A stretch of DNA of 64,000 nt from Spirochaetales bacterium (GTDB lineage Bacteria > Spirochaetota > Spirochaetia > DSM-27196 > Salinispiraceae). Where the stretch lies: positions 1 to 64,000 of the forward strand of contig JAACWS010000012.1 of assembly GCA_009991955.1 (NCBI GenBank). Direction: 5' to 3'. The notes beneath the pieces were generated by a model. The model was not told where the DNA came from, did no database searches, and saw nothing but the letters and a program-made list of their open reading frames with translations. Below, one piece after another: positions 1 through 64,000 of this stretch (positions are counted from its first letter, which is position 1; each line of letters opens with the position of its first letter). A program made the position numbers and the translations under genes.

Positions 1-203
1 TTTAAGATGACTTCCAGGTATCAAATGTAAATTATATGCACTCCATTTTATGGGGGAGTGGATTACTGGATGGTTTATACGGATTCAGGTTCATATTACC
101 GTGGGGATGATATAATTATTAAAGGCCGTACAATTCATAATCTTTTTTTTGATAGACGCTACAAGCGGCGTTTGTTGGGTTGCCTAATCAGAATCACAAA
201 AAG
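1..203. other. Left edge, no gene recognised
   Basis: This AT-rich stretch has only short open frames. One of 78 codons starts at 58 and runs to 294, but its product shows no recognisable motif and an unlikely composition, so it is not annotated. Nothing regulatory stands out before the HNH-like fragment at 204. Confidence 0.4.
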
Positions 204-338
204 ATGGATTCGAGGATGTTTACCCACGAGCAACGAATTGCGATTTTCCGTCGTGATAAAGGTTTTGGCCGAGTCGGAACCCATCATCCGGTAGCTAACG
301 TATTCACCTACAGACAAAAGCTAATCGCATGTGTATAA
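204..338 (+). pseudogene. Possible fragment of an HNH-type endonuclease
   Basis: A 44-codon frame contains FTHEQRIAIFRRDKG. It resembles the stretch just before the zinc/HNH motif in many HNH nucleases, where it is followed by a CxxC and a DHI box. Here the frame runs into GFGRVG and a stop, with no Cys pair and no HNH. I read it as a truncated remnant at the edge of a decayed island. The match rests on one short motif, so a chance frame is possible. Confidence 0.25.
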
Positions 339-339
339 T
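311..339 (+). promoter_or_regulatory. Promoter of vapBC
   Basis: A perfect -10 box TATAAT lies at 334-339. Seventeen bases upstream is CAGACA (311-316), which matches 4 of 6 positions of the -35 consensus. The promoter points at the vapB start at 368, leaving a leader of about 20 bases. Confidence 0.6.
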
Positions 340-356
340 TGTCTATAAGTATACAC
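331..356. promoter_or_regulatory. Palindromic operator of vapBC
   Basis: GTGTATA (331-337) and TATACAC (350-356) form a perfect 7-bp inverted repeat with a 12-base spacer. The left arm overlaps the -10 box. VapB-type antitoxins normally bind such palindromes with their toxin and repress their own operon. That role is inferred from position. Confidence 0.6.
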
Positions 357-367
357 ACGGGGGAACT

Positions 368-562
368 ATGCGTACAAATATCGTAATTGACGACAATTTG
401 ATGAACCAAGCATTGAGCATCTCAGGGTTGAAAACAAAAAAAGAAACCGTCGAGGCCGGGCTAAGGCTTTTAATTTCGTTAGAAAAACAAGCCAAAGTTC
501 GTGATTTACGGGGGAAATTAAGCTGGACCGGCAATCTGGACGAAATGCGAACGGACAAATGA
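368..562 (+). CDS. vapB: VapB-family antitoxin
   Basis: This 64-residue protein is the likely antitoxin of the VapC encoded next to it. It begins MRTNIVIDDNLMNQAL and continues KTKKETVEAGLRLLI, the ribbon-helix-helix pattern of the VapB (DUF2191-like) family: a short N-terminal strand for DNA contact, then two helices. The C-terminal part (about residues 40-64, with LRGKLSWTGNLDEMR) would wrap the toxin. The start at 368 is preferred over an in-frame upstream ATG because GGGGGAAC sits just before it. Its stop overlaps the vapC start (ATGA), implying translational coupling. It is probably autoregulated through the palindrome at 331-356. Confidence 0.85.
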   Translation: MRTNIVIDDNLMNQALSISGLKTKKETVEAGLRLLISLEKQAKVRDLRGKLSWTGNLDEMRTDK

Positions 563-975
563 TCGTTGCGGATACTTCGGCTTGGATCGATTATGTGAAC
601 GGAATAATAGCGCCCCATACAGATTTACTCGATTTCGAATTGATGAATAATCGAATAATCACGGGAGACATAATCATAACCGAATTTCTTCAAGGTTTTA
701 AAAACGATGGAGAATACGTTAAAGCGAAAGAGATCATGGAAAGTTTGGTCTATTTCGATTTTGTCGGTCATCAGAATGCCTATAAAGCGGTAGAAAACTA
801 TCGAATGTTGCGGCGAAGAGGAATAACAATCCGGAAAACGATCGATGTCTTTATTGCAACTTTTTGTATCGAGAATGATTTTCCACTCATTCATAACGAT
901 AGGGACTTCGATCCCATAGAAGAAATAATGGGTTTACAGGTCAGAAGATTGGATCTACAACTTTCTATCCCCTAG
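559..975 (+). CDS. vapC: VapC-family PIN-domain toxin ribonuclease
   Basis: This 138-residue PIN-domain protein has the expected length for a VapC. The acidic residues for Mg2+ binding are visible: Asp5 in IVADTSAW, Glu42 in ITEFLQGF, Asp96 in TIDVFIATF, and Asp114/Asp116 in HNDRDFD. VapC toxins cleave RNA, often initiator tRNA or 23S rRNA; the target here is unknown. It is co-transcribed with vapB through a 4-base overlap. All catalytic positions are present and the frame is intact, so the pair is probably functional. Confidence 0.88.
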   Translation: MIVADTSAWIDYVNGIIAPHTDLLDFELMNNRIITGDIIITEFLQGFKNDGEYVKAKEIMESLVYFDFVGHQNAYKAVENYRMLRRRGITIRKTIDVFIATFCIENDFPLIHNDRDFDPIEEIMGLQVRRLDLQLSIP

Positions 976-1030
976 AAATTTACGGATCAATCCCTTGTAA
1001 AATGTGCAAATTGGAAGCTATAATACCAAT

Positions 1031-2185
1031 ATGCATAATAAAGTTCCCCGAGCCCTATTAAATATCATTCACAAACGCTTAGGGTCTTACCCAGCAGTCG
1101 CTCTCCTAGGAGCCAGACAGGTAGGAAAAACGACCCTCGCTCGACAGATCGTAGAACAAGTACCAGGAGCACTGTATCTGGACCTTCAAAAGGCCTCGGA
1201 TCGCGCAAAAATAGAAAACGATCCGGAACTTTTCCTTCAATTAAACAAAGATCACTTGGTGTGCCTGGACGAAATCCAACTCCTCCCGGAGATTTTTTCT
1301 TCGATGCGGTCTTCGATCGATGATACGCGACGGCCGGGACAATTTCTCATGCTCGGATCCGCTTCTCGGGACCTGATACGGCAGAGTAGCGAATCGTTAG
1401 CCGGAAGAATCGCCTATCTGGACATTACCCCGTTCACGCGGACAGAAATCGAGGGCCTAATTCCCCAGGAAAAACACTGGCTTAAGGGTGGCTATCCCGG
1501 TTCTCTCCTCAAGGACCAAGATGAAGAATCTTTTGAATGGCGATGGAACTATATTCAGACGTTTTTGGAACGGGACATTCCTCAATTGGGATTTTCGATT
1601 CCCGCCAAAACCTTGGAACGAATGTGGACCATGCTCGCCCATACCCACGGTCAACTGGTGAATTACTCGAACCTCGGAAAATCTCTTGGCGTTACCCACC
1701 ATACAATAAAGTCCTATATTGATATCCTTGAACAAACCTTTGTCGTACGAACCCTCAAACCCTACGAGGCGAACCTAGGAAAAAGACTCGTAAAGTCCCC
1801 CAAGGTGTATATTCGCGATACCGGCCTTCTTCATGCCCTGCTAGGTATAGAAACTATGAACGGACTTCTGGGCCATCCAGTGGTCGGCAACTCCTTCGAA
1901 TCCTACGTCATTGAAAATGTCTTGACCCACATGCCCCGATGGGAACCATCATTTTTCCGAGATGCTACGGGGAACGAAGTCGACCTAGTACTATCTCGAG
2001 GAAATCAACTAATCGCCGTAGAAATAAAATCTTCCACCGCCCCTAAGGTCGAGAAAGGATTCTGGAACTCCCTCAAGTTGATTAACCCCGACGAAATATG
2101 GATTATTGGTCAGGTCGATGGGACTTACCCCGGCCCCCAGGGTTCGACAGTTTCGGGCCTGAGAGATTTTCTTCGTGAACATTAA
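1031..2185 (+). CDS. AAA-family ATPase with DUF4143 (AAA_14) domains
   Basis: This protein of about 384 residues has the standard layout of the AAA_14/DUF4143 family. An N-terminal P-loop domain carries Walker A GARQVGKT and a Walker B-like region VCLDEIQ. A sensor-like LMLGSASRDLIR follows. A winged-helix-like middle part (SLGVTHHTIKSYIDILEQTF) precedes a C-terminal PD-(D/E)xK-like part with NEVDLVLSR and AVEIKSS. These proteins are common in bacterial accessory regions and their role is unsettled; a link to defence or toxin-antitoxin systems has been suggested. The ATG at 1031 fits family starts better than the GTG at 1004, but neither has a strong ribosome binding site. It stands alone between two toxin-antitoxin loci. 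Confidence 0.82.
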   Translation: MHNKVPRALLNIIHKRLGSYPAVALLGARQVGKTTLARQIVEQVPGALYLDLQKASDRAKIENDPELFLQLNKDHLVCLDEIQLLPEIFSSMRSSIDDTRRPGQFLMLGSASRDLIRQSSESLAGRIAYLDITPFTRTEIEGLIPQEKHWLKGGYPGSLLKDQDEESFEWRWNYIQTFLERDIPQLGFSIPAKTLERMWTMLAHTHGQLVNYSNLGKSLGVTHHTIKSYIDILEQTFVVRTLKPYEANLGKRLVKSPKVYIRDTGLLHALLGIETMNGLLGHPVVGNSFESYVIENVLTHMPRWEPSFFRDATGNEVDLVLSRGNQLIAVEIKSSTAPKVEKGFWNSLKLINPDEIWIIGQVDGTYPGPQGSTVSGLRDFLREH

Positions 2186-2245
2186 GAAGATATACGAGGG
2201 CCACGCACAGCCTATCCCTGTCGATATCCTCGGCGGGACGAAAAA

Positions 2246-2395
2246 GTGTTAAATATAAAGGAAGCTATTCAGCTTTATATCGAGGCATTAGAGGATCAAG
2301 GTTTGCCAATGAGCAAACTCCCCAGAATTTCTGGGCATAAGGCAATATCTGTCTTACAACGGGCTGGATGCCCGGGACTATTTTTTCGAGAATGA
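2246..2395 (+). pseudogene. Fused remnant of a HicB/HicA toxin-antitoxin pair
   Basis: One open frame encodes NIKEAIQLYIEALEDQGLP, which matches the C-terminal helix of HicB antitoxins. It is joined directly at 2309 to MSKLPRISGHKAISVLQRAG, which matches the N-terminus of HicA mRNA interferases. The frame stops at 2395. The next bases encode GSRQK in another frame, which resembles the later part of HicA, where the catalytic His normally lies. The pair has therefore lost most of hicB by deletion and hicA by a frameshift. No intact product is expected. Confidence 0.6.
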
Positions 2396-2415
2396 AGGTT
2401 CCCGTCAAAAAGACC

Positions 2416-2734
2416 TCACTGGGCCACCAGGGTCCAATCCTCGAGTCTTAGTTCTGGTACCCTTTCAAATTCTTTCGTGTAGTTTGTCACAAGGACCAGA
2501 TCTCTTGATAAACACTGGGCCGCAATTTGGAGATCATAGGGGCCGATGGGGGTGCCGACTTTATATAAGTATGCCCGAATACTCCCAAAAAGTTCGGCAT
2601 CTAGCTCAGTAAAAGAAATTATTTCGAAGGGAGAAATAAATCCGTAGAGTAGTTCCCTGTTCTACTCGTTTTTGAAGCCCTGGGTATTTCTGCTTCATTA
2701 AATACATACAAATGTTGGTATCGAGTAAGAACAT
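2416..2734 (-). pseudogene. VapC toxin gene with its middle deleted
   Basis: Reading leftward from 2734, the frame begins MFLLDTNICMYLMKQKYPGL, a textbook VapC (FitB-like) N-terminus with the first catalytic Asp. After about residue 26 the frame breaks. From about 2655 another frame reads FISPFEIISF, then GTPIGPYDLQIAAQCLS, VLVTNYTKEFERVP and RLEDW up to a stop at 2416. Those are the C-terminal VapC motifs, including the Asp of PYDLQIAA. The central segment that usually carries the catalytic Glu (about 35-45 residues) is missing and the two ends are out of frame (319 bases). The toxin is dead while its antitoxin gene upstream is intact. Confidence 0.75.
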
Positions 2735-2746
2735 ACCTATAGCTCC

Positions 2747-2977
2747 CTAAAATTCTTCTGGTTCTTGCATATCGGGTTGCTCCCTGCCTTCAGAAAATAG
2801 ATCTTTCGAAAAATGATCTAGGCTACTTCTGAATCTAAACCAGATATCATCTTTCGATGTCAAAATTATACTGCCTCCAACTTTCTGTATGAACAACTCA
2901 GAATCTGAAACCGCAAACTCCTTCGGTATCCTGATGGCTTGGCTATTTCCGCTCTGAAAGACTTTTACCGTTTTCAT
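2747..2977 (-). CDS. VapB/AbrB-type antitoxin, orphaned
   Basis: This 76-residue protein starts MKTVKVFQSGNSQAIRIP, the swapped-hairpin AbrB/MazE fold of VapB antitoxins that pair with FitB-like VapC. The C-terminal 30 residues are charged (SKDLFSEGREQPD), as expected for the toxin-binding tail. An in-frame start at 3139 would add 54 residues of unlike composition; the ATG at 2977 is the family start and lies just after a palindrome that could be its operator. The vapC gene 12 bases downstream is broken, so this antitoxin appears to be an orphan. Confidence 0.8.
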   Translation of the reverse strand: MKTVKVFQSGNSQAIRIPKEFAVSDSELFIQKVGGSIILTSKDDIWFRFRSSLDHFSKDLFSEGREQPDMQEPEEF

Positions 2978-2980
2978 CGT

Positions 2981-2990
2981 TGTATATACA
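2981..2990. promoter_or_regulatory. Palindrome before the orphan vapB
   Basis: TGTATATACA is a perfect 10-base palindrome ending four bases upstream of the minus-strand start at 2977. A GATAAT -10-like box lies just upstream on the same strand. It is the likely binding site of the AbrB-type antitoxin. This is inferred from position and symmetry only. Confidence 0.45.
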
Positions 2991-3119
2991 TTATCAACTA
3001 TATTTCTCAAGAAGAAGACTTGGCAGGTGATAGTGCTAGGACTATCAAAGAAGGACCCTAATTTTTGTGGGGCTGACCCTCTTACCCCTTTCAATCTACC
3101 CTGTCGGCGGTTTAAGCCC

Positions 3120-3149
3120 TTGTGACCTCCCGTAACCAAGGGTTATACT
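3120..3149 (+). promoter_or_regulatory. Promoter of mntA-hepT
   Basis: TTGTGA at 3120-3125 and TATACT at 3144-3149 are separated by 18 bases. The -10 ends only six bases before the ATG at 3156, so the transcript would be nearly leaderless. This promoter may also drive the downstream sigma factor and arsM genes, which follow without a gap. Confidence 0.5.
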
Positions 3150-3155
3150 TTTTTA

Positions 3156-3479
3156 ATGATTTCTGACGACGAGACCCTAATCCGAATTGTTGAAAAACTT
3201 GTACAAGTCTACTCGCCGAAACAAGTCTATCTGTTTGGATCCCTCGCCTGGGGTACACCCGAAGAAGATAGCGATATCGATCTCTGTATTATTCTAAAAG
3301 ACTCACTCGAAAGCCGTGCAGACAGAATAAGGCGAGGCCTAAGGGCTCTTAGAGGCGAAAAAGTAGCTGTCGACTTACTTGTACTCACTGAAGCCGAGGT
3401 CGCTGAACGAAGAAATCATCCATCAACTTTAATATACCAGGTGCTTTTAGAAGGGAAGATGCTTTATGCAGCCGCATGA
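3156..3479 (+). CDS. MntA-like nucleotidyltransferase antitoxin
   Basis: This 107-residue minimal nucleotidyltransferase (MNT domain) carries the signature LFGSLAWGTPEEDSDIDL, with the GS and DxD catalytic motifs, and a later acidic strand VAVDLLVL. In MntA/HepT modules the MNT protein neutralises the HEPN toxin by adding AMP to it. The gene overlaps the following HEPN gene by 14 bases, the usual arrangement. Its length and motifs are complete, so it should be active. Confidence 0.82.
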   Translation: MISDDETLIRIVEKLVQVYSPKQVYLFGSLAWGTPEEDSDIDLCIILKDSLESRADRIRRGLRALRGEKVAVDLLVLTEAEVAERRNHPSTLIYQVLLEGKMLYAAA

Positions 3480-3843
3480 GGAATGGATGTTTAAGGCTCA
3501 CCAGGATCTTGAATCTGCCAAACTGCTCTTTCGGGCGGAAGGGAGGTTGTTTGATGTTGCGATTTATCATACCCAACAATGCGCTGAGAAAGGCATAAAA
3601 GCATATTTAGCATTTCGAGACCTTAAAGTTGGCAAGACTCACAGTCTTCGAATACTCCTTGAGCAATGTCAGGAATTAGAACCCGCGTTTGAAGCGATTT
3701 ACAACGATTGTATATACCTCGAACCATTCTCGATCATGTACCGATATCCAGAAGGGGACCTTATGCCGTCCGAGTCAGAGCTCCAAAAAGCGGTAACCGT
3801 CGCTGAACAGGTCTTTTTATTCGTAGAGAGTCGACTTCAATGA
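3466..3843 (+). CDS. HepT-like HEPN-domain toxin
   Basis: This 125-residue all-helical HEPN protein has the partner pattern WMFKAHQDLESAKLLF, YHTQQCAEKGIKAYLAF and GKTHSLRILLEQC. HEPN toxins are RNases. The canonical RX4-6H motif is not clear; the His in KTHSL, preceded by Arg at a longer distance, is the likely equivalent. Its start lies inside mntA. Its stop TGA overlaps the ATG of the sigma factor gene (3840-3843), which is an unusual link between a toxin module and a regulatory gene. Confidence 0.78.
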   Translation: MQPHEEWMFKAHQDLESAKLLFRAEGRLFDVAIYHTQQCAEKGIKAYLAFRDLKVGKTHSLRILLEQCQELEPAFEAIYNDCIYLEPFSIMYRYPEGDLMPSESELQKAVTVAEQVFLFVESRLQ

Positions 3844-4394
3844 CTATTTTGCTCAATCCCGACCCCGAAGAAATCTGGCACCAATATTCCCAGGCCCTGT
3901 CTCGTTTTTTGGCCTCCCGGGCTCCAGCCGATGTAGTTGAGGACCTGCTTCAGGAAGTGTTCGTAAAAATCCTTACCCGCCTGGAGACCCTTCAGGACCA
4001 TAAAAAGTTGGAGAGTTGGATTTACCAAATCACCCGAAATACCCTTATCGATTATTACCGCACAAGACGTACCCATGAAGAAATTCCCGAAGATCTGGCC
4101 AACCCCGAGGCCGAGGCAGCCGTCGAGGTTCGCAAGGAACTGGCCGCGTGTTTAGGCCCCATGATCCAAGCCCTGCCACCGACCTATCGCCGGGCGGTGC
4201 AACTGTCCGAAATGGACGGCAAAACTCAGGGTCAGGTGGCGGCTCTTGAGGGCCTAACCCTTTCGGGGGCTAAGTCCCGGGTCCAAAGGGGGAGGGACCA
4301 TCTGAAAATCCTTTTGAAAGAGTGTTGTACCTTCGAAATTAATCGCCACAACCAGGTGCTGTCCTATGAGCCCCGCACCTGCAAAAATTGTTAG
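3840..4394 (+). CDS. SigZ-like ECF RNA polymerase sigma factor
   Basis: This 184-residue sigma-70 family protein has a region 2 with VVEDLLQEVFVKILTRL and WIYQITRNTLIDYYRTRR, and a region 4 with LPPTYRRAVQLSEMDG, TQGQVAALEGLTLSGAKS and RVQRGRDHLK. It lacks an adjacent anti-sigma gene. After region 4 there is a tail with four cysteines: Cys162-Cys163 and Cys181-x-x-Cys184. SigZ-type factors often neighbour arsenic or methyltransferase genes. I infer that the tail could bind a thiophilic metal or As(III) and control activity. It lies 65 bases upstream of arsM and starts inside the hepT stop codon. Confidence 0.8.
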   Translation: MTILLNPDPEEIWHQYSQALSRFLASRAPADVVEDLLQEVFVKILTRLETLQDHKKLESWIYQITRNTLIDYYRTRRTHEEIPEDLANPEAEAAVEVRKELAACLGPMIQALPPTYRRAVQLSEMDGKTQGQVAALEGLTLSGAKSRVQRGRDHLKILLKECCTFEINRHNQVLSYEPRTCKNC

Positions 4395-4459
4395 AATTCC
4401 TGCGTCCTTTTTTCTTTCCTGTCGTCCATTGGGGTAAGAAAATACGATAGGAGTTACGA

Positions 4460-5272
4460 ATGACAGTTTTAGCCAACGATACAATCCGTCAGGCGGTTCG
4501 AGAACGATACGCAAAAGTTGCGGTATCCGAAAATGTTGGGTGTGGATGTTCCGGTTCGTCGTGTTGTGGTCCTGCGGACCTGGCCGGCGACCCCAAGGTC
4601 GTATCCCAAAAGTTAGGCTACTCGACCATCGATGTCGACACCGTGCCCGCCGGGGCCAATATGGGCCTGGGGTGTGGAAATCCTCGGGCGATTGCATCCC
4701 TTAAGGCCGGGGAGACGGTGCTGGATCTGGGGAGTGGGGGAGGGTTCGACTGCTTCTTGGCTGCCCGGGAAGTTGGTTCTGCCGGGTCGGTCTTGGGAGT
4801 CGATATGACCCCCGACATGGTCAGTAAGGCCCGAAAGAATGCCCACACCGCCGGCCACTCCAATGTGGAGTTTCGCTTGGGCGAAATCGAGCACCTTCCC
4901 GTGGCCAACGACACGGTCGATGTAATTATTTCTAACTGCGTCATTAACCTATCTCCCGAGAAGGCCCAGGTTTTTCGCGAGGCCTTTCGGGTGCTGAAAC
5001 CCGGTGGCCGGTTGGCCATATCGGATATCGTTGCTACTGCCGAACTGCCACCCGACCTCAAAAGTGACCTGGCGGCCTATACCGGCTGTGTGGCCGGAGC
5101 CTCTTCGATTACCGAGCTAGAATCAATGCTCAAAGATGCAGGGTTTGAGGATATTTCGATTCGCCCCAAAGACGAGAGCCGGGAGTTTTTGCGAACTTGG
5201 GTTCCGGGGAAAAGTGTGGACGATTACGTGGTTTCGGCAACCATCGAGGGGGTAAAGCCCTTCCGGGATTAG
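4460..5272 (+). CDS. arsM: Arsenite S-adenosylmethionine methyltransferase
   Basis: This 270-residue class I methyltransferase methylates As(III) using S-adenosylmethionine. The SAM motif is VLDLGSGGGFD (about residues 87-97), and motif post-I is VLGVDMTPDM. The three cysteines that bind arsenite in this family are at positions matching CmArsM: Cys72 (GLGCGNP), Cys160 (ISNCVINL) and Cys210 (YTGCVAGA). An additional N-terminal cluster, Cys28, Cys30, Cys35 and Cys36, is typical of bacterial forms. AGGAGTTACGA provides a good ribosome binding site. No arsR operator was recognised; the preceding sigma factor is the likely regulator. Confidence 0.93.
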   Translation: MTVLANDTIRQAVRERYAKVAVSENVGCGCSGSSCCGPADLAGDPKVVSQKLGYSTIDVDTVPAGANMGLGCGNPRAIASLKAGETVLDLGSGGGFDCFLAAREVGSAGSVLGVDMTPDMVSKARKNAHTAGHSNVEFRLGEIEHLPVANDTVDVIISNCVINLSPEKAQVFREAFRVLKPGGRLAISDIVATAELPPDLKSDLAAYTGCVAGASSITELESMLKDAGFEDISIRPKDESREFLRTWVPGKSVDDYVVSATIEGVKPFRD

Positions 5273-5291
5273 AGTAACCAGTTACGAACCC

Positions 5292-5519
5292 GCAAGAATA
5301 CCAAGGAACCACCAAAATTCCCTGGTATTCAAAGGTTTCGTCGCCTCCGTAGAGAAGGCTCAAATTCGAGGGGATAACTCCTGCGAACTCCGACCACTTT
5401 TTCAAGTTCTTGATGTGTTCGGGTCGAAAGGTCTGGGAATATTGTGAGCGAAATAGCCGATGATTGCTCGAAAGAATACCACAGGGTCCCTGGTAATTCT
5501 TTGCAATATATCCGGTCGC
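5292..5519 (-). pseudogene. C-terminal remnant of a DUF4143 ATPase
   Basis: A minus-strand frame reads SQTFRPEHIKNLKKWSEFAG, then LSLLYGGDETF, then QGILVVPW. This is the closing motif of AAA_14/DUF4143 proteins: a nuclease-like strand, a helix, YGGD, then V-PW. Upstream residues in the same frame (TGYIAKNYQG) show no family motif, and nothing corresponding to the P-loop domain remains. It lies convergent to arsM. It is probably the tail of a second such ATPase lost by deletion. Imperfect inverted repeats within it (GAATACC at 5296-5302 with GGTATTC at 5324-5330) may be incidental. Confidence 0.5.
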
Positions 5520-5690
5520 TCCAGGTTAAAATAGGGCAGGTCAGTAACCCCAATTGGCCATTCAATTCTCATGAGGATGATCTACCTCCGAACGAAAGGA
5601 AAGGTCTTCATTTCTGGAGTGTTCTTCCCCTTAATGATGAGGACTCAACGAGGCAATCGGCGTAATAGGTACCGTTTTTAAGGTCCTTAG

Positions 5691-5823
5691 CCGGGGGGAG
5701 CGTGGCGAACCCCGGCGTGGGCGAGGGATAGCAGCCGAGTACCCCACAGGCCCGATAGCGGGCCGAGGAGTACTGGCGAATAGCCCGACCCGGCGCCCGA
5801 AGGGCCCCGGGACGCCCCCCGAG
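5691..5823. repeat. GC-rich nested palindromic element
   Basis: This 133-base block is far richer in G and C than its surroundings. It contains several self-complementary parts: outer arms CCGGGGGG and CCCCCCGAG, an inner GAGTACCCC/GGAGTACT pair, GGCCCGATAGCGGGCC in its centre, and GGCGCCCGAAGGGCCCC near the right end. It lies between two convergent units, arsM and the nifX-like gene, two bases from the latter's stop codon. It could be a bidirectional transcription terminator or a REP-like repeat; no second copy was noticed in the window. Confidence 0.5.
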
Positions 5824-5825
5824 TT

Positions 5826-6233
5826 TCAGTGGTGGTGGTGATGCCCGTGATCGTGGCCATGATCGTGGCCGTGACCAGCGCAGAGGGTAGGGTCGGTTTG
5901 GGGAGCGAGGGTGTCGTTACCCATGGCGTCCAGGACTTGAGAGAGGTGGGTGTAGGTGGGGTCCAGGATGCCGACCGAGATGCCCTCCCCGGTTAGGCGG
6001 TTGTAGGCTCCTTGGCCCAGGCCTTTGCAGTAGACGTGGCTGATGCCGGCGGCTTTTAGTTCGGCGGTAGGGGCGCAGCCTCCTCCTTGGCCCCGGCTGT
6101 GGGCGGCTTTGGTCAGAAAGGTTACCGATGGGTTTCCTTTTTCGATAACTGCAAAAAATGGTGCGTGGCCGAAGTGGTCCGACAGTTGGGCTTGGGCTCC
6201 TTGGTCGGTGGTGACCGGTAGGGCTATTTTCAT
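5826..6233 (-). CDS. NifX/NifB-type dinitrogenase cofactor family protein with His-rich tail
   Basis: This 135-residue protein has the compact Fe-Mo cofactor-binding fold seen in NifX, NafY and the NifB C-terminus: MKIALPVTTD, SDHFGHAPFF, and a region with GGGCAPTAELKAAG. It ends with HGHDHGHDHGHHHHH, a metal-binding tail. Outside nitrogen fixation such small proteins are widespread, usually beside DUF134 or ParA-type Fe-S carriers, and their role is uncertain. The gene overlaps the DUF134 gene by four bases, so the two form one operon. No nitrogenase gene is in the window. Confidence 0.85.
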   Translation of the reverse strand: MKIALPVTTDQGAQAQLSDHFGHAPFFAVIEKGNPSVTFLTKAAHSRGQGGGCAPTAELKAAGISHVYCKGLGQGAYNRLTGEGISVGILDPTYTHLSQVLDAMGNDTLAPQTDPTLCAGHGHDHGHDHGHHHHH

Positions 6234-6535
6234 GGTTGTTCTCCTTGAACGTTTTGTGGTCCGGGATTAATTCGTAGGCCGTAGCCCAAGAGAAGGGCCT
6301 GGGCAATTTTTCGGTGGGCTTCGTGAATGATGAGGCCAAAGGTCTGGCGGGAAACTCCCATGGCTGCGGCGGCTTCGGCTTGGTACAGGCCCTGGTGGTC
6401 GGCCAGCCGTATTGCCTCGAATTCGTCCAGGGCCAGGTCGATAATGGTCAGATCGCGCATGGGTATACCTTGGGGTTTAAAGTACCAGGCTCCGGGGGTT
6501 CCAGCGACGGTTCGGCATCCTTTCATTCTTGGCAT
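6230..6535 (-). CDS. DUF134 helix-turn-helix protein
   Basis: This 101-residue protein is of the DUF134 family: an N-terminal MPRMKGCRTV, a Cys-containing loop, then LALDEFEAIRLADHQGLYQ and AAAAMGVSRQTFGLIIHEA. The second part is a sigma-70 region 4-like helix-turn-helix. The family is found beside NifX-like genes, as here. It probably regulates that operon, but no binding site was identified. The stop overlaps the following start by four bases. Confidence 0.85.
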   Translation of the reverse strand: MPRMKGCRTVAGTPGAWYFKPQGIPMRDLTIIDLALDEFEAIRLADHQGLYQAEAAAAMGVSRQTFGLIIHEAHRKIAQALLLGYGLRINPGPQNVQGEQP

Positions 6536-6622
6536 ATGCTAAGAATACTGGGAATTGGGCTGGGTGGCAAGGGTGAAGGCTCGTCGTTTTCGATTGGCCA
6601 CCGATTGCCTGTAGCTGCGCCA

Positions 6623-6925
6623 CTATTCGATATTCGGCCGAAAATACCGCTTCGTGGGGCCCACGTTTTGTCCCCGAATTTTTTGCAGGAACCTCTCCTG
6701 AAAGGTTAATAAGTCTTTTCCCTTCACCTTTACCCGGGTTAAACGTTCGAGTTCTTGGTGGACTCGCAGGGCCTTTGTCGGCCCTGCGGCCTCCAGGATT
6801 ACCTGACGCTCCTGGTCGGGCACATCGTAGAGGGCCAGGGCCAGGTCCACGTCGGAGGTAGTCAGAAGAGCATTTTGAACTGTAACGGGATTGGCTTTTT
6901 TGGCCACCAGGCTGATTCGGTGCAT
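6623..6925 (-). CDS. Small helical protein, weakly FliG-like
   Basis: This 100-residue protein is of unknown function. The middle part, DVDLALALYDVPDQERQVIL followed by KALRVHQELERL and FQERFLQKIRG, has the heptad spacing of FliG C-terminal or MgtE N-terminal helical repeats. Similar small proteins occur in spirochaetes. That resemblance is only to a pattern. It lies 15 bases downstream of the SRAP gene on the same strand and is probably co-transcribed with it. Confidence 0.55.
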   Translation of the reverse strand: MHRISLVAKKANPVTVQNALLTTSDVDLALALYDVPDQERQVILEAAGPTKALRVHQELERLTRVKVKGKDLLTFQERFLQKIRGQNVGPTKRYFRPNIE

Positions 6926-6940
6926 GGTATTCGGGGGCTC

Positions 6941-7642
6941 CTAAAATAGTTCGGGCTGGAGAGGTGGCCTCGGGGCCCCGGATGATGTCGGGCCCAGGTC
7001 GCCGGGGGGTGGGTTCGTAATGAGGTTTTTACTTTTTTCGGCCCCCAGGACTGCTTCTCTGGCCTTTGGTAATGATTCGCCCGGGTCCAGCCAGACCCGG
7101 GCTGCCTCGATACTCGTAATGACGGGCATCCGTAGGGCGGTGTTATGAATGTACCTCATCAGCCCCTGGGCTTCGGTAGTACAAAGGGTGAAACTCCTGT
7201 AGACCTCTTCATCTACCACCGACTCGCTCCAGAGTCCGGGAATGAGAAGGGGGGTATCTTCGGGGAGGGAGACACGAAACTTGATTTTCCGACTCCCCTC
7301 GTGGCGCCACTCATAAAAATGACTGATGCCCAGGATGCACCGGTGGTCCCGGGTCAGGGGGCCATAGGTAGGCTTATCTTCCAGCTCTTCTATCCGGGCG
7401 TTGGCGTACCAAATTTTCTGGTTCTTAAGGTCGGCCGAGGTGCGCATTTTTGGCGGCACCAGGACCCACCGCAGGGGTTGAAGTATATCGGGAGCATCCA
7501 TGGTTATAACCGGCATAAAGGGGCGGGCCATGGCGTTTATTTGTTCAAAGGACGGAAAGGGCAGGGGATTCTGCCAGAGGGCCCGGGTGTATTTTTCCAG
7601 TTGTTTTTGGTAACCGGCCAGAACTCCGGCGGTGTAGCACAT
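6941..7642 (-). CDS. SRAP-family (YedK/HMCES-like) abasic-site protein
   Basis: This 233-residue protein matches the SOS response-associated peptidase family, which forms a thiazolidine crosslink with abasic sites in single-stranded DNA to protect them. The crosslinking Cys2 is present after the initiator Met (MCYTAG). Also visible are the conserved NARIEE (active Asn), FYEW, and the His in IHNTALRMPVI. The C-terminal 30 residues are Pro-rich and variable. It is divergently transcribed from the lactonase gene, with a gap of about 60 bases. No LexA box was recognised. Confidence 0.9.
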   Translation of the reverse strand: MCYTAGVLAGYQKQLEKYTRALWQNPLPFPSFEQINAMARPFMPVITMDAPDILQPLRWVLVPPKMRTSADLKNQKIWYANARIEELEDKPTYGPLTRDHRCILGISHFYEWRHEGSRKIKFRVSLPEDTPLLIPGLWSESVVDEEVYRSFTLCTTEAQGLMRYIHNTALRMPVITSIEAARVWLDPGESLPKAREAVLGAEKSKNLITNPPPGDLGPTSSGAPRPPLQPELF

Positions 7643-7705
7643 TTTTATGTTCCATCCTTGGTCTTATGATCGTTCCGGGTTATTGTAATCCCTGGAGGAA
7701 AAATA

Positions 7706-8746
7706 GTGAAACTCTTAATCAGCGGCTACACCGATACGGTTCTTCTGGTCCACGTTGACTCCCAGGGGAAATTGGAAGTTGAAAAGGCTTTTTCCGCCCC
7801 TTCTCACCTCTCTTTTCTCATTCAGGATCTCCGGGGACCTTGGGTGTACGGGGTACAAGAGTCGCCTCTGGGCCTGGGTTCGGTGTGGAGCTTCGTTTTT
7901 CCCCAAGAGGACAGTGGGCAATCGCGGCCTGCAGGAGAGGCTCCCTGTCACCTGGCCTTGAGTCCTGATGGAAAATGGTTAGCCCTTGCCAACTACACCG
8001 ATGGTACGGTGGATCTGTATCCCCTCACCCAGCCGGGTGCTTTGGGTGCCGTACCCTGGCGAGCGGTTCACGAAGGTCATGGTCCCAATATTAATAGACA
8101 AGAACGGGCCCACGCCCATGGGGTTTGGTTCACCCAGGACAGTCGTCGGCTTCTGGTCTGTGATCTTGGAATTGATTCGGTCCTTTCTTACCCCATTCCT
8201 CCCACCTTTGCCCCCGATCAGGGCTGGTTGCAGGGAACGAAGGTACTAAAGACCCAGCCCGGAGATGGACCCCGGCATCTTGTCCTTAACAAGCCAGAAA
8301 CCTACGGATACCTGGTGAACGAATTGAGTAGTACCGTCGAAGTATACTCCTACCAAAAAGAGACCAGCACCTTTGGCCTAGTCCAGCGTATTTCCAGCCT
8401 TCCCGAAGGCCTAGAAGATCTCTCAAATACCGCCGCCGAAATCGCCTTACATCCCACCGAAAAATTCTTGTACGTCTCCAACCGGGGTCAAAACACCTTG
8501 GCCTGTTTTCCCGTCGACTCGACGACCGGAACCCTGGGGGCCGGAGCTCGGTATTCTACGCAAGGAAAAATACCCCGTCATTTTTTCTTCGATTCTACGG
8601 GCCGGTTTCTTTTTGTCTCGAACCAGGGAAGCGACGAGGTTCGTTCCTTCCTTGTCGATAAAGAGACCGGCGAATTAACTTGGACTGGTTCGAAGATCGA
8701 AGCTATACAACCGACCTGTGGGCTGGAGCTTCGAAATATCGGGTAG
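7706..8746 (+). CDS. 6-phosphogluconolactonase-type beta-propeller lactonase
   Basis: This 346-residue protein is a seven-bladed propeller of the YbhE/Pgl lactonase family. It has the repeated signatures CHLALSPDGKWLALANY, RAHAHGVWFTQDSRRLLVCD, GDGPRHLVLN, IALHPTEKFLYVSNRG and PRHFFFDSTGRFLFVSNQG. The family hydrolyses 6-phosphogluconolactone or other carbohydrate lactones; the substrate here is not certain. Translation starts at GTG 7706, supported by GGAGG seven bases upstream. It ends five bases before the GNAT gene, suggesting a two-gene unit. Confidence 0.87.
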   Translation: MKLLISGYTDTVLLVHVDSQGKLEVEKAFSAPSHLSFLIQDLRGPWVYGVQESPLGLGSVWSFVFPQEDSGQSRPAGEAPCHLALSPDGKWLALANYTDGTVDLYPLTQPGALGAVPWRAVHEGHGPNINRQERAHAHGVWFTQDSRRLLVCDLGIDSVLSYPIPPTFAPDQGWLQGTKVLKTQPGDGPRHLVLNKPETYGYLVNELSSTVEVYSYQKETSTFGLVQRISSLPEGLEDLSNTAAEIALHPTEKFLYVSNRGQNTLACFPVDSTTGTLGAGARYSTQGKIPRHFFFDSTGRFLFVSNQGSDEVRSFLVDKETGELTWTGSKIEAIQPTCGLELRNIG

Positions 8747-8750
8747 GTAC

Positions 8751-9284
8751 ATGAGGTTTACGACTTCCCGCCTGGCCCTTCGGACTCTTGAACCCGGTGA
8801 GAAAGACCTTTTGAGCGACTTTCTCCAGCGTAACGCCGAGTTTTTTCGGCCCTGGGAACCTTTACGGGACCGGGCCTACTTCAACCAGGATATAAGGGTG
8901 CCGGACCCAGATCGAGAAATCAACCTGGCGATAGTTGAAAATTACTTGCCAGCCCCGGGACCCATTGTTGGCACCATCGGTATTTCGAACATCGTTCGTG
9001 GACCCTTCTTGTCGGCTTTTCTTGGGTACAAGCTGGACAAAGAATTTCAGGGCCGGGGGTACATGACCGAAGCCCTAGAGACAATTATTCCGTGGACTTT
9101 TAGTGATCTTGGGCTCCATCGCCTAGAAGCCAATGTAATGCCGAGGAATTTTCGGTCCTCTAATCTGCTCAAAGGGCTTGGGTTTGTCTGCGAGGGGCTT
9201 AGTCCCAACTATTTAAAGATCGCCGGTAGGTGGGAGGATCATGAACACTGGGTCTTGAGAAATCTCGAGCTGGAAAAGGAGTAA
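8751..9284 (+). CDS. GNAT N-acetyltransferase, RimJ/RimL type
   Basis: This protein of about 177 residues begins MRFTTSRLALRTLEPGE, the usual RimJ-type opening. It contains the acetyl-CoA-binding segment YKLDKEFQGRGYMTEAL and the later ANVMPRNFRSSNLLKGLGF. Such enzymes acetylate protein N-termini or small amines; the target is unknown. An in-frame ATG at 8718 would overlap the lactonase gene; the ATG at 8751 with GGGTAGG before it matches family length better. Confidence 0.85.
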   Translation: MRFTTSRLALRTLEPGEKDLLSDFLQRNAEFFRPWEPLRDRAYFNQDIRVPDPDREINLAIVENYLPAPGPIVGTIGISNIVRGPFLSAFLGYKLDKEFQGRGYMTEALETIIPWTFSDLGLHRLEANVMPRNFRSSNLLKGLGFVCEGLSPNYLKIAGRWEDHEHWVLRNLELEKE

Positions 9285-9380
9285 ACCACCATCCCGGACT
9301 TCTAGGGTAACGCCATTTCGTAAAATGAGTGATTCTGATTTGACCTAGGAATTAAAATGTCGCATACGATCTATTAATTC

Positions 9381-10934
9381 CTACTCCTTTCCATAATCTG
9401 AACCTCGAAGAAGGTCTGAGAGGTATGTTTTACGTTGTTGTAAAATCGCTCGCCGTTCGTTTTCGTCGAACTTATCCCAAGTCCGTAAGGGCATGGCCAT
9501 CCGGGGATTTTTCGCAAATTTCTCCCGGTGCTGGTCGATAAATCCCCAATACAGAGAGTTGAATGGACAGGCATTGGAGCCGTGGCGTTTTTTGGGGTCG
9601 TAGGCACAGGACTTACACGGGCCACCCATGCGTTGAATATAGGCCGCACTGGCGGCATAGGGTTTTGATGCGACCCCACCGCCGTCGGCGTACTGGCTCA
9701 TACCCCGGGTATTGGTAATTTCGACCCATTCAAAGGCGTCGATGTAGACTCCCAGGTACCATCGGTCTACCTCGTCGGGATGGACACCGGCCAGAAGGGC
9801 AAAGTTGCCGGTTACCATCAACCGGGAAATATGGTGGGCGTAGGCGTTTTGCAGACTGGAACCAATGGAGTCGGCCAGGCAAGCCATTTGGGTATCTCCG
9901 GTCCAATACCAATCGGGTAGGGGGCGGTGGGCACCGAAGAAGTTCGTACGACGAAAGTCGGGCATGCTGGCTTGGTAGAATTGGCGCATGTATTCTCGCC
10001 ACCCTAAAATCTGGCGAACAAAACCTTCCAGGCTGGGTAGGCTCACTCCGGAACCCTGGGCCGTGGCGGCCTCTATTGCCTTCTCGATAACCTCCCGGGG
10101 GTGAACCAGCTTGGTATTTAATCCAAAGGACAACAGGCTATGAAAAAGAATCGGTTGCCCTGGGGCCAGGGCGTCCTGATAGTCGCCAAAATTGGCCAGC
10201 GCGGTAGCCAAAAAATCGTGCAAACCCTGCCGGGCCTCGGTGGCCGTTACGGGCCACCACCAGCCGTCGGCTGGCATGCTTCCAAACCACGGAACACCTG
10301 CGGCATCCAGGTCGGCAAGAACTTGAGCTCGCACCTCTGCGTGGGTGGATAAATTAGGTGCCACCGGGGGTGAGGGGCTGCCCTTCCAGGCCTTTCGATT
10401 CTCGGCATCGTAGTTCCAACTGCCCCCCCGGGGTTGGTCGCCGTCCATGAGGTAGCCGGTCTTCCTACGCATTCCCCGGTAAAAGGTCTCCATCCTTTGG
10501 CCCCGGCGAAAATCCCCTGGGGTCGACAAGAAATGCTCGGTGTCCACTTCTCGAACCGCAACTCCCAGAGTTCCTAGTTCTTGGCCTAAGATTTGCTGGA
10601 GCCTGTACTCGTCGGGGGTTTGGTATTCAATCGAAGGGGGGCTACCCTTGGTGATTAGTTGAGCCAGGTTCCCAACAAAGCTGTGGTGGTTGTCCGGGTC
10701 GGCAATTTTCCAGTAGCGAACCCGGTGTCCCTTCTCTTGCAGACTCTGGGCGAACAGCCGCATGGCCGATAAGACGGCCACCAACTTTTGTATATGGTGG
10801 GTTACATACTCGGTCTCTGGACGAACCTCCATCATCACATACAGTATCGACGGGTCTACCTGGGGGTACCAGGAATGGTAGTCCGACAACTGGTCGCCCA
10901 AGATAAGCCGGACTACCCTTATTTGTTCAGCCAT
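9381..10934 (-). CDS. FeS-type bacterial photolyase/cryptochrome (PhrB-like)
   Basis: This 517-residue protein belongs to the FeS-BCP group (deoxyribodipyrimidine photolyase-related proteins), which includes (6-4) photolyases. It starts VVRLILGDQLS and carries AYAHHISRLMVTGNFALLAG and YADGGGVASKPY. Four cysteines fit the [4Fe-4S] ligands: one in TQMACLADS, two in GPCKSCAYD and one in SNACPFN. It probably binds FAD and repairs UV photoproducts. Its start overlaps the end of the DASH-type gene by eight bases, so both are made from one transcript. Confidence 0.9.
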   Translation of the reverse strand: MAEQIRVVRLILGDQLSDYHSWYPQVDPSILYVMMEVRPETEYVTHHIQKLVAVLSAMRLFAQSLQEKGHRVRYWKIADPDNHHSFVGNLAQLITKGSPPSIEYQTPDEYRLQQILGQELGTLGVAVREVDTEHFLSTPGDFRRGQRMETFYRGMRRKTGYLMDGDQPRGGSWNYDAENRKAWKGSPSPPVAPNLSTHAEVRAQVLADLDAAGVPWFGSMPADGWWWPVTATEARQGLHDFLATALANFGDYQDALAPGQPILFHSLLSFGLNTKLVHPREVIEKAIEAATAQGSGVSLPSLEGFVRQILGWREYMRQFYQASMPDFRRTNFFGAHRPLPDWYWTGDTQMACLADSIGSSLQNAYAHHISRLMVTGNFALLAGVHPDEVDRWYLGVYIDAFEWVEITNTRGMSQYADGGGVASKPYAASAAYIQRMGGPCKSCAYDPKKRHGSNACPFNSLYWGFIDQHREKFAKNPRMAMPLRTWDKFDENERRAILQQRKTYLSDLLRGSDYGKE

Positions 10935-12243
10935 TGAACACCTCCTCCCAGGCTGGTGGCCAGTTTTGTTCTGTTACCCAGCGACGATAGGCCCCATCGG
11001 GGTCGTAGGTCCGGGCCTGTTTTTCCAGGTCAAAGCGGCGACTGGGCCGGGGATCGGCCCCCACCCCTGCCAGATAGGCCCAGTTGCCCCAGTTCGAGTC
11101 GGGATCGTAATCCAGAAGGGCATACTCGAACCAGGCTGCTCCCCACCACCAGGGCAGGGCCAAATCGTAGATAAGAAAGCTGGCCACGCACTGGCGAAGA
11201 CGGTTACTCAAGGTTCCCCGGTTCGATAACTCCTTCATTCCTGCATCCACCAGGTCCTGGCCCGTCTCTCCCCGAATCCACCGGACAAAATCTTCCCGAT
11301 ATCGGGGTTCTGGAGGTTGGCTCTTGTAGGTCCACGGGTAGGAATCTACTAAGCCCGGGGAGCGACGGGAACGAAATCCCGAAGGAAAGTACGTTTGGGG
11401 ACCCACCAGTTGGCCTAGGTAGAAGAAAAAATCCCTCCATAGTAGTTCAAAAAGTATCCAGTAAGTCGATTCGTTGGCCCCGTGGATTTTTTCGTAGTCC
11501 AGAACCCGGCGACCCACCACCTTGGCCTGCAGACTTCCGTCGGAAAGCCAGAACGAGAGTTTCGAGGAATACTCCCCGGGACCCATGCCATTTCGGGTCT
11601 CCTTGTAGGTAGATGGGGCGGTGGTGGAAAACCAGTGAGCCATCCGCGCCGGAGCACCAAGGGCTTCCAGCCCCTGAAGTTCCTCAGGAAGCTCCTTGGC
11701 TACGGCGGGATCGACCCGGTCAGGGGACGAAAAGGAGCTAAAACGGTAGGAGCTCCAGGGTTTCGTTTCAATTCCCTGGCGAAAGGGGGTAAACGTTCGG
11801 GGAATGTGCTCCCCGTCGAAGGGCAACTCATCTTTATCGATGAGGGTGTTGGGGGAAACTCGGACAATTTCGATTCCGTGGGTCTGACCCCACCGGTCGA
11901 TTAGACGGTCGAATTGCCGCTCTTCCCAGCCCCCGGTAGGTTGGTACACCACCTTTGACGGCGACCAGACCAAAAGTTTGTCCAGGTCCTGGATATTCGG
12001 GCTTGGGAAAGGAAACAAGGGGATTTTGTGGTGAGTATAGGCCTGGGCCAGCTGCCGTTCTTGGTAAGAACGAAAGGCAATCCGCCTTTTCGAGGCCCGC
12101 CGAAGGCCCAAAATACCTACCGAATGAGCATAGGGTAGGGGAAACAGGACCCCATACACAGAGGAAAAGTCTTTAGAAGCCTGGGCCAAGAGTACCTTCA
12201 GGTTCAGGTTCCAGAGGTGGAGAAAGATCACCGATGAACTCAT
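10927..12243 (-). CDS. DASH-type cryptochrome/photolyase
   Basis: This 438-residue protein is recognised by its C-terminal FAD-binding half: WRDFFFYLG, LRQCVASFLIYDL, SNWGNWAYLAGVGADPRPSRRF and AKTYDPDG-like QARTYDPDG. CRY-DASH proteins bind FAD and an antenna folate and repair cyclobutane dimers, mainly in single-stranded DNA. The N-terminal antenna domain is unusual: where relatives have W-F-R-N-D-L-R, this one reads LHLWNLNLK, and there is a four-residue insertion (TLSN) after LSNRG. It is the first gene of the two-photolyase operon and diverges from the SDR gene. Confidence 0.88.
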   Translation of the reverse strand: MSSSVIFLHLWNLNLKVLLAQASKDFSSVYGVLFPLPYAHSVGILGLRRASKRRIAFRSYQERQLAQAYTHHKIPLFPFPSPNIQDLDKLLVWSPSKVVYQPTGGWEERQFDRLIDRWGQTHGIEIVRVSPNTLIDKDELPFDGEHIPRTFTPFRQGIETKPWSSYRFSSFSSPDRVDPAVAKELPEELQGLEALGAPARMAHWFSTTAPSTYKETRNGMGPGEYSSKLSFWLSDGSLQAKVVGRRVLDYEKIHGANESTYWILFELLWRDFFFYLGQLVGPQTYFPSGFRSRRSPGLVDSYPWTYKSQPPEPRYREDFVRWIRGETGQDLVDAGMKELSNRGTLSNRLRQCVASFLIYDLALPWWWGAAWFEYALLDYDPDSNWGNWAYLAGVGADPRPSRRFDLEKQARTYDPDGAYRRWVTEQNWPPAWEEVFNG

Positions 12244-12299
12244 ACCTCGAGTATAGGGTTTTTCTTTTCCCTAGGCAGCCATGATGGTATCTTTCTCCT

Positions 12300-13019
12300 A
12301 TGAAAAAAATACTTATTTATGGTGGTTCCGGCGGGATAGGCCGACGGGTGGGCGAAATCTTGGTCGCCCAGGGAGTTCGAGTCCACGTGGCCGGCCGGAA
12401 CCGCGAGGCTCTCGAAGAGACGGCCGAGGCTCTGGAAGCCAGCTACACCGTGGGCGATGCCCAGGACCCGGCTTTTTTTGCCCAAGCGGCCGCAGAAGCT
12501 GGTGACATCGACGGTTTGGTCTACGCCATTGGAACAATCAACCTAAAATCTTTGGCTCGATTTACTCCCGAGGAAATAGATCGAGACTTTCAAGTGAACG
12601 CCCGGGGAGCGGCCCTGGCCGTTGCTGCCAGTCTGCAGTCACTCAAGTCCAACGAGGGTTCCTCGGTGGTTTTATTTTCGAGTGTGGCTGCCGTCCAGGG
12701 TTTTACCAACCACGTATCGGTTTCGTTGGCCAAGGGTGCGGTCAGTGGCCTCACTTTGGCCTTGGCCGCCGAGCTGGCCCCCAAGGTTCGGGTCAACGCT
12801 CTGGCCCCTTCGTTAATTCGAACCCCCTTGGCGGCTGCCCTTTTGAGTAATGCCCAATTAGAAACAGCTATCGCTGGAATGCACGGTCTACCCCGATTGG
12901 GTACTCCTGACGACGTGGCTCAGGCAGCAGTCTTTCTTTTGTCCGAGCACAGTAGTTGGGTCACGGGACAAATTTGGGGAATAGATGGGGGTCGGTCGAG
13001 TCTTCGAATAAAGGCCTAG
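12300..13019 (+). CDS. Short-chain dehydrogenase/reductase lacking the catalytic Tyr
   Basis: This 239-residue SDR protein has an intact cofactor motif (GGSGGIG, residues 8-14), Asn100 in VNARG, Ser127/Ser128 and Lys145. The position that should hold the catalytic Tyr, four residues before Lys145, is Val141 (VSVSLAK instead of YxxxK). The end, TGQIWGIDGGRS, is typical of the family. The protein may bind NAD(P)(H) without ordinary dehydrogenase chemistry. It diverges from the photolyase operon across 56 bases and is followed one base later by an AraC regulator gene. Confidence 0.85.
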   Translation: MKKILIYGGSGGIGRRVGEILVAQGVRVHVAGRNREALEETAEALEASYTVGDAQDPAFFAQAAAEAGDIDGLVYAIGTINLKSLARFTPEEIDRDFQVNARGAALAVAASLQSLKSNEGSSVVLFSSVAAVQGFTNHVSVSLAKGAVSGLTLALAAELAPKVRVNALAPSLIRTPLAAALLSNAQLETAIAGMHGLPRLGTPDDVAQAAVFLLSEHSSWVTGQIWGIDGGRSSLRIKA

Positions 13020-13020
13020 G

Positions 13021-13767
13021 ATGGATCAACACAACCCGGCTCTCGACGATCCTACTCTGGACGAACGCAAAAAAATCGAACTCCGGTACGCTCTAGAGCG
13101 TCGGATTCGCAACATCGTAGCCCGGGGAGATCGGGAGGGGGCTAAAAAGATCGCGTCGGAGTTCTTCCACTTCAACGATTTTTCTGAGAGGATGCCCTAC
13201 AACCCCCTTCGGCTTAGTAAAAACCTCGCCATTATCTTTAATACGATTCTGCGGTTGTCGGCCGAACGGGGTGGCTTACTTCCGATATTTCTTCACGGTA
13301 TATCCTCGAACTTCGCTCAAAAAATCGAAGAGGCCCGCGATATCGAAGATCTTCATCGGCTCCAAGGTGAAATGATTACCACCTACACCGATGGGGTGTA
13401 CAAGTTTACCCTAAAAAACCACTCCGCCCATGTCCGCCGGGTTGCCCAGTACGTCTTACAGCATCTGGGAGACAAACTATCCCTCGAGGACCTGGCCTCC
13501 ATTGGAGGGTGTACCCCCACCTACCTGTCTCGAATTTTTCGCAAAGAATACAACCAGACCCTAGGAGAGTTTATTCGAACTAAACGGGTAGAAGAAGCTC
13601 GATGGCTTATGAGTAACTCAGAAAAACCGATTGCAGAAATAGCCGAAGAGTTAGGTTTCGAAGACACCAGTTACTTCGGCAAGGTCTTTCGTTCGGTGGT
13701 GGGAATGTCTCCCGGTGAGTACCGAAAGCAGGCCTGGAACGCCGACCGGGACGGAATTCCTCTTTGA
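13021..13767 (+). CDS. AraC-family transcription regulator
   Basis: This 248-residue protein has an N-terminal region of about 135 residues of unknown sensing role (helical, with LERRIRNIVARGDREGAKK). A C-terminal AraC DNA-binding domain follows: LSLEDLASIGGCTPTYLSRIFRK as the first helix-turn-helix, and KPIAEIAEELGFEDTSYFGK with GMSPGEYRKQ as the second. It starts one base after the SDR stop and is surely co-transcribed with it. It is a candidate regulator of the neighbouring photolyase operon, by proximity only. Confidence 0.88.
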   Translation: MDQHNPALDDPTLDERKKIELRYALERRIRNIVARGDREGAKKIASEFFHFNDFSERMPYNPLRLSKNLAIIFNTILRLSAERGGLLPIFLHGISSNFAQKIEEARDIEDLHRLQGEMITTYTDGVYKFTLKNHSAHVRRVAQYVLQHLGDKLSLEDLASIGGCTPTYLSRIFRKEYNQTLGEFIRTKRVEEARWLMSNSEKPIAEIAEELGFEDTSYFGKVFRSVVGMSPGEYRKQAWNADRDGIPL

Positions 13768-13786
13768 TTTTTCCTCGGAGGTCCTC

Positions 13787-14659
13787 CTAGGAAAGAACGG
13801 CCTCAAATTCTCTAATCAGGCCCTCTTCGTAGGGTCCCCGAAAAGTACCGGTAAAAAAACGATCCATTCCCTCATTGAGAAATCGAACCCACGATTCATT
13901 TTCTCTACCAGGAATAATGGGATAAAAAGCTACTTCGCTATGTTTTGCCGCTTTCAGGTCCCCGGGGGCATCACCAATCATAAGAATTTTTTCTCTCTTG
14001 TATTTGCCCCGAGCCCCATAGGCCAAATGCTCTGCTTTAGTCCCTAACTCTTGGCCTGCAATAAGGCTCGGATAAGGGTGAATTCCGTACTCTTCCCACT
14101 CCCGGTTCAGGTCGACTTCCGGGGATTGGGACACTACCATGAGGTCGGCCTGGCGGGAAATGACCTCCAAAGCATGCCGGGCTGCGGGAAGGGGAGGTAA
14201 CCCCCGAACAATTTCCTTAATTGCTCTATTGACCTGGGTCGACCACTCCCAAACCTGGCAAAGGTCCGGATCGGCGGTTTTTTCTATCCGCTGGCCTAAA
14301 TTTACCATATCCAGTGAATCGGATTCCTGAATCCATAGGCCTAGACCATCCAAGGGTGGTACCTGGACCCCCCGTTCGGCGACCCGGGGATCGTTGGCGA
14401 GGATTCGTAAAGCCTTTTGCAGAGCCAGAAATCGATTCACACCCCGGCTTCGACTGTAGAGGTTTACCTTTTCCCATACCTCGCGGGCCCAGGTACTTAC
14501 ACCTTGGAGCCCGAAGGTACCAATAAAGGCGGGGCAAAAACATTCTTTGTGTTTCAACTCCATAGAATCGAACACGCAGCCATCGGAATCGACCCCGATG
14601 AAGAAGTCTTTTTTCTTTTCAAAGTCCACAAGGGGCTGGTGGTAGGTCTGGATACTCAA
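13787..14659 (-). CDS. HAD-superfamily hydrolase
   Basis: This 290-residue HAD protein has motif I GVDSDGCVFDSM (nucleophile Asp followed by the acid Asp two residues later), a helical cap (about residues 45-165), motif II LMVVSQSPE and motif III/IV KILMIGDAPGDLKAA. It is probably a phosphatase; the substrate is unknown. It sits just downstream of a decayed glucuronide-use locus on the same strand, with a gap of about 40 bases, so it may once have belonged to a sugar catabolism cluster. Confidence 0.8.
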   Translation of the reverse strand: MSIQTYHQPLVDFEKKKDFFIGVDSDGCVFDSMELKHKECFCPAFIGTFGLQGVSTWAREVWEKVNLYSRSRGVNRFLALQKALRILANDPRVAERGVQVPPLDGLGLWIQESDSLDMVNLGQRIEKTADPDLCQVWEWSTQVNRAIKEIVRGLPPLPAARHALEVISRQADLMVVSQSPEVDLNREWEEYGIHPYPSLIAGQELGTKAEHLAYGARGKYKREKILMIGDAPGDLKAAKHSEVAFYPIIPGRENESWVRFLNEGMDRFFTGTFRGPYEEGLIREFEAVLS

Positions 14660-14699
14660 CGATCGCTCCTTTGGGCCCGGTCTCTTCTACTTTATAACC

Positions 14700-15338
14700 C
14701 TAAATTTTTGCAGATGCTACAACGTGTTCTCGTTCATGGACGACTTGTTGAACCTCTGCCATCTTGTCGCCGGTCAGGTCGTAGAATTGCATGGCAATGA
14801 GGGAGGCTAACCAACCCAAAATTGGCATCCCGATAAAAAAGAACATTCCTAACCAGAACAGGGTGGGACTAGAGGGGGTGTCGATGGTAGGAAAGGCTTC
14901 TCGGAAACCGGCCATGGCGACAAAGATTCCAATAAAGGTCGTTCGGTTAGTTCCCGGTAAAAGAAATTCGTCGACTTCTGCCTCGAAGGGGGTAAAACCA
15001 CCGACGTGTTCGGTTACAAACCTGCCGTTGATATACACCTTTGCCTGGTGGGTGGCACTTCCGAACCGAAGCACCCGCACCGACTTGGGGTCTTGGGGGC
15101 CGACGGTGAACTCTTTCTCGTACCAGACCCAACCGACAAAGTCCCGGTCTTTTTGGTCCTCGAAAAGGTCATTCCAAGAGCTGGGTACAGCCATCGAGAC
15201 CGTATCTTCCAGGGGAGACTGGAAAAATCCGGCATCGAAACCTGCTCCCTCTCGTCCCGGCTGGGGATCGAACCGAAACCGCCAAATTCCTTGTAAAGAC
15301 TGGACCTGACGGTTCTCGTTTGAAAGGGGAAATAACAT
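14700..15338 (-). pseudogene. Chimera: beta-glucuronidase N-terminus fused to symporter C-terminus
   Basis: This 212-residue open frame has two unrelated halves. Residues 1 to about 133 are the N-terminal sugar-binding domain of GH2 beta-glucuronidase (MLFPLSNENR, SLQGIWRFRFDP, RDFVGWVWYEKEF, RFGSATHQAKVYINGR, HVGGFTPFEAEV, PGTNR). From about residue 134 (near 14939) the sequence becomes membrane-like, FREAFPTIDTPSSPTLFW then FFFIGMPILGWLASLIAM and FYDLTGDKMAEVQ, which fits the last helices and tail of a GPH-type (glucuronide/melibiose) cation symporter. No catalytic domain and only one or two helices remain. I read it as an in-frame deletion joining neighbouring uidA-like and symporter genes. 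It keeps a good ribosome binding site (GGAGGATT). Confidence 0.72.
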
Positions 15339-15340
15339 AC

Positions 15341-15375
15341 ATAATCCTCCAAAAACAAATTGTTAAGAGGATTAT
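15341..15375. promoter_or_regulatory. Inverted repeat over the ribosome binding site of the chimera
   Basis: ATAATCCTC (15341-15349) and GAGGATTAT (15367-15375) are perfect 9-base complements with a 17-base spacer. In minus-strand mRNA the arm next to the start contains the Shine-Dalgarno bases, so pairing would mask them. It could equally be a DNA operator for a lost regulator of the glucuronide locus. Confidence 0.45.
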
Positions 15376-15454
15376 CCGGCGGTTTTTAGAAACCCCTTGG
15401 CGAAATCTTGGGCGAACTAGGAAAAATTTGCACTAATGAACGGAAAATAAACGA

Positions 15455-16369
15455 TTAATTTTCGATTAGCGGTAGGCTTACCTCAATTTTTGTCCCCTCG
15501 TCTCCCGAGATTTCCAAGGTCCATCCATCACTGGAACCAATGCTCTGAATCATGGAAATTCCGTACGAGGGACGATCGGCACAGAGGATCTGTTTCGAAA
15601 TTCCAGGCCCATTATCCTGAAATCCCGCTCGCAATCTGTCCTCCTCGACCCACGCCCGTACCGAAAGAGTTGGGGATTCTACTCCATGGAATGCGTACTT
15701 GAAGGAATTTGTGATAGCTTCATTAGCCACCAAACCAAGATAAAGTAGATTCTTATTTGAGATTTTGGCTTCACAAATATCGATTGATAGGTCTACATCG
15801 TACATTTCGTAGGCTTCAACAATGCCTTCTATGAGGGTAGTAAAGTACCTACGGGCCGATAAAGACTGGGTCTCTTTTCCGTAGAGTTGGCCATGGATAA
15901 GGACGAAGGCCTGTATTCGAAGGGTTAAGTCCTTGAGGAACGATTTTTGGACCTTGGTTCTTGCTGAATCTTCCTGGAGGGACACAAGACTTTGGAGGAG
16001 CTGGAGATCGTTTTTGACGTGATGATAGGTTTCGCGAATAAGCACTTCTTTTTTCGAAATTTCTTGGGAGTGGGAGGTGATGAGTTTTCTGAATGCTGGA
16101 ACGAAGAAGACAAGACCCACGAGCATGAGTATAGAAATTACGAGGGCAATTGTTTCTGGCTTCTCCTGTTGTTGGGGGAAAACTCCTCGTTCCACCATGC
16201 CAATTAGGCTCGATAATCTACGGACTCCCATTAGGAGGACGGCGGCAGAAATAGGTATCCAGGGTTTATAAAAACCCGAACGGAATATGAGAATAATCGC
16301 CAAAGCCGCTGAGGCAAACTGCAAGAGAATTGAGAATCCCATTATGTAAGGAAGTACGAAGGAGTTCAT
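15455..16369 (-). CDS. HisKA_2-type sensor histidine kinase
   Basis: This 304-residue membrane kinase has three hydrophobic segments near the N-terminus (about residues 5-30, 38-58 and 72-95). The HisKA_2 dimerisation/phosphoacceptor motif TYHHVKNDLQLLQSL has its His at 116/117. The ATP-binding part contains LGLVANEAITNSFKYAF (N box) and FQDNGPGISK (G1 box), then GISMIQSI. There is no recognisable external sensor or receiver domain, and no response regulator gene is adjacent. It diverges from the lysK leader. Confidence 0.85.
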   Translation of the reverse strand: MNSFVLPYIMGFSILLQFASAALAIILIFRSGFYKPWIPISAAVLLMGVRRLSSLIGMVERGVFPQQQEKPETIALVISILMLVGLVFFVPAFRKLITSHSQEISKKEVLIRETYHHVKNDLQLLQSLVSLQEDSARTKVQKSFLKDLTLRIQAFVLIHGQLYGKETQSLSARRYFTTLIEGIVEAYEMYDVDLSIDICEAKISNKNLLYLGLVANEAITNSFKYAFHGVESPTLSVRAWVEEDRLRAGFQDNGPGISKQILCADRPSYGISMIQSIGSSDGWTLEISGDEGTKIEVSLPLIEN

Positions 16370-16436
16370 GGGGCCTCCGATACCCCAAGTATAGAATACA
16401 ATTACTCCTTTTGCTCAGTTTGTGTACCCCCTGATT

Positions 16437-16533
16437 GGGACCTCGATAATCTGGTTTTTTGGCCAAGTTGGTCATTGCACCGCAATGACTTAAGAGCCTG
16501 AGCTGATTAAGAATTGCGGTTTATCGAGGTCCC
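16437..16533 (+). ncRNA. Structured leader element, copy A (upstream of lysK)
   Basis: The element is closed by a perfect 13-bp stem, GGGACCTCGATAA (16437-16449) with TTATCGAGGTCCC (16521-16533). Inside are a hairpin GTCATTG-CACCG-CAATGAC (16471-16489) and a second one pairing CTTAA (16489-16493) with TTAAG (16507-16511) around a loop with CTGAGC; the two inner stems compete for one or two bases. A second copy at 56516-56612 keeps the same pairings and 39 of 47 core bases. It ends 61 bases before the lysK start. It may be a cis-regulatory RNA or a structured repeat; I do not recognise a known riboswitch class. Confidence 0.6.
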
Positions 16534-16594
16534 CCTGACATATACAACTCCCCGATTGAATCCGCATAGTTTCTCGGTCTATACTCCCAAGACT

Positions 16595-18256
16595 ATGGAA
16601 AATACATCGAAAAACCCGTCCCATTCGAGCCACTGGGCAGATATAAATGCCGACAAAATTATGAGAAGCCGCCGAACGGGCGATCAAGAACCCACCTACG
16701 TATGCGCATCGGGAATTACTCCTTCGGGAACCGTACATATTGGTAACTTTCGCGAAATTATCAGTGTCGAGTTGGTCGTTCGGGCCCTGAGGGATAAGGG
16801 TGCTCGGGTTCGGTTTATTTATTCCTGGGACGATTACGACGTCTTTCGTAAGGTGCCTAAGAACATGCCCCAACAGGAAATGCTCGAAAAGTACTTACGA
16901 TGGCCAATTACCATGGTTCCCGATCCCTTCGAAAAAACTACCAGTTACGCCCGGTCTAATGAGGTTTTGGTTGAGAAGCTCTTGGTAAAAGTGGGAATTA
17001 GTCCCGAATATCTCTACCAAGCCGACAAGTATCGCGCGGGTGATTACGCTCAAGGAATGCGCCGGGCCCTGGAGCATAGAGATACAATCCGGGTTATTCT
17101 GGATGAGTTCCGGACTGAACCCTTGCCTGAAGACTGGTGGCCCATTTCGGTATTCTCGAGTTTTACCAACAAAGATACTACCACTGTTCTTGATTGGGAT
17201 GGCCAATGGGGACTTACCTACCGGTGCGACGAGACCGGGAAAACCGAAACCCTTGACTTACGAACCACACCCTGGGCAAAGCTTCCCTGGCGCATCGACT
17301 GGCCTATGCGATGGGCTTACGAAGGAGTAGATTTTGAACCCGCAGGAAAAGATCATCACAGCGAGGGAGGCTCCTTCGATACTGCTCGAAAGGTGAGTGA
17401 AGCGGTATATGGGGTACAAGCTCCTGTCACCTTTCAGTACGATTTTATTTCAATCAAAGGTCGGGGCGGGAAAATTTCCAGCTCCTCGGGAGAGGTAGTA
17501 GGTCTGGATGACGTGCTGGAGGTGTATACCCCGGAGGTAACCCGATATCTCTTTGCGGGAACTCGACCAAATGCTGAATTTGCTATCAGTTTTGACCTGG
17601 ACGTAATAAAAATCTACGAAGATTACGACCGATGTGAGCGGGTTTTTTATGGAATTGACCAGGTAAACGACAAGAAAAAAGAAAAAGAATCCCGGATCTA
17701 CGAACTTTCCCAGGTAGAAACGCCGGCCCCGACCCAGCCCCTTCAACTTCCCTTCCGTCACCTCTGTAATCTACTCCTTATAATGAATGGCGAATTTCAG
17801 CGGGCAATTCGCGCCTTTCCCGAAGTTGCAGTCCTCGAAGCCGAAGACAAACTTTCTCCCGGGTGGTGGGCTACGGCAGAAAACCGAGCCCAATGTGCCT
17901 GGAACTGGCTTCAAAGTTTCGCCCCCGAGGACTTCGTTTTTCAGGTCCGAGGACCCCAAGACCCAGCGATAGCCCTGGCGGACTACTACGAGGGGATTAC
18001 CGTAAATTCGGCTCATAGGGCTGCAAAAATCTTGGTCCAAGACCTTGAGGGGGGCAATTTTTCTCGGCTCGACGAGAAAGCCCTGGGAGATCGCCTGTAC
18101 GAAATTGCCCGAGAAGCAGACCTCGAACCAAAGGTTTTCTTTGAGGTTCTTTATTTAATGATAGTAGGAAAGACCCGAGGGCCTCGGCTGGCGGGTTTTT
18201 TAAAGACCCTCGGGACCGATCGGGTTCTTTCTATCCTACACGCCTACGGGAGATGA
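16595..18256 (+). CDS. lysK: Class I lysyl-tRNA synthetase
   Basis: This 553-residue enzyme charges tRNA-Lys. It is the class I (archaeal/spirochaetal) type, unlike the class II LysRS of most bacteria. The HIGH-type signature is SGITPSGTVHIGN (HIGN at residues 48-51) and the KMSKS-type is KISSSSGEV (about residue 292). The DHHSEGGSFD segment is also characteristic. The ATG at 16595 gives the usual N-terminus; an in-frame upstream start at 16514 would run through the structured leader and is rejected. rpiA follows after three bases, so they share a transcript. Confidence 0.95.
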   Translation: MENTSKNPSHSSHWADINADKIMRSRRTGDQEPTYVCASGITPSGTVHIGNFREIISVELVVRALRDKGARVRFIYSWDDYDVFRKVPKNMPQQEMLEKYLRWPITMVPDPFEKTTSYARSNEVLVEKLLVKVGISPEYLYQADKYRAGDYAQGMRRALEHRDTIRVILDEFRTEPLPEDWWPISVFSSFTNKDTTTVLDWDGQWGLTYRCDETGKTETLDLRTTPWAKLPWRIDWPMRWAYEGVDFEPAGKDHHSEGGSFDTARKVSEAVYGVQAPVTFQYDFISIKGRGGKISSSSGEVVGLDDVLEVYTPEVTRYLFAGTRPNAEFAISFDLDVIKIYEDYDRCERVFYGIDQVNDKKKEKESRIYELSQVETPAPTQPLQLPFRHLCNLLLIMNGEFQRAIRAFPEVAVLEAEDKLSPGWWATAENRAQCAWNWLQSFAPEDFVFQVRGPQDPAIALADYYEGITVNSAHRAAKILVQDLEGGNFSRLDEKALGDRLYEIAREADLEPKVFFEVLYLMIVGKTRGPRLAGFLKTLGTDRVLSILHAYGR

Positions 18257-18259
18257 AAA

Positions 18260-18988
18260 ATGACCAACAAAATCAATGTCAAGCAGAAGGTAGGGTACGA
18301 AGTCATTGATCGGGTAGCCCGATCTGGACAGCGCTTTGGAATGGGCACCGGATCTACTGCCTTCTACGCAATGGAACGGTTGGCACAAAAACTGAATTCC
18401 GGCGAACTTACGGACATTAAAATTGTTCCAACGAGCTTCCAAACCTCTACCGTATTACAGAACCTCGGTATTCAAGTCTATTCGATGAATGATCCCGTAA
18501 TTGGTGGGGAGCTGGATGTCGCTGTCGATGGGGCCGATGAAGTTGACGAAGATTTCTGTCTCGTCAAAGGAGGTGGGGGAGCTCATTTTCTAGAAAAGCT
18601 CGTCGAATATAATACCCGAGATTTTTATGTCATAGTCGACGAATCAAAGATAGTCGCTGTTTTGGGTGATCGGTTTCCTATCCCTGTTGAAGTAGTACCC
18701 GAGGCGAGGGTTTCGGTTTATAAGGCTCTTGAAAGATTTGGTGGAGAGCCCGAACTCCGGATGGCGGTAAAAAAGGCGGGGCCAGTAATTACTGATAACG
18801 GCAACCTCCTTATTGACGTGCGATTTTCCGGTGGAGTTCGGCGGGTTCTTGGGTTGTCTGTGGCCGAATCCGAGGCGAAAATAAAAAACCTCGTCGGCGT
18901 AGTTGAGGTGGGGCTATTTTCCCGGTCGGTTCAAGGTGTCTTTGTAGGACGTTCTTCGGGCAACGTTGAGCTCCTTACTAAAAAGTAA
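18260..18988 (+). CDS. rpiA: Ribose-5-phosphate isomerase A
   Basis: This 242-residue RpiA interconverts ribose 5-phosphate and ribulose 5-phosphate in the pentose phosphate pathway. The phosphate-binding GMGTGSTA (about residues 29-36), the catalytic region VDGADEVD and the KGGGGAHFLEK loop are all present, as is ITDNGNLLIDV near the C-terminus. Its length is normal. It forms an operon with lysK, which is likely regulated by the leader element. Confidence 0.95.
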   Translation: MTNKINVKQKVGYEVIDRVARSGQRFGMGTGSTAFYAMERLAQKLNSGELTDIKIVPTSFQTSTVLQNLGIQVYSMNDPVIGGELDVAVDGADEVDEDFCLVKGGGGAHFLEKLVEYNTRDFYVIVDESKIVAVLGDRFPIPVEVVPEARVSVYKALERFGGEPELRMAVKKAGPVITDNGNLLIDVRFSGGVRRVLGLSVAESEAKIKNLVGVVEVGLFSRSVQGVFVGRSSGNVELLTKK

Positions 18989-18989
18989 G

Positions 18990-19020
18990 GGGTGCGGAAA
19001 TTGAGATTCCTTCCACACCC
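18990..19020 (+). promoter_or_regulatory. Hairpin between rpiA and the PAS-protein gene
   Basis: GGGTGCGGAA (18990-18999) pairs with TTCCACACCC (19011-19020) in 9 of 10 positions, with an 11-base loop. It begins two bases after the rpiA stop and ends at the base before the following ATG. There is no T-run, so it is a poor intrinsic terminator. It would occlude the ribosome entry site of the next gene and may limit its translation. Confidence 0.4.
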
Positions 19021-20430
19021 ATGGGCCCTACTATGGGGGTGAGAGAGCTTTGGAAAGGGTACCTCTGCTCCCGGGTATTTCGGTCGGTTTTTGGAAACGT
19101 CCAATATCGGGAGTACTTGTCCGAAGCAGGACTCTTTCTTCGCCATAAACGGCTCGGGAACCTCCTCATTAGCAAATTTTGGAAGGATCTTGGTTACACT
19201 CCCAAAAGTTTAAGCGACAAGTGGATAGAGAAAGTCCATCCCGAAGAGAGAGAATTCGTTTCCCAGGAGTGGGATTACGCCGATCGTGGGGGCACCGATT
19301 CTACGGTTCTCGAGTACCGGTTTCGTGACGCCCGAGGGGACTACCACTGGGTTCGGTCGATGACCTGGGTTCTCTCGAGGGACAGGCGAAAGAGAATACT
19401 CAGTTACCTAGGACAAGACATTGCCTTGGATACAAAAAGAAATCCTATTGATACCTCGGTTTTCAATGATCAACTGAGTTCGGCGGCAAACCTCTTATCT
19501 GAATTTTCTACCCCAGAATCTTGGGAGAGTTTTTGGATACAGATTGCACAGACGTCGTGGAAACTTTTTCCCTCCGCCTATTCGTGGCTCCTCCGGATTG
19601 AAGAAGGGGGGGGATTTTCCCTAGGAGACCTTCGCACCCCCCAAAGTACAAAAAATCGCTATCCCTTTGGCTTTCAGCGGCTACCCACCACAGACGCCCA
19701 CGAAATTCAGCAAAGTTTGAATATCTTAAGCGGTACATTCTTCTTGGATGCCAACGAAGCCCCCCGGTGGTTGGTGGGTCTCACAAGGGGAAGTTCTGTG
19801 GATGCCTGGATTTTTTGCCTATTGGGAGACCCTAAAAAACCTTTGGGATGGATAGTCTATAAGTCATCGGTTGCGTGGTATCTGGCAAAGAGCAATCTTC
19901 CAAAGGCAAAGATTCTTTCCGAGGGACTTCAGAAAATAATTTCTGTCGTCGAAAGTCAATCGAAACAAGAAGAAAAGAGCAAAGACACGCCGGTACGAGT
20001 AGTGGCTTTAGACCCGGACCAAGCGATCGAGCATTTAGAGGGATTTCTTCGTTCCCCTACCCCTGAAAGGGAGTTGTGGGGATATGGAGTGCTTGGTTGC
20101 ATACTCGGCCCTATCCCCGAAGACAATCATCCAACGTTCCCCATCGTTATGAGGGCCCATGAAACTGCGGCCCATCGACTAGAGACCTGGACGAGTGGTC
20201 GACAGGGAATTTTTCTCCTACTACCGGGGCAGCGTTTCGTTCTTGGATTTCAAGGGATTCGGCCCTTCGATTTTCTTCCTGCTCTGGACGACCTACATCA
20301 GCTACTCATTACCCAGACCCGCGATCTGGGATACCCTATTGGTATCGGATATCAGGTTTGGGACAGCCGAGGTAATGTTCGGTTACTGTGGAAAGAACGG
20401 GTCTCTTTCCTAACGGACAAGCTTTCGTAG
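19021..20430 (+). CDS. PAS-domain protein of unknown output
   Basis: This protein of about 469 residues has a PAS_3-like domain near the N-terminus (about residues 50-145) with FWKDLGYTPKSLSDKW, KVHPEERE and YHWVRSMTWVLSR. The middle (about 150-310) looks like a GAF-type fold (SWESFWIQIAQTSWKLFPSAY). The last 130 residues (WGYGVLGCILGPIPED, RFVLGFQGIRPFDF) resemble a degenerate cyclase-like region without a GGDEF motif. There is no kinase domain. The start is uncertain: the first ATG lacks a ribosome binding site and later starts at 19033 or 19039 are possible. The 3' end overlaps the era gene by 21 bases tail to tail. Confidence 0.65.
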   Translation: MGPTMGVRELWKGYLCSRVFRSVFGNVQYREYLSEAGLFLRHKRLGNLLISKFWKDLGYTPKSLSDKWIEKVHPEEREFVSQEWDYADRGGTDSTVLEYRFRDARGDYHWVRSMTWVLSRDRRKRILSYLGQDIALDTKRNPIDTSVFNDQLSSAANLLSEFSTPESWESFWIQIAQTSWKLFPSAYSWLLRIEEGGGFSLGDLRTPQSTKNRYPFGFQRLPTTDAHEIQQSLNILSGTFFLDANEAPRWLVGLTRGSSVDAWIFCLLGDPKKPLGWIVYKSSVAWYLAKSNLPKAKILSEGLQKIISVVESQSKQEEKSKDTPVRVVALDPDQAIEHLEGFLRSPTPERELWGYGVLGCILGPIPEDNHPTFPIVMRAHETAAHRLETWTSGRQGIFLLLPGQRFVLGFQGIRPFDFLPALDDLHQLLITQTRDLGYPIGIGYQVWDSRGNVRLLWKERVSFLTDKLS

Positions 20431-21291
20431 TACCCGATCGCGATTTCTCCATTTGGGACTCGCCTTTACCCGAAGGTCGAGTTGGATTCTTTGGGGAAAA
20501 ATCTTTCCAAGGATTTTTTGACTTTCCTGACGAATTTCTTTAATAAGGGTTCCCCCTTTCCCAACTACTATGCCCTTTTGGCTCTCCCGTTCCAGTATAA
20601 TGAAAGCTCGAATCCAAAGCTCTTTGCCGTCATTTGATTCCTCAAGGTCCGCAATATCGACGTAAAGAGAATGGGGGATTTCATCTCTGGTTCTGAGCAT
20701 TGTTTGTTCCCGGATAACCTCGCTGATGCGAAATTCCGGATCCTGGTCGGTGTAATAATCCTCTGGGTACATTGGATGTCCTTCCGGAGCCAGCTCGTAA
20801 ATTGCCGAGGTAAGTTGTTCCAGACCATCTTTAGTTTGGGCAGAAACGCGAAATATCTGCCCCTTGAGACCCCGTTCCTTCGCTTCAGCGAGGTAGGCCT
20901 CCCAATTTGGGTGGGTAGCCAAATCGTTTTTATTAAGGACTAGAAGAATTGGTTTCGTTTGTTTCGAAAGAAGATCTAAGAGTCCCCTCTCTTCTTCTCC
21001 CGGCCCCCGGGACCCATCAAGGAGGTAGACCACCAGGTCTGTCTCATCAAGAGTATCGGATACCAGGGTTCGAAGCCGTTGATTGAACTTCCGTTCCGAA
21101 TTATGAAAGCCCGGGGTGTCAACAAACACCAGCTGTCCTTCCGGTTGATTCAAAATCCCCCGAATCTTATTCCTCGTTGTTTGGGGCAGGGGCGTTACAA
21201 TAGAGATCTTCTGGCCACAAAGAGTATTGAGAAGGGTAGATTTTCCTGCCGATGGTCGGCCAACGATAGCTACAAAAGCCGATTTAGTCAC
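20410..21291 (-). CDS. era: GTPase Era
   Basis: This 293-residue GTPase assists 16S rRNA maturation and small-subunit assembly. The G motifs are GRPSAGKST (G1), VDTPGFHNSE (G3) and LNKND (G4). A C-terminal KH domain has GIVVGKGGTLIKEIRQE and the family end RDRVLRKL. It is convergent with the PAS-protein gene and diverges from the ClpP-like gene over a gap of about 45 bases. Confidence 0.95.
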   Translation of the reverse strand: MTKSAFVAIVGRPSAGKSTLLNTLCGQKISIVTPLPQTTRNKIRGILNQPEGQLVFVDTPGFHNSERKFNQRLRTLVSDTLDETDLVVYLLDGSRGPGEEERGLLDLLSKQTKPILLVLNKNDLATHPNWEAYLAEAKERGLKGQIFRVSAQTKDGLEQLTSAIYELAPEGHPMYPEDYYTDQDPEFRISEVIREQTMLRTRDEIPHSLYVDIADLEESNDGKELWIRAFIILERESQKGIVVGKGGTLIKEIRQESQKILGKIFPQRIQLDLRVKASPKWRNRDRVLRKLVR

Positions 21292-21336
21292 AAGCTCCCC
21301 TTTGCCTCTGGTCCAGATTATCGTATATTATACCCC

Positions 21337-21948
21337 ATGCAGTTACATCCGAATATGGAAGAGAAAGATTCCGAAGAATCTACACCAAAACAAGAAGTGA
21401 ACGACGGCCTCATGATGAAAATGATGAAGACTCGTTCGATTTTGTTATCGGGAGAAGTGAATAAAGAGCTGGCCGAAAGAGTCGTTCGTAGCCTTCTCCT
21501 ACTCGAAGAAGCTGGCAAGGGACCGATAAAGGTTTTTATCGATAGCCCCGGGGGTGATGTCGATGCCGGATACGCAATTTTTGACATGATCCGTTTCATC
21601 GATGCCCCGGTGTACACCGTTGGAATGGGTTTGGTCGCCAGTGCGGGAGCGCTCATTCTATTGGCCGCGCCAAAAGAACGACGTATTGGTCTTCCAAACA
21701 GCCACTACCTCATTCATCAGCCCCTCAGCGGTATTCGAGGAGTTGCGACAGAAATCGAAATTCATGCCCGAGAGTTAGAAAAGCTGCGAGCAAAGTTAAA
21801 CAAACTTATTTCTGACGAGACGGGTAAAGAAATCGGTCAAGTTTCCCGCGATACCGACAGGGATTATTGGATGAGTGCCCCGGAGGCCAAAGACTATGGG
21901 CTTCTGAGCCAGGTCATTACCCGGAGAAGTGAGATCGGGTGGGATTGA
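21337..21948 (+). CDS. ClpP-like serine protease
   Basis: This protein of about 203 residues has the ClpP catalytic triad: Ser102 in VASAGA, His127 in YLIHQP, and an Asp in the stretch 172-176 (RDTDRDYWMSAPEA). VFIDSPGGDVDAGYAI is also typical. It has a charged N-terminal extension of about 30 residues (EEKDSEESTPKQE) instead of the usual axial loop, so it may be a second, specialised ClpP. No clpX is adjacent. The start at 21337 has no clear ribosome binding site and 21355 is also possible; a TATTAT-like -10 lies just upstream. Confidence 0.85.
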   Translation: MQLHPNMEEKDSEESTPKQEVNDGLMMKMMKTRSILLSGEVNKELAERVVRSLLLLEEAGKGPIKVFIDSPGGDVDAGYAIFDMIRFIDAPVYTVGMGLVASAGALILLAAPKERRIGLPNSHYLIHQPLSGIRGVATEIEIHARELEKLRAKLNKLISDETGKEIGQVSRDTDRDYWMSAPEAKDYGLLSQVITRRSEIGWD

Positions 21949-22017
21949 TTTTCCTGGGGTAGATTCTAGGGTTTACCCTTGAAAAAACGCCAATTCCTCT
22001 TTTTTTCTTCCTTCACT

Positions 22018-22045
22018 TTGGATTTACCCAAAAAAGTAGTATAGT
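22018..22045 (+). promoter_or_regulatory. Promoter of the giant lipoprotein gene
   Basis: TTGGAT (22018-22023) and TATAGT (22040-22045) are separated by 16 bases. Transcription from about 22052 would give a leader of nearly 150 bases before the ATG at 22199. Confidence 0.5.
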
Positions 22046-22079
22046 ACTCAAGAATCGAAAGGTTTCCCAAGCGCAAATA

Positions 22080-22196
22080 GTAACATTTTCAGCCATTGTT
22101 ACCGATTGTTAACTAGGAAGTTACCTGAAAATTCTATTAAAAAAGTGGCTGGTTTGTAGATCGTCTGCTTGTTTAGCCACGAGCGGAGAAATGTAA
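22080..22196 (+). promoter_or_regulatory. Long leader with inverted repeats and a start-stop pair
   Basis: Three short inverted repeats fall in the leader: GTAACA/TGTTAC (22080-22085, 22097-22102), ATTTTCAG/CTGAAAAT (22085-22092, 22125-22132) and GTGGCT/AGCCAC (22145-22150, 22175-22180). The first two overlap, so they are alternatives. The third ends just before GGAG (22185-22188). An ATG-TAA pair at 22191-22196 lies between that site and the true ATG at 22199. This could tune translation of a very long and costly mRNA. Confidence 0.35.
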
Positions 22197-22198
22197 TA

Positions 22199-25100
22199 AT
22201 GGCAAACCCGAAAAAGGGTCCTTTTTCTCTAGTACTATTGTCTCTCTTGGGAATTTTGTTGACCAATTGTGATGTGGGAATAGGATCTCAGGTTGACGTC
22301 GCACGACCATCAGCTGCTTTAGAAAGCCACGAGCCCGGGGACTATCTTCGGGGTACAGTCACCCTTCGAGGAACAGCTACCGACGATATTGGTGTGGTTG
22401 GGGTCGAAGTCTCGGTGAATGGTGGCATTTCCTTTGTTGCCGTTCCCACCGAAACCTTGATTCTTCGGGGCAAAACTGCCGAATGGGCCTACGATTTAGA
22501 TACAAGAACCATACCCGACGGGCCCATTTCTGTGGTCGTAAATGCCACCGATGGCTCAGGTAGAATAGCTCAAACTGATACCCTGGTTTTTAACATCGAT
22601 AACACTCCCCCGGTCTTAGTAGTATCGTCTCCCCGGAATTACGAAAGCATTATTCTCAATACCCAGGGCGTTTTGACCCTCGAAGTGAGTGATATTAGTC
22701 CTCTGACTTCCTATGGTATCCAGGTTTGGTCTGCCGTACCCGATACACCGGAACAGACGGCCAATTCTTCTTCTCTTGTTTGGAATCTCATTTCGCCCGA
22801 GTATGCCCCAAAGATCATAGAGAGAAGCGGCTCTCCTTTTGTATACACCTTTTCTTCGCTACCCTTTACCCAAGACCTCGTAACCCCCCGTAAGTTCTTT
22901 CGATTTGCTCTTTGGGCGACAGACAGGGCAGGCAATACCAGCACCTCGTTTTACCATGGGGACGAAATATACCCACTCAATGAGAATCAGGCCCTTTCGG
23001 CGGTAGAGCTGAGTCAAATTCTTGGGGGTCAACCAAAAATTCTCTCCGACGGGAGTGTACTTCAGGCGAATGATCTAACCTCGGTAGCCCAGCAGGCCGA
23101 TGGAAATTCCCGGTTCATCCTCCTGTTTGATGAAGAATTCGATATTCCAAAAATTGGACTGTCTTATCCTTCGGTTTCTTCTCTGGGTCCTGAACAATGG
23201 CCAACCGTTTCATCGAGTGATGTCCTTCAAGGGTATTTTCAGGACGATGATGGAATCGATCTCAATACCATGACCATTTCGGTAGATCGACTCGTGAATG
23301 GAGATGGTAGTCAGTCTAGCGACTGGTCCGAAGTTGTCGATTCAGTCCCAATCAGTAATTATCAACTCAATAGCGAAATTGGTAATCGCCGGGTAGATTG
23401 GCAGTATTCAGTTGTTGGACTACCGCTGCCAAACCAGGGTCGGTTTAGGTTGCGTACCCAGGTACACGACGTTAATGGGACCCTATCGGTACTCTTTAGT
23501 CAAAATCTTATTGTCAGCGATGGTAAGCCTTCAGTATCGATCGAACCACCTTTATCGGGGTTTCTTTCAGACACCTTAACGATAGAGGGCAACGCATCCC
23601 ACGCGGTCCCTCTCGACGGGGTGCAAATTCTTATCGGTTACGGTTCCTCAGTGAGTCCTACCTGGGTTTACGACTCCTCCGATGATCTTTGGGCCCAGTA
23701 CGACCACGACACCACAAAATGGACCTTTAATTTCCCAATCCCCGATCTACCGGTGGTTCCCGAAGGAACCGTCATCGTTGAGGCCCGGGCGATGGTAGGC
23801 AGTGAGTTCGAGTCACGACAAGTGACCTTCGTTCGCGATACCCAGGCCCCAAATGGAAGCTTCCTATCGCCTGCATCCGGTTCCTACTTAAACGAAATAG
23901 CGGAAATTACGGGATTTGCCGACGATAATCGGTCTGGGGTCGAAAAGCTCGAGTTTAGAGTTGGTGCCCCGGGAACTTGGTGGGGGTTCAATTCGGAGGT
24001 TGGTGGACCTTCCTTGGGTGTTGAGGGGTACGAATTTGAAGGAACCCTCTCTAATTTTGTGTTCAAATTTGACTCGACCAACTTCGTCGATGATACGTTG
24101 TATCCAATTTGGCTACGGGTCACTGACCGAGCTGGAAACCAATACGAAGTTAACCGGTCATATAGAATTTTCCAAGACAGCGACCTGCCGGAACTTGACC
24201 TCTTGAATGTAGATGCATCCTCATCCGCGGTCGAAAATATACTTTCGGGAGTTCCGGCACGAATTTTGGGCACAGCCCTCGATGATGATGGTTTCCTCGA
24301 TGGAACCGGTCAGGTAGTATCCGGGGTTCTTCAGTATAGAATACGTTCCTTCGATTTGTCCGAAAATCCCGGAGCTTGGTCGAGTTGGAGAAATGTTCCG
24401 AGTCCTATCCCTAACGGATCGAAAGAGGTGAGTTTCTCTCTATCCCTCGTCCACCCAGACACTTTACTCTCCTTGGGAGATGGTATTCACGAAGTACAAA
24501 TGTGGGTTCAGGATAAGAATGGAATAGGTCTTACCCGAGGTGTTCAAGAAACTGGCGGTATTGTCATTCCGTTTGCAATCGACAACGGTCCTCCAACTCT
24601 TTCCTTTCTCCCTCCAACCCCTGTCCCTGGAGCCTCGGTGCCCGATTCCTTGCCTTTCGGACTTTCGGCTAGCGATGCCCTTGGGCTTCAGTCGGTGCAA
24701 GTGCAAGTCGAAGGCCCATCGACACCCTCGCCCCTGGTCCTCTTTACCGCCGGGCCCGATCGGGTAGCTTCTCAAACCTTTACAAATTCTCTTGAAAGCC
24801 TGAACTCGGGAACCTATACCCTAACCGCTACCGCCACCGACCTGGCTGGAAGTACCGGATCAATCAACCGAACCCTCATTGTAGACCGTGATATTCCAAG
24901 CGCCACCATAACGACCCCCGAAATGGGGGCAAAAGTCAATGGTATCGTAACCTTGCGGGGTGGGGCTAACGATATACAAAGGGTGGATCGAGTCCATTAC
25001 ACACTGTTGCCGGTCGGACAGAATCCTCCCCTCGATAAGATAACGTGGGATGTCGCCGATGGGTCCTACTCGTGGAGCATTGAGTGGGATACTACTGCGG

Positions 25101-28100
25101 TAAACGACGGTGACGAGTATATTCTTCATGTTTCTTCCCAGGACCCAGCGGGAAACTGGAGCCCGACGGTTAGCCGGAGCTTCCAGGTCGATCAAAGTTC
25201 CGACCTTCCCCAGGCTTCCTTTACTGACCTCGATCCTGGGATTAACGAAGCCTCGGCAGCGGGAGTTGGTGGGGTCAACCTCCTCGATTTTGGTCCAAGG
25301 GTTCGAGGTACGTTGATCGACGATGACCGAATAGATGCCGGATCAATGCAGATTCGGGTAAATTCGACCCTCTCGGGTGATTGGCAGTCCTTGTCGGGCC
25401 CGGTTGGACCCAGTGGTCTCTCGGTGAATTTTACCCATAATCTGGGTCTAACTGAGGGTATTCACTACTTTTATCTTCGATTCTCCGATGATGCATCCGT
25501 AAAATCGGGCCGTCCGGTGGCTACTACTACCCTCGGCCCTATCTACTTTGCCATTGACACGGCACCTCCGGTTATTTCGTTTACTTCGCCCATACCCGGT
25601 TCGTACCAAGGGAGTGCCTTTGAACTCCGAGGAACCGCAACCGATGGAAATGGGCTGCAACCGGAAATCCTGGTCCGGACCCCCGCCGATAGTTCTTGGG
25701 CCGATGCCACGACTGTAACCCTTGGGGGCGATGGAACGTGGGTAGCAACTATCGATGATCTTTTTACCGGCGCCTGGGAAGGCCCCAGAACTATACAAGT
25801 ACAGGGTACGGATATTTTTGAGAAATCAACTATTGGAACCCTTAGTGTCGTGGTCGATACCCTTTCGCCGGAGGTGACGATTGAGAACCCTGCCCTTGAT
25901 GGTTGGCTGCAGGGGATTTCAGGTTCGGTGGTGGGCCAAGCCAGCGATACCGGTGTCGTAGGGAACGTGTATTATTGGATAGGTGATCGAGGAGTGACAC
26001 CTCCTGCCGAGCGGGCTTCTTGGAGCACCGCCTCGGGAACTACAAGCTGGAACGGGACTTTCAATATGGTCGAACTAGGGGAAGGCCTAAAGACTCTCCA
26101 CGTTCAAGCAGTCGATGGGGCAGGGAATGTAAGCCCCCTAGTAACCAGAGATTATGGCGTAGATCAGAATTCACCCGAGGTAACAGAAACGACCATATCG
26201 AGTCCAAGCGCAGCCCGAAGCAATTTGTTCTCTCTCGGTGGTACGTTTTCCGACTCAAATTCAATCTATCGATTGCGAATTTCCCAGCAGAAGGGTGCGG
26301 GAGATTTTGTCACCATCTATGACTCGAGCTCGTTTTCCGGTGTGTCGTCTTCTTGGAGTTTGTCGGACCTTCCTCGAGATCCCGATGCCCCAGACCCGAC
26401 CCTATCCACTTCTGCACTCCTGGCCGATGGGGTTTATAGCTACCTCATCCACGGCGAAGATGTCGCTGGAAAAGTGCAGTCTGTCAGCCGGGTCATCACG
26501 GTAGACCTGACGGGACCCAGTGTCACTATTAATCAACCCGGAGATGGGGCGGTTGTCAACGGCACCTCCCTGGCGATTTCGGGGACCTCAAACGACCCGG
26601 AAGACGTAAGTCCTATTACAGAAGTCCGCTACTGGGTCGGTAACTCCGTCCAAAGCCCGCCGGTATCCTACGCCGATTGGAGTTTGGCCAGCGGCGGGGC
26701 TTCGTGGACAGGGGTACTCGATTTGCAAGCCTTGGGAGAAGGAAATAAAATTCTACGGATGGTTGCCAGGGACAGTGCAGGAAATTGGAGTCCTGGGCCG
26801 AGTCAACGGGCTTTTGTTCTCGATCAAAACGTGCCCTCTATCACCGAGGAACTGCTCGGAGCAACCGGTCCGACCCTTTTTAGAAACGGGCCCTTTAGTC
26901 TGGGTGGTTCGGTGAGCGACACAAATGGCCTGACCCAGGTCGAGGTTCTTCAGGGGGCAAGCCTTGTTGCTACACTTCCCGTGAGTGGCACCACTTCGGC
27001 CTGGCAGATCGATAACCTGCCCGATGGAGTAGGTACCGATGGTTCCTATACCTACACCCTTCGGGTTACCGATGCAGCCGGTAGAACCTCGAGTATCAAC
27101 CGAAGTCTCACCTTCGATACCACCGATCCCTCGGTTACTCTCGGGTCTTTTTCGCCAATCGTAGGTGTAGATCGGGTGAATGGACAGATAAACGGTACCG
27201 CAACCGCATCGGACCTGAATGGAATTCAAGAGATCCGTTGGTGGTTCCTTCCCCAAACCGACCTCCAGCCAAATTTCGATACCCCCACCGGAACTGCGAT
27301 GCCCCAAGGAAATAGCAGTATAGCCATTGATACTACCAACTATTTGGACGGTAACTATCGTCTTTGGGTTATTGCCAAAGATCAGGCAGAGAATTTTGGT
27401 ATTACCACAAGGGACTATGTAGTGGACCAAGAGTCCGATGCCCCGGTATTTGGATTTGGGTTTTCTGCGGGAGCCATTTATAACGACACACCTTTTACCT
27501 TGGGTGGAACGGTGGCCGACGATGATGGTATTTCTTCTATTGAGTGGCGGGTGAGTGGCATTCTCGAGTGGACACCCCTTGCCCAGTGGACCGAGAACTT
27601 TCCCCTTACGACCAATTGGTCGATTACCATCGACTCCTTGGCCGACGGGGTTGGTCGAACCATAGAACTTCGGGCTATTGATTCGGTTGGAGCAACAACG
27701 TTTGCTACCACTACAACCAGTTCACCGGCCTTCTCGCTCCTCACTCAAAGTCCAATAATCGAAATAGATAGCCCTGTTTCCGGCTTCTCTATAAACGGCG
27801 AAAACGACATTGGGCTGAGTGGTTCGGCCTACGTGGACACGAATGTCTTTGTTCAAAAACTGGAATATCAGCTAGATAACGATGGTTGGGTCTCTTTCTA
27901 CACCGGAACACCGACCGGACCGGTTGGCTATTCTACTTTGATTTTAAAAGACGTGTTGGTTGGGAAATCCGATGGCATACTCCGTCTACGGATCCGAGCC
28001 ACGGGAACAAATGATAAGACGAGTATCGAAACCGTCGAGATCCGAATCGATAAAACGAACCCCGAGGTAGCTTTCAGCATTCCGGCCGCAGGATCTACAG

Positions 28101-31100
28101 TAAATGGTACTATCCGGATAGCGGGAACAGCGAATGACGTAAATGTGGTCGATCGAGTGCGATTGGAAGTTATCCGCGTTTCTAACGGTTCGATAATTCA
28201 GACCTACGAGGATTTGGGTCGATTCACCTGGGAGTTGTCGGGAATGTTGGACACCTTGGCTCTCCAAGACAACGAACCATACCTCCTGCGGGCCACCGCC
28301 TTCGATGGGGCTGGGAACTCTCAGGTCGTCGCACGGACTATACAAATCAACCAAGCCAGCGATACCCCGGTGCTTACCTATTCAAACTTGAATCCCGATG
28401 GTTCTACTCTTTTTGTCGGTAATGGAAATATTCTTGGCACAGCAAATGATGACGATGGGGTTGATCGTTTAGAATATCGTTTCAATTCTGGATCGTGGGT
28501 AACCATTGATCTGGGGGGGACGACCCAAGAGAACTTTAGTATTCCGTACTCGGCCCTGCCCGAGGGGACAAATACCCTCGAAATACGGGCGTACGATACC
28601 GTTGGTCTGGTAGCGGGAACCTACTTTGGTGGAAGTATCGATTTTGGTATCGATCGACTTGCCCCAGAGGTAAGTTTTCTTGGTCCGTTGGCGGATAGTT
28701 TTCAGACCTCGCCCTTCTCTTTGAATGGAATTGCCACCGATGCCAACGGAATCGCCGGGGTAGAGTATCGGGTTGGTGATTCGGGAGTCTTTGCTCCGAT
28801 AGATGAGTACGTTCCTGGAACTGGGGCTTGGAATCACGAAGTTATCTACTCAGGATCCGATGGCAATGCTCGGGTGTATATCCAGGTAACCGACTGGGCG
28901 GGGCGGGTAACGACAGTTAGCCGGCAGTTCGCTTTTGATACGACTCCACCTACCCTAAGTTTCCTAGGTCCCGGGGAAAGCGGTTTTGTCACAGTAAATA
29001 GAGATATCGAAATCTTCGGAACCAGCACAGACATTGGAAGTGGTGTCCAATTGGTCGAGTTGTTTGGTGTCCATCCTGGGGATGGAAATCTGGCAAGTCT
29101 GGGTACGGTGAACGGAACCGGAACCTGGAGTCTCAATTTTGATACCACTCGAGTATCCGAAGTTGGTGGCGATCTTTACGGATACGCCGCAGAAACCTCC
29201 GTGGGAAGTAAAGTCTGGAACCTCACCCTCAGGGCCGTCGCCGGTGATGCTACCGGAAATAGTGGTTCCTTGGACCGAATAATTCAAATTGATCAAACTA
29301 CAAACCGTCCGGTTCTTGAGTTTTCTAATTTTGTCCCCGATGGATCGGCCATTTTTGATTCAAGGGTGAATATTCTTGGTACGGTTACCGACGACGAAGG
29401 GGTCGATTTCTTCCAATACCGCTTCAACGGCGGTTCCTGGACGACTGTAGAGCTTGGAGATGGACCCACTCACGGGATTTCGATTCCTTTGACTAGCCTT
29501 CCCGATGGTCCGTCTACTCTTGAGGTCATCGTGCAAGACATTGAGGGCGGTATAGAGAGTGCTCGTACCCTTGGCCCCGTTGGTTTTGTTCTCGATACAA
29601 CACCTCCTTTGTTGTCCTTCCTTTCTCCTGGTTCAAATAGTTATGAGAACGACGACGTCCTTGTCCGGGTGGCAGCTTCGGATGCCAATGGAATTACGGA
29701 AATTCGAGGTCGAATTGGTAGTTCAGGAGCCTGGACGATTGGATCAGATCAAGGGGACGGTACCTTCACCTTAAATCTCGATACCACCGGCCTCGACCAG
29801 GGACTGCATACCATTTTTGTGGAAGCGGAAGATGCTAGTGGCCTCCTTGGTCGAGTGACCCAGGCTTCCCGAGACTTTACCTACGACTCTGTTCTTCCGA
29901 TTATCTCGGTTCTCAATCCCGAAAGCGGAGCAAACGTCAATGGACAAATTTCGATTCTTGGAACCGCCCAAGACGAGTCGGGAATTTTGGGAACCCAATA
30001 TCGAATTGGAAACCAAGGGGATTTAAATGACGGCTGGATTTCTTTTGCCAATCGACTCAACTGGAACACCGGAAATATTCTGATAAACCAATTCGGGACA
30101 TCTGAATACGGAATCGAAATTACCCCGAATGTATGGGAGGTTCCTCTACTCATTCGAACCACCGACAATGCAGGGAATCTGACCCTTTTGACTTCGTATT
30201 TTCTCGAAATAGACCCCGATGGCGACCGACCCTTTGTACAAATTCTTCAACCCGGCGACGGAGATACCGTTGGGGGTAGAGTGCGTCTGAGTGGTACTTC
30301 CCAGGATGACGACGCGGTATACTCGGTGCAAGTGGCCTTTGACATGAATAACGATGGATCTTTCGTTGGTTCCGGTGATCTCTGGCCCTCTCCTGCGGCG
30401 GGATGGGACCCAGGTCAGGAGCCCCTTGTAGGTCAAACCGACACCGAGACTACCGGATGGTACACCGTTGAGGCCGCAACCGCCGATTGGTCAAATTGGT
30501 ACATCAACCTCAATACCTACAGCGAATTTGATCCCGAACCGGGTCAGACCCGCCAAATCAGCATAAAGGTTCGGTCTATCGATACAAAGGATGGCACGAA
30601 CCCGGGGATCCCAGGAAATCCGGTTACTTTGGGCCTTACTTTTGACTCGAATGCACCTCGAATCGAGAATATGAATTACCAGACCGGCGATACGGTCGGG
30701 GGACAAATCGTATTCCGAGGACTCCTCAAAGATCCTACAGGGTTGGAGAGTTTCCGTTGGATTCGAGGCACCAGTTCTACCTTCCTGGTAAACAATGGCA
30801 CTATCCTCGTACCCGGGCAGATTGCCTTGGTAAACCCAGGGGACCCAGACTTTGAAGCGGGTATTTCGACCTATCGTTTTGCCATTCCAGTGGACACTAC
30901 GACCATTACCGCTTCGGGCCCGGGATTCTTTACCTTCGAGGCAGCAAAAGGAAACTACATAAGTCAGGTTTACGTGAACCTGCAGATCGACAACCTGGTA
31001 CCAACGGGAAGCTTCACCTCTCCCGAGACTATCGACGTGGCCGGTTCCTCCTTCGCCCTCCTGTCGGGCACAAACTACACCCTCCAGGGCACCGCCAACG

Positions 31101-34100
31101 ACAGCGGGTCGGTAAGTGGTGTTCGCTCGGTGGCAGTATTTTTGGAAGACGAAAACGGCGATTATTACGATCTAAGAACGAATCTGTATGGTGGAAGTCG
31201 GGGCCCGGCACTAGCGCCTTTACTGGCTTCGGAGATTATTGCCGGTCAGACCTACTTGATCGTAAACCCAGGAACCACCGATTTCCTCGCCCTCGGTGCC
31301 CTAAGAAACACCCGAGGAATGGTGTTCACTGCGACGGAATCGGGCTCGGTGGGTTCGGGTTCTGGAACCGTGTTGCCCTCCTCGTACTTTGCCCTCATAG
31401 ATACCTTTAACGAAGAAGGACAAGACCTGGTAGAAAATAAGGGCGATCAAGACGGATTCAAAGAAAACCTTTCCCTGTCCGGAGGGACCGTAAACTGGTA
31501 CTGGCAGTTCGACTCAAATCTCTTGAACGACGGCCCAGTTACAATCCACTATGAAACAGTCGACCGAGGCTTCAATACCTCGTCGTCTTCGGTGAACGGC
31601 TTTGTTGCCAATAACCGCCCGGTTATAGACTCAATTGTTCTTGGTACCGATGTGGGTGGTGATGGATTAACCAATGGAACTGGAGAAAGGGTAGAGTTCT
31701 TCGGCGCTTATGGGGCGACACACTTTACCCTTCGAAACGGCGTATTCTTCTATGAGGTTCGAGGAACCTCGGGAAACGGCACCCAGACCTATACCCTCGA
31801 ATACTGGAACGGCAGTGCTTATCTTCCCCTCAATAGTACCACCAATTCCGATGGGCTTTTAACAGACTTTGTAACTCCCGGAATTACTGACACGATTATA
31901 AACGGATCCGAGCCCCCTAACGGTGCCCAGTTCCGCATTCAAGTAACCGATTCCCTCGGGTTAAGCTCCGCGGCAGTTATTGGACTCAATATCGACAATA
32001 TCGACTCCATTTCTCCGACTTCTCGACTTTTTCAACTCACCGCCGACGATCGGGCCATAGACGGTCTGGGAAGATACCTGGGGCACGTCGAGCCCTGGAA
32101 TCAGAGTCCCTTCGATAACATGGATTTAGGATTTGATAAGGTCAACGAGATCCTAGGGAACGATGCTGACGTCAGTGGAAGTGTTATATTCCGTGGTGAA
32201 GCCTGGGATAATCAGCGGCTGGATTCCCTTTGGATTTCGGTGGAAGTGAACCCCGGCGTAACTACTTCCGAGCAGATTGCCGAGGCAGACCCCTCTACGG
32301 GGATTCTGGTCCCCCTTTCAAATAGCCTTGGAAGTCTCGAAATCGATTCCCAGTCTTTGACCCAAAACCAAGGGCACTCGGTGGAATTTGGTTTCCAATG
32401 GAACTCCGCGACAATTGCCGGTGTTGCCAGGGCCAACGTAGGAATCGAGATTGTGTCTCGGGATGCTGGTTTGAACGATTCGACGGTGCAACCTCTGTTG
32501 AACGCCCTTCAAGTGGACGTCGTCCCCTATATTAGTAAGGTAAGTACCGCCCATAGACCAAACGTCGGTGGGCTAAAGGACTTTAATATTCGTACCACCG
32601 ATGGCCGTTATACCCTCGCTAGCGGGAGTACGACTGATTTTATAAGGGTTACGGGATTCAACCTAAATCCAATTGCCAACGGAGTACGAGTCAGTCCAGT
32701 CAGCTTTCCTGAGGGGGTAGACGGTACGAACCTCGTTGGTGAAAGCCTCGCTTTCTCGAACCTGGCTGGGGACTTCACCTCTGTAGATGTCTCCAATGCT
32801 GCTACCGGCTCGGGATACCTGAGTATTGTTGGTGGTACTCTGGCCGAACCAGTTTCGAGTTTGAACAATAGTAACCGCAACGACTTGTCCCACAATATAG
32901 AAGAAGATTTGGTGGTAACCAGGAATCGACTACGGACCGACGACCGGTTCCTCCAATTCTATGGGACGGCTACTACGGGCATCAATTCAGCCACCTATCC
33001 GAACATGATTATGGACGGAGATACCCCGGTCTGGGGTTATATTCAATCGGGCGCAGCAAACGACCAAATGGTCCGGCGGGGTACCACAGGGGCTTTGAAT
33101 ACCCCTCTGACCAGGATCCTGGCTGGTGATCAGTTAGCCATGACCCGAGATGAGGGCGGACGATACCATATGATTTCGGTGAACAACTTCTCCCAAGGGC
33201 GAATTCTCTACTTTAACGACGAATTTGCCGCGGTATCCGGGGACGGAGCGTTTACCAGCCCTTACTGGTCGGGGCATTCAGGGGTAAATACCAGCGCTAC
33301 AGGTAATAACGCCATTCAGCTGGAGAGTGTAAACCAGGCGCCAGGGCTAAAACTGGGCCGCTACGTACGGCCGGTTATTAGAAGTATCGGCAATAGTAGC
33401 GCAGTCGGAGAACACGCCAAACTCTTTATGCTCTACTTCGATAATGCATCGAATCAATTGCTGTTCAGAAACTGGCAGGTGGGTCAAACCGTAACAAACC
33501 AGGCCCAAAACTTGAGTGGTACCTATAGATCAAACCTTCGTGAAAGTAACACCGATGGGCGGCAGGTACTGTCTAACTCCGCATCCGAGCACTTTACCAT
33601 GGCTGTCACCGACGCCGGTATCGTCGTGGTCGGGTATTATGACCAGGCCGTATCTCAGTTTGTCATTCGCTATTCGACTACGACGGCAAATGGTACTGTC
33701 GCCGGAGCCCCAAGTGCAGATAATCCTGCAACCCTGGTAAACTGGTCGGCACCCATACTGGTCCCCGAATTATACATCGGGTGGTATCCGTCGATGACCA
33801 TTGACCCCAATGGCCGAATCCATATTGCGGCCTACGATTCGTCGACTGCAAGCCTTGGCTACATACTTATGGATTCCTTCGATGATTCAACTCCCGAGGT
33901 TGTAACCGTCGATACCTTCAACAGCGTCGGGTATTACACGGATATTCAAATTGGCCCCGATGGACTACCGTGGATCGGGTACTACAACGTATCGGAAACC
34001 GGTACCCGGGATGCTCTACGGGTAGCTCGCTACCTCGGAACACCAGGTACGGCTCTAGAAGGGGTCGATAGTCAAGATTTTGTCACCGGCAATTGGGAGG

Positions 34101-34252
34101 TTGAAACTGTACCGGTAGCTTCGGTGCCCAATGGGGCTAATTCGAGCTTCCTACGGGTAAATCTTGGGTTTACTACTGCCGGAGTTCCCATCCTCGGATA
34201 CGCGGGCACCGGGCTCGAGTATTCCCAACCCCTGCCGGTTATTCAGCCCTAA
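22199..34252 (+). CDS. Giant Ig-like repeat lipoprotein
   Basis: This 4017-residue protein is probably exported and lipid-anchored. The signal peptide ends in the relaxed lipobox LLTNC, with Cys24 as the modified residue. About 28 bacterial Ig-like domains of roughly 90-130 residues fill residues 30 to about 3450. Each opens with a P-x-V/I-x-x-x-x-P strand, then a G-T-A-x-D-x-x-G turn (for example LRGTATDDIGV), and closes with D-x-A-G-N or similar plus V-D-x-x-x-P. From about 3480 there is an IPT-like part (IRVTGFNLNP), then from about 3580 a region with WGYIQSG, DPNGRIHIAAYDSS and GPDGLPWIGYYN that looks like propeller blades. ATG 22199 is preferred over an in-frame TTG at 22169. Likely an adhesin or surface scaffold. 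Its 3' end overlaps the solute-binding protein gene by 14 bases. Confidence 0.85.
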   Translation: MANPKKGPFSLVLLSLLGILLTNCDVGIGSQVDVARPSAALESHEPGDYLRGTVTLRGTATDDIGVVGVEVSVNGGISFVAVPTETLILRGKTAEWAYDLDTRTIPDGPISVVVNATDGSGRIAQTDTLVFNIDNTPPVLVVSSPRNYESIILNTQGVLTLEVSDISPLTSYGIQVWSAVPDTPEQTANSSSLVWNLISPEYAPKIIERSGSPFVYTFSSLPFTQDLVTPRKFFRFALWATDRAGNTSTSFYHGDEIYPLNENQALSAVELSQILGGQPKILSDGSVLQANDLTSVAQQADGNSRFILLFDEEFDIPKIGLSYPSVSSLGPEQWPTVSSSDVLQGYFQDDDGIDLNTMTISVDRLVNGDGSQSSDWSEVVDSVPISNYQLNSEIGNRRVDWQYSVVGLPLPNQGRFRLRTQVHDVNGTLSVLFSQNLIVSDGKPSVSIEPPLSGFLSDTLTIEGNASHAVPLDGVQILIGYGSSVSPTWVYDSSDDLWAQYDHDTTKWTFNFPIPDLPVVPEGTVIVEARAMVGSEFESRQVTFVRDTQAPNGSFLSPASGSYLNEIAEITGFADDNRSGVEKLEFRVGAPGTWWGFNSEVGGPSLGVEGYEFEGTLSNFVFKFDSTNFVDDTLYPIWLRVTDRAGNQYEVNRSYRIFQDSDLPELDLLNVDASSSAVENILSGVPARILGTALDDDGFLDGTGQVVSGVLQYRIRSFDLSENPGAWSSWRNVPSPIPNGSKEVSFSLSLVHPDTLLSLGDGIHEVQMWVQDKNGIGLTRGVQETGGIVIPFAIDNGPPTLSFLPPTPVPGASVPDSLPFGLSASDALGLQSVQVQVEGPSTPSPLVLFTAGPDRVASQTFTNSLESLNSGTYTLTATATDLAGSTGSINRTLIVDRDIPSATITTPEMGAKVNGIVTLRGGANDIQRVDRVHYTLLPVGQNPPLDKITWDVADGSYSWSIEWDTTAVNDGDEYILHVSSQDPAGNWSPTVSRSFQVDQSSDLPQASFTDLDPGINEASAAGVGGVNLLDFGPRVRGTLIDDDRIDAGSMQIRVNSTLSGDWQSLSGPVGPSGLSVNFTHNLGLTEGIHYFYLRFSDDASVKSGRPVATTTLGPIYFAIDTAPPVISFTSPIPGSYQGSAFELRGTATDGNGLQPEILVRTPADSSWADATTVTLGGDGTWVATIDDLFTGAWEGPRTIQVQGTDIFEKSTIGTLSVVVDTLSPEVTIENPALDGWLQGISGSVVGQASDTGVVGNVYYWIGDRGVTPPAERASWSTASGTTSWNGTFNMVELGEGLKTLHVQAVDGAGNVSPLVTRDYGVDQNSPEVTETTISSPSAARSNLFSLGGTFSDSNSIYRLRISQQKGAGDFVTIYDSSSFSGVSSSWSLSDLPRDPDAPDPTLSTSALLADGVYSYLIHGEDVAGKVQSVSRVITVDLTGPSVTINQPGDGAVVNGTSLAISGTSNDPEDVSPITEVRYWVGNSVQSPPVSYADWSLASGGASWTGVLDLQALGEGNKILRMVARDSAGNWSPGPSQRAFVLDQNVPSITEELLGATGPTLFRNGPFSLGGSVSDTNGLTQVEVLQGASLVATLPVSGTTSAWQIDNLPDGVGTDGSYTYTLRVTDAAGRTSSINRSLTFDTTDPSVTLGSFSPIVGVDRVNGQINGTATASDLNGIQEIRWWFLPQTDLQPNFDTPTGTAMPQGNSSIAIDTTNYLDGNYRLWVIAKDQAENFGITTRDYVVDQESDAPVFGFGFSAGAIYNDTPFTLGGTVADDDGISSIEWRVSGILEWTPLAQWTENFPLTTNWSITIDSLADGVGRTIELRAIDSVGATTFATTTTSSPAFSLLTQSPIIEIDSPVSGFSINGENDIGLSGSAYVDTNVFVQKLEYQLDNDGWVSFYTGTPTGPVGYSTLILKDVLVGKSDGILRLRIRATGTNDKTSIETVEIRIDKTNPEVAFSIPAAGSTVNGTIRIAGTANDVNVVDRVRLEVIRVSNGSIIQTYEDLGRFTWELSGMLDTLALQDNEPYLLRATAFDGAGNSQVVARTIQINQASDTPVLTYSNLNPDGSTLFVGNGNILGTANDDDGVDRLEYRFNSGSWVTIDLGGTTQENFSIPYSALPEGTNTLEIRAYDTVGLVAGTYFGGSIDFGIDRLAPEVSFLGPLADSFQTSPFSLNGIATDANGIAGVEYRVGDSGVFAPIDEYVPGTGAWNHEVIYSGSDGNARVYIQVTDWAGRVTTVSRQFAFDTTPPTLSFLGPGESGFVTVNRDIEIFGTSTDIGSGVQLVELFGVHPGDGNLASLGTVNGTGTWSLNFDTTRVSEVGGDLYGYAAETSVGSKVWNLTLRAVAGDATGNSGSLDRIIQIDQTTNRPVLEFSNFVPDGSAIFDSRVNILGTVTDDEGVDFFQYRFNGGSWTTVELGDGPTHGISIPLTSLPDGPSTLEVIVQDIEGGIESARTLGPVGFVLDTTPPLLSFLSPGSNSYENDDVLVRVAASDANGITEIRGRIGSSGAWTIGSDQGDGTFTLNLDTTGLDQGLHTIFVEAEDASGLLGRVTQASRDFTYDSVLPIISVLNPESGANVNGQISILGTAQDESGILGTQYRIGNQGDLNDGWISFANRLNWNTGNILINQFGTSEYGIEITPNVWEVPLLIRTTDNAGNLTLLTSYFLEIDPDGDRPFVQILQPGDGDTVGGRVRLSGTSQDDDAVYSVQVAFDMNNDGSFVGSGDLWPSPAAGWDPGQEPLVGQTDTETTGWYTVEAATADWSNWYINLNTYSEFDPEPGQTRQISIKVRSIDTKDGTNPGIPGNPVTLGLTFDSNAPRIENMNYQTGDTVGGQIVFRGLLKDPTGLESFRWIRGTSSTFLVNNGTILVPGQIALVNPGDPDFEAGISTYRFAIPVDTTTITASGPGFFTFEAAKGNYISQVYVNLQIDNLVPTGSFTSPETIDVAGSSFALLSGTNYTLQGTANDSGSVSGVRSVAVFLEDENGDYYDLRTNLYGGSRGPALAPLLASEIIAGQTYLIVNPGTTDFLALGALRNTRGMVFTATESGSVGSGSGTVLPSSYFALIDTFNEEGQDLVENKGDQDGFKENLSLSGGTVNWYWQFDSNLLNDGPVTIHYETVDRGFNTSSSSVNGFVANNRPVIDSIVLGTDVGGDGLTNGTGERVEFFGAYGATHFTLRNGVFFYEVRGTSGNGTQTYTLEYWNGSAYLPLNSTTNSDGLLTDFVTPGITDTIINGSEPPNGAQFRIQVTDSLGLSSAAVIGLNIDNIDSISPTSRLFQLTADDRAIDGLGRYLGHVEPWNQSPFDNMDLGFDKVNEILGNDADVSGSVIFRGEAWDNQRLDSLWISVEVNPGVTTSEQIAEADPSTGILVPLSNSLGSLEIDSQSLTQNQGHSVEFGFQWNSATIAGVARANVGIEIVSRDAGLNDSTVQPLLNALQVDVVPYISKVSTAHRPNVGGLKDFNIRTTDGRYTLASGSTTDFIRVTGFNLNPIANGVRVSPVSFPEGVDGTNLVGESLAFSNLAGDFTSVDVSNAATGSGYLSIVGGTLAEPVSSLNNSNRNDLSHNIEEDLVVTRNRLRTDDRFLQFYGTATTGINSATYPNMIMDGDTPVWGYIQSGAANDQMVRRGTTGALNTPLTRILAGDQLAMTRDEGGRYHMISVNNFSQGRILYFNDEFAAVSGDGAFTSPYWSGHSGVNTSATGNNAIQLESVNQAPGLKLGRYVRPVIRSIGNSSAVGEHAKLFMLYFDNASNQLLFRNWQVGQTVTNQAQNLSGTYRSNLRESNTDGRQVLSNSASEHFTMAVTDAGIVVVGYYDQAVSQFVIRYSTTTANGTVAGAPSADNPATLVNWSAPILVPELYIGWYPSMTIDPNGRIHIAAYDSSTASLGYILMDSFDDSTPEVVTVDTFNSVGYYTDIQIGPDGLPWIGYYNVSETGTRDALRVARYLGTPGTALEGVDSQDFVTGNWEVETVPVASVPNGANSSFLRVNLGFTTAGVPILGYAGTGLEYSQPLPVIQP

Positions 34253-35345
34253 TTACCCGGGCATTTCGGGCCAAAGCAGAAATTCCGAAACCCGTTTCAT
34301 TGGGAAAACGGGCTTCTTGGTGAATAGGGTTCAGAAATATTTGGGGTCCAACCGAACCTACCCAGAGTTCCTGGGTTTCGGGGCGGGAAAAGAACTCTAA
34401 AAGTTCTTGGACCCCGGGGGTTTCTCCCCCATGATCGGGAACTAAGGCACCAATTATCCGGGCGGGGATCATGGGACTTCGATTTTCCCTGGGGGGCAGA
34501 AGTCGAAAAACCAGGTTCGGCGCCGATTCGACTGGTAAGTAATAGAGAAGGGAAAGGCTACCGAGGACCAAAGCAATGCGCCCGTCCTGAAGAAGCAGGG
34601 CAGCGTCTTCTTCAGACATAGTCGGCGAGTCGGGATGAATGAGTCCCAGGTTTTGCCATTGGTCAAAGACCTGGACGCCGATTCCTTGCCGATCGAACAA
34701 CCATCGGGCCAGTTCGATAGCTCGTTTACCAGGGATTCCCAGGGGTATTGGATTTGGAGTACCTCGGACCAAGGGAGTCGTGGTTTCTAGTTCTTCCCAG
34801 GTACGAGGGAAGGCGAGCCCCCGGTTCTCGAAGACCTGACGATTGACGAAGAGACCGTAGGGGGCCCAGAGGATAGGAAGAAACTTTTCACCGAGAGATT
34901 CACCATAGCTTTCGAGAAAAGCCTGGTTTAGGTATCCTCGGTCGACCAATGATCGAAGAATGTCGAGGGTTTCGAGCCTATCCTCGGGTTTAGGGAACTT
35001 TTGGAGGACTTTTCTGAGTTCATCAAAGACCGAAAAACTCGGGTTGGGCTTTGGAATATTTTTTGTGAGTGATTGAAGGGTGTTCGAGGAACCAACGAGG
35101 TAAACCTGGGCAACCGGAGGATTTTCATTGAAGACCTGGACCCTGGTTTCGATTGTGGGATTTTCGGAACGAAAGCCCTTGAGAACTTCCTCAAGGCCTG
35201 CAATTTCGGCCGGTTGGAGGGAGACTGCCAGGTCGATTCCCGGTGGTTCGTTAGTTCTATAAAGGGAGAACCCACAGATTGCCAGGACAACAAGGGCAAA
35301 TACCAGGGTTCCAAGGCGAAAAGCGAGAGTGTCCGGTTGTCCCAT
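34239..35345 (-). CDS. Extracellular solute-binding protein, sugar ABC type
   Basis: This protein of about 368 residues has an N-terminal hydrophobic anchor (LGTLVFALVVLAICGFSLY) followed by the two-lobed solute-binding fold of family 1: VLKGFRSENPTIETRV, then FLPILWAPYGLFVNRQVFE and PRTWEELE, the usual hinge region. There is no lipobox Cys, so it is probably held by an uncleaved helix. It is transcribed opposite to the giant genes on both sides, and no permease or ATPase gene is adjacent. The start at 35345 has AGGAG eight bases upstream; a longer frame from 35372 is less likely. Confidence 0.78.
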   Translation of the reverse strand: MGQPDTLAFRLGTLVFALVVLAICGFSLYRTNEPPGIDLAVSLQPAEIAGLEEVLKGFRSENPTIETRVQVFNENPPVAQVYLVGSSNTLQSLTKNIPKPNPSFSVFDELRKVLQKFPKPEDRLETLDILRSLVDRGYLNQAFLESYGESLGEKFLPILWAPYGLFVNRQVFENRGLAFPRTWEELETTTPLVRGTPNPIPLGIPGKRAIELARWLFDRQGIGVQVFDQWQNLGLIHPDSPTMSEEDAALLLQDGRIALVLGSLSLLYYLPVESAPNLVFRLLPPRENRSPMIPARIIGALVPDHGGETPGVQELLEFFSRPETQELWVGSVGPQIFLNPIHQEARFPNETGFGISALARNARVIRAE

Positions 35346-35384
35346 AGATGACTCCTGGACTAGAGAATACAAGGGGAGTATGCG

Positions 35385-38300
35385 GTGGTGTCAAGGCTTG
35401 TACGTTTAGGTAGTATTTTTCTCTTCGGTATTCACGCGGTTTTCCTCTTTGGTGGGGGCCGGGGTGAAACCGAGTGGCAACCCCTTCCCCAGGGCGAAAG
35501 CTGGGTTCACGAGTATGACCTAGAAGGACTTGATCCCGGTACTTACAACGTTCTTATCCGGGGGGTCGACGGAGCAGGAAACGAAACTCTCGAAGGACCC
35601 TTTAACGTACAAATTGACCCAAATTCCAACCTACCTACCGGTAGAGTAATTTACCCAGAAGACAAACAAGTAGTATCCGGAGACCTTTCGGTGACCGGTA
35701 TTGCGGTCGATGACGATGGAATCGACTTTGTGGAAGTCCAAATAGACGAAGGTCCTTTCGTGAGGGCCGAGGGTACCGAGTATTGGAGAGTACTTTTCCC
35801 AAATACCCCGTCAGACGGCGTACATACCCTTACCGTTCGACCGACTGACATCCATGGGGTCCTAGGAAATTCTACCAGTTCAACGTTTATCTTCGATAGC
35901 CAAGGGCCGAGCATATTTGTCGATTCCATGGAATCGGGTGCCTTGGTTGGTGGTGTAGTTCGAATTGATGGGAGGGTTGTGGATACAAATGGGGTCGAAT
36001 CTCTCGTACTCCAACCGGAACAGAATCTTCGACTTCGAGGTCCCCGGCGAGGAAGCGAAAAGTCTTTTTCCTTTGCCTACGACACCCGAGACTTACCCGA
36101 TGGACCCCATATTCTCACCCTTGATGCGGTGGATTCGACTGGAAAGAAGGTGAGCGAGCCTATTCTTATTTTCGTCGATAACACTCCTCCAGAGTTACAC
36201 ATTCTTGAGCCCCAGCCAGAAACTCCAGTTTCGGGGGTAACAACCTACCTAGGAAGGGTCCAAGATGCGGTAGGTATCCAACGAATAGGCTATAAATTTG
36301 GGGGGCAAGAATTCGAAATCCCTCGAACTCCGGGGGATCTGTATTGGTCTGCCACACTAGACATCTCGAGTGCCGGTCGTCGGGTTCAGGTAGAATTTTT
36401 TGCCGAAGATACCCGGGGCAATCGAACGACTTTGAAGTATCTGAACCCCTACGATGAACAATCCGCCCGTGGATCGTTAGTTTTGGCTCAGGACAAAGAG
36501 GTTCTTTCCTCCGAAGATGTTCTCGTTTTTCGTACCCAGGGTGGGGTTCCTCCTTATCGGGTTCTCCTTGAAGGGGTCTATTCCGACGGTCCTCGAGAGC
36601 GAGAATTTTCCGATCAATTAATCCTTAGGGGAGGGGATTTCGAGCCTGGGCTCCGGAACCTTAAGGTCACGCTCACCGATAGCCTGGGGGTCCAGGGGGT
36701 ACCTTTTACCAAACGAATTACCGTCTTGCCGCCCCAGCCGGAACTTCAGGCCCCAACCCTGCAAGAACAAGAGGCCGAACCCCGCCCTTGGTACCCGGGA
36801 ATAGAGGTGAACGGTAGGGCATCGACCCAGATCCATGGCACCCTCACCTCCGCCGGTGCGATTCAAGTCTTGGAGGCCCAGTTTCGACAGACAGACGCAC
36901 CCGAGACCTGGTCCCGCCTTCGAACTCGACCGATGAGCCCTGGGGTTCTAGGGTATATCCTCGATATTCCCCGGGGAATAACACCGGGCCTGTGGAGTGT
37001 GGATATTCGAGGGCAAGACGAATTTGACCAGCCCTTTTCCCAGAGTTGGCAGTTTTTAGTCCAAGACCAGTCCATACCCCCTGGTGGACCCCACATTCTA
37101 CTGGATGGCCAGATTCTCTCTCCCGGTACCCTGATCTTTGATTCTTCCTTCCCTCGCCAAGGTCGGGTCATTTCTCGAACCCTCGATGATGACTTACGAA
37201 TTTCGATCCAACCCGAAACCGACCTAGTAGAACTCCAAACCCGGGGTTCGTTCTTCTCTCTTCTTCCCCGTACTACCGGTAGTATCCCTCAGGTACAACT
37301 TATAGGAGAGGACTCGGCCGGGCGTCGGTTTCAAAGTTCTCCTTTTGGTATCCAGGTAATAGCCAATGCTTTGCAAGCTCCGCCCATCGATTTCCGGCTC
37401 CAAGATGATGAAACTGGTATCCTTCATCCCCTCGGGCAACCCCTTGTTTTAGAAGGAAACTTGACGGGAAACCTCGAAGAGCTTGCAGTGAGTATATCGA
37501 TCGGGGGTACACCGCCAAAGAATTTACGGATCTCGAGTACCGAGGACCCGAGGGTACGAACCTTTCGAGTATCGATTCCCAGCCCATCAGAACCAAGTAA
37601 TGAACCCCTTTCGGTACTTTTTGAGGGGACGAATAACAGCGGCCAGAGCTTTCGTCGAGAGTATAGCTATTACTTTGTCAATGAAGGATCGAATTCTCCC
37701 GTCCAAGCGGGGCTTCTTTTTCCTCTCTCCGTCCTTGTTCCGAATACCGATACCCTCATCCTGGGAAACCAGGAAGAAGTGTATGTTCGTTTTTTGGGTG
37801 ACAAAGGAGTAAAAGTAAAACCTACTCACCTCGTTTTAAGGCCCGTCGGAGACTCTGAGCCTCTGGTTTCTACGACCCTTCGAGACGATGGGTTCGTACT
37901 TGTGTCTCGGACCGCCGGCCGACAGGATCTTTTGTTTGAGATAGAAGACGAAGACGGGCTCACCTATGAATTTGGACCTTACTCGGTAGTGGTCGATTTG
38001 GCATCTCCCGATCTCAGGATTATAGACCCCATTGAGGGGGCAGGATTCGCCGGGCTACCAAGTTTTGCCCTCGAAATAGCCGACGACTCGACCCCTGTCG
38101 AAGAGCTTGTCCTGAGTGCCCGGGTTGTTTCCGGTAGCGAAAGCCCGTGGATTGATATTCCCACCGAGAACGCTCCACTTCAGAACGTCGATATACAATC
38201 CTTGTCTCCTATCCCCGGTCCCCTTACCGTCCAGTTTCGAGTATCGGACGGAAGTGGAAAGGTTACCTACGCCGAAAGAACTATTCTCTACGACCCTAAC

Positions 38301-40691
38301 CCTGCAGAAATTTCTCTATATGCCCCCGAAGAGTCTCTATCGGTAAACGGGCGAACCTCTGTTCACGGACGAATACAATCAGTCTTTCCCCTAGAGTCTC
38401 TCGATCTTTTGGTGGCTGGTGAGGTCCTAGAACGGGTTCCGGTGCCCTTTGATGTTCGAACGGGTTTTTTCTCGATTGAAGTCGATTTCACCCAAGTAGC
38501 TACCACCCAATCTACCCTGTCCTTCGAGGCAAGGACTGTTACCGGTCAGGTCAGTCAAAAAGATCTTCTTCCACAAATCACCTTTGAAGATGATCTGCCT
38601 ACTATTCAAATCCAGAGCCCGGCTGAAGGTCAAATGGTGTCTGGCCCGTTGAGTTCCCGAGGTATGGTTTTTGACGACGATGGGGTGGAGACGGTTTTTT
38701 GGCGACTCAACGGTGGAGAGTGGGAATCAATTTCCGCAACCCATACTTTTGAAATTCCAGCTGAAGATTTTGTTCTTTCGGACAATGAACAGGTCCTGGA
38801 GGTATATGGTGTGGACGTATTTGGTCTTCCAGGATCCACCGAAACTCGAAGTTTCTTCTCGAGTACCCAGCCTCCCGAGGTGACGGTAGACTTACCCGGA
38901 GTAGAGCAGACCGTTCGAGGGCTTGTCGTTTTCCAGGGGCTTTCCAGGGATTCAAATGGTATATCTCGAGTCGACATTTCCCTCGATAATGGAGTTTCCT
39001 TTCTCGAGGTCCAAGGTACCGAAGAATGGACCTATCCTCTGGATACCCGAGTTTTCGACGACGGAACCTACTCGGTACAAGTGAGGGCCATGGACACCTA
39101 TGGAAGCGAAAGTAGAATTTTTACCCTCATTACTATCGACAATACTCCACCGGATCTCGACCTTTCTCAAATTCCCGAATCCCCCTCAAGTTCTGAGCCC
39201 CTTATCCTATCCGGAAGGCTCTTTGATGAAGGTGGTATTGATTCATTGGAACTTACCTTCGAACCGATAAATCGGCAAAGCGAAACCGTCACTCGCGAGC
39301 TTTCACCCGAAGAGGTCTTTCTGTACTCTTTCGATTTGAGTTCCTTCGATTCCGGTTGGTATAATCTTCGACTCACGGCCAAGGATAGGGGAGGGAACGA
39401 AACCTCGGTAGTTCAAAATATCCTTCTCGAATCCGAGACCCAGGGGGAAGAAATAACTCTCCTATTCCCTCTTGTGGGTGAGACCCGGTATGGAAGATTC
39501 ATGGTTGAAGGAAGAGCCCTAGGGATGGAAGAAGGTGCGAAGGTAGAACTTCTCATCGACGATAGAACCCTTGCCCAGGGCCTTGTAGACCCCCAGGGGT
39601 ACTTCCGGATCGAGTTAACCGAAGTACCTGGAGAAGGACCACAGTATCACCTGCGGGCTCGGGTTACCGACGGTGACAAGACCTTCGAGAGCCAGTCCCG
39701 TAGTTTCTTCCATAATCCTCTCGGGCCATCCTTGGTCATTGAGGAACCCCCCACTGGAAGCCTCCTGGCAGACCGCCCTTGGATAGCTGGTTCGGTCGCT
39801 CTCCCCCAGAATGAAGAAGGAACAACTCTTGGGGTCGATGAGCTTCGGGTGAGTCTTGACAATGGACGAACCTTCGAGAGTGTCCGTGTACGGGATGGAA
39901 AATGGAGGTACCGAGTAGAAACCGAAGATCTGCTCCCGGGACCTCTCCCGATCTTGGTAGACGCGGCCCTCAACGACGGAACGAGGGCTGTTACCCGGGC
40001 TCTGTACACCATAGATAAGACCTATCCGACGGTGAACTTGCTTAGTCCCAGCGAAGGTGCCCGACTCAATGAGCAGGCTATTTTCCGAGGCCTTGCCCGG
40101 GATAATCACGGTTTTGAGAGTTTAGAAATCGCCCTTCGACAGGGTGACAAGGCTGGATACTCGGTTCCGTCGTTTATCCAGGGTATGTACCTCGATGGGC
40201 AGTTCGGGGGCCTAACCTACTGGAAAATTGGTCTTGGACTTACCTTCTTCGATGAGAACGTAAAGCTCCAAGCAAACTTTGGTGTTGGACCCCGAACGAC
40301 TTCAGACGGGGAACCCGCTCGTTTATCCGGGTACTTTATTGGTGGAAAGCTACTGGCAAATTTGTTTTCCCTGCCCTTTGAGTCATTTTTAGGGCCCGAC
40401 TGGTCGTGGTTATCAATGAACGTGGCCCTAGGAGCCGATTTTAGTTACATCAGCCTCTATGATCCAATAGTTGTAGAAAATCCCGGTGGAGGAGTTCTTC
40501 GGGAAGAACCGGGAGTTGTACTCAGTGCAATTGTTCTTCAAATAGAATTTCCTCGAATACGAGTTCCTAATCTTACAAGTTTCCATACCTATAGCCTGTA
40601 TACCGAACCCCAGATATGGTTCATCCCTTCGGATGTGAGCCCATCAATTGCTGCCAAATTGACCTTTGGCCTGCGGATTGGCTTGTTTTGA
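35385..40691 (+). CDS. Large Ig-like repeat protein with C-terminal putative beta-barrel
   Basis: This 1768-residue protein begins at GTG 35385 with AAGGGGAG six bases upstream. Residues 1-26 form a hydrophobic signal (LVRLGSIFLFGIHAVFLFGG). The sequence then enters an Ig-like domain in its middle (WQPLPQGESWVHEYDL, GVDGAGNETLEG) with no first half. Ig-like domains related to those of the giant lipoprotein continue to about 1585. The last 180 residues alternate polar and hydrophobic in about eight strands (YWKIGLGLTFF, VKLQANFGVG, LSMNVALGADFSYISLY) and end in KLTFGLRIGLF, with a terminal Phe as in outer-membrane barrels. It probably displays Ig repeats from the outer membrane. Confidence 0.8.
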   Translation: MVSRLVRLGSIFLFGIHAVFLFGGGRGETEWQPLPQGESWVHEYDLEGLDPGTYNVLIRGVDGAGNETLEGPFNVQIDPNSNLPTGRVIYPEDKQVVSGDLSVTGIAVDDDGIDFVEVQIDEGPFVRAEGTEYWRVLFPNTPSDGVHTLTVRPTDIHGVLGNSTSSTFIFDSQGPSIFVDSMESGALVGGVVRIDGRVVDTNGVESLVLQPEQNLRLRGPRRGSEKSFSFAYDTRDLPDGPHILTLDAVDSTGKKVSEPILIFVDNTPPELHILEPQPETPVSGVTTYLGRVQDAVGIQRIGYKFGGQEFEIPRTPGDLYWSATLDISSAGRRVQVEFFAEDTRGNRTTLKYLNPYDEQSARGSLVLAQDKEVLSSEDVLVFRTQGGVPPYRVLLEGVYSDGPREREFSDQLILRGGDFEPGLRNLKVTLTDSLGVQGVPFTKRITVLPPQPELQAPTLQEQEAEPRPWYPGIEVNGRASTQIHGTLTSAGAIQVLEAQFRQTDAPETWSRLRTRPMSPGVLGYILDIPRGITPGLWSVDIRGQDEFDQPFSQSWQFLVQDQSIPPGGPHILLDGQILSPGTLIFDSSFPRQGRVISRTLDDDLRISIQPETDLVELQTRGSFFSLLPRTTGSIPQVQLIGEDSAGRRFQSSPFGIQVIANALQAPPIDFRLQDDETGILHPLGQPLVLEGNLTGNLEELAVSISIGGTPPKNLRISSTEDPRVRTFRVSIPSPSEPSNEPLSVLFEGTNNSGQSFRREYSYYFVNEGSNSPVQAGLLFPLSVLVPNTDTLILGNQEEVYVRFLGDKGVKVKPTHLVLRPVGDSEPLVSTTLRDDGFVLVSRTAGRQDLLFEIEDEDGLTYEFGPYSVVVDLASPDLRIIDPIEGAGFAGLPSFALEIADDSTPVEELVLSARVVSGSESPWIDIPTENAPLQNVDIQSLSPIPGPLTVQFRVSDGSGKVTYAERTILYDPNPAEISLYAPEESLSVNGRTSVHGRIQSVFPLESLDLLVAGEVLERVPVPFDVRTGFFSIEVDFTQVATTQSTLSFEARTVTGQVSQKDLLPQITFEDDLPTIQIQSPAEGQMVSGPLSSRGMVFDDDGVETVFWRLNGGEWESISATHTFEIPAEDFVLSDNEQVLEVYGVDVFGLPGSTETRSFFSSTQPPEVTVDLPGVEQTVRGLVVFQGLSRDSNGISRVDISLDNGVSFLEVQGTEEWTYPLDTRVFDDGTYSVQVRAMDTYGSESRIFTLITIDNTPPDLDLSQIPESPSSSEPLILSGRLFDEGGIDSLELTFEPINRQSETVTRELSPEEVFLYSFDLSSFDSGWYNLRLTAKDRGGNETSVVQNILLESETQGEEITLLFPLVGETRYGRFMVEGRALGMEEGAKVELLIDDRTLAQGLVDPQGYFRIELTEVPGEGPQYHLRARVTDGDKTFESQSRSFFHNPLGPSLVIEEPPTGSLLADRPWIAGSVALPQNEEGTTLGVDELRVSLDNGRTFESVRVRDGKWRYRVETEDLLPGPLPILVDAALNDGTRAVTRALYTIDKTYPTVNLLSPSEGARLNEQAIFRGLARDNHGFESLEIALRQGDKAGYSVPSFIQGMYLDGQFGGLTYWKIGLGLTFFDENVKLQANFGVGPRTTSDGEPARLSGYFIGGKLLANLFSLPFESFLGPDWSWLSMNVALGADFSYISLYDPIVVENPGGGVLREEPGVVLSAIVLQIEFPRIRVPNLTSFHTYSLYTEPQIWFIPSDVSPSIAAKLTFGLRIGLF

Positions 40692-40717
40692 AACTTCGAA
40701 TTAGCTCATAATAGGCT

Positions 40718-41644
40718 ATGACAACCCTCGCATCCCTCGATGACTTCAACCTCCTTCCTCCCGATAGAACCTACTACCGGGGAAAGGTGCGGGACGTTCT
40801 CGATATTGGACAAAACTTACTCTTGGTTACTACCGACCGTATTTCGGCCTTCGATAGGGTCTTGGGAGTTATCCCCTACAAAGGAGAAATTCTTAATCGC
40901 CTAGCGTGCTGGTGGTTAGAAAAATCTGCATCGATCGTGCCCAACCATTTTCAGCGTCGGGTTGGTAGCCGAAGTATGATAGGGAAAAAAGCCCAGGTAA
41001 TCCCCTTAGAAATAGTAGTTCGTGGCTACCTCACCGGCAGTGCCTGGCGTGACTACAAGGAAGGAAGACCTACCTCAGGCTGTACTTTTCCTCCGGGACT
41101 CGCGAAGAACCAGGCCTTTGCCCAGCCAGTCATTACACCCAGTACAAAAGCCCTCGATGGGGAACACGATGAGCCGATTTCCGCTTCCGCAATTCTTGAA
41201 AGGGGCTTGGTATCTGCCGATCTATGGCATCAAATACAGGCCGCAGCCCTTAGCCTCTTCGATTTTGGTACCCGACTTGCGGGTGAACAGGGGCTTATTC
41301 TCGTGGATACCAAGTACGAGTTTGGACTTCTCCCGGGTGGTGAGCTTGTGGTAGTTGACGAAATTCATACCCCCGACTCTTCGCGTTACTGGTACGCAGA
41401 CTCTTATCATCGGGCTTATGAAAACCACGAAGAACCGCGCTCCTTAGATAAAGAATTCTTGCGATCGTGGCTTTTGGCCCAGGGCTATTCGGGCCAAGAA
41501 AATCCCCCAGAAATACCCGAGGACATTCAAGAACAGGTAAGCCTTCGTTACCAGGAACTCTATTCTCGTATTACCGGAGAGAAATTTACGACAATCGATC
41601 GAGGATTTGAATCAGAAAGGCAGGAATTGGCAGTAATACTTTAA
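40718..41644 (+). CDS. purC: SAICAR synthetase
   Basis: This 308-residue phosphoribosylaminoimidazole-succinocarboxamide synthase joins aspartate to CAIR in purine synthesis. Seen: YYRGKVRDVLDIG (ATP-binding Gly-Lys strand), TDRISAFDRVLGVIPYKG, PLEIVVRGYLTGSAW, LILVDTKYEFG and VDEIHTPDSSRYW. It is of the longer type with a C-terminal extension (LRSWLLAQGYSG). No other pur gene is near. It is followed by a lipoprotein gene 28 bases downstream. Confidence 0.95.
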   Translation: MTTLASLDDFNLLPPDRTYYRGKVRDVLDIGQNLLLVTTDRISAFDRVLGVIPYKGEILNRLACWWLEKSASIVPNHFQRRVGSRSMIGKKAQVIPLEIVVRGYLTGSAWRDYKEGRPTSGCTFPPGLAKNQAFAQPVITPSTKALDGEHDEPISASAILERGLVSADLWHQIQAAALSLFDFGTRLAGEQGLILVDTKYEFGLLPGGELVVVDEIHTPDSSRYWYADSYHRAYENHEEPRSLDKEFLRSWLLAQGYSGQENPPEIPEDIQEQVSLRYQELYSRITGEKFTTIDRGFESERQELAVIL

Positions 41645-41672
41645 GAGGCCTTTGCCTCGAAAGGAACTGCCT

Positions 41673-42716
41673 ATGAAAATCTTACTGATAATTCTTGTCC
41701 TCCTCCTTAGTGGGTGTACAACCGGTTGTGATCTTTTTTCTTCCTTTAAACCCAGGATCCTTACCCTTGCCACCTATAACCTCCACAATCTTTTCGACGA
41801 CCGGGTCGATGGGAACGAATACCCGGAGTTCTCCCCCGATTCCCCGGGCTGGAACACGCGAAAATATTTGGAGCGATTAGGTCGGCTGAACAAGGTCGTT
41901 ACCAGTCTCGGGGGGCCGGATATTCTCATACTCACAGAGATCGAAGGCCAGGGGGTAATCGATGACCTTCATCGTCTGTATTTGGCTCAAGTCGGGTATA
42001 TCGCATCGGCAGTAACCCAAGATACCGAATCTCCCATTCAAACAGCGATCCTTAGTAAATTTCCCTTAAGCGAAGTTCGAACCCATACTCCCCAAGTTGG
42101 AGCCGCCCAGTTTCGGAGTATTCTCGAAGTAGTCGTTAAGGTAAACGAACGAAGTCTTCGGGTCTTTGCAAATCACTGGAAAAGCAAGTTTGGGGATGAA
42201 GAGGGCTCTTCCGAAATTGGAAGGCTTGCGGCTGCCCGGGCGATTATCCAACGTCTAGAGGCTCTAGGTTACTCGGAGAATTCTTCGTCTCTTCCGGTAA
42301 TCCTGGCCGGTGATTTCAACAGTCAATGGAACGAACGAAAAAACTATCCTCTGGGACCTGCCCCGGGGCTCTTTGTCCTTGAAGGCCCCGATGAACCCCT
42401 TCCTCCTGGGGTTCTCGGCCTAACCCCCAGTTGGGAGGTCCTAAATTCCCGGCCGGACGAGCCCATATTCTTCACTCCCTGGCCCGGGGCCAGTGCTAGG
42501 GGTTCCTATCTCTACGCCGGAAACTGGGAGACCATCGACCATTTTTTTCTCGATCGAAAAAGCTTTGAAGGCGAGAGCTTTCGATTCGTTGGTTTTTCTG
42601 TCGAAGCCTTTGAATTCTTGGTCGATTCCACCGGTGTGCCTCGAGGCTATAGTCCCCGAAATGGGGAAGGGTATTCCGACCATCTACCCTTACTCCTGCG
42701 GTTGGAACTACCCTGA
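41673..42716 (+). CDS. Endonuclease/exonuclease/phosphatase-family lipoprotein
   Basis: This protein of about 347 residues has a lipoprotein signal (ILVLLLSGC, modified Cys) followed by the EEP fold: ATYNLHNLFDD, ILILTEIEGQ (Glu metal ligand), VFANHWKSK, ILAGDFNSQW (Asp-x-Asn) and YSDHLPLLL (Asp-His). The fold includes DNases, phosphodiesterases and sphingomyelinases; being surface-anchored, it may degrade extracellular DNA or phosphodiesters. ATG 41673 with AAGGAAC upstream is preferred over TTG 41652. Confidence 0.83.
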   Translation: MKILLIILVLLLSGCTTGCDLFSSFKPRILTLATYNLHNLFDDRVDGNEYPEFSPDSPGWNTRKYLERLGRLNKVVTSLGGPDILILTEIEGQGVIDDLHRLYLAQVGYIASAVTQDTESPIQTAILSKFPLSEVRTHTPQVGAAQFRSILEVVVKVNERSLRVFANHWKSKFGDEEGSSEIGRLAAARAIIQRLEALGYSENSSSLPVILAGDFNSQWNERKNYPLGPAPGLFVLEGPDEPLPPGVLGLTPSWEVLNSRPDEPIFFTPWPGASARGSYLYAGNWETIDHFFLDRKSFEGESFRFVGFSVEAFEFLVDSTGVPRGYSPRNGEGYSDHLPLLLRLELP

Positions 42717-42736
42717 TGACCTGCTTCCATGACGCC

Positions 42737-43474
42737 CTATTTCCAAATACCCTCAGCCTCGAGGTGGGCCCTAACTGTACCCTTCCAGTCTTTATTGGCC
42801 AAGGGGCTTGCGGGACTTGGATGCAGTATTTGGGTTACGGGCCTAGTTGGCGCAATCCTTCGGAAGGCTTGAGCGGCGTAGGCACCGATACCAACCAGAG
42901 CCCGAGGTTCAAGAAGCTGGATAATTTCTCGAATTGCCTGGTCGCAGGGGGTCAAAAAAAGAGCCTGGAGGTCCTTCTTTAGTACCGATGTTGCAATATT
43001 TGAACCCCTGGGCCCCAAAAAAAGGAGGGGACAGTAGTTGATAATAAAATTTTCCCGAAAAAAATCCTGGGGGCTGGGATAATCTTCTTCAATGAGGCCC
43101 CAGAGTCTCTTGCCGCTGGGTTCGGTTTTTGGTGACTCAAGTCCGAGGACTGGCTTCTTGGGGTGTTCTAAAGGGGGTCGGTGGATTGGGGCTTCGAGCC
43201 CGAGGTAGTCTCGTACGCTGGGCACCGAACCAAAAGGTATTCCGGTCTGTCCCATGCCGTCGGGCCCGGGATTCATACCCATGAACAAGACACAACCCGG
43301 TTCTCTTGGACAGTAGGTTTCCAAATAAGACTCGTGCATAGCCCCGGCGTAGTCGAGGGGATTGTACACAGCCTCGATTGGAGAGACCAGGAGGTCGGGT
43401 ATGAGGGCATTCATCTGATTATTGAGTTCGGAGTAAATTGGGTGAATAGGATGGGTACGATGGGTTGGACTCAT
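42737..43474 (-). CDS. SMUG1-like uracil-DNA glycosylase
   Basis: This protein of about 245 residues is of the single-strand-selective monofunctional uracil-DNA glycosylase type, rare in bacteria outside a few phyla. Seen: YNPLDYAGAMHESYL, FMGMNPGPDGMGQTGIPFG (motif 1 with the catalytic Asn), KRLWGLIEEDY, NYCPLLFL, and ILHPSPASPLANKDW (motif 2 with the catalytic His). It removes uracil from deaminated DNA. An upstream in-frame start at 43501 exists. It diverges from argJ, leaving about 50 bases for both promoters. Confidence 0.88.
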   Translation of the reverse strand: MSPTHRTHPIHPIYSELNNQMNALIPDLLVSPIEAVYNPLDYAGAMHESYLETYCPREPGCVLFMGMNPGPDGMGQTGIPFGSVPSVRDYLGLEAPIHRPPLEHPKKPVLGLESPKTEPSGKRLWGLIEEDYPSPQDFFRENFIINYCPLLFLGPRGSNIATSVLKKDLQALFLTPCDQAIREIIQLLEPRALVGIGAYAAQAFRRIAPTRPVTQILHPSPASPLANKDWKGTVRAHLEAEGIWK

Positions 43475-43524
43475 GGCCCAGTCTAACCTTGAATAAGGCA
43501 TTCTTTCAAGGTATAGTTCGCACC

Positions 43525-44805
43525 ATGACTGGGGAACAACTCGAACACGCGTACCTGCAAGAACTAGAAGCCCGGGCCATAATGCCCAAGGGATTTTCTG
43601 CGGGAGTAACTTCCTTATCTTTCGTCCCCCAAGAACGTCCGACCCAGGCTGCCTACAAGATGAACCTTTCGACCCTCTTTTGTACCAAACCTACCGGAAG
43701 TATCGCAGGGGTCTTTACCCAAAATGCCTTCCCCGGCGCTCCGGTTATCATTGCCCGAGAGAAACTCACCCGCAAGAGGGCCCAGGGTTTTTTGGTGAAT
43801 AATAAAATAGCAAACGTCAGTTCTGCTAGGGGGGTTCACGATGCAACAAAAATTACTCAAACCTTTGCAGATCACCTTTCCCTTGACCCCCAGGATATTT
43901 TTCCTGTTTCGACCGGTATCATTGGCTGGGGGCTTCCGGTTTCCGACATAGAGGCAGCACTTCCGGCCCTCGCCAAGAATGTCCAGTCCTCGAGCCTCCT
44001 TCCCTTTGCAAAAGGAATAATGACAACCGACAGTTTTCCAAAACTTCGAAGATCTTCCCTCGGATCTGGATCCTTGGTAGGAGTTGCGAAGGGCGCGGGT
44101 ATGATTGAGCCCAACCTTGCGACAATGTTGGTTTTTCTTGTGACCGATGTTAGCTTCCCCCCAGACCTAGGGCAACGAGTTCTCGCAAGGGTTGTCGATA
44201 GAACCTTCAACTGTATATCCGTTGACAGCGACCAAAGTACCAGCGATATGGTTATGCTCTTGGGCTCCGATCACTATGGCCCGGTAAACGAACAGCAACT
44301 AGAAGTGGCCCTTACCGAGGTCTGCCAGGAACTGGCTGAAGATATCGTTCGAAACGGCGAAGGAACAAGCCACATTCTCGCAGTCGAAGTTGATGGACGG
44401 TCGAACGACAAGGAAGCCAGAAGTATCGGAAAGGCTGTGGTCAATTCTCCCCTAGTAAAAACTGCTATGTACGGCAACGACCCGAATGTGGGTCGAATTC
44501 TCTCCTCCATGGGGAACTACCTGGGAAATGCCGGGTTAGGGGCCGATATGACCCGGTTAGAAATTTCTCTGGGAGAAGAAGTTGTGTTCCACCAGGGAAC
44601 CTTCAAGCTCGACAAAGAAAAAGAGAGCCGAATAAGCGACTACCTGGCCTCCCGGGCGATGAACCCAACGGTGAAAGGGTATCCACAACCCCACGATCGG
44701 GTAGAAATCAAGGTACACTTTCATCAAGGACCAGGACGAGCAAGAGTCCTTGGTAGTGACCTAAGCTACGAATATGTTCGCGAAAACGCCGACTATCGCA
44801 GCTGA
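43525..44805 (+). CDS. argJ: Ornithine acetyltransferase / N-acetylglutamate synthase
   Basis: This 426-residue ArgJ transfers acetyl from N-acetylornithine to glutamate in the cyclic arginine pathway. The self-cleavage site that makes alpha and beta chains is KGAGMIEPNLATML, with nucleophile Thr200. SVDSDQSTSDMV and GEGTSHILAV are also family motifs. An in-frame start at 43465 would overlap the divergent gene, so 43525 is used. There are no other arg genes in the window. It ends about 30 bases before moxR. Confidence 0.93.
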   Translation: MTGEQLEHAYLQELEARAIMPKGFSAGVTSLSFVPQERPTQAAYKMNLSTLFCTKPTGSIAGVFTQNAFPGAPVIIAREKLTRKRAQGFLVNNKIANVSSARGVHDATKITQTFADHLSLDPQDIFPVSTGIIGWGLPVSDIEAALPALAKNVQSSSLLPFAKGIMTTDSFPKLRRSSLGSGSLVGVAKGAGMIEPNLATMLVFLVTDVSFPPDLGQRVLARVVDRTFNCISVDSDQSTSDMVMLLGSDHYGPVNEQQLEVALTEVCQELAEDIVRNGEGTSHILAVEVDGRSNDKEARSIGKAVVNSPLVKTAMYGNDPNVGRILSSMGNYLGNAGLGADMTRLEISLGEEVVFHQGTFKLDKEKESRISDYLASRAMNPTVKGYPQPHDRVEIKVHFHQGPGRARVLGSDLSYEYVRENADYRS

Positions 44806-44836
44806 GAAAAACTTCAAGAATTAGTAAAGGATGAGT

Positions 44837-45832
44837 ATGGAACTACAGGAAGCCGAAAGGGCAGAACTCGACAATCAAGTCCACCGGGCTAGGGATTTAG
44901 TTCGAAAAAGCATGGACGAAATATCGAAGACCCTAGTTGGACAACAACAAATGATCGAAGGAATGTTTATGGGCGTTCTGGCCGGAGGGCACGTACTTCT
45001 GGAAGGGGTGCCGGGTCTGGCCAAAACTCTGGCAATTCGTAGCATTGCCGAGGTTATTGACGCCGGTTTCAAGAGGATTCAGTTTACCCCCGACCTTCTG
45101 CCCGCCGATCTCACCGGAACTATGATCTATCGACCCCAAACCGGCGAGTTCATTCCCCGAAAGGGTCCAGTCTTTACAAATATTATCTTGGCTGACGAGA
45201 TTAACCGGGCACCCGCGAAGGTTCAATCTGCCTTGTTAGAGGCCATGGAAGAGCATCAGGTTACTATAGGCGATAATACCTACCCATTGGCTGAGCCCTT
45301 CTTTGTGTTAGCGACCCAGAATCCTATCGAGCAGGAAGGAACCTACCCGCTCCCCGAGGCCCAACTCGACCGATTCATGCTCAAACTAGCAGTGGGGTAT
45401 CCGAACGAGGAAGAAGAGCTGGAAATCCTTCGGCGAGCGGGAGCGGGCAAACAACCGACCCTCGAGCGTCAACTCCTCAAGGCGGACATTCGACGACTCC
45501 GGGATGTGGCCGGCAGTATTACCGTCGACGAACGAATCGAGCATTACATAGTCAATATTGTCACAGCCACAAGAGAAAAAAATCGCAACATCAACAACTA
45601 TAGTCGATACATCGAATTTGGTGTTAGTCCCCGGGCTACCCTTGCGCTCTATCGATGTTCAAAGGTCAAGGCCCTCTTCGAGGGACGAAGCTACGTAGTC
45701 CCTGAAGACGTAAAGTACGTCGCCCCTGCCATTCTACGCCATCGAATAAATCTCTCCTATGAGGCCGAGTCCGACGAGCTAACCGCCGATGAAGTAATTC
45801 AGGCCCTCCTCTCTGCGGTTCCCGTACCTTGA
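44837..45832 (+). CDS. MoxR-family AAA+ ATPase
   Basis: This protein of about 331 residues is a MoxR ATPase with Walker A LLEGVPGLAKT, Walker B NIILADEINRAP and sensor 1 FVLATQNPIEQEGTYPLPEA. MoxR proteins act with von Willebrand-type partners as chaperone-like complexes. It heads an operon with DUF58, batA, batB, batC and batD/E genes. AAAGG six bases before ATG 44837 supports this start over the ATG at 44831, which abuts it. Confidence 0.93.
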   Translation: MELQEAERAELDNQVHRARDLVRKSMDEISKTLVGQQQMIEGMFMGVLAGGHVLLEGVPGLAKTLAIRSIAEVIDAGFKRIQFTPDLLPADLTGTMIYRPQTGEFIPRKGPVFTNIILADEINRAPAKVQSALLEAMEEHQVTIGDNTYPLAEPFFVLATQNPIEQEGTYPLPEAQLDRFMLKLAVGYPNEEEELEILRRAGAGKQPTLERQLLKADIRRLRDVAGSITVDERIEHYIVNIVTATREKNRNINNYSRYIEFGVSPRATLALYRCSKVKALFEGRSYVVPEDVKYVAPAILRHRINLSYEAESDELTADEVIQALLSAVPVP

Positions 45833-45839
45833 GGTAGCC

Positions 45840-46718
45840 GTGGCTCTAAACACCGCCCGTCTCTTTGCCCGAATCAAACACCTTGAACTCATTTCTAACA
45901 AGCTAGTGGAAGGGCTGTTGTCGGGCAACTATCGCTCGGTGTTCAAGGGACCAGGAATCGAGTTCTCGGAGGTCCGCGAGTACGTCGAGGGTGACGACCC
46001 CCGACTTATAGACTGGAATGTAACCAGCCGAATGAATACTGCCTATACTAAAACCTTTCGAGAAGAACGAGAGCTTGTGCTCTTTCTGGTGGCCGATATG
46101 TCCCCAAGTCTCTTCAAAACCTCAGGATCGTGGAGCTTACGGGAAATTGCCGAAACCATCGTTGCTATTTTCACCTTCGGCGCTATAAGCAATAACGATC
46201 AGGTAGGTGGTTTGTTTTTTACCGATACAATTGAACATTGGGTTCCTCCCATGAAGGGGAAACGTCATGGATTTCGAATGATCCAAGACTTCTTGTCTTT
46301 TCAGCCTAAGGGTACCGGATCCGATCTTGCCGGAGCCCTGCGTACCGCCGGCGAAGTACTAAAACGCCGGGGAATTGTCATTGTTATTTCCGATTTTAAG
46401 ACAGCAGGCTACCAGAAAGACCTGAGTCTGTTAGCCCATCGTCACGACGTAATAGCCGTTAGGCTCTCGAGCCCGGAAGAAACCGACTTTCCTCGAATAG
46501 GACTTGTTACCCTGGCAGATCCCGAAATGGGTCGAACTATAACCGTTTCGGGTGAGAGTCAAAGTTTTCGTCAGGCCTACCGAGAATACTGGAAGAACCA
46601 GCGTTCCCAGTGGCTAAGGGAATGTAGAAAGCGAGGGGTTAGCCCTCTTGAAATTGCTGCCGGCGACGATCCGGTTGCAAAACTTTTTCAGTTTTTCAAG
46701 CGTAGGAAGGGGCAATGA
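45840..46718 (+). CDS. DUF58 protein of the MoxR/Bat operon
   Basis: This 292-residue protein has the DUF58 core: GNYRSVFKGPGIEFSEVREY, GDDPRLIDWNVTSR and VLFLVADMSPSLF, followed by a VWA-like fold. It is thought to be a substrate or adaptor of MoxR in envelope stress resistance. It starts at GTG 45840, with GAGG just upstream, and overlaps the next gene by four bases. Confidence 0.9.
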   Translation: MALNTARLFARIKHLELISNKLVEGLLSGNYRSVFKGPGIEFSEVREYVEGDDPRLIDWNVTSRMNTAYTKTFREERELVLFLVADMSPSLFKTSGSWSLREIAETIVAIFTFGAISNNDQVGGLFFTDTIEHWVPPMKGKRHGFRMIQDFLSFQPKGTGSDLAGALRTAGEVLKRRGIVIVISDFKTAGYQKDLSLLAHRHDVIAVRLSSPEETDFPRIGLVTLADPEMGRTITVSGESQSFRQAYREYWKNQRSQWLRECRKRGVSPLEIAAGDDPVAKLFQFFKRRKGQ

Positions 46719-47677
46719 AAATCCGAACCGTATGGTCGCTTATTCTGGTTTCCCTTGGGGTCCTGTTGTTGCCACTTCTACTGGTTGGCCAAGAGTATAC
46801 GATCACCGATTCGTTTTTTCTTCCACCGGTCTACTATGTAGGCGATCAGGTAGAAGTTCGGCTTGTGGTCCGATCTGCCTTTGCAACGGCCATGACCGTT
46901 CCTGAAGAACTTCCCCAGCCAACCTGGGGACTAATCCGCGATGCCCGAATAATCGAACGGGGAATCGATAGGGAGGTGCGGGTGAGATTTGTCCCCTTCG
47001 AGACCGGGACTAAGTCCTTTCCAGCCCTCAATCTTGGTCCTCTCGTTATTGATGATATAACCATCTTCGTCAGTAGCATCCTCGATCCCGACCAGGATCA
47101 AGGCGAAATAGCCTCTCTCCGGGGACAAATTCTTATTCCCGGCACCCAAGCCTTTATCGTATCGATTCTTGCGGGCCTCTTCTTCGTTCCGGTTTTCGGG
47201 ATATTAGGCTTTCGAGTAGCGAGGGTCGGGTGGGTTCGCCTTCGAGTTTTTTACGCCGAAGGACGTCCTTACCGCCGTTACCTGCGTTCTTTGCGTAGTT
47301 TGAGAAATTCTGCCGACGTGTTGGGAGGAAGAGACTTCTATATTTCTTTGCTTTTTCACATTCGGGAGTACTTCCGGCAACGGTTTGGGGTAGCAGCTCA
47401 ATCCCTTACAACAAAAGAACTAGCTTACATCTTTGATCACTATATTACCGAAGCGGCCGATCGAGAACAAATAATCCAGCTCTTTCATCATGGCGACCGG
47501 GTGAAATTCGCTAACTTATCCTCTACGATCACTTCCAGGATGGCTCATCTGGAAAGGGCAGAGAAAGTCATACATAATCTGGAAATAAAAGAGCGAAGAG
47601 ATGCGGAGCTCAAGAAATCGAAACAGAAAAGAATAAAAAAACAACCAACGGAGGACAGACATCGTGTTAGGATTTGA
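46715..47677 (+). CDS. Bat-operon membrane protein (BatD-like beta domain)
   Basis: This 320-residue protein has a signal segment (residues 5-26), an extracytoplasmic beta-rich part of about 110 residues (VYYVGDQVEVRLVVRS, PFETGTKSFPALNLGPL), a single membrane helix (AFIVSILAGLFFVPVFGIL) and a cytoplasmic helical tail ending in a highly basic stretch (KSKQKRIKKQ). Proteins at this position in spirochaetal bat operons have no assigned function. It overlaps batA by 14 bases. Confidence 0.75.
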   Translation: MKIRTVWSLILVSLGVLLLPLLLVGQEYTITDSFFLPPVYYVGDQVEVRLVVRSAFATAMTVPEELPQPTWGLIRDARIIERGIDREVRVRFVPFETGTKSFPALNLGPLVIDDITIFVSSILDPDQDQGEIASLRGQILIPGTQAFIVSILAGLFFVPVFGILGFRVARVGWVRLRVFYAEGRPYRRYLRSLRSLRNSADVLGGRDFYISLLFHIREYFRQRFGVAAQSLTTKELAYIFDHYITEAADREQIIQLFHHGDRVKFANLSSTITSRMAHLERAEKVIHNLEIKERRDAELKKSKQKRIKKQPTEDRHRVRI

Positions 47678-48665
47678 GAACCCAGAATGGTTCATCTTAC
47701 TCCTTTTTATTCCTCCTCTGGTCTATCTCCGACATTTTATGCCGAATAGGGGTAGCACTCTTTCGGTATCTTTCATGAATTGGCGGGGTGGGGGATTTTC
47801 GAATGTGATGACCCTTCCCCGGTTCTTTTCTGGCCTTTTTGGCATCGGTTCGTGGGTCGGCATTGCTTTACTCATAATCGCCCTGGCAGGACCGGTTTTG
47901 GTCTTTCGTGAAAAAGTATACCTCACTCGGGGAATAGATATCATGATCGTTTTGGACCTTAGTCCCAGCATGGCCGCCCAAGATGTCCCCGGTACTTCGC
48001 GAATCGACTCAGCGGTTAGAACCCTCCAGAACTTCGTATCTCGAAGAAGAAACGATCCAATTGGTCTCGTAGTCTACGGTTCCCAGGCAGCCTTACGGGT
48101 TCCTCCGACCCTCGACTATCCTTTTCTTCTCCAGTCCCTTAGTCAGGTACGAATTGGAGACCTCGGGGAGGCAAGCGCTCTAGGAACCGCAATGGCCCTC
48201 GGAGCTATGCACCTCAGTCAGAGCTCGGCCCCAGATAAAGTAATGATTGTCCTAACCGATGGAGAGCAAAATTCGGGTGAAATTAGCTCGACTGCCGGGG
48301 CAGAACTAGTTGCCCGACAGGGAATACGTATGTATACCCTGGGTATTGGTGGTGATGAGCCAGTGCCGATCGAATTTATAGATCCCCTAACCGGAGCTCT
48401 GCAAAGGGGTACCTATCAGGGGAAAATCGATCACGATGCCCTATCCTCGTTGGCCCAATTGACCGGTGGACAACACTTTCCAGCCCCCGGGCCCGGTGCT
48501 CTCGAGACCGTTTTTCAAGGAATAGATACGGCGGAACGGTTAGAGACCCGGGTACGATTGCAGGTGAATCGAGATCCAATTCATAGGAGATTTTTGGCTC
48601 TCGGTTTCCTCCTGATAGTTCTCGACGTTTTGGGACGTCGACTCTTTCTGCGGGAGGTAATGTGA
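47664..48665 (+). CDS. batA: BatA, VWA-domain membrane protein
   Basis: This 333-residue membrane protein has a VWA domain between N- and C-terminal helices. The metal-ion adhesion motif is VLDLSPSMAA (DxSxS) with later Thr and Asp (LTDGEQNSGE). The N-terminal half has LLFIPPLVYLRHF. Bat proteins were linked to aerotolerance in Bacteroides and to stress in Leptospira; the exact mechanism is unknown. The start is GTG 47664 with CGGAGGA before it. Confidence 0.9.
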   Translation: MLGFENPEWFILLLFIPPLVYLRHFMPNRGSTLSVSFMNWRGGGFSNVMTLPRFFSGLFGIGSWVGIALLIIALAGPVLVFREKVYLTRGIDIMIVLDLSPSMAAQDVPGTSRIDSAVRTLQNFVSRRRNDPIGLVVYGSQAALRVPPTLDYPFLLQSLSQVRIGDLGEASALGTAMALGAMHLSQSSAPDKVMIVLTDGEQNSGEISSTAGAELVARQGIRMYTLGIGGDEPVPIEFIDPLTGALQRGTYQGKIDHDALSSLAQLTGGQHFPAPGPGALETVFQGIDTAERLETRVRLQVNRDPIHRRFLALGFLLIVLDVLGRRLFLREVM

Positions 48666-49654
48666 TAATACTTTACCCCGAACTGTTTTGGGCTCTGTTG
48701 GGAGTCATACCTATCGTTTTGGTATTTCTGTATCAATACCGTAGAGGAAAGCGAGTACTGCTGATTCTTCGGAGGAACTGGGATAGTACCTCGGTGAATA
48801 CCCTCTACTCCCTTAAGTGGGCAGGACAGTTGTTTCTTTTTCTTATTTTTTACCTTGCTATGGTTCTGAGTCTGGCCGAGATCAGTTGGGGAGACTCTCC
48901 GGTAGATGAAGATCGGCGAAGTTTGGACATTAGTTTTCTTGTGGACGTATCCAGGAGTATGCTGGCCGAAGATGGAGTTCAGTCCCGTCTCAACGAGGCA
49001 AAGGAGTTTATTCTTGGAATAGTGCAGGAATTTCCCGATGCTCGGTTTAGCATGGCGGCCTTTAAGGGTGAGACTATACAGTTGGTACCTCTAACCGAGA
49101 ATACCCTTGCCTTAGAATACGCTCTCCAGGCACTATCGCCTTCAATAATTTCGAGTCCTGGAACCGACCTCGAGCGAGCACTAACTCGGAGCCTCAGTTT
49201 TCTCCCCGAAGGCACCGACAGACACAGAATACTTGTTTTACTTAGCGATGGAGGAGCTTTAAGCGGAACAATCGAAGAGGTGGCTCCCCGCTACAATCGG
49301 CTTGGAATTCCAATACTTTCGTTAGGATTTGGTACCGACGAACCAGTAGCAATACCAATCGGTGAAACCGAAGTGGTAAGAGATCCCCGTACAGGGCAGG
49401 TTGTGCTAACGTTCCTGGAAAGCGAACTCCTAGAACGAGTCGCCGAACTCAGTGCCGGTACCTTTATTCCTGTTGCCGAAGCGGGTTCCTTTACTCGAAC
49501 TGTTCGCTGGATTTCGAACTTTGAAACAACCCGTGAATCCGAAGGGTTTCGGCTAGTTCTTATTCCTCGCTACCCACTCTTTCTCTCAATCGCCCTGGTC
49601 GCCCTTCTGTTGAGTATCCTTCTTCGGGGAATACGAATTCGGGGTATCCTATGA
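48662..49654 (+). CDS. batB: BatB, VWA-domain membrane protein
   Basis: This 330-residue protein is a paralogue of BatA, with two N-terminal helices (ALLGVIPIVLVFLYQ, LFLFLIFYLAMVLSLAE), a VWA domain with MIDAS FLVDVSRSMLAED and LLSDGGALSG, and a final helix (LFLSIALVALLLSILL). It starts at a GTG overlapping the batA stop codon. The two VWA proteins likely form a hetero-complex in the inner membrane. Confidence 0.9.
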   Translation: MIILYPELFWALLGVIPIVLVFLYQYRRGKRVLLILRRNWDSTSVNTLYSLKWAGQLFLFLIFYLAMVLSLAEISWGDSPVDEDRRSLDISFLVDVSRSMLAEDGVQSRLNEAKEFILGIVQEFPDARFSMAAFKGETIQLVPLTENTLALEYALQALSPSIISSPGTDLERALTRSLSFLPEGTDRHRILVLLSDGGALSGTIEEVAPRYNRLGIPILSLGFGTDEPVAIPIGETEVVRDPRTGQVVLTFLESELLERVAELSAGTFIPVAEAGSFTRTVRWISNFETTRESEGFRLVLIPRYPLFLSIALVALLLSILLRGIRIRGIL

Positions 49655-50274
49655 GCCAGCGATTTCATGCCCCTAGGTTTCGAAGTGTTTGGGTACCTAT
49701 AGTTCTGGTCCTGGGGGTACTTCTCTTTTCCGGGTGTTCGGCGAACTCCACCCACCTACAAGTTCTGTACGCTAACTACAGTTTCCAACAGGGAAACTAC
49801 CTCGACGCCACGGTCCGGTATCTGAACTCCCTCGACGATCCCCAGTTTCATGAATTTGTTGTCTATAATTTGGGCAATGTTTATTTCGCCCTTGGGGAGT
49901 TTTCTCCTGCCCTCAATCTATGGGTTGAGGGAGAAAATAGCCAAAATCTAGAATTGCTTTACCGAACGGCCTTTAATAAGGGTGTACTATTTTATGAGCA
50001 ACAAGAGTTTAGTCGTGCTCGAGAGTCTTTTATTACCGCACTTCTGTTAGACCCAGGAAGCCTCGAAGCGAAAATCAACCTTGAATTGTCCTTGGATAAA
50101 CTTGAGTCCGGCCGACAGACTCCAGTTCCCCGGACAGACCCATCAAATCGACCAACCGAGAATACCCCCGACTCCCAGTCCCTACGGGTATTCGATTACC
50201 TCAGAAGAAAGGAGGGACAACAGTGGACTCCTACACCTCAGTCTCCGCAAGAAACCGAATCACCAGACTGGTAG
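49651..50274 (+). CDS. batC: BatC-like TPR lipoprotein
   Basis: This 207-residue protein has a signal ending in VLLFSGCS (lipobox, Cys about 29). TPR-like repeats follow (ATVRYLNSLDDP, VYNLGNVYFALGEFSPAL, AFNKGVLFYEQQEFSRARE), then a Pro/Thr-rich C-terminus. It likely scaffolds the Bat complex from the periplasmic face. Its last 52 bases overlap the start of the next gene in another frame. Confidence 0.82.
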   Translation: MSQRFHAPRFRSVWVPIVLVLGVLLFSGCSANSTHLQVLYANYSFQQGNYLDATVRYLNSLDDPQFHEFVVYNLGNVYFALGEFSPALNLWVEGENSQNLELLYRTAFNKGVLFYEQQEFSRARESFITALLLDPGSLEAKINLELSLDKLESGRQTPVPRTDPSNRPTENTPDSQSLRVFDYLRRKEGQQWTPTPQSPQETESPDW

Positions 50275-52286
50275 TTGGGTATCTTTTCTTACTTGTTCTC
50301 CTTCCCTGGAGACTGGTAAGTCAAGAACTTCTCATCAACCCCGAACTCCCGCGAGTAGGAGATCGGTTTATCCTCTCCTTCGATTTGCCAACCGCCAGCC
50401 TTCAAGGGTTTTCCCTCCAAGGTCTACAATTCCCTCGGGAGTGGACCCCGCTTACCGGGCCCGATTTGAACAGAATACCACCTCCTCGTCTATCGACCCA
50501 AAGTCCGGGCACCCGAGTAGCCTACAGCCTCCGGGCTCGGGAAGCAGGCTGGTACACGATTCCCGAGTTTTCGGTACAGGTGGCAGGAGAAGTATACAAC
50601 TTCCCCCAATTTCTCGTACCTATCCGCCTTGGGGGAAACGATGTACGGGTGCCTCCTCATCTGGAATGGAAAATTCCTAACCAGTCAATCGTTGCAGGTC
50701 AATCGACACCGGTCTACCTCGAGTTGAGCTTCATGGAGGGGTACGTTCTGCCCGAGAGCTTGAATTTTGGTTCCCAGTCCCAGGGTGTTTTGGAAGAAGT
50801 GAGTGGTCTCGGTTCGGCAATTACCGAAACGATCGGTGGCCGAGAGTTCAATCGATATACGGTCGCTTCTTTTATTCTGACACCCGAGGCGGCCGGTCCC
50901 CTCTTACTTCCGGAAACCCAAATACAGGTCGAAGGAATGGACGCCCGTAGTCAAGAAATTTCCCTCGAAATTCTTCCTGCTCCTTTAGAAATTCGTACCA
51001 GTGGGGCGGTAGGGAATTTTACCCTAAGCGGAACCCCCTCTACAAACGAAGTCAGGGTAGGGGATTTGGTGCGATATGTAGTCCGGCTCGAAGGAGAGGG
51101 TAACCTAAACTTTGCTCGAATACCCGAACCCCTGGTACGTGGGGGGCGAATATCTTCCCAGACCGAAGTTTTTCGAGTTAACCCCAGCTCCAATGGGTGG
51201 AGGGGATTTCGCGAGATCACCTACCGTATTGTTTCCGAGCGGGAAGGGACAATGGATATAGAATTGCCAACCTTTCGATTCTACGATCCCCTTGTTCGGG
51301 GGTTTTCTACCCTTCCTGCCTCGGTGAAGAATATTCGAGTTGGACCGGGGGTTATTTCAAACTCACCTGTTGGCGGGGGGCTTGAACTCGTCGCAGTGAG
51401 GGATCTTCCCGATTATGATTTATTGGAACTCTATCGGCGGCCGGAAAGCTACTTCCTCCTCATACCTCCAGTTTTTTTAGGCCTGGGACTGGTGATCAAT
51501 CGAGGACGCCGTTCGTTCGAGCGTCTTGGAACCCCCGGCACAAGTTTGATTGTATTTCTTTCGCTGTCTCTTATTGTTGTCTTAACAGGATTTTCTTTGC
51601 CCCAGTCCGAATCCCATCGTAGAGTCCTCCAAACCCTTACTCAGGCGCAAGACCTGTTTTTACAACAGGAGTATGAACAATCCCTTGCCCTAATGAAGGA
51701 AATCAAGGACGAGTACCCTTACTATAATCCTGGGCTACTTCATAACCAGGGCCTTGTGTATCTGGCTTTGGAGCAAGAATCAATGGCAGTTTTTCATTTA
51801 CGTCAGGCTCGACGGGCCCTTCCGGCAGACAACAGGTTATACACTGCCCTGCTTAGAGTTGAAGACTCCCTTGGTCTTGAGCGCCAACATTCTATACCCG
51901 TTTTACCCCCGGGAGACCTCTTTTTTCTGGTCTTTCTTGGGCTCTGGTACCTCGGGTTTCTCATGACCCCCTTTTGGTTCGCCAATCGCGAAATCTTTCG
52001 GAGGATCTTCTTCATTTTTTTTGTTATTATGCTCGTAACGCCTCTTGTTGGTTTGGGTCTTTACTTAGGAAACCGTTACCAGTCAGAGGGTATAGTGTTA
52101 GAAAGCGAGTTTGCCGGTCAAGTGACCAAAATTCCCGAGCCCAATGCAGCCCTGTGGCTTACTCTTCCCCGCGGTACTTCGGTGGAAATTCTCGATGTTT
52201 CAGGGGACTTCTCGCTGATCCAGACTTCTTACGGTATCGAAGGATGGCTTTTGACCGAGGGCCTGGGTCTACCCGGGCAATTGTAG
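50223..52286 (+). CDS. BatD-BatE-SH3 fusion protein
   Basis: This 687-residue protein combines parts that are often separate. There is a signal anchor (LVVGYLFLLVLLPW), then a BatD-type beta-sandwich region (about residues 35-390; VRVPPHLEWKIPNQSIVAGQ, VRYVVRLEGEGNLNFARIP), a helix, TPR repeats like BatE (about 460-550; QEYEQSLALMKEIKDEYPYY), two more helices and a C-terminal SH3b-like domain (GTSVEILDVSGDFSLIQT, GIEGWLLTEGL). GTG 50223 is supported by AAGGAGG seven bases upstream, so the 52-base overlap with batC is real. It closes the Bat operon. Confidence 0.82.
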   Translation: MDSYTSVSARNRITRLVVGYLFLLVLLPWRLVSQELLINPELPRVGDRFILSFDLPTASLQGFSLQGLQFPREWTPLTGPDLNRIPPPRLSTQSPGTRVAYSLRAREAGWYTIPEFSVQVAGEVYNFPQFLVPIRLGGNDVRVPPHLEWKIPNQSIVAGQSTPVYLELSFMEGYVLPESLNFGSQSQGVLEEVSGLGSAITETIGGREFNRYTVASFILTPEAAGPLLLPETQIQVEGMDARSQEISLEILPAPLEIRTSGAVGNFTLSGTPSTNEVRVGDLVRYVVRLEGEGNLNFARIPEPLVRGGRISSQTEVFRVNPSSNGWRGFREITYRIVSEREGTMDIELPTFRFYDPLVRGFSTLPASVKNIRVGPGVISNSPVGGGLELVAVRDLPDYDLLELYRRPESYFLLIPPVFLGLGLVINRGRRSFERLGTPGTSLIVFLSLSLIVVLTGFSLPQSESHRRVLQTLTQAQDLFLQQEYEQSLALMKEIKDEYPYYNPGLLHNQGLVYLALEQESMAVFHLRQARRALPADNRLYTALLRVEDSLGLERQHSIPVLPPGDLFFLVFLGLWYLGFLMTPFWFANREIFRRIFFIFFVIMLVTPLVGLGLYLGNRYQSEGIVLESEFAGQVTKIPEPNAALWLTLPRGTSVEILDVSGDFSLIQTSYGIEGWLLTEGLGLPGQL

Positions 52287-52305
52287 TTCCCAGGGAGTGT
52301 ACTAG

Positions 52306-52782
52306 ATGAGTGATCATGGATTTGCAGAAATTCTCGATGCATGGGAAAAGAATCTCCAAAAAAAAGAAGATAAGCCGACAAAACCAAGGTCCAACTTCGC
52401 TCGAGTTCTTGGGGCTTTTGAAAAAAAGTCCCCTGCCCACGATCCCGAGGGCCAGAAAATCGAGGATGTCGACCTACCTCCTCGACTTTCTCCTCAAAAA
52501 ACACCGATTCAAGGCGTCTTGGACCTTCATGGAATGACAATCTTGCAAGCCGAGGCGGCCGTCCGAAGCTTCGCTAAACAATCAAGGGCGGCGGGATACA
52601 AAAAGGTTTTAATTATCCACGGAAAAGGAAATCACTCAAAAGATGGGAATAGTAAATTACGGGGATGGCTCATTCGATTTTTAGAAACCCAATCTTGGGC
52701 CGGTTCCCGGGGAAAGGCGGACAAAGATCATGGGGGTTCAGGTGCTACCTGGGTTATGATTAAGTATTATCGCTCTCGGTAG
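52306..52782 (+). CDS. Smr-domain protein
   Basis: This 158-residue protein has a charged N-terminal half and a C-terminal Smr domain (about residues 62-157) with [26 protein letters not shown] and a closing [13 protein letters not shown]. Stand-alone Smr proteins have nicking or RNA-cleaving activity and act in DNA repair or ribosome rescue. It follows the Bat operon by 19 bases and overlaps the infA gene tail to tail by 16 bases. Confidence 0.87.
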
Positions 52783-52985
52783 ATTATTCGACCGCGGGTG
52801 AGATCGTAGGGTGAGAGGGCTACTTTTACTTTGTCCCCGGGCACGATGCGAATATAGTGCTTGCGCATTTTTCCCGATAGGTGGGTAAGAATTAAATGCC
52901 CATTTTTCAACTCGACACGAAACATCGTATTAGGAAGACTTTCCTTCACGACTCCTTCAACCTCGATCGCTTCTTCTTTAGCCAC
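52767..52985 (-). CDS. infA: Translation initiation factor IF-1
   Basis: This 72-residue OB-fold protein is exactly the family length when started at GTG 52985. From there it reads (M)[18 protein letters not shown], then [26 protein letters not shown] lies six bases before that GTG. An in-frame ATG at 53009 would add eight residues and place the ribosome binding site inside the gene, so it is rejected. IF-1 binds the A site of the 30S subunit during initiation. It stands alone, not in a ribosomal protein operon. Confidence 0.93.
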
Positions 52986-53131
52986 TCTATCTCCTTGATG
53001 CGTAGTCATATAGTAGGGTAAGCCTAGGGCTTTGTCAAGAAGACCCGAAGAGAGGGGTATCGGACGGCCGAGTTGTTGACTTTTTAATGGAGATGTTGCA
53101 AAGTCATCAAACTTTTTTTCAAGGAGAACCC

Positions 53132-53488
53132 ATGAACCAGGAATTTGTTCAGCAGATGAAGTCGAAGTTGCTGGGAATGAAGGAAGAAATAATCCAGAAC
53201 CTGATTCATGAAGATGAGGACTTCAAAGAAATCGCTGCTTCAAACGACTTAAAGGATTTAGTAGACGTTGCATCTTCAGACATCGACAAAAAATTGCTCA
53301 ACGCTTTAAGTGGACAAGACCTGAAAAGGTTGCGATTAATCGATGCAGCCCTTGGGCGGATCGAAAACGGTAAATACGGATTTTGTCTGGGAACGGGCAA
53401 AGCGATACCCCGAGAAAGGCTAGAAGCAATTCCTTATGCTTTATACACTATTGAATACCAATCGGAACTAGACCGAAAAAACCGATAG
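53132..53488 (+). CDS. DksA/TraR-like protein with degenerate zinc site
   Basis: This 118-residue protein has a long coiled-coil N-terminal part ending in [18 protein letters not shown] and a C-terminal DksA-like globule ([20 protein letters not shown]). Only the first of the four zinc-binding cysteines is kept (Cys85); the others are Thr88, Thr106 and Tyr109. DksA proteins bind the secondary channel of RNA polymerase and work with ppGpp. Loss of zinc ligands is known from Cys-poor paralogues such as Pseudomonas DksA2. The start at 53132 has AAGGAGAACCC upstream. Confidence 0.85.
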
Positions 53489-53508
53489 CTTTCTGCAGGA
53501 AAGTTTTT
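53489..53508 (+). terminator. Weak intrinsic terminator after the DksA-like gene
   Basis: CTTTC (53489-53493) pairs with GAAAG (53499-53503) around TGCAG, followed by TTTTT (53504-53508). The stem is short, so efficiency is doubtful. Confidence 0.4.
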
Positions 53509-53571
53509 CTAGTGCCTCAAACCCTGTGGTGACAAATTTGTCGTCCTTCTCAGTCTTGAATATACCTTGGT

Positions 53572-53919
53572 CTATACCTTCCCAAAATCCGGCCTGAATT
53601 CTCCCACCCCCCCTCTCCACCGCTTCACCCTCCACGGGGACAGACAGTTGCGGTAGAGCTTAGAGGACACCGAAACGTGGGTAAAGGTCTTCCGGTCGGG
53701 GTCCACCAGATCCAAGCTCCGGGGGTAGGCCCTGTGGTGGTCGGTTATGCGGTTGAGGATGACCGCCTCCCGGTAGTCGAGGAACCGAATGAGGTTTCCT
53801 TCACCGGTGGGGCAATACCGAAATTTTTCCTCAACCTCTGGGCTCCTTCTTACGAAAATGTAAGTAGGATATGGAAGCCCTAAGTCATCTTCAAAACGTA
53901 CATTACTCTTCTTTATCAC
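53572..53919 (-). other. Open frame of uncertain status in a 380-base gap
   Basis: The gap from 53509 to 53870 has no recognised gene. A minus-strand frame of 115 codons contains NLIRFLDYREAVILNRITDH and AYPRSLDLVDPDRKTFTHV, which look protein-like in composition but match no family I know. It overlaps the start of the next plus-strand gene by 49 bases, which argues against it being intact. It may be a fragment of an old coding region. Confidence 0.25.
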
Positions 53920-54305
53920 TGAGTCAGGTCATGCGACCCCAAGTGTCTGGGGGAAAAATTGCACTTCCCGTTAACTCCTACTCGGTCTATGCCCAATTCA
54001 AACACATTGAAGCCGTACCCGCGGGACCCAACGGCTCGGGATACACCCTCTCAAAAGCCCGTTTATTAGACACTCTCATCGACCGTCTCGTTCAGCTTAA
54101 AGAGCGTAACCAAGCACTCTCTCCCCAAGAAACTGCGGGTCTTCCGACCGAAGCCATCGACGCCCTTATCCAAGAATACGCCCAGAAGCTGAGTACCGCC
54201 GTCCAGAGTGGACTACCGAAGCTCCAACAGGATTTTGGCACGAGTTTTGGTTCCTCCGCGGGCCTAAGTGGCACCTCTGCGCTAATGTTTGATCTCTCTA
54301 TTTGA
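53871..54305 (+). CDS. Hypothetical protein
   Basis: This 144-residue protein has no recognised domain. It has GGKIALPVNSYSVYAQFKHI then AVPAGPNGSGYTLSKARLLD in the first half, a helical middle (RLVQLKERNQALSPQETAG, DALIQEYAQKLSTAV), and a Gly/Ser-rich end. There is no signal peptide. Composition and codon use look real, and the next gene, fumC, starts 56 bases downstream, suggesting linkage. Confidence 0.6.
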   Translation: MEALSHLQNVHYSSLSLSQVMRPQVSGGKIALPVNSYSVYAQFKHIEAVPAGPNGSGYTLSKARLLDTLIDRLVQLKERNQALSPQETAGLPTEAIDALIQEYAQKLSTAVQSGLPKLQQDFGTSFGSSAGLSGTSALMFDLSI

Positions 54306-54360
54306 TCTGGCCTCCATCGTCGACCTGTTGTATATTCCTAGGTACAAAAGGAGGCGGTTT

Positions 54361-55743
54361 GTGGCACAAGAATTCCGACTAGAATCCGATACGATGGGAG
54401 AAGTAAAAGTCCCTACCCAGGCCTACTATGGAGCCCAAACTCAACGGGCTATAGAGAACTTTCAAATTTCTCCCTATACATTACCTCCCCTCATGATTAA
54501 GTCCCTGGGGCTTATCAAAAAAAATGCGGCCCAAGCTAACAAGGAACTCGGCTTGCTCGACGAGAAGGTAGCAGACGCCATAGTTCAGGCTGCTCATGAA
54601 GTTGTTCAAGGCAAATGGAACGACCAATTTCCTATTGACATTTTTCAGACCGGGTCGGGAACGAGTTCAAATATGAACGCCAACGAGGTCATATCGAATA
54701 GGGCCAATGAACTTCTCGGCCAACCCCTGGGGACAAAAAAACCTGTCCATCCGAATGATCATGTAAACCGGGGTCAAAGTTCGAACGATGTATTTCCTAC
54801 AGCAGTTCATATCGCCAATCGGCTCGGTGCCGAGGGTTTACTACAGGCTCTCAAGGTGCTTCATGAGAGTCTGGACCGAAAAGCTGAAGAATTTTCCACG
54901 TTTGTAAAACTTGGTCGCACTCACCTTCAGGACGCCGTGCCCATGACCTTGGGGCAAGAGTTCTCGGCTTTTGCTGTGCAAATCGATAAAGCCATTGGTC
55001 GCCTCCAAAACACCCTCTTTAATTTAGAGGATTTGCCCTTGGGCGGCACCGCAATTGGGACGGGGCTCAATACCCACCCGGACTATTCCAGACTCGCGGT
55101 GCGAGGAATTGCCAAGGATACAGGAGTAGCCTTTCGACCCGCAGCCAATTTGTTTGAAGGAATAGCGACTCGGGATGCCCAGGTCGAGCTTATGGGGGCC
55201 CTCAATACTTTAGCGACGAGTTTAATGAAAATCGCCAATGATCTACGGCTTCTGGCTAGTGGTCCTCGGGGGGCCCTGGGCGAGATTATACTTCCCAGCC
55301 TTCAGCCGGGCAGTTCAATTATGCCCGGTAAGGTGAATCCGGTTATCCCAGAAATGGTCATTCAAGTGGCGGCCTTCGTGTGTGGAAAAGCCGTGTCGGT
55401 TACTATCGGCGGGCAAAATGCCCCTCTGCAGCTTAATATGATGAATCCGCTTATTGCCCACGAAACCTTGGCGAGCTTAGAACTTTTGGAGAATGCTTGC
55501 CTCACCCTGGCCAAGAAAGGTATCGACGGGATTGAGGCCGACGAAAAGCGATGTTCCGAATGGATCGAGTGGTCGTTAGCGCTCGTTACTCCCCTTGCGA
55601 CCAAAATTGGTTACGAAAAGGCAGCCTCTTTAGCCTATAAAGCCTATAAAGAGCATCGAAAAATTCGTGACGTACTCTTAGACGCCAAAATCCTAGATCC
55701 CCATGAGCTCGATCAGATTTTAGATCCAAAGTCGATGTTGTAA
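54361..55743 (+). CDS. fumC: Class II fumarate hydratase
   Basis: This 460-residue fumarase interconverts fumarate and malate. Seen: QTGSGTSSNMNANEVISNRA, the substrate-binding HPNDHVNRGQSSNDVFPTA, LGRTHLQDAVPMTLGQE with the catalytic His, and the signature GSSIMPGKVNPV. Translation starts at GTG 54361, which has GGAGG seven bases upstream; an in-frame ATG at 54289 overlaps the previous gene and is rejected. The enzyme has no iron-sulfur cluster, so it tolerates oxygen. Confidence 0.95.
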   Translation: MAQEFRLESDTMGEVKVPTQAYYGAQTQRAIENFQISPYTLPPLMIKSLGLIKKNAAQANKELGLLDEKVADAIVQAAHEVVQGKWNDQFPIDIFQTGSGTSSNMNANEVISNRANELLGQPLGTKKPVHPNDHVNRGQSSNDVFPTAVHIANRLGAEGLLQALKVLHESLDRKAEEFSTFVKLGRTHLQDAVPMTLGQEFSAFAVQIDKAIGRLQNTLFNLEDLPLGGTAIGTGLNTHPDYSRLAVRGIAKDTGVAFRPAANLFEGIATRDAQVELMGALNTLATSLMKIANDLRLLASGPRGALGEIILPSLQPGSSIMPGKVNPVIPEMVIQVAAFVCGKAVSVTIGGQNAPLQLNMMNPLIAHETLASLELLENACLTLAKKGIDGIEADEKRCSEWIEWSLALVTPLATKIGYEKAASLAYKAYKEHRKIRDVLLDAKILDPHELDQILDPKSML

Positions 55744-55803
55744 TTCAAGACTTGTGGTACACTGATGGCCGTATACTATATTTTGAAAGACGAGGTTAAC
55801 GAA

Positions 55804-56484
55804 ATGAAAGAATTGAATCAAGCAGACCCGGCATACGTCGAGGCGATGACTCTTTATATGTCTGGGCAGTGGAAAGAAGCAGAAACCGCGTTCTTGGCCC
55901 TGGAAAAAGAATATCCCGAGAACACCTTCCTTATCTTGAATCTGGCCCAGGTTTATTACAGTATGGGCAGGCTCGATGACGCTATAGAAAAGAATTTGCA
56001 GGCCCTAGAGATTAATCCTAATTTAGGAATCGCCAATTATCGGTTAGGTGTTTGCTACTTTCGTGCAGGGCGGCTTATCAGAGCTCTCGAATCCTTTAAC
56101 GCAGTTGTGGCCTCGTCAAGCCAAAGCCATGCAATGGCCCGCTACTTTGTAGGCCTAATCAATTATTTTCTCGGCAACGACAGCGATGCCGATGTGGCCT
56201 TCACCGAGTTTCGGGGTATCAGTAAAGAGTCGATGATTGCGAATTTTTTCTTGGCCCAAATTAAGCTAAAGAACCACGACCATCAAGCGGCCCTTGTTCT
56301 TCTGGACGAATTGGCTGCCGAGACACCTAAGTTTAGTGAAGTCCACTATATGCTCGGTCAAGCATATTACGGCCTTCATCAGAACCAAGAAGCTATACGG
56401 TCGTTCCAGAAGGTATTGGAAATCAACCCGAATGACTCTCGGGCCAAAACAAAATTGACACTCATGACCGATTTGGATTGGTAA
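55804..56484 (+). CDS. TPR-repeat protein
   Basis: This protein of about 226 residues is made almost wholly of tetratricopeptide repeats (SGQWKEAETAFLALEKEYPE, LNLAQVYYSMGRLDDAIEKN, ANYRLGVCYFRAGRLIRAL, HYMLGQAYYGLHQNQEAI). There is no signal peptide, so it is a cytoplasmic scaffold of unknown partner. An in-frame ATG at 55765 lies within -10-like boxes (TATACT, TATATT), so the ATG at 55804 with GACGAGG before it is preferred. Copy B of the structured element begins about 30 bases after its stop. Confidence 0.8.
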   Translation: MKELNQADPAYVEAMTLYMSGQWKEAETAFLALEKEYPENTFLILNLAQVYYSMGRLDDAIEKNLQALEINPNLGIANYRLGVCYFRAGRLIRALESFNAVVASSSQSHAMARYFVGLINYFLGNDSDADVAFTEFRGISKESMIANFFLAQIKLKNHDHQAALVLLDELAAETPKFSEVHYMLGQAYYGLHQNQEAIRSFQKVLEINPNDSRAKTKLTLMTDLDW

Positions 56485-56515
56485 GATTTCGGGGCTTGTT
56501 GTCATTGTTCGATCC

Positions 56516-56612
56516 GGGCTCCTCTATAAAATTTGCGTTTCTGCCTAATCTGGTCATTGTGCCGCAATACCTTAAGGGTCTGAGCCGATTAAGAACTGAT
56601 CAAGAGGTCCCC
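56516..56612 (+). ncRNA. Structured leader element, copy B (upstream of M16 peptidase)
   Basis: This copy shares 39 of 47 core positions with copy A at 16437-16533 (core here 56552-56598). The closing stem is shorter: CCTCT (56521-56525) with AGAGG (56603-56607), extended by GGG/CCC. The first hairpin is kept as ATTG/CAAT plus GGT/ACC with one bulged C. The second hairpin CTTAA/TTAAG is unchanged, with CTGAGC in its loop. It ends 44 bases before the peptidase start. Confidence 0.6.
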
Positions 56613-56656
56613 GTTCTCCGATTAGTCTCAAAATTTACAATGCAAGAGGGTACTTT

Positions 56657-59600
56657 ATGTTTGTAGGCAGTCGCCATCACGGCTTTGTTATAGAAAAGGT
56701 TCTTGACCTGCCGGAGTACAAGAGCAAAGGTATCCTTGCCCGGCACGAAAAAAGTGGTGCCCAGGTCTTTCATACCCTCAACGACGACGAAGAAAATCTT
56801 TTCGCCTTTATTTTTAAGACTATACCCCAGTCGTCGAATGGTGTTGCGCATATCCTCGAACACACCGTTCTTTGTGGTTCAGAAGCTTTTCCTGTAAAAG
56901 ATCCTTTCTTACTTCTCCTAAAGGGGAGTATGCAGACCTTCTTAAATGCCTTTACCTATCCGGACAAAACGGTCTATCCCGGTGCATCGACCGTAAAAAG
57001 CGATCTTTTTAACCTCATGGAAGTGTACGGTGATGCAGTTTTCTTTCCATTACTGAAGGAAGACCTTTTCCGTCAAGAAGGACATCGTCTCGAATTTAAT
57101 CCCGAAGGCAACCTTATTCGAACGGGTATCGTATACAATGAAATGAAGGGTAACTATTCGACCCACGACTCGGTTGCGGGCGATTGGTGTTATAGGGCTC
57201 TTTTCCCCGATACCTCCTACGCGAACGATTCGGGGGGAGACCCGGCGGTTATCCCTGAGCTAACCTACGAAGAGTTCAAAGAATTTCACCGCACCTATTA
57301 CCATCCCTCAAATACCCTCATCTATTTGTACGGCAACACGCCAACCGAGGAATATCTTGAGTTCTTAAATAGGAGGTTTCTGGTTCGATTTGATTCTATA
57401 GCACCGCCTCCGCCCGTGGCTCTTCAGCCTCGCTGGACCGAACCCCGAAAAATAGAGGTTTCCTATCCTTCGGGAGATTCGGACGAAGAGGAAACCCACA
57501 CCTCGGTTACTCTAAACTGGTTATTATTTCCGATTGAAGATGTATTTCGTACCCTATCATGGGAGATCCTTACGGAAATACTCATGGGGACTCCTGCGTC
57601 ACCTCTTCAAAAACTCGCAGCGGTCACCGATTTAGGAGAGGATCTCTCATCTCCTAGTGGATTCGAAACCGAACTCCGGCAGACTGTGTTTTCGGTGGGT
57701 TTACAGGGGGCCGATAGAAGTAAGGCGCAAGAAATTGAAGACTTTTTCCTTAGGGAACTTCAGCGGATTGTAACCGATGGCCTTAATACCCAACTCATCG
57801 AGGGGACCTTGAGGCGGTTCGAGTTTCGTAGCCGCGAAATAAAGGGAGGTGGTCCCTTCGGCTTACGGCTCTTACGAAAGATTGGCCGGGGATGGCTACA
57901 CGGTTTATCCCCGGAAGCAACCTTGGTTTTTGATCCTTTAATCCAGCGACTGAGAAATGAGTTAGCAGAGAATCCACGATATTTTGAGGAACTCATTGAA
58001 AAAGATTTACTTTCGAACCCTCATCGTACAACAACCGTAGTGTACCCCGATCGGGAGCAAAATCAGCGAGAATCTGAGGAGGAACGCCAAGAGTTAGAAG
58101 ATCTCATCCGGTCCCAGCCCGCATCTTTTACCCAAGAGGTAACCAAGGCCCAAAAGGCCCTCGAGACCTTTCAAAGTCAAGACGATAGGCCCGAAGATCT
58201 GGCAACTATTCCATTTCTCTCGGTAGAACAAATTCCCCGGGTGGTCGATTCAATCGACACCGAACGAAAGACCGAGGTTTTTTTTCAATTTACCGGATTT
58301 ACTAACGGAATTAGCTATCTTGACTTGGGGTATCCGTTATCTCATTTAAGCCCCGATGAACAAATGCTCGTTCCGCTGTGGGCTTCCTTTTTACCTGTCG
58401 CCGGAATTACCGGAAAAGATTATGAGCAAGTGAGCAGAGACCTATCGATGGTATGTGGAGGATTTAGTTCCTACGCTGAGGTCCATGCCGGTTTGGACTT
58501 GTACTCCGGGGCTCGATCGTTACGGGGGGTAACCAACGATAAGAGTCAATCGCTCGTCCATACCCACGTCTTTTTCCGGATAAAGGCCCTTGACTCTACC
58601 TTTTGCGAGGCCCTCCAACTCGTTGGAACAATCTTGTCCGAACCAGACTTCTCGGACCTTGTACACGTTTCCGAGGTCTTTTTCGAAATGCGCAACGATA
58701 TGCGATCATCGATCCTTCCTGGGGGAAGTTCCTACGCGTCGCTTCGGGCGGAGTTGGGCCTTCATCCTGCCCAGGGAATCGAAGAAAGATTTCGAGGTTT
58801 AACCCAGTATCTATTTTTAGAAAATCTCGCCGAAGCCCTAGCCCAGGAAAAAAATACTACAAACCCTACCGACAGCCCGATTCTGCAAGGATTATCGGAA
58901 GCTTTCCAAGGGTTGACGGTCAAAATATTCGGGCAGGGCCGTCCTATTGTGAATCTTACCGCCGACGAGGGGCAACTCGGGGCTGCCCACGAGGCAGTTT
59001 TGTCTTTGAAGGAAAAAGTAGGTAGCTCGAGCATGACACTCCTGGGTAATCCTGCCACTTCGAGCCCAAAGGTAGAGATTATCTACGCCCTGGCCCGAGA
59101 AACACGCACCCTCCTTAGTCTTCCCCAACCTCCCGAAACCCTGGAACTTCTTCTGTATCCGAGTAAGGTGGCTTACGCTGCTGCGGCTATCCCTTCGGCA
59201 GTTTTGGGTACCCCAGAGCAGGCCTACGAAGCCCTGTTGGCCCATATTCTTAAGACCGGGCCCCTATGGGAAGAAATTCGAATGAAGGGAGGTGCCTACG
59301 GTGCCCATGCGGCGTCCGATGGAATGGCGGGTATATTCAGCTTTGCATCCTACCGCGACCCCCATACGGCTCGAACCCTCAAGGCTTTCGAAGATGCCCT
59401 TTTGGGTCTCGCTAAAGATGGTTTAGATCAAAGTACTCTCGATTTGGCGAAAATTGGCTGTATTTCAAAGGAGCTAAAACCTTTGTCTCCGGGCGAAAAA
59501 GGAATGGTGGGATTCAAGCGCCAGCTTTACGGAATCGATACTCACCTGCGACAAAGACGGCGAGACCTCATGCTGAGTGCAACGGTAGCCGATCTCCGGC

Positions 59601-59728
59601 AGAGCGCCGATCGTTTAGCTCAACAATTCCAAAATCCCCGAGTAGCTATCTTGGGAGGAGTTGAGCTTTTGGATCCCTTGAAGGAGTCCTACAAGGGTGG
59701 TACCCTTACTAGAGTTCTTGGAAGGTAG
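56657..59728 (+). CDS. M16C-family metallopeptidase (PreP/insulinase-like)
   Basis: This 1023-residue zinc peptidase is of the presequence protease type. The inverted zinc motif HxxEH is HILEHTVLCGS, the distal ligand region is YNEMKGNYS, and FLNAFTYPDKTVYP is also family-typical. Two homologous halves form the closed chamber; the second half lacks zinc ligands, as in relatives. The substrate is probably short, unstructured peptides. The start ATG 56657 has no strong ribosome binding site. It follows copy B of the structured leader and precedes a small exported protein. Confidence 0.92.
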   Translation: MFVGSRHHGFVIEKVLDLPEYKSKGILARHEKSGAQVFHTLNDDEENLFAFIFKTIPQSSNGVAHILEHTVLCGSEAFPVKDPFLLLLKGSMQTFLNAFTYPDKTVYPGASTVKSDLFNLMEVYGDAVFFPLLKEDLFRQEGHRLEFNPEGNLIRTGIVYNEMKGNYSTHDSVAGDWCYRALFPDTSYANDSGGDPAVIPELTYEEFKEFHRTYYHPSNTLIYLYGNTPTEEYLEFLNRRFLVRFDSIAPPPPVALQPRWTEPRKIEVSYPSGDSDEEETHTSVTLNWLLFPIEDVFRTLSWEILTEILMGTPASPLQKLAAVTDLGEDLSSPSGFETELRQTVFSVGLQGADRSKAQEIEDFFLRELQRIVTDGLNTQLIEGTLRRFEFRSREIKGGGPFGLRLLRKIGRGWLHGLSPEATLVFDPLIQRLRNELAENPRYFEELIEKDLLSNPHRTTTVVYPDREQNQRESEEERQELEDLIRSQPASFTQEVTKAQKALETFQSQDDRPEDLATIPFLSVEQIPRVVDSIDTERKTEVFFQFTGFTNGISYLDLGYPLSHLSPDEQMLVPLWASFLPVAGITGKDYEQVSRDLSMVCGGFSSYAEVHAGLDLYSGARSLRGVTNDKSQSLVHTHVFFRIKALDSTFCEALQLVGTILSEPDFSDLVHVSEVFFEMRNDMRSSILPGGSSYASLRAELGLHPAQGIEERFRGLTQYLFLENLAEALAQEKNTTNPTDSPILQGLSEAFQGLTVKIFGQGRPIVNLTADEGQLGAAHEAVLSLKEKVGSSSMTLLGNPATSSPKVEIIYALARETRTLLSLPQPPETLELLLYPSKVAYAAAAIPSAVLGTPEQAYEALLAHILKTGPLWEEIRMKGGAYGAHAASDGMAGIFSFASYRDPHTARTLKAFEDALLGLAKDGLDQSTLDLAKIGCISKELKPLSPGEKGMVGFKRQLYGIDTHLRQRRRDLMLSATVADLRQSADRLAQQFQNPRVAILGGVELLDPLKESYKGGTLTRVLGR

Positions 59729-59733
59729 GTACT

Positions 59734-60177
59734 ATGAAAACGTGGTGGGGACTTCTCGTCTTTTTTGTCATATTTTCCTTCGGACTAAGCGCCCAAGAAG
59801 CTGAATACGATCCGGCACTCTACGCAGTCGGTTCCCTGTCTGCTGGGAACTTGTATCTAAGTTATCTGGTCTTAGGAACTGTAGCTGATGGGTATGCCCA
59901 AGGTCTTTACGATGCCACGGTGGCGACCAGCATTGTTAGTGAGACTATATTTCTGAATTCCAATGCTCAGACGAGTTTAGTCGAACTTCTTGAGCAAGGA
60001 AACCTTTCTGACGAAGATCTAGGCGTAATAGCAAACATAAACCGGGTGTATGATCTGCTGACAAATCAAGGGGAAGCGCTTATCCGATTTATCTCTGATC
60101 CCGAGGACACCGGAGACCTCTTTCAGCAAAATCGCGAGGCAGCTTGGGTCGAAATCTCATCCCTTCTTGGCTTTTGA
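59734..60177 (+). CDS. Small exported protein of unknown function
   Basis: This 147-residue protein has a cleavable signal (WWGLLVFFVIFSFGLSAQE, likely cut after SA) and a helical mature part (LYLSYLVLGTVADGYAQGLY, QTSLVELLEQGNLSDEDLG). No domain was recognised. It starts five bases after the M16 peptidase stop, so the two are co-expressed. By analogy with other small periplasmic proteins it might be a substrate or partner, but nothing in the sequence proves it. Confidence 0.7.
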   Translation: MKTWWGLLVFFVIFSFGLSAQEAEYDPALYAVGSLSAGNLYLSYLVLGTVADGYAQGLYDATVATSIVSETIFLNSNAQTSLVELLEQGNLSDEDLGVIANINRVYDLLTNQGEALIRFISDPEDTGDLFQQNREAAWVEISSLLGF

Positions 60178-60192
60178 TGTCTTGGAAAATAC

Positions 60193-60744
60193 CTACGACC
60201 CCTGGACTGTCACGAGAAAGGCGTAATCATCTCCCTCTTCGATAAAAGAGAAGTCAACGATTATATTCCCTCCTGAGGTTTCCCATAAGGCGTGAAGCAC
60301 TTGGTAGCCGTGATGTTGATAGGTCGAGGGATCTTTGAATTCTTGCAGACCCTTAATAAATCGCAGGGGATTTCCGAAAACCTATGAATAATGGTCCAAG
60401 AGGTTTTCGGTTCGTTCGAGAGTAGCATCGAACTCTAGGGGATCCACCCTGGAGGTATACCCAGTAAAACTAAACCAGGCTAAGGCTGAGGTTCGAAAGC
60501 CCAGGGTCCAGGTTCCGGGAATTCCAAAGTTCACATCGTCAATTTCGATACTATCGTTGCTCATTTCTCGGGCCGTACCATGAGGAAAACGAGAAATAAT
60601 CTCGGCTTTTTCCAGGCCCAGAGTCAGTACTCCGGGGACGTCTAATATACTTGCTCGTGAGTTAGCATTCTTTCGTTCTTGTTCTGGATTAACACACCCA
60701 AGGATTATCACTAGGGTAAGGAAGTACAGGGGTATTGACTTCAT
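60193..60744 (-). pseudogene. Lipoprotein gene interrupted by an in-frame stop
   Basis: The gene starts at 60744 with a lipoprotein signal (FLTLVIILGC) and reads LILTLGLEKAEII-like SILDVPGVLTLGLEKAEI, then NFGIPGTWTLGFRT and LERTENLLDHYS up to a TAG at 60382-60384. The same frame continues without break VFGNPLRFIKGLQEF, HHGYQVLHALWET and DDYAFLVTVQGS to a stop at 60193-60195. The 184-codon whole has coherent composition on both sides, so the TAG is probably a nonsense mutation; a sequencing error or readthrough is possible. The family is unknown. Confidence 0.7.
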
Positions 60745-60771
60745 ACCTCTATTTCGGCGTACCCAAGGAAT

Positions 60772-61407
60772 TTATAAAGGACTATACACTCCGAGTTTTT
60801 CTAATCCCGCAAGGACAAATTGTACCGACATTCCCGATAAGAGAATTCCCATGATCCGTTCTATTACCATGACACCTGTTTTTCTAAGAAATTTCGCTAA
60901 ATACGAACTCATGAGCATGGTGCCGGTTCCCATGACCAGCACCAGGCCGACGACTAATTGAAGGGTCAGGGGAAACCAAAATCCCCCAGAATAATCGCTT
61001 AAAAAGAGGAGCACTGCTGTAATAGCGCCGGGCCCACTCAAAAGGGGAAGGGCTAGTGGGAAAACTGTCGGATCGTTTTCGTCCTCATCCTCTTCCGGGT
61101 CCGAAGCCTTGGTTCTCCGGGGCTTTCCAAAGAGCAAATCAACCGCAATGAGGAACAATAGAATTCCACCCGCAATATAGAGGCTGGCAGGTTGTATTCC
61201 TAGGGCTTCAATTATACCCGGACCCAAGTAGATGAAACTGCTAAGTACTATAAAGGCTATGAGGGGAGACTTTAGGGCGATTGAACGTTTTTTCTTTTGA
61301 GTATAGTTCGACGTAAGGGAAAGGTAGACCATAGAAATGCCCAGGGGGTCAATAAGAATAAAAAACGTAAGAAATATTGGAAAGAGTTCTGTAAGTAGGC
61401 CTTGCAT
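60772..61407 (-). CDS. MarC-family integral membrane protein
   Basis: This protein of about 211 residues has six hydrophobic segments and the MarC (UPF0056) hallmarks: FFILIDPLGISMVYLSL, ALPLLSGPGAITAVLL and IERIMGILLSGMSVQFVL. Despite the name, MarC is not proven to affect multidrug resistance; its function is unknown. A charged loop (SDPEEDEDENDP) separates the two halves. The start at 61407 with GAGGTACCC is used rather than 61419. Confidence 0.88.
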   Translation of the reverse strand: MQGLLTELFPIFLTFFILIDPLGISMVYLSLTSNYTQKKKRSIALKSPLIAFIVLSSFIYLGPGIIEALGIQPASLYIAGGILLFLIAVDLLFGKPRRTKASDPEEDEDENDPTVFPLALPLLSGPGAITAVLLFLSDYSGGFWFPLTLQLVVGLVLVMGTGTMLMSSYLAKFLRKTGVMVIERIMGILLSGMSVQFVLAGLEKLGVYSPL

Positions 61408-61425
61408 TGGGTACCTCAAAGATCG

Positions 61426-61626
61426 TTAGGCGAGTTTTACAAAACGACAGATGCCCATAGGCACCCAAACGAGCTTGTTTGTGTCATCGGGGAGTAAGAG
61501 ACGACCTTTTTCGCTCTCAATACCCAGAACTGGGTAATTTCGTTCTTCTCGAAAGGAAAGAGTACTTCGCCGTTCTTCGGGAACCGACTCGAGGAGTATT
61601 CGAACATAGAAACCAGCTTTCTGCAT
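61426..61626 (-). CDS. Small hypothetical protein
   Basis: This 66-residue protein starts at ATG 61626. It reads MQKAGFYVRILLESVPEERR, then YPVLGIESEKGRLLLPDD and WVPMGICRFVKL, a compact beta-type pattern without recognised family. A longer frame from 61701 runs under the divergent mnmD gene and is unlikely. Its stop is 18 bases before the marC start on the same strand, so they may be co-transcribed. Confidence 0.55.
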   Translation of the reverse strand: MQKAGFYVRILLESVPEERRSTLSFREERNYPVLGIESEKGRLLLPDDTNKLVWVPMGICRFVKLA

Positions 61627-61669
61627 ACCTTTCTTATCGCCTCGCGGTATAGTACTCTTGAGGTCTATT

Positions 61670-62416
61670 ATGATCCAGGAACAAGTTCCCTTCAACCCCA
61701 CCTACGATGATTGGTATTTTTCACCCGGTTCAGGTTACGATGAAAGCCTCTATGTGTTCTACGAGGGGAACGAAATTTCCAGCCGTTTTTCGCCAGCCTT
61801 TCGAGTCGGAGAAATTGGTTTTGGTACGGGCCTCAACCTATGGGTACTTCTTCACGAACTTTCTTCCCTGGGAATATCGGGCTCTTTAGATTTTCGAACC
61901 GTCGACGAGGCGCCTCCAAAGCCGAGGGTCGTGGAACAAATCCTGCACCCTTATATCGATCAACTCGGAGGTCCACAGGAACATTCCCGGTACCTCGATT
62001 ATTACCAATCGCTTACTTCCGAGGAAAATGAAGGTTGGCACTCGGTAGACTTGGAAATTCCGATACCTATTGAACCCAACCAGCCCCAAACCCCATCGAA
62101 GATGATCGTTTCTTTGGCTTTGTGGAGAGGAGAAGCCTCCGATATGGTGACTGCCCTCCAAAAAGAAGGCTGGTTAGCCGACGGGTGGTTTCTCGATGGC
62201 CACGACCCAAAAAAGAACCCCAAAGCATGGAGCGACGAGCTCCTCAAGACCCTTGCGCGGTGTACAAAGGTAGGAGGAACCCTCGCGACCTACAGCGCTG
62301 CGGGTAGGGTAAAAACTGGACTACGAGAAGTCGGTTTCGAGGTACGCCGTCGAAAAGGATTTGGCACAAAGCGACATATGGTCCAAGGTTGGTATCGAGG
62401 TACCGGAATAGACTAA
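61670..62416 (+). CDS. MnmD-type tRNA methyltransferase (stand-alone MnmC1 domain)
   Basis: This protein of about 248 residues has the DUF752/MnmD fold: NPTYDDWYFSPGSGYDESLY, the SAM motif GEIGFGTGLNLW, DFRTVDEAPPK, and WFLDGHDPKKNPKAWSDEL. It should convert nm5(s2)U to mnm5(s2)U at the wobble position of certain tRNAs. The FAD-dependent MnmC2 half seen in enterobacteria is absent, as is usual in many other bacteria. GAGG lies before ATG 61670. Confidence 0.87.
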   Translation: MIQEQVPFNPTYDDWYFSPGSGYDESLYVFYEGNEISSRFSPAFRVGEIGFGTGLNLWVLLHELSSLGISGSLDFRTVDEAPPKPRVVEQILHPYIDQLGGPQEHSRYLDYYQSLTSEENEGWHSVDLEIPIPIEPNQPQTPSKMIVSLALWRGEASDMVTALQKEGWLADGWFLDGHDPKKNPKAWSDELLKTLARCTKVGGTLATYSAAGRVKTGLREVGFEVRRRKGFGTKRHMVQGWYRGTGID

Positions 62417-62458
62417 CGACTTCTATCCAAATTCAATGGGATACTATAAAATGCGCCT

Positions 62459-63322
62459 ATGAAAAAACGAGAATTTCCTAACCTTCCTCTTATGGTGAAA
62501 GGAATGGCCATTGGTATAGCAAATGCGGTACCCGGAGTTAGTGGCGGTACCATCGCAGTCGTCGTGGGAATCTACGATAGGGTCATATCGGCGGTCAGTG
62601 GTTTCTTTTCCAACGAATATGGATGGAAAAGGAATCTTCTTTTCCTCGTTCAACTGGCCATTGGGCTTTTGGCAGGACTCATTGGATTTGCGAATATCCT
62701 CGATTGGCTCATCGAGTTTTATCCCTACGAAACGCAGTTCGGCTTTATTGGACTCATCCTTGGCTCCGTACCATTCTTAGTAAAACTTGCCGAGGTGCCC
62801 AAGCTCAAACTCCGTCACTGGGTCGTCTTTCTTGTATTTTTAGGAATTATGATTTTTGTTGGTCTACAGGAAAGGCCACCGGCCAGCGAACCATTGAGGG
62901 AGTTCTCGTTCCAATCAGCCCTTACGGTCTTCGGGGCAGGTATAATTAGCTCAGCGACAATGGTTATTCCGGGCATATCTGGAAGCTTCGTGCTTCTCCT
63001 TTTGCAGCTCTACAGTACGTTTATTACGGCTATTACCGAATTGAACCTTCCCCTTTTAGGAATATTCATTCTCGGCTCAATATTAGGAATTATTCTCGTG
63101 AGTAAGGCCATTCATTGGGTTCTGTCGAGGTATCACTCTCTGGCCTACGCGGCAATTATTGGTCTGGTAATAGGATCGGTTGTAATGCTCTTCCCCCGAG
63201 ATGTCAATTACGCCTTCACCCTCTGGCAAGCCCTGAGTTTTCTACTCGCCTTTGGAGTAGCCTTTTTGCTCAGCGGCGAACGGAAGATGAAGCACCAGAC
63301 CTCGACCGGAGGTAGGGAGTAG
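62459..63322 (+). CDS. DUF368 integral membrane protein
   Basis: This 287-residue polytopic protein is of the DUF368 family. The conserved signature near the N-terminus, GIANAVPGVSGGTIAVVVG, is repeated as TMVIPGISGSFVLLLL in the second half, marking two inverted halves. There are about eight to nine helices. Some members are now linked to undecaprenyl phosphate recycling; for this protein that is a family-level inference. It starts close behind a TATAAA box, so its mRNA may have almost no leader. Its stop overlaps the next start by one base. Confidence 0.88.
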   Translation: MKKREFPNLPLMVKGMAIGIANAVPGVSGGTIAVVVGIYDRVISAVSGFFSNEYGWKRNLLFLVQLAIGLLAGLIGFANILDWLIEFYPYETQFGFIGLILGSVPFLVKLAEVPKLKLRHWVVFLVFLGIMIFVGLQERPPASEPLREFSFQSALTVFGAGIISSATMVIPGISGSFVLLLLQLYSTFITAITELNLPLLGIFILGSILGIILVSKAIHWVLSRYHSLAYAAIIGLVIGSVVMLFPRDVNYAFTLWQALSFLLAFGVAFLLSGERKMKHQTSTGGRE

Positions 63323-64000
63323 TGGCAACATTGTTAGGAGGAATCGAGGCTGGAGGCACAAAGTTTGTCTGTGCCATTGGTCATTCTCCAAACTCAATAC
63401 TTTTAGAAGAACGGTTTCCTACCGATGACCCCGAATCAACCCTTCGCCGGTCGTTAGATTTTTTTCTCCGGGCCCAGAAGAAATTTGGTCCTCTTAGTTC
63501 CCTAGGCATCGGGAGTTTTGGACCTATCGACCTCGATGTATCTTCTCTCACCTATGGCTCAGTAACCTCGACACCCAAGTTGCGCTGGGCGGGTACCCAA
63601 GTGGTTCAAGCCTTCACAGAATTAGGGGTGCCCATTGCTTTCGATACCGATACGAACGCCGCAGCCCTAGGAGAGCTCTACTACGGAAAAGGGAGGGGGC
63701 TGGATACCCTTTTGTACATTACGGTTGGAACCGGGGTAGGGGGGGGGATTGTCGTAAATAGAAAACCGATTCATGGACTGGGACACCCGGAAATTGGGCA
63801 CATTCCTATTATTCCGCGAAAAGATGATTCCTTTCAGGGACTCTGTCCTTTTCATGGTACATGCCTGGAAGGAATGGCCGCTGGACCAGCGATTCAAGCC
63901 CGATGGGGAGTACCAGCAACCGACTTACCACCCGACCACCAAGCCTGGGACCTGGAGGCCGAGTATATTGCCCAGGGTCTATGGAGCTTTATTCTTACTA
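63322..64000 (+). CDS. ROK-family sugar kinase, 3' end cut by the window
   Basis: The first 226 codons of a ROK kinase, probably fructokinase-like. Seen: LLGGIEAGGTKFVCAIG (phosphate 1 motif), FDTDTNAAALGELYYGKG, ITVGTGVGGGIVVN (phosphate 2), HGLGHPEIGHI and the zinc-type CPFHGTCLEGMAAGPA. It starts at GTG 63322, sharing one base with the preceding stop and supported by GGAGGTAGGGAG. The remaining C-terminal part lies beyond the window. Confidence 0.9.
   Translation, partial: MATLLGGIEAGGTKFVCAIGHSPNSILLEERFPTDDPESTLRRSLDFFLRAQKKFGPLSSLGIGSFGPIDLDVSSLTYGSVTSTPKLRWAGTQVVQAFTELGVPIAFDTDTNAAALGELYYGKGRGLDTLLYITVGTGVGGGIVVNRKPIHGLGHPEIGHIPIIPRKDDSFQGLCPFHGTCLEGMAAGPAIQARWGVPATDLPPDHQAWDLEAEYIAQGLWSFILT

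What the first reader, a model, noticed from the sequence alone, without database searches (positions are those of the whole stretch)
16437..16533. Structured RNA-like element upstream of lysK, repeated 40 kb away
A 13-bp perfect closing stem encloses two small hairpins, 61 bases before the class I lysyl-tRNA synthetase gene. The same motif recurs on the same strand upstream of an M16 peptidase gene. Counting directly, the 47-base core (16470-16516 versus 56552-56598) agrees at 39 positions, and 7 of 8 differences are transitions. Pairing ability of all three stems is kept. Conserved loop bases include CTGAGC. I know no riboswitch or attenuator with this layout, so a new cis-regulatory RNA or a structured intergenic repeat is possible.
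Basis: partly seen in the sequence, partly recalled or inferred. Interest (0 to 1): 0.85.

Follow-up and report, generated by a model that had tools for sequence, protein, structure and literature searches.

The report
Dispersed IS5-type miniature transposon (MITE)
The folded element in front of the lysyl-tRNA synthetase gene is one of about 70-80 copies of a tiny, gene-less jumping DNA element scattered between genes of this spirochaete, most likely moved by an IS5-type transposase, and not a new regulatory RNA switch.

Summary
The sequence observation is real: a perfect 13-bp closing stem, and a 39/47 match to a second copy 40 kb away. But the element is not a two-copy RNA. It has about 70 copies in this 2.4-Mb genome (70 places at E<=4e-5, 77 at E<0.01). 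They lie on both strands and almost all between genes. The downstream gene reads the same way as often as the opposite way (34:32). Copies start GGGG/GGGC, end GCCC/CCCC, and are flanked by 5-bp target-site duplications: 25 of 69 copies match with at most one mismatch, against 1.9 expected. The window copy itself is flanked by CTGAT/CTGAC. Two identical copies sit at unrelated sites. The element is absent from 51 other spirochaete lysK loci and shows no Rfam match. A promoter-like site lies between the element and lysK, so the element is probably not in the lysK leader. The terminal repeat also occurs 83 bp upstream of an IS5-family transposase remnant in the same genome. In a related order member it bounds a 1.2-kb IS5 element and ~98-bp MITEs. 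Verdict: an IS5-family MITE, a new member of a known kind. Side observation: an IS110-family (RNA-guided) element has inserted at one fixed position in this repeat at least five times.

The parts
16436..16534 (+). MITE copy 1 (full length, 99 nt), upstream of lysK
   Evidence: CM R1 match 109.8 bits, E=9e-23; one of about 70-80 copies in the genome
16436..16449 (+). left terminal inverted repeat TGGGACCTCGATAA (family consensus GGGGACCTCTAWAA)
   Evidence: perfect complement of the right end over 13 nt; consensus of copies
16521..16534 (+). right terminal inverted repeat TTATCGAGGTCCCC
16431..16435 (+). left target-site duplication CTGAT
   Evidence: 4/5 identical to the right flank; family-wide statistics
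16535..16539 (+). right target-site duplication CTGAC
16471..16489 (+). conserved interior hairpin GTCATTGC-ACC-GCAATGAC, the most conserved part of the family
   Evidence: alignments A1 and A2 (93% of cells paired)
16556..16585 (+). sigma70-like promoter TTGAAT-18-TATACT between the element and lysK
   Evidence: pattern match only; about 1 expected by chance in the region
16595..18256 (+). lysK, class I lysyl-tRNA synthetase (neighbour, not part of the element)
   Evidence: PF01921 E=9e-128
56516..56612 (+). MITE copy 2 (decayed), upstream of an M16C/PreP-type peptidase gene
   Evidence: CM R1 42.8 bits, E=2.4e-6; closing stem degraded

Best explanation
The element is a MITE: a 98-99-nt, gene-less DNA transposon with terminal inverted repeats (GGGGACCTCTAWAA...TTWTAGAGGTCCCC). 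It was dispersed by cut-and-paste transposition by an IS5-family (IS5_4-type) DDE transposase acting in trans on the shared terminal repeats, making a 5-bp target duplication. A sister subfamily with GGAATC-type ends has 4-bp duplications in a few copies. Shown: copy number, both orientations, termini, target duplications, recent mobility (two identical copies at unrelated sites), and the same terminal repeat at the end of an IS5 remnant in this genome and around an IS5 element plus MITEs in a related genome. Inferred: that this IS5 transposase mobilised the copies, and that the lysK copy is a neutral intergenic insertion upstream of the lysK promoter. The stable fold and stem covariation follow mainly from the two ends being required as inverted repeats, possibly helped by template-switch correction between arms.
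For:: 70 distinct places at E<=4e-5 on both strands of many contigs; flank identity peaks at exactly 5 bp (0.493 versus 0.266+-0.024 in shuffles; 7 exact versus 0.2; 25 of 69 within one mismatch versus 1.9, maximum 8 in 2000 shuffles). The window copy has CTGAT/CTGAC. L025 and L038 copies are identical with different flanks; almost all copies are intergenic; gene orientation is random (34:32). C62 carries GGGCACCTCTCAAAACC 83 bp before the ATG of a truncated IS5-family transposase (PF05598 E=8e-8, NF033581 E=6e-10). That end scores 22.5 bits against the MITE right-end profile; only 1 of 127,966 window positions (the MITE's own end) reaches it. G036 has a 1.2-kb IS5_4 element (148.5 bits versus cut-off 140) bounded by GGGCACCTCTGGAAAC / GGGTACCTCTGGAAAC. 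It also has ~98-nt MITEs whose end matches that IS over about 24 nt and which align over full length with the G000 sister subfamily (74-76 identical positions, above every interior shuffle); promoter-like site downstream of the element.
Against: No intact IS5 element is in the assembly (single hit, C62, truncated), so the mobilising enzyme is inferred. The interior hairpin is more conserved than the ends, more than a random internal-deletion MITE needs. The G036 IS copy has no clear target duplication itself and its transposase reading frame is broken. No empty site was seen, because no close relative is available.
Confidence: 0.94

Rival explanations
1. A cis-regulatory RNA (riboswitch or attenuator) in the 5' leaders of lysK and the M16 gene.
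For: Strong fold of copy 1; stem covariation above both controls (88 both-sided cells versus 29 shuffled); both window copies read towards a downstream gene.
Against: About 70-80 copies with orientation random relative to genes (34:32); target-site duplications; absent upstream of lysK in 51 other spirochaetes; no Rfam match; second copy does not fold; promoter-like site between element and gene, and no terminator.
Confidence: 0.02
2. A Tn3-derived miniature element (TIME): GGGG ends and 5-bp duplications fit that family.
For: GGGG termini, 5-bp duplications, small size.
Against: No Tn3 transposase domain in the genome (PF01526, while controls ring). TIMEs carry 38-bp inverted repeats (PMC4133298) but here the ends match for only about 14 nt. 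The same end is found on IS5-family elements instead.
Confidence: 0.05
3. A MITE secondarily used by the host: some copies donate a promoter, ribosome-binding site, mRNA-stability hairpin or landing pad, which would explain the conserved interior hairpin.
For: The interior hairpin is the most conserved part. Copies lie almost exclusively between genes, and their left end faces a gene start in 45 of 68 cases.
Against: The left-versus-right difference in gene orientation is not significant (Fisher p=0.11). Purging of genic insertions explains the intergenic location. Conservation can reflect descent from few recent source copies.
Confidence: 0.1

Closest known systems
IS5-family-derived MITEs, e.g. 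Porphyromonas gingivalis BrickBuilt/MITEPgRS and Neisseria ATR (PMC4596501)
   Same: Short, gene-less, high-copy, intergenic, terminal repeats shared with a full-length IS5-family element, short and variable target duplications, nested insertions
   Different: Different terminal sequence (GGG-N-ACCTCT), only 98-99 nt with an almost complete fold-back and a conserved interior hairpin; found here only in one spirochaete species plus a sister subfamily in another genus
Tn3-derived TIMEs (PMC4133298)
   Same: GGGG-type ends and 5-bp duplications
   Different: No 38-bp inverted repeats and no Tn3 transposase in the genome
REP/BIME-type palindromic repeats as targets of IS110/IS1111 elements (PMC1525189, PMC11208160)
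   Same: Dispersed intergenic palindrome used repeatedly as a site-specific landing place by an IS110-family element
   Different: The target here is the terminal repeat of a DDE-type MITE with target duplications, not a REP

Membership tests
[quoted passage not shown]
   98-99 nt, about 70-80 copies
[quoted passage not shown]
   13-14-nt complementary ends in most copies
[quoted passage not shown]
   Flank identity peaks at exactly 5 bp, far above shuffles; the 4-bp signal in the GGAATC subfamily is weak (14 copies, 2 exact)
[quoted passage not shown]
   IS5 remnant in C62 of the same genome; IS5 element of full length in G036 with the sister subfamily's ends
IS5 family (as the mobilising element) | IS5-family DDE transposase between those ends | tested here: met
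   NF033581 148.5 bits over cut-off 140 in G036; in G000 only a truncated N-terminus (39 bits, PF05598 over cut-off)
IS5 family (as the mobilising element) | Transposase actually moves these MITEs | not testable with these tools
   Needs a transposition assay
Tn3-derived TIME | 38-bp Tn3-type inverted repeats | tested here: not met
   Ends agree for about 14 nt only
Tn3-derived TIME | Tn3 transposase available in the genome | tested here: not met
   PF01526: no match
Riboswitch / attenuator | Sits in the 5' leader, oriented with its gene, on a consistent gene set | tested here: not met
   Orientation 34:32; none at 51 other lysK loci
Riboswitch / attenuator | Matches a described RNA family | tested here: not met
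   Rfam 15: no gathering hit in the window; no relevant hit at E<=1
REP / RAYT system | GTAG/CGTC-tagged 20-40-bp palindrome with a Y1 (RAYT) transposase | not tested
   No GTAG/CGTC tag was seen at the ends by eye; the target duplications argue against a Y1 mechanism; no Y1 search was run

The most novel reading that the evidence does not exclude
The conserved interior hairpin is under selection beyond mobility: copies serve the host, or serve as the preferred landing site of a resident RNA-guided IS110 element, so that two unrelated mobile elements depend on the same palindrome.
Probability: 0.08. Interest if true: 0.5.

Novelty: new member of a known kind. Interest (0 to 1): 0.2.

Why it matters
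It removes a false lead: strong folding plus covarying stems in two copies looked like a new RNA regulator, but here they are the by-product of a transposon's inverted ends. It also gives a clear MITE family for an uncultured spirochaete lineage, with a candidate IS5 parent. And it shows a natural case of an IS110-family (RNA-guided) element repeatedly choosing a DDE-MITE terminal repeat as its target.

Tried and rejected
Riboswitch/attenuator: rejected on gene orientation, absence at other lysK loci, Rfam and target duplications. Tn3 TIME: rejected, no Tn3 transposase and no 38-bp repeats. A zinc-ribbon transposase at contig ends next to GGGGACCTCTATAATC (C89/C35) was examined as the autonomous partner. 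It was rejected: the MITE end there is a remnant inside that IS's transposase region, and an uninterrupted version exists at C28. Empty-site comparison inside the held loci gave no clean site (its output was cut). Exact-core scans of genome contigs and viral contigs found nothing. The gene-context test used a home-made codon-bias ORF caller, so single gene starts are approximate; start and end distances should not be over-read.

Full report
Observation. The sequence facts in the finding check out. They are the perfect 13-bp closing stem 16437-16449/16521-16533, the lysK ATG at 16595, and the 39/47 match between the two cores with 7 transitions among 8 differences. LysK is a class I lysyl-tRNA synthetase and the second gene an M16C/PreP-type peptidase. 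Copy 1 folds at z=-5.5 against shuffles. Copy 2 does not fold better than shuffles (z=-0.43) and its closing stem is broken, so the claim that all stems are kept is wrong for that copy. The minimum-energy fold of copy 1 also uses a pairing (CCGCAATG with ATTGCGG) whose 3' partner other copies lack.

Genome-wide distribution. A BLAST search of the window's own assembly (2.44 Mb, 90 contigs, 93% complete) found over 40 copies at 75-90% identity. A covariance model built from 30 of them found 70 distinct places at E<=4e-5 and 77 at E<0.01, on both strands, including 16436-16534 and 56516-56612 in the window. There are several subfamilies, internal-deletion derivatives of 53-71 nt, nested copies, and two identical copies at unrelated sites.

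Transposon anatomy. Left flank and right flank of each copy were compared. Identity rises at exactly 5 bp and nowhere else for the main subfamilies (0.493 versus 0.266+-0.024 in shuffles; 7 exact matches versus 0.2; 25 of 69 copies within one mismatch versus 1.9 expected). The window copy has CTGAT/CTGAC. The 14 copies with GGAATC-type ends show a weaker 4-bp signal (two exact, TCTA and TATA).

Gene context. With a codon-bias ORF caller, nearly all copies are intergenic. The gene beyond the right end reads the same way in 34 cases and the opposite way in 32 (binomial p=0.90). A sigma70-like site TTGAAT-18-TATACT (16556-16585) lies between the element and lysK, so the element is probably upstream of the lysK promoter. 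The site is only a consensus match. No terminator-like structure was found.

Taxonomic reach. BLAST found no copy in 60 relatives, including one incomplete same-genus genome. The covariance model found one match outside this genome among 45 relatives. There was no exact core in 84,980 species genomes or in IMG/VR, and no copy near lysK in 51 other spirochaetes (loci). The host is a spirochaete: its closest LysK relatives are Spirochaetota MAGs including Sphaerochaeta and Rectinema, at about 56-61% identity.

The parent element. The single outside match (G036, another family of the same order) proved to be a sister MITE. It is about 98 nt long, has ends GGGCACCTCTGGAAAC, and its flanks share GACT (L238) or TTTC (L136). 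The same genome has a 1.2-kb element bounded by these ends in inverted orientation (G036:C56:15250-16459) that encodes an IS5-family transposase (NF033581, 148.5 bits versus cut-off 140; PF05598). Its end matches the MITE end over about 24 nt, and the MITE aligns over full length with the GGAATC subfamily of the window's genome, better than any interior shuffle. In the window's own genome the only IS5-type transposase trace (C62) is a truncated N-terminus whose ATG lies 83 bp inside the end GGGCACCTCTCAAAACC. That end scores 22.5 bits on the MITE right-end profile; one of 127,966 window positions, the MITE's own right end, does as well. Tn3 transposase is absent.

Covariation. On 62 distinct rows the stems covary above both controls (88 both-sided cells versus 29 in shuffles and at most 49 in slid versions). 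Most of it is in the closing stem, that is, in the terminal repeats. In a DDE transposon both ends must match, and fold-back DNA can be corrected arm against arm, so this does not argue for an RNA. What remains unexplained is why the interior hairpin GTCATTGC-ACC-GCAATGAC is the most conserved part; recent descent from few source copies is the simplest reason.

A second mobile element uses this one. At C87, C60, C33, C1 and C68, and in shorter form at C69, the same ~80-bp sequence is joined to the MITE at one fixed position within the terminal repeat, in either arm. In C68 it leads to a fragment of an IS110-family transposase (PF02371 E=8.5e-15; NF033542). IS110/IS1111 elements are known to target REP palindromes and transposon terminal repeats (PMC1525189, PMC11208160), so this is a known behaviour on a new target.

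Conclusion. The finding is a dispersed IS5-type MITE. It is ordinary as a kind, new as a family. It is worth a note mainly as a caution about inferring RNA regulators from two folded, covarying copies, and for the IS110 landing site.

Noticed in passing
G000:C68:30815-31486, C87:1-82, C60:1-87, C33:17064-17144, C1:9724-9785, C69:2-82 (loci L046, L043, L044, L054, L026, L118): An IS110-family (RNA-guided) insertion sequence has inserted at one fixed position inside the MITE terminal repeat (...CATACCAT|CTCTAAAATC) at least five times, in either arm; a sixth junction (C69) keeps only about 12 nt of the repeat. Contigs break there, so no complete copy is assembled.
   Followed up: partly
L036 (G000:C40:3475-3706): One MITE copy is split in the loop of its interior hairpin by about 134 nt that contain three A+T-rich hairpins, possibly another miniature element.
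   Followed up: no
L010 (C79:157-255) and L011 (C68:431-530): Two MITE copies share the same flanks, which resemble a multicopy zinc-ribbon transposase gene (intact version at C28:1-700): the MITE seems to have jumped into another IS and been carried along with it.
   Followed up: partly
L045 3830-4190 and L047 1-251 (C89 and C35 contig ends): A deleted form of that zinc-ribbon IS has only the 16-nt MITE end GGGGACCTCTATAATC in place of the first part of its transposase gene.
   Followed up: partly
L248 (G000:C62:1-425): Truncated IS5-family transposase with end GGGCACCTCTCAAAACC, the only IS5-type trace found in this assembly.
   Followed up: yes
C86:40, C84:30085, C36:16461, C10:50, C40:90320 (L121-L125): Five contig ends share a 37-40-nt match to the IS110 transposase fragment, suggesting a second multicopy IS110-type element that breaks the assembly.
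   Followed up: no
window 16556-16595: The lysK promoter-like site ends 9 nt before the ATG with no Shine-Dalgarno motif seen by eye, so the lysK mRNA may be leaderless.
   Followed up: no
window 22169-34252 and 35385-40691: Two very large open frames (4027 and 1768 codons) share short internal DNA repeats (for example GATAACACTCCNCC), suggesting large repetitive proteins.
   Followed up: no
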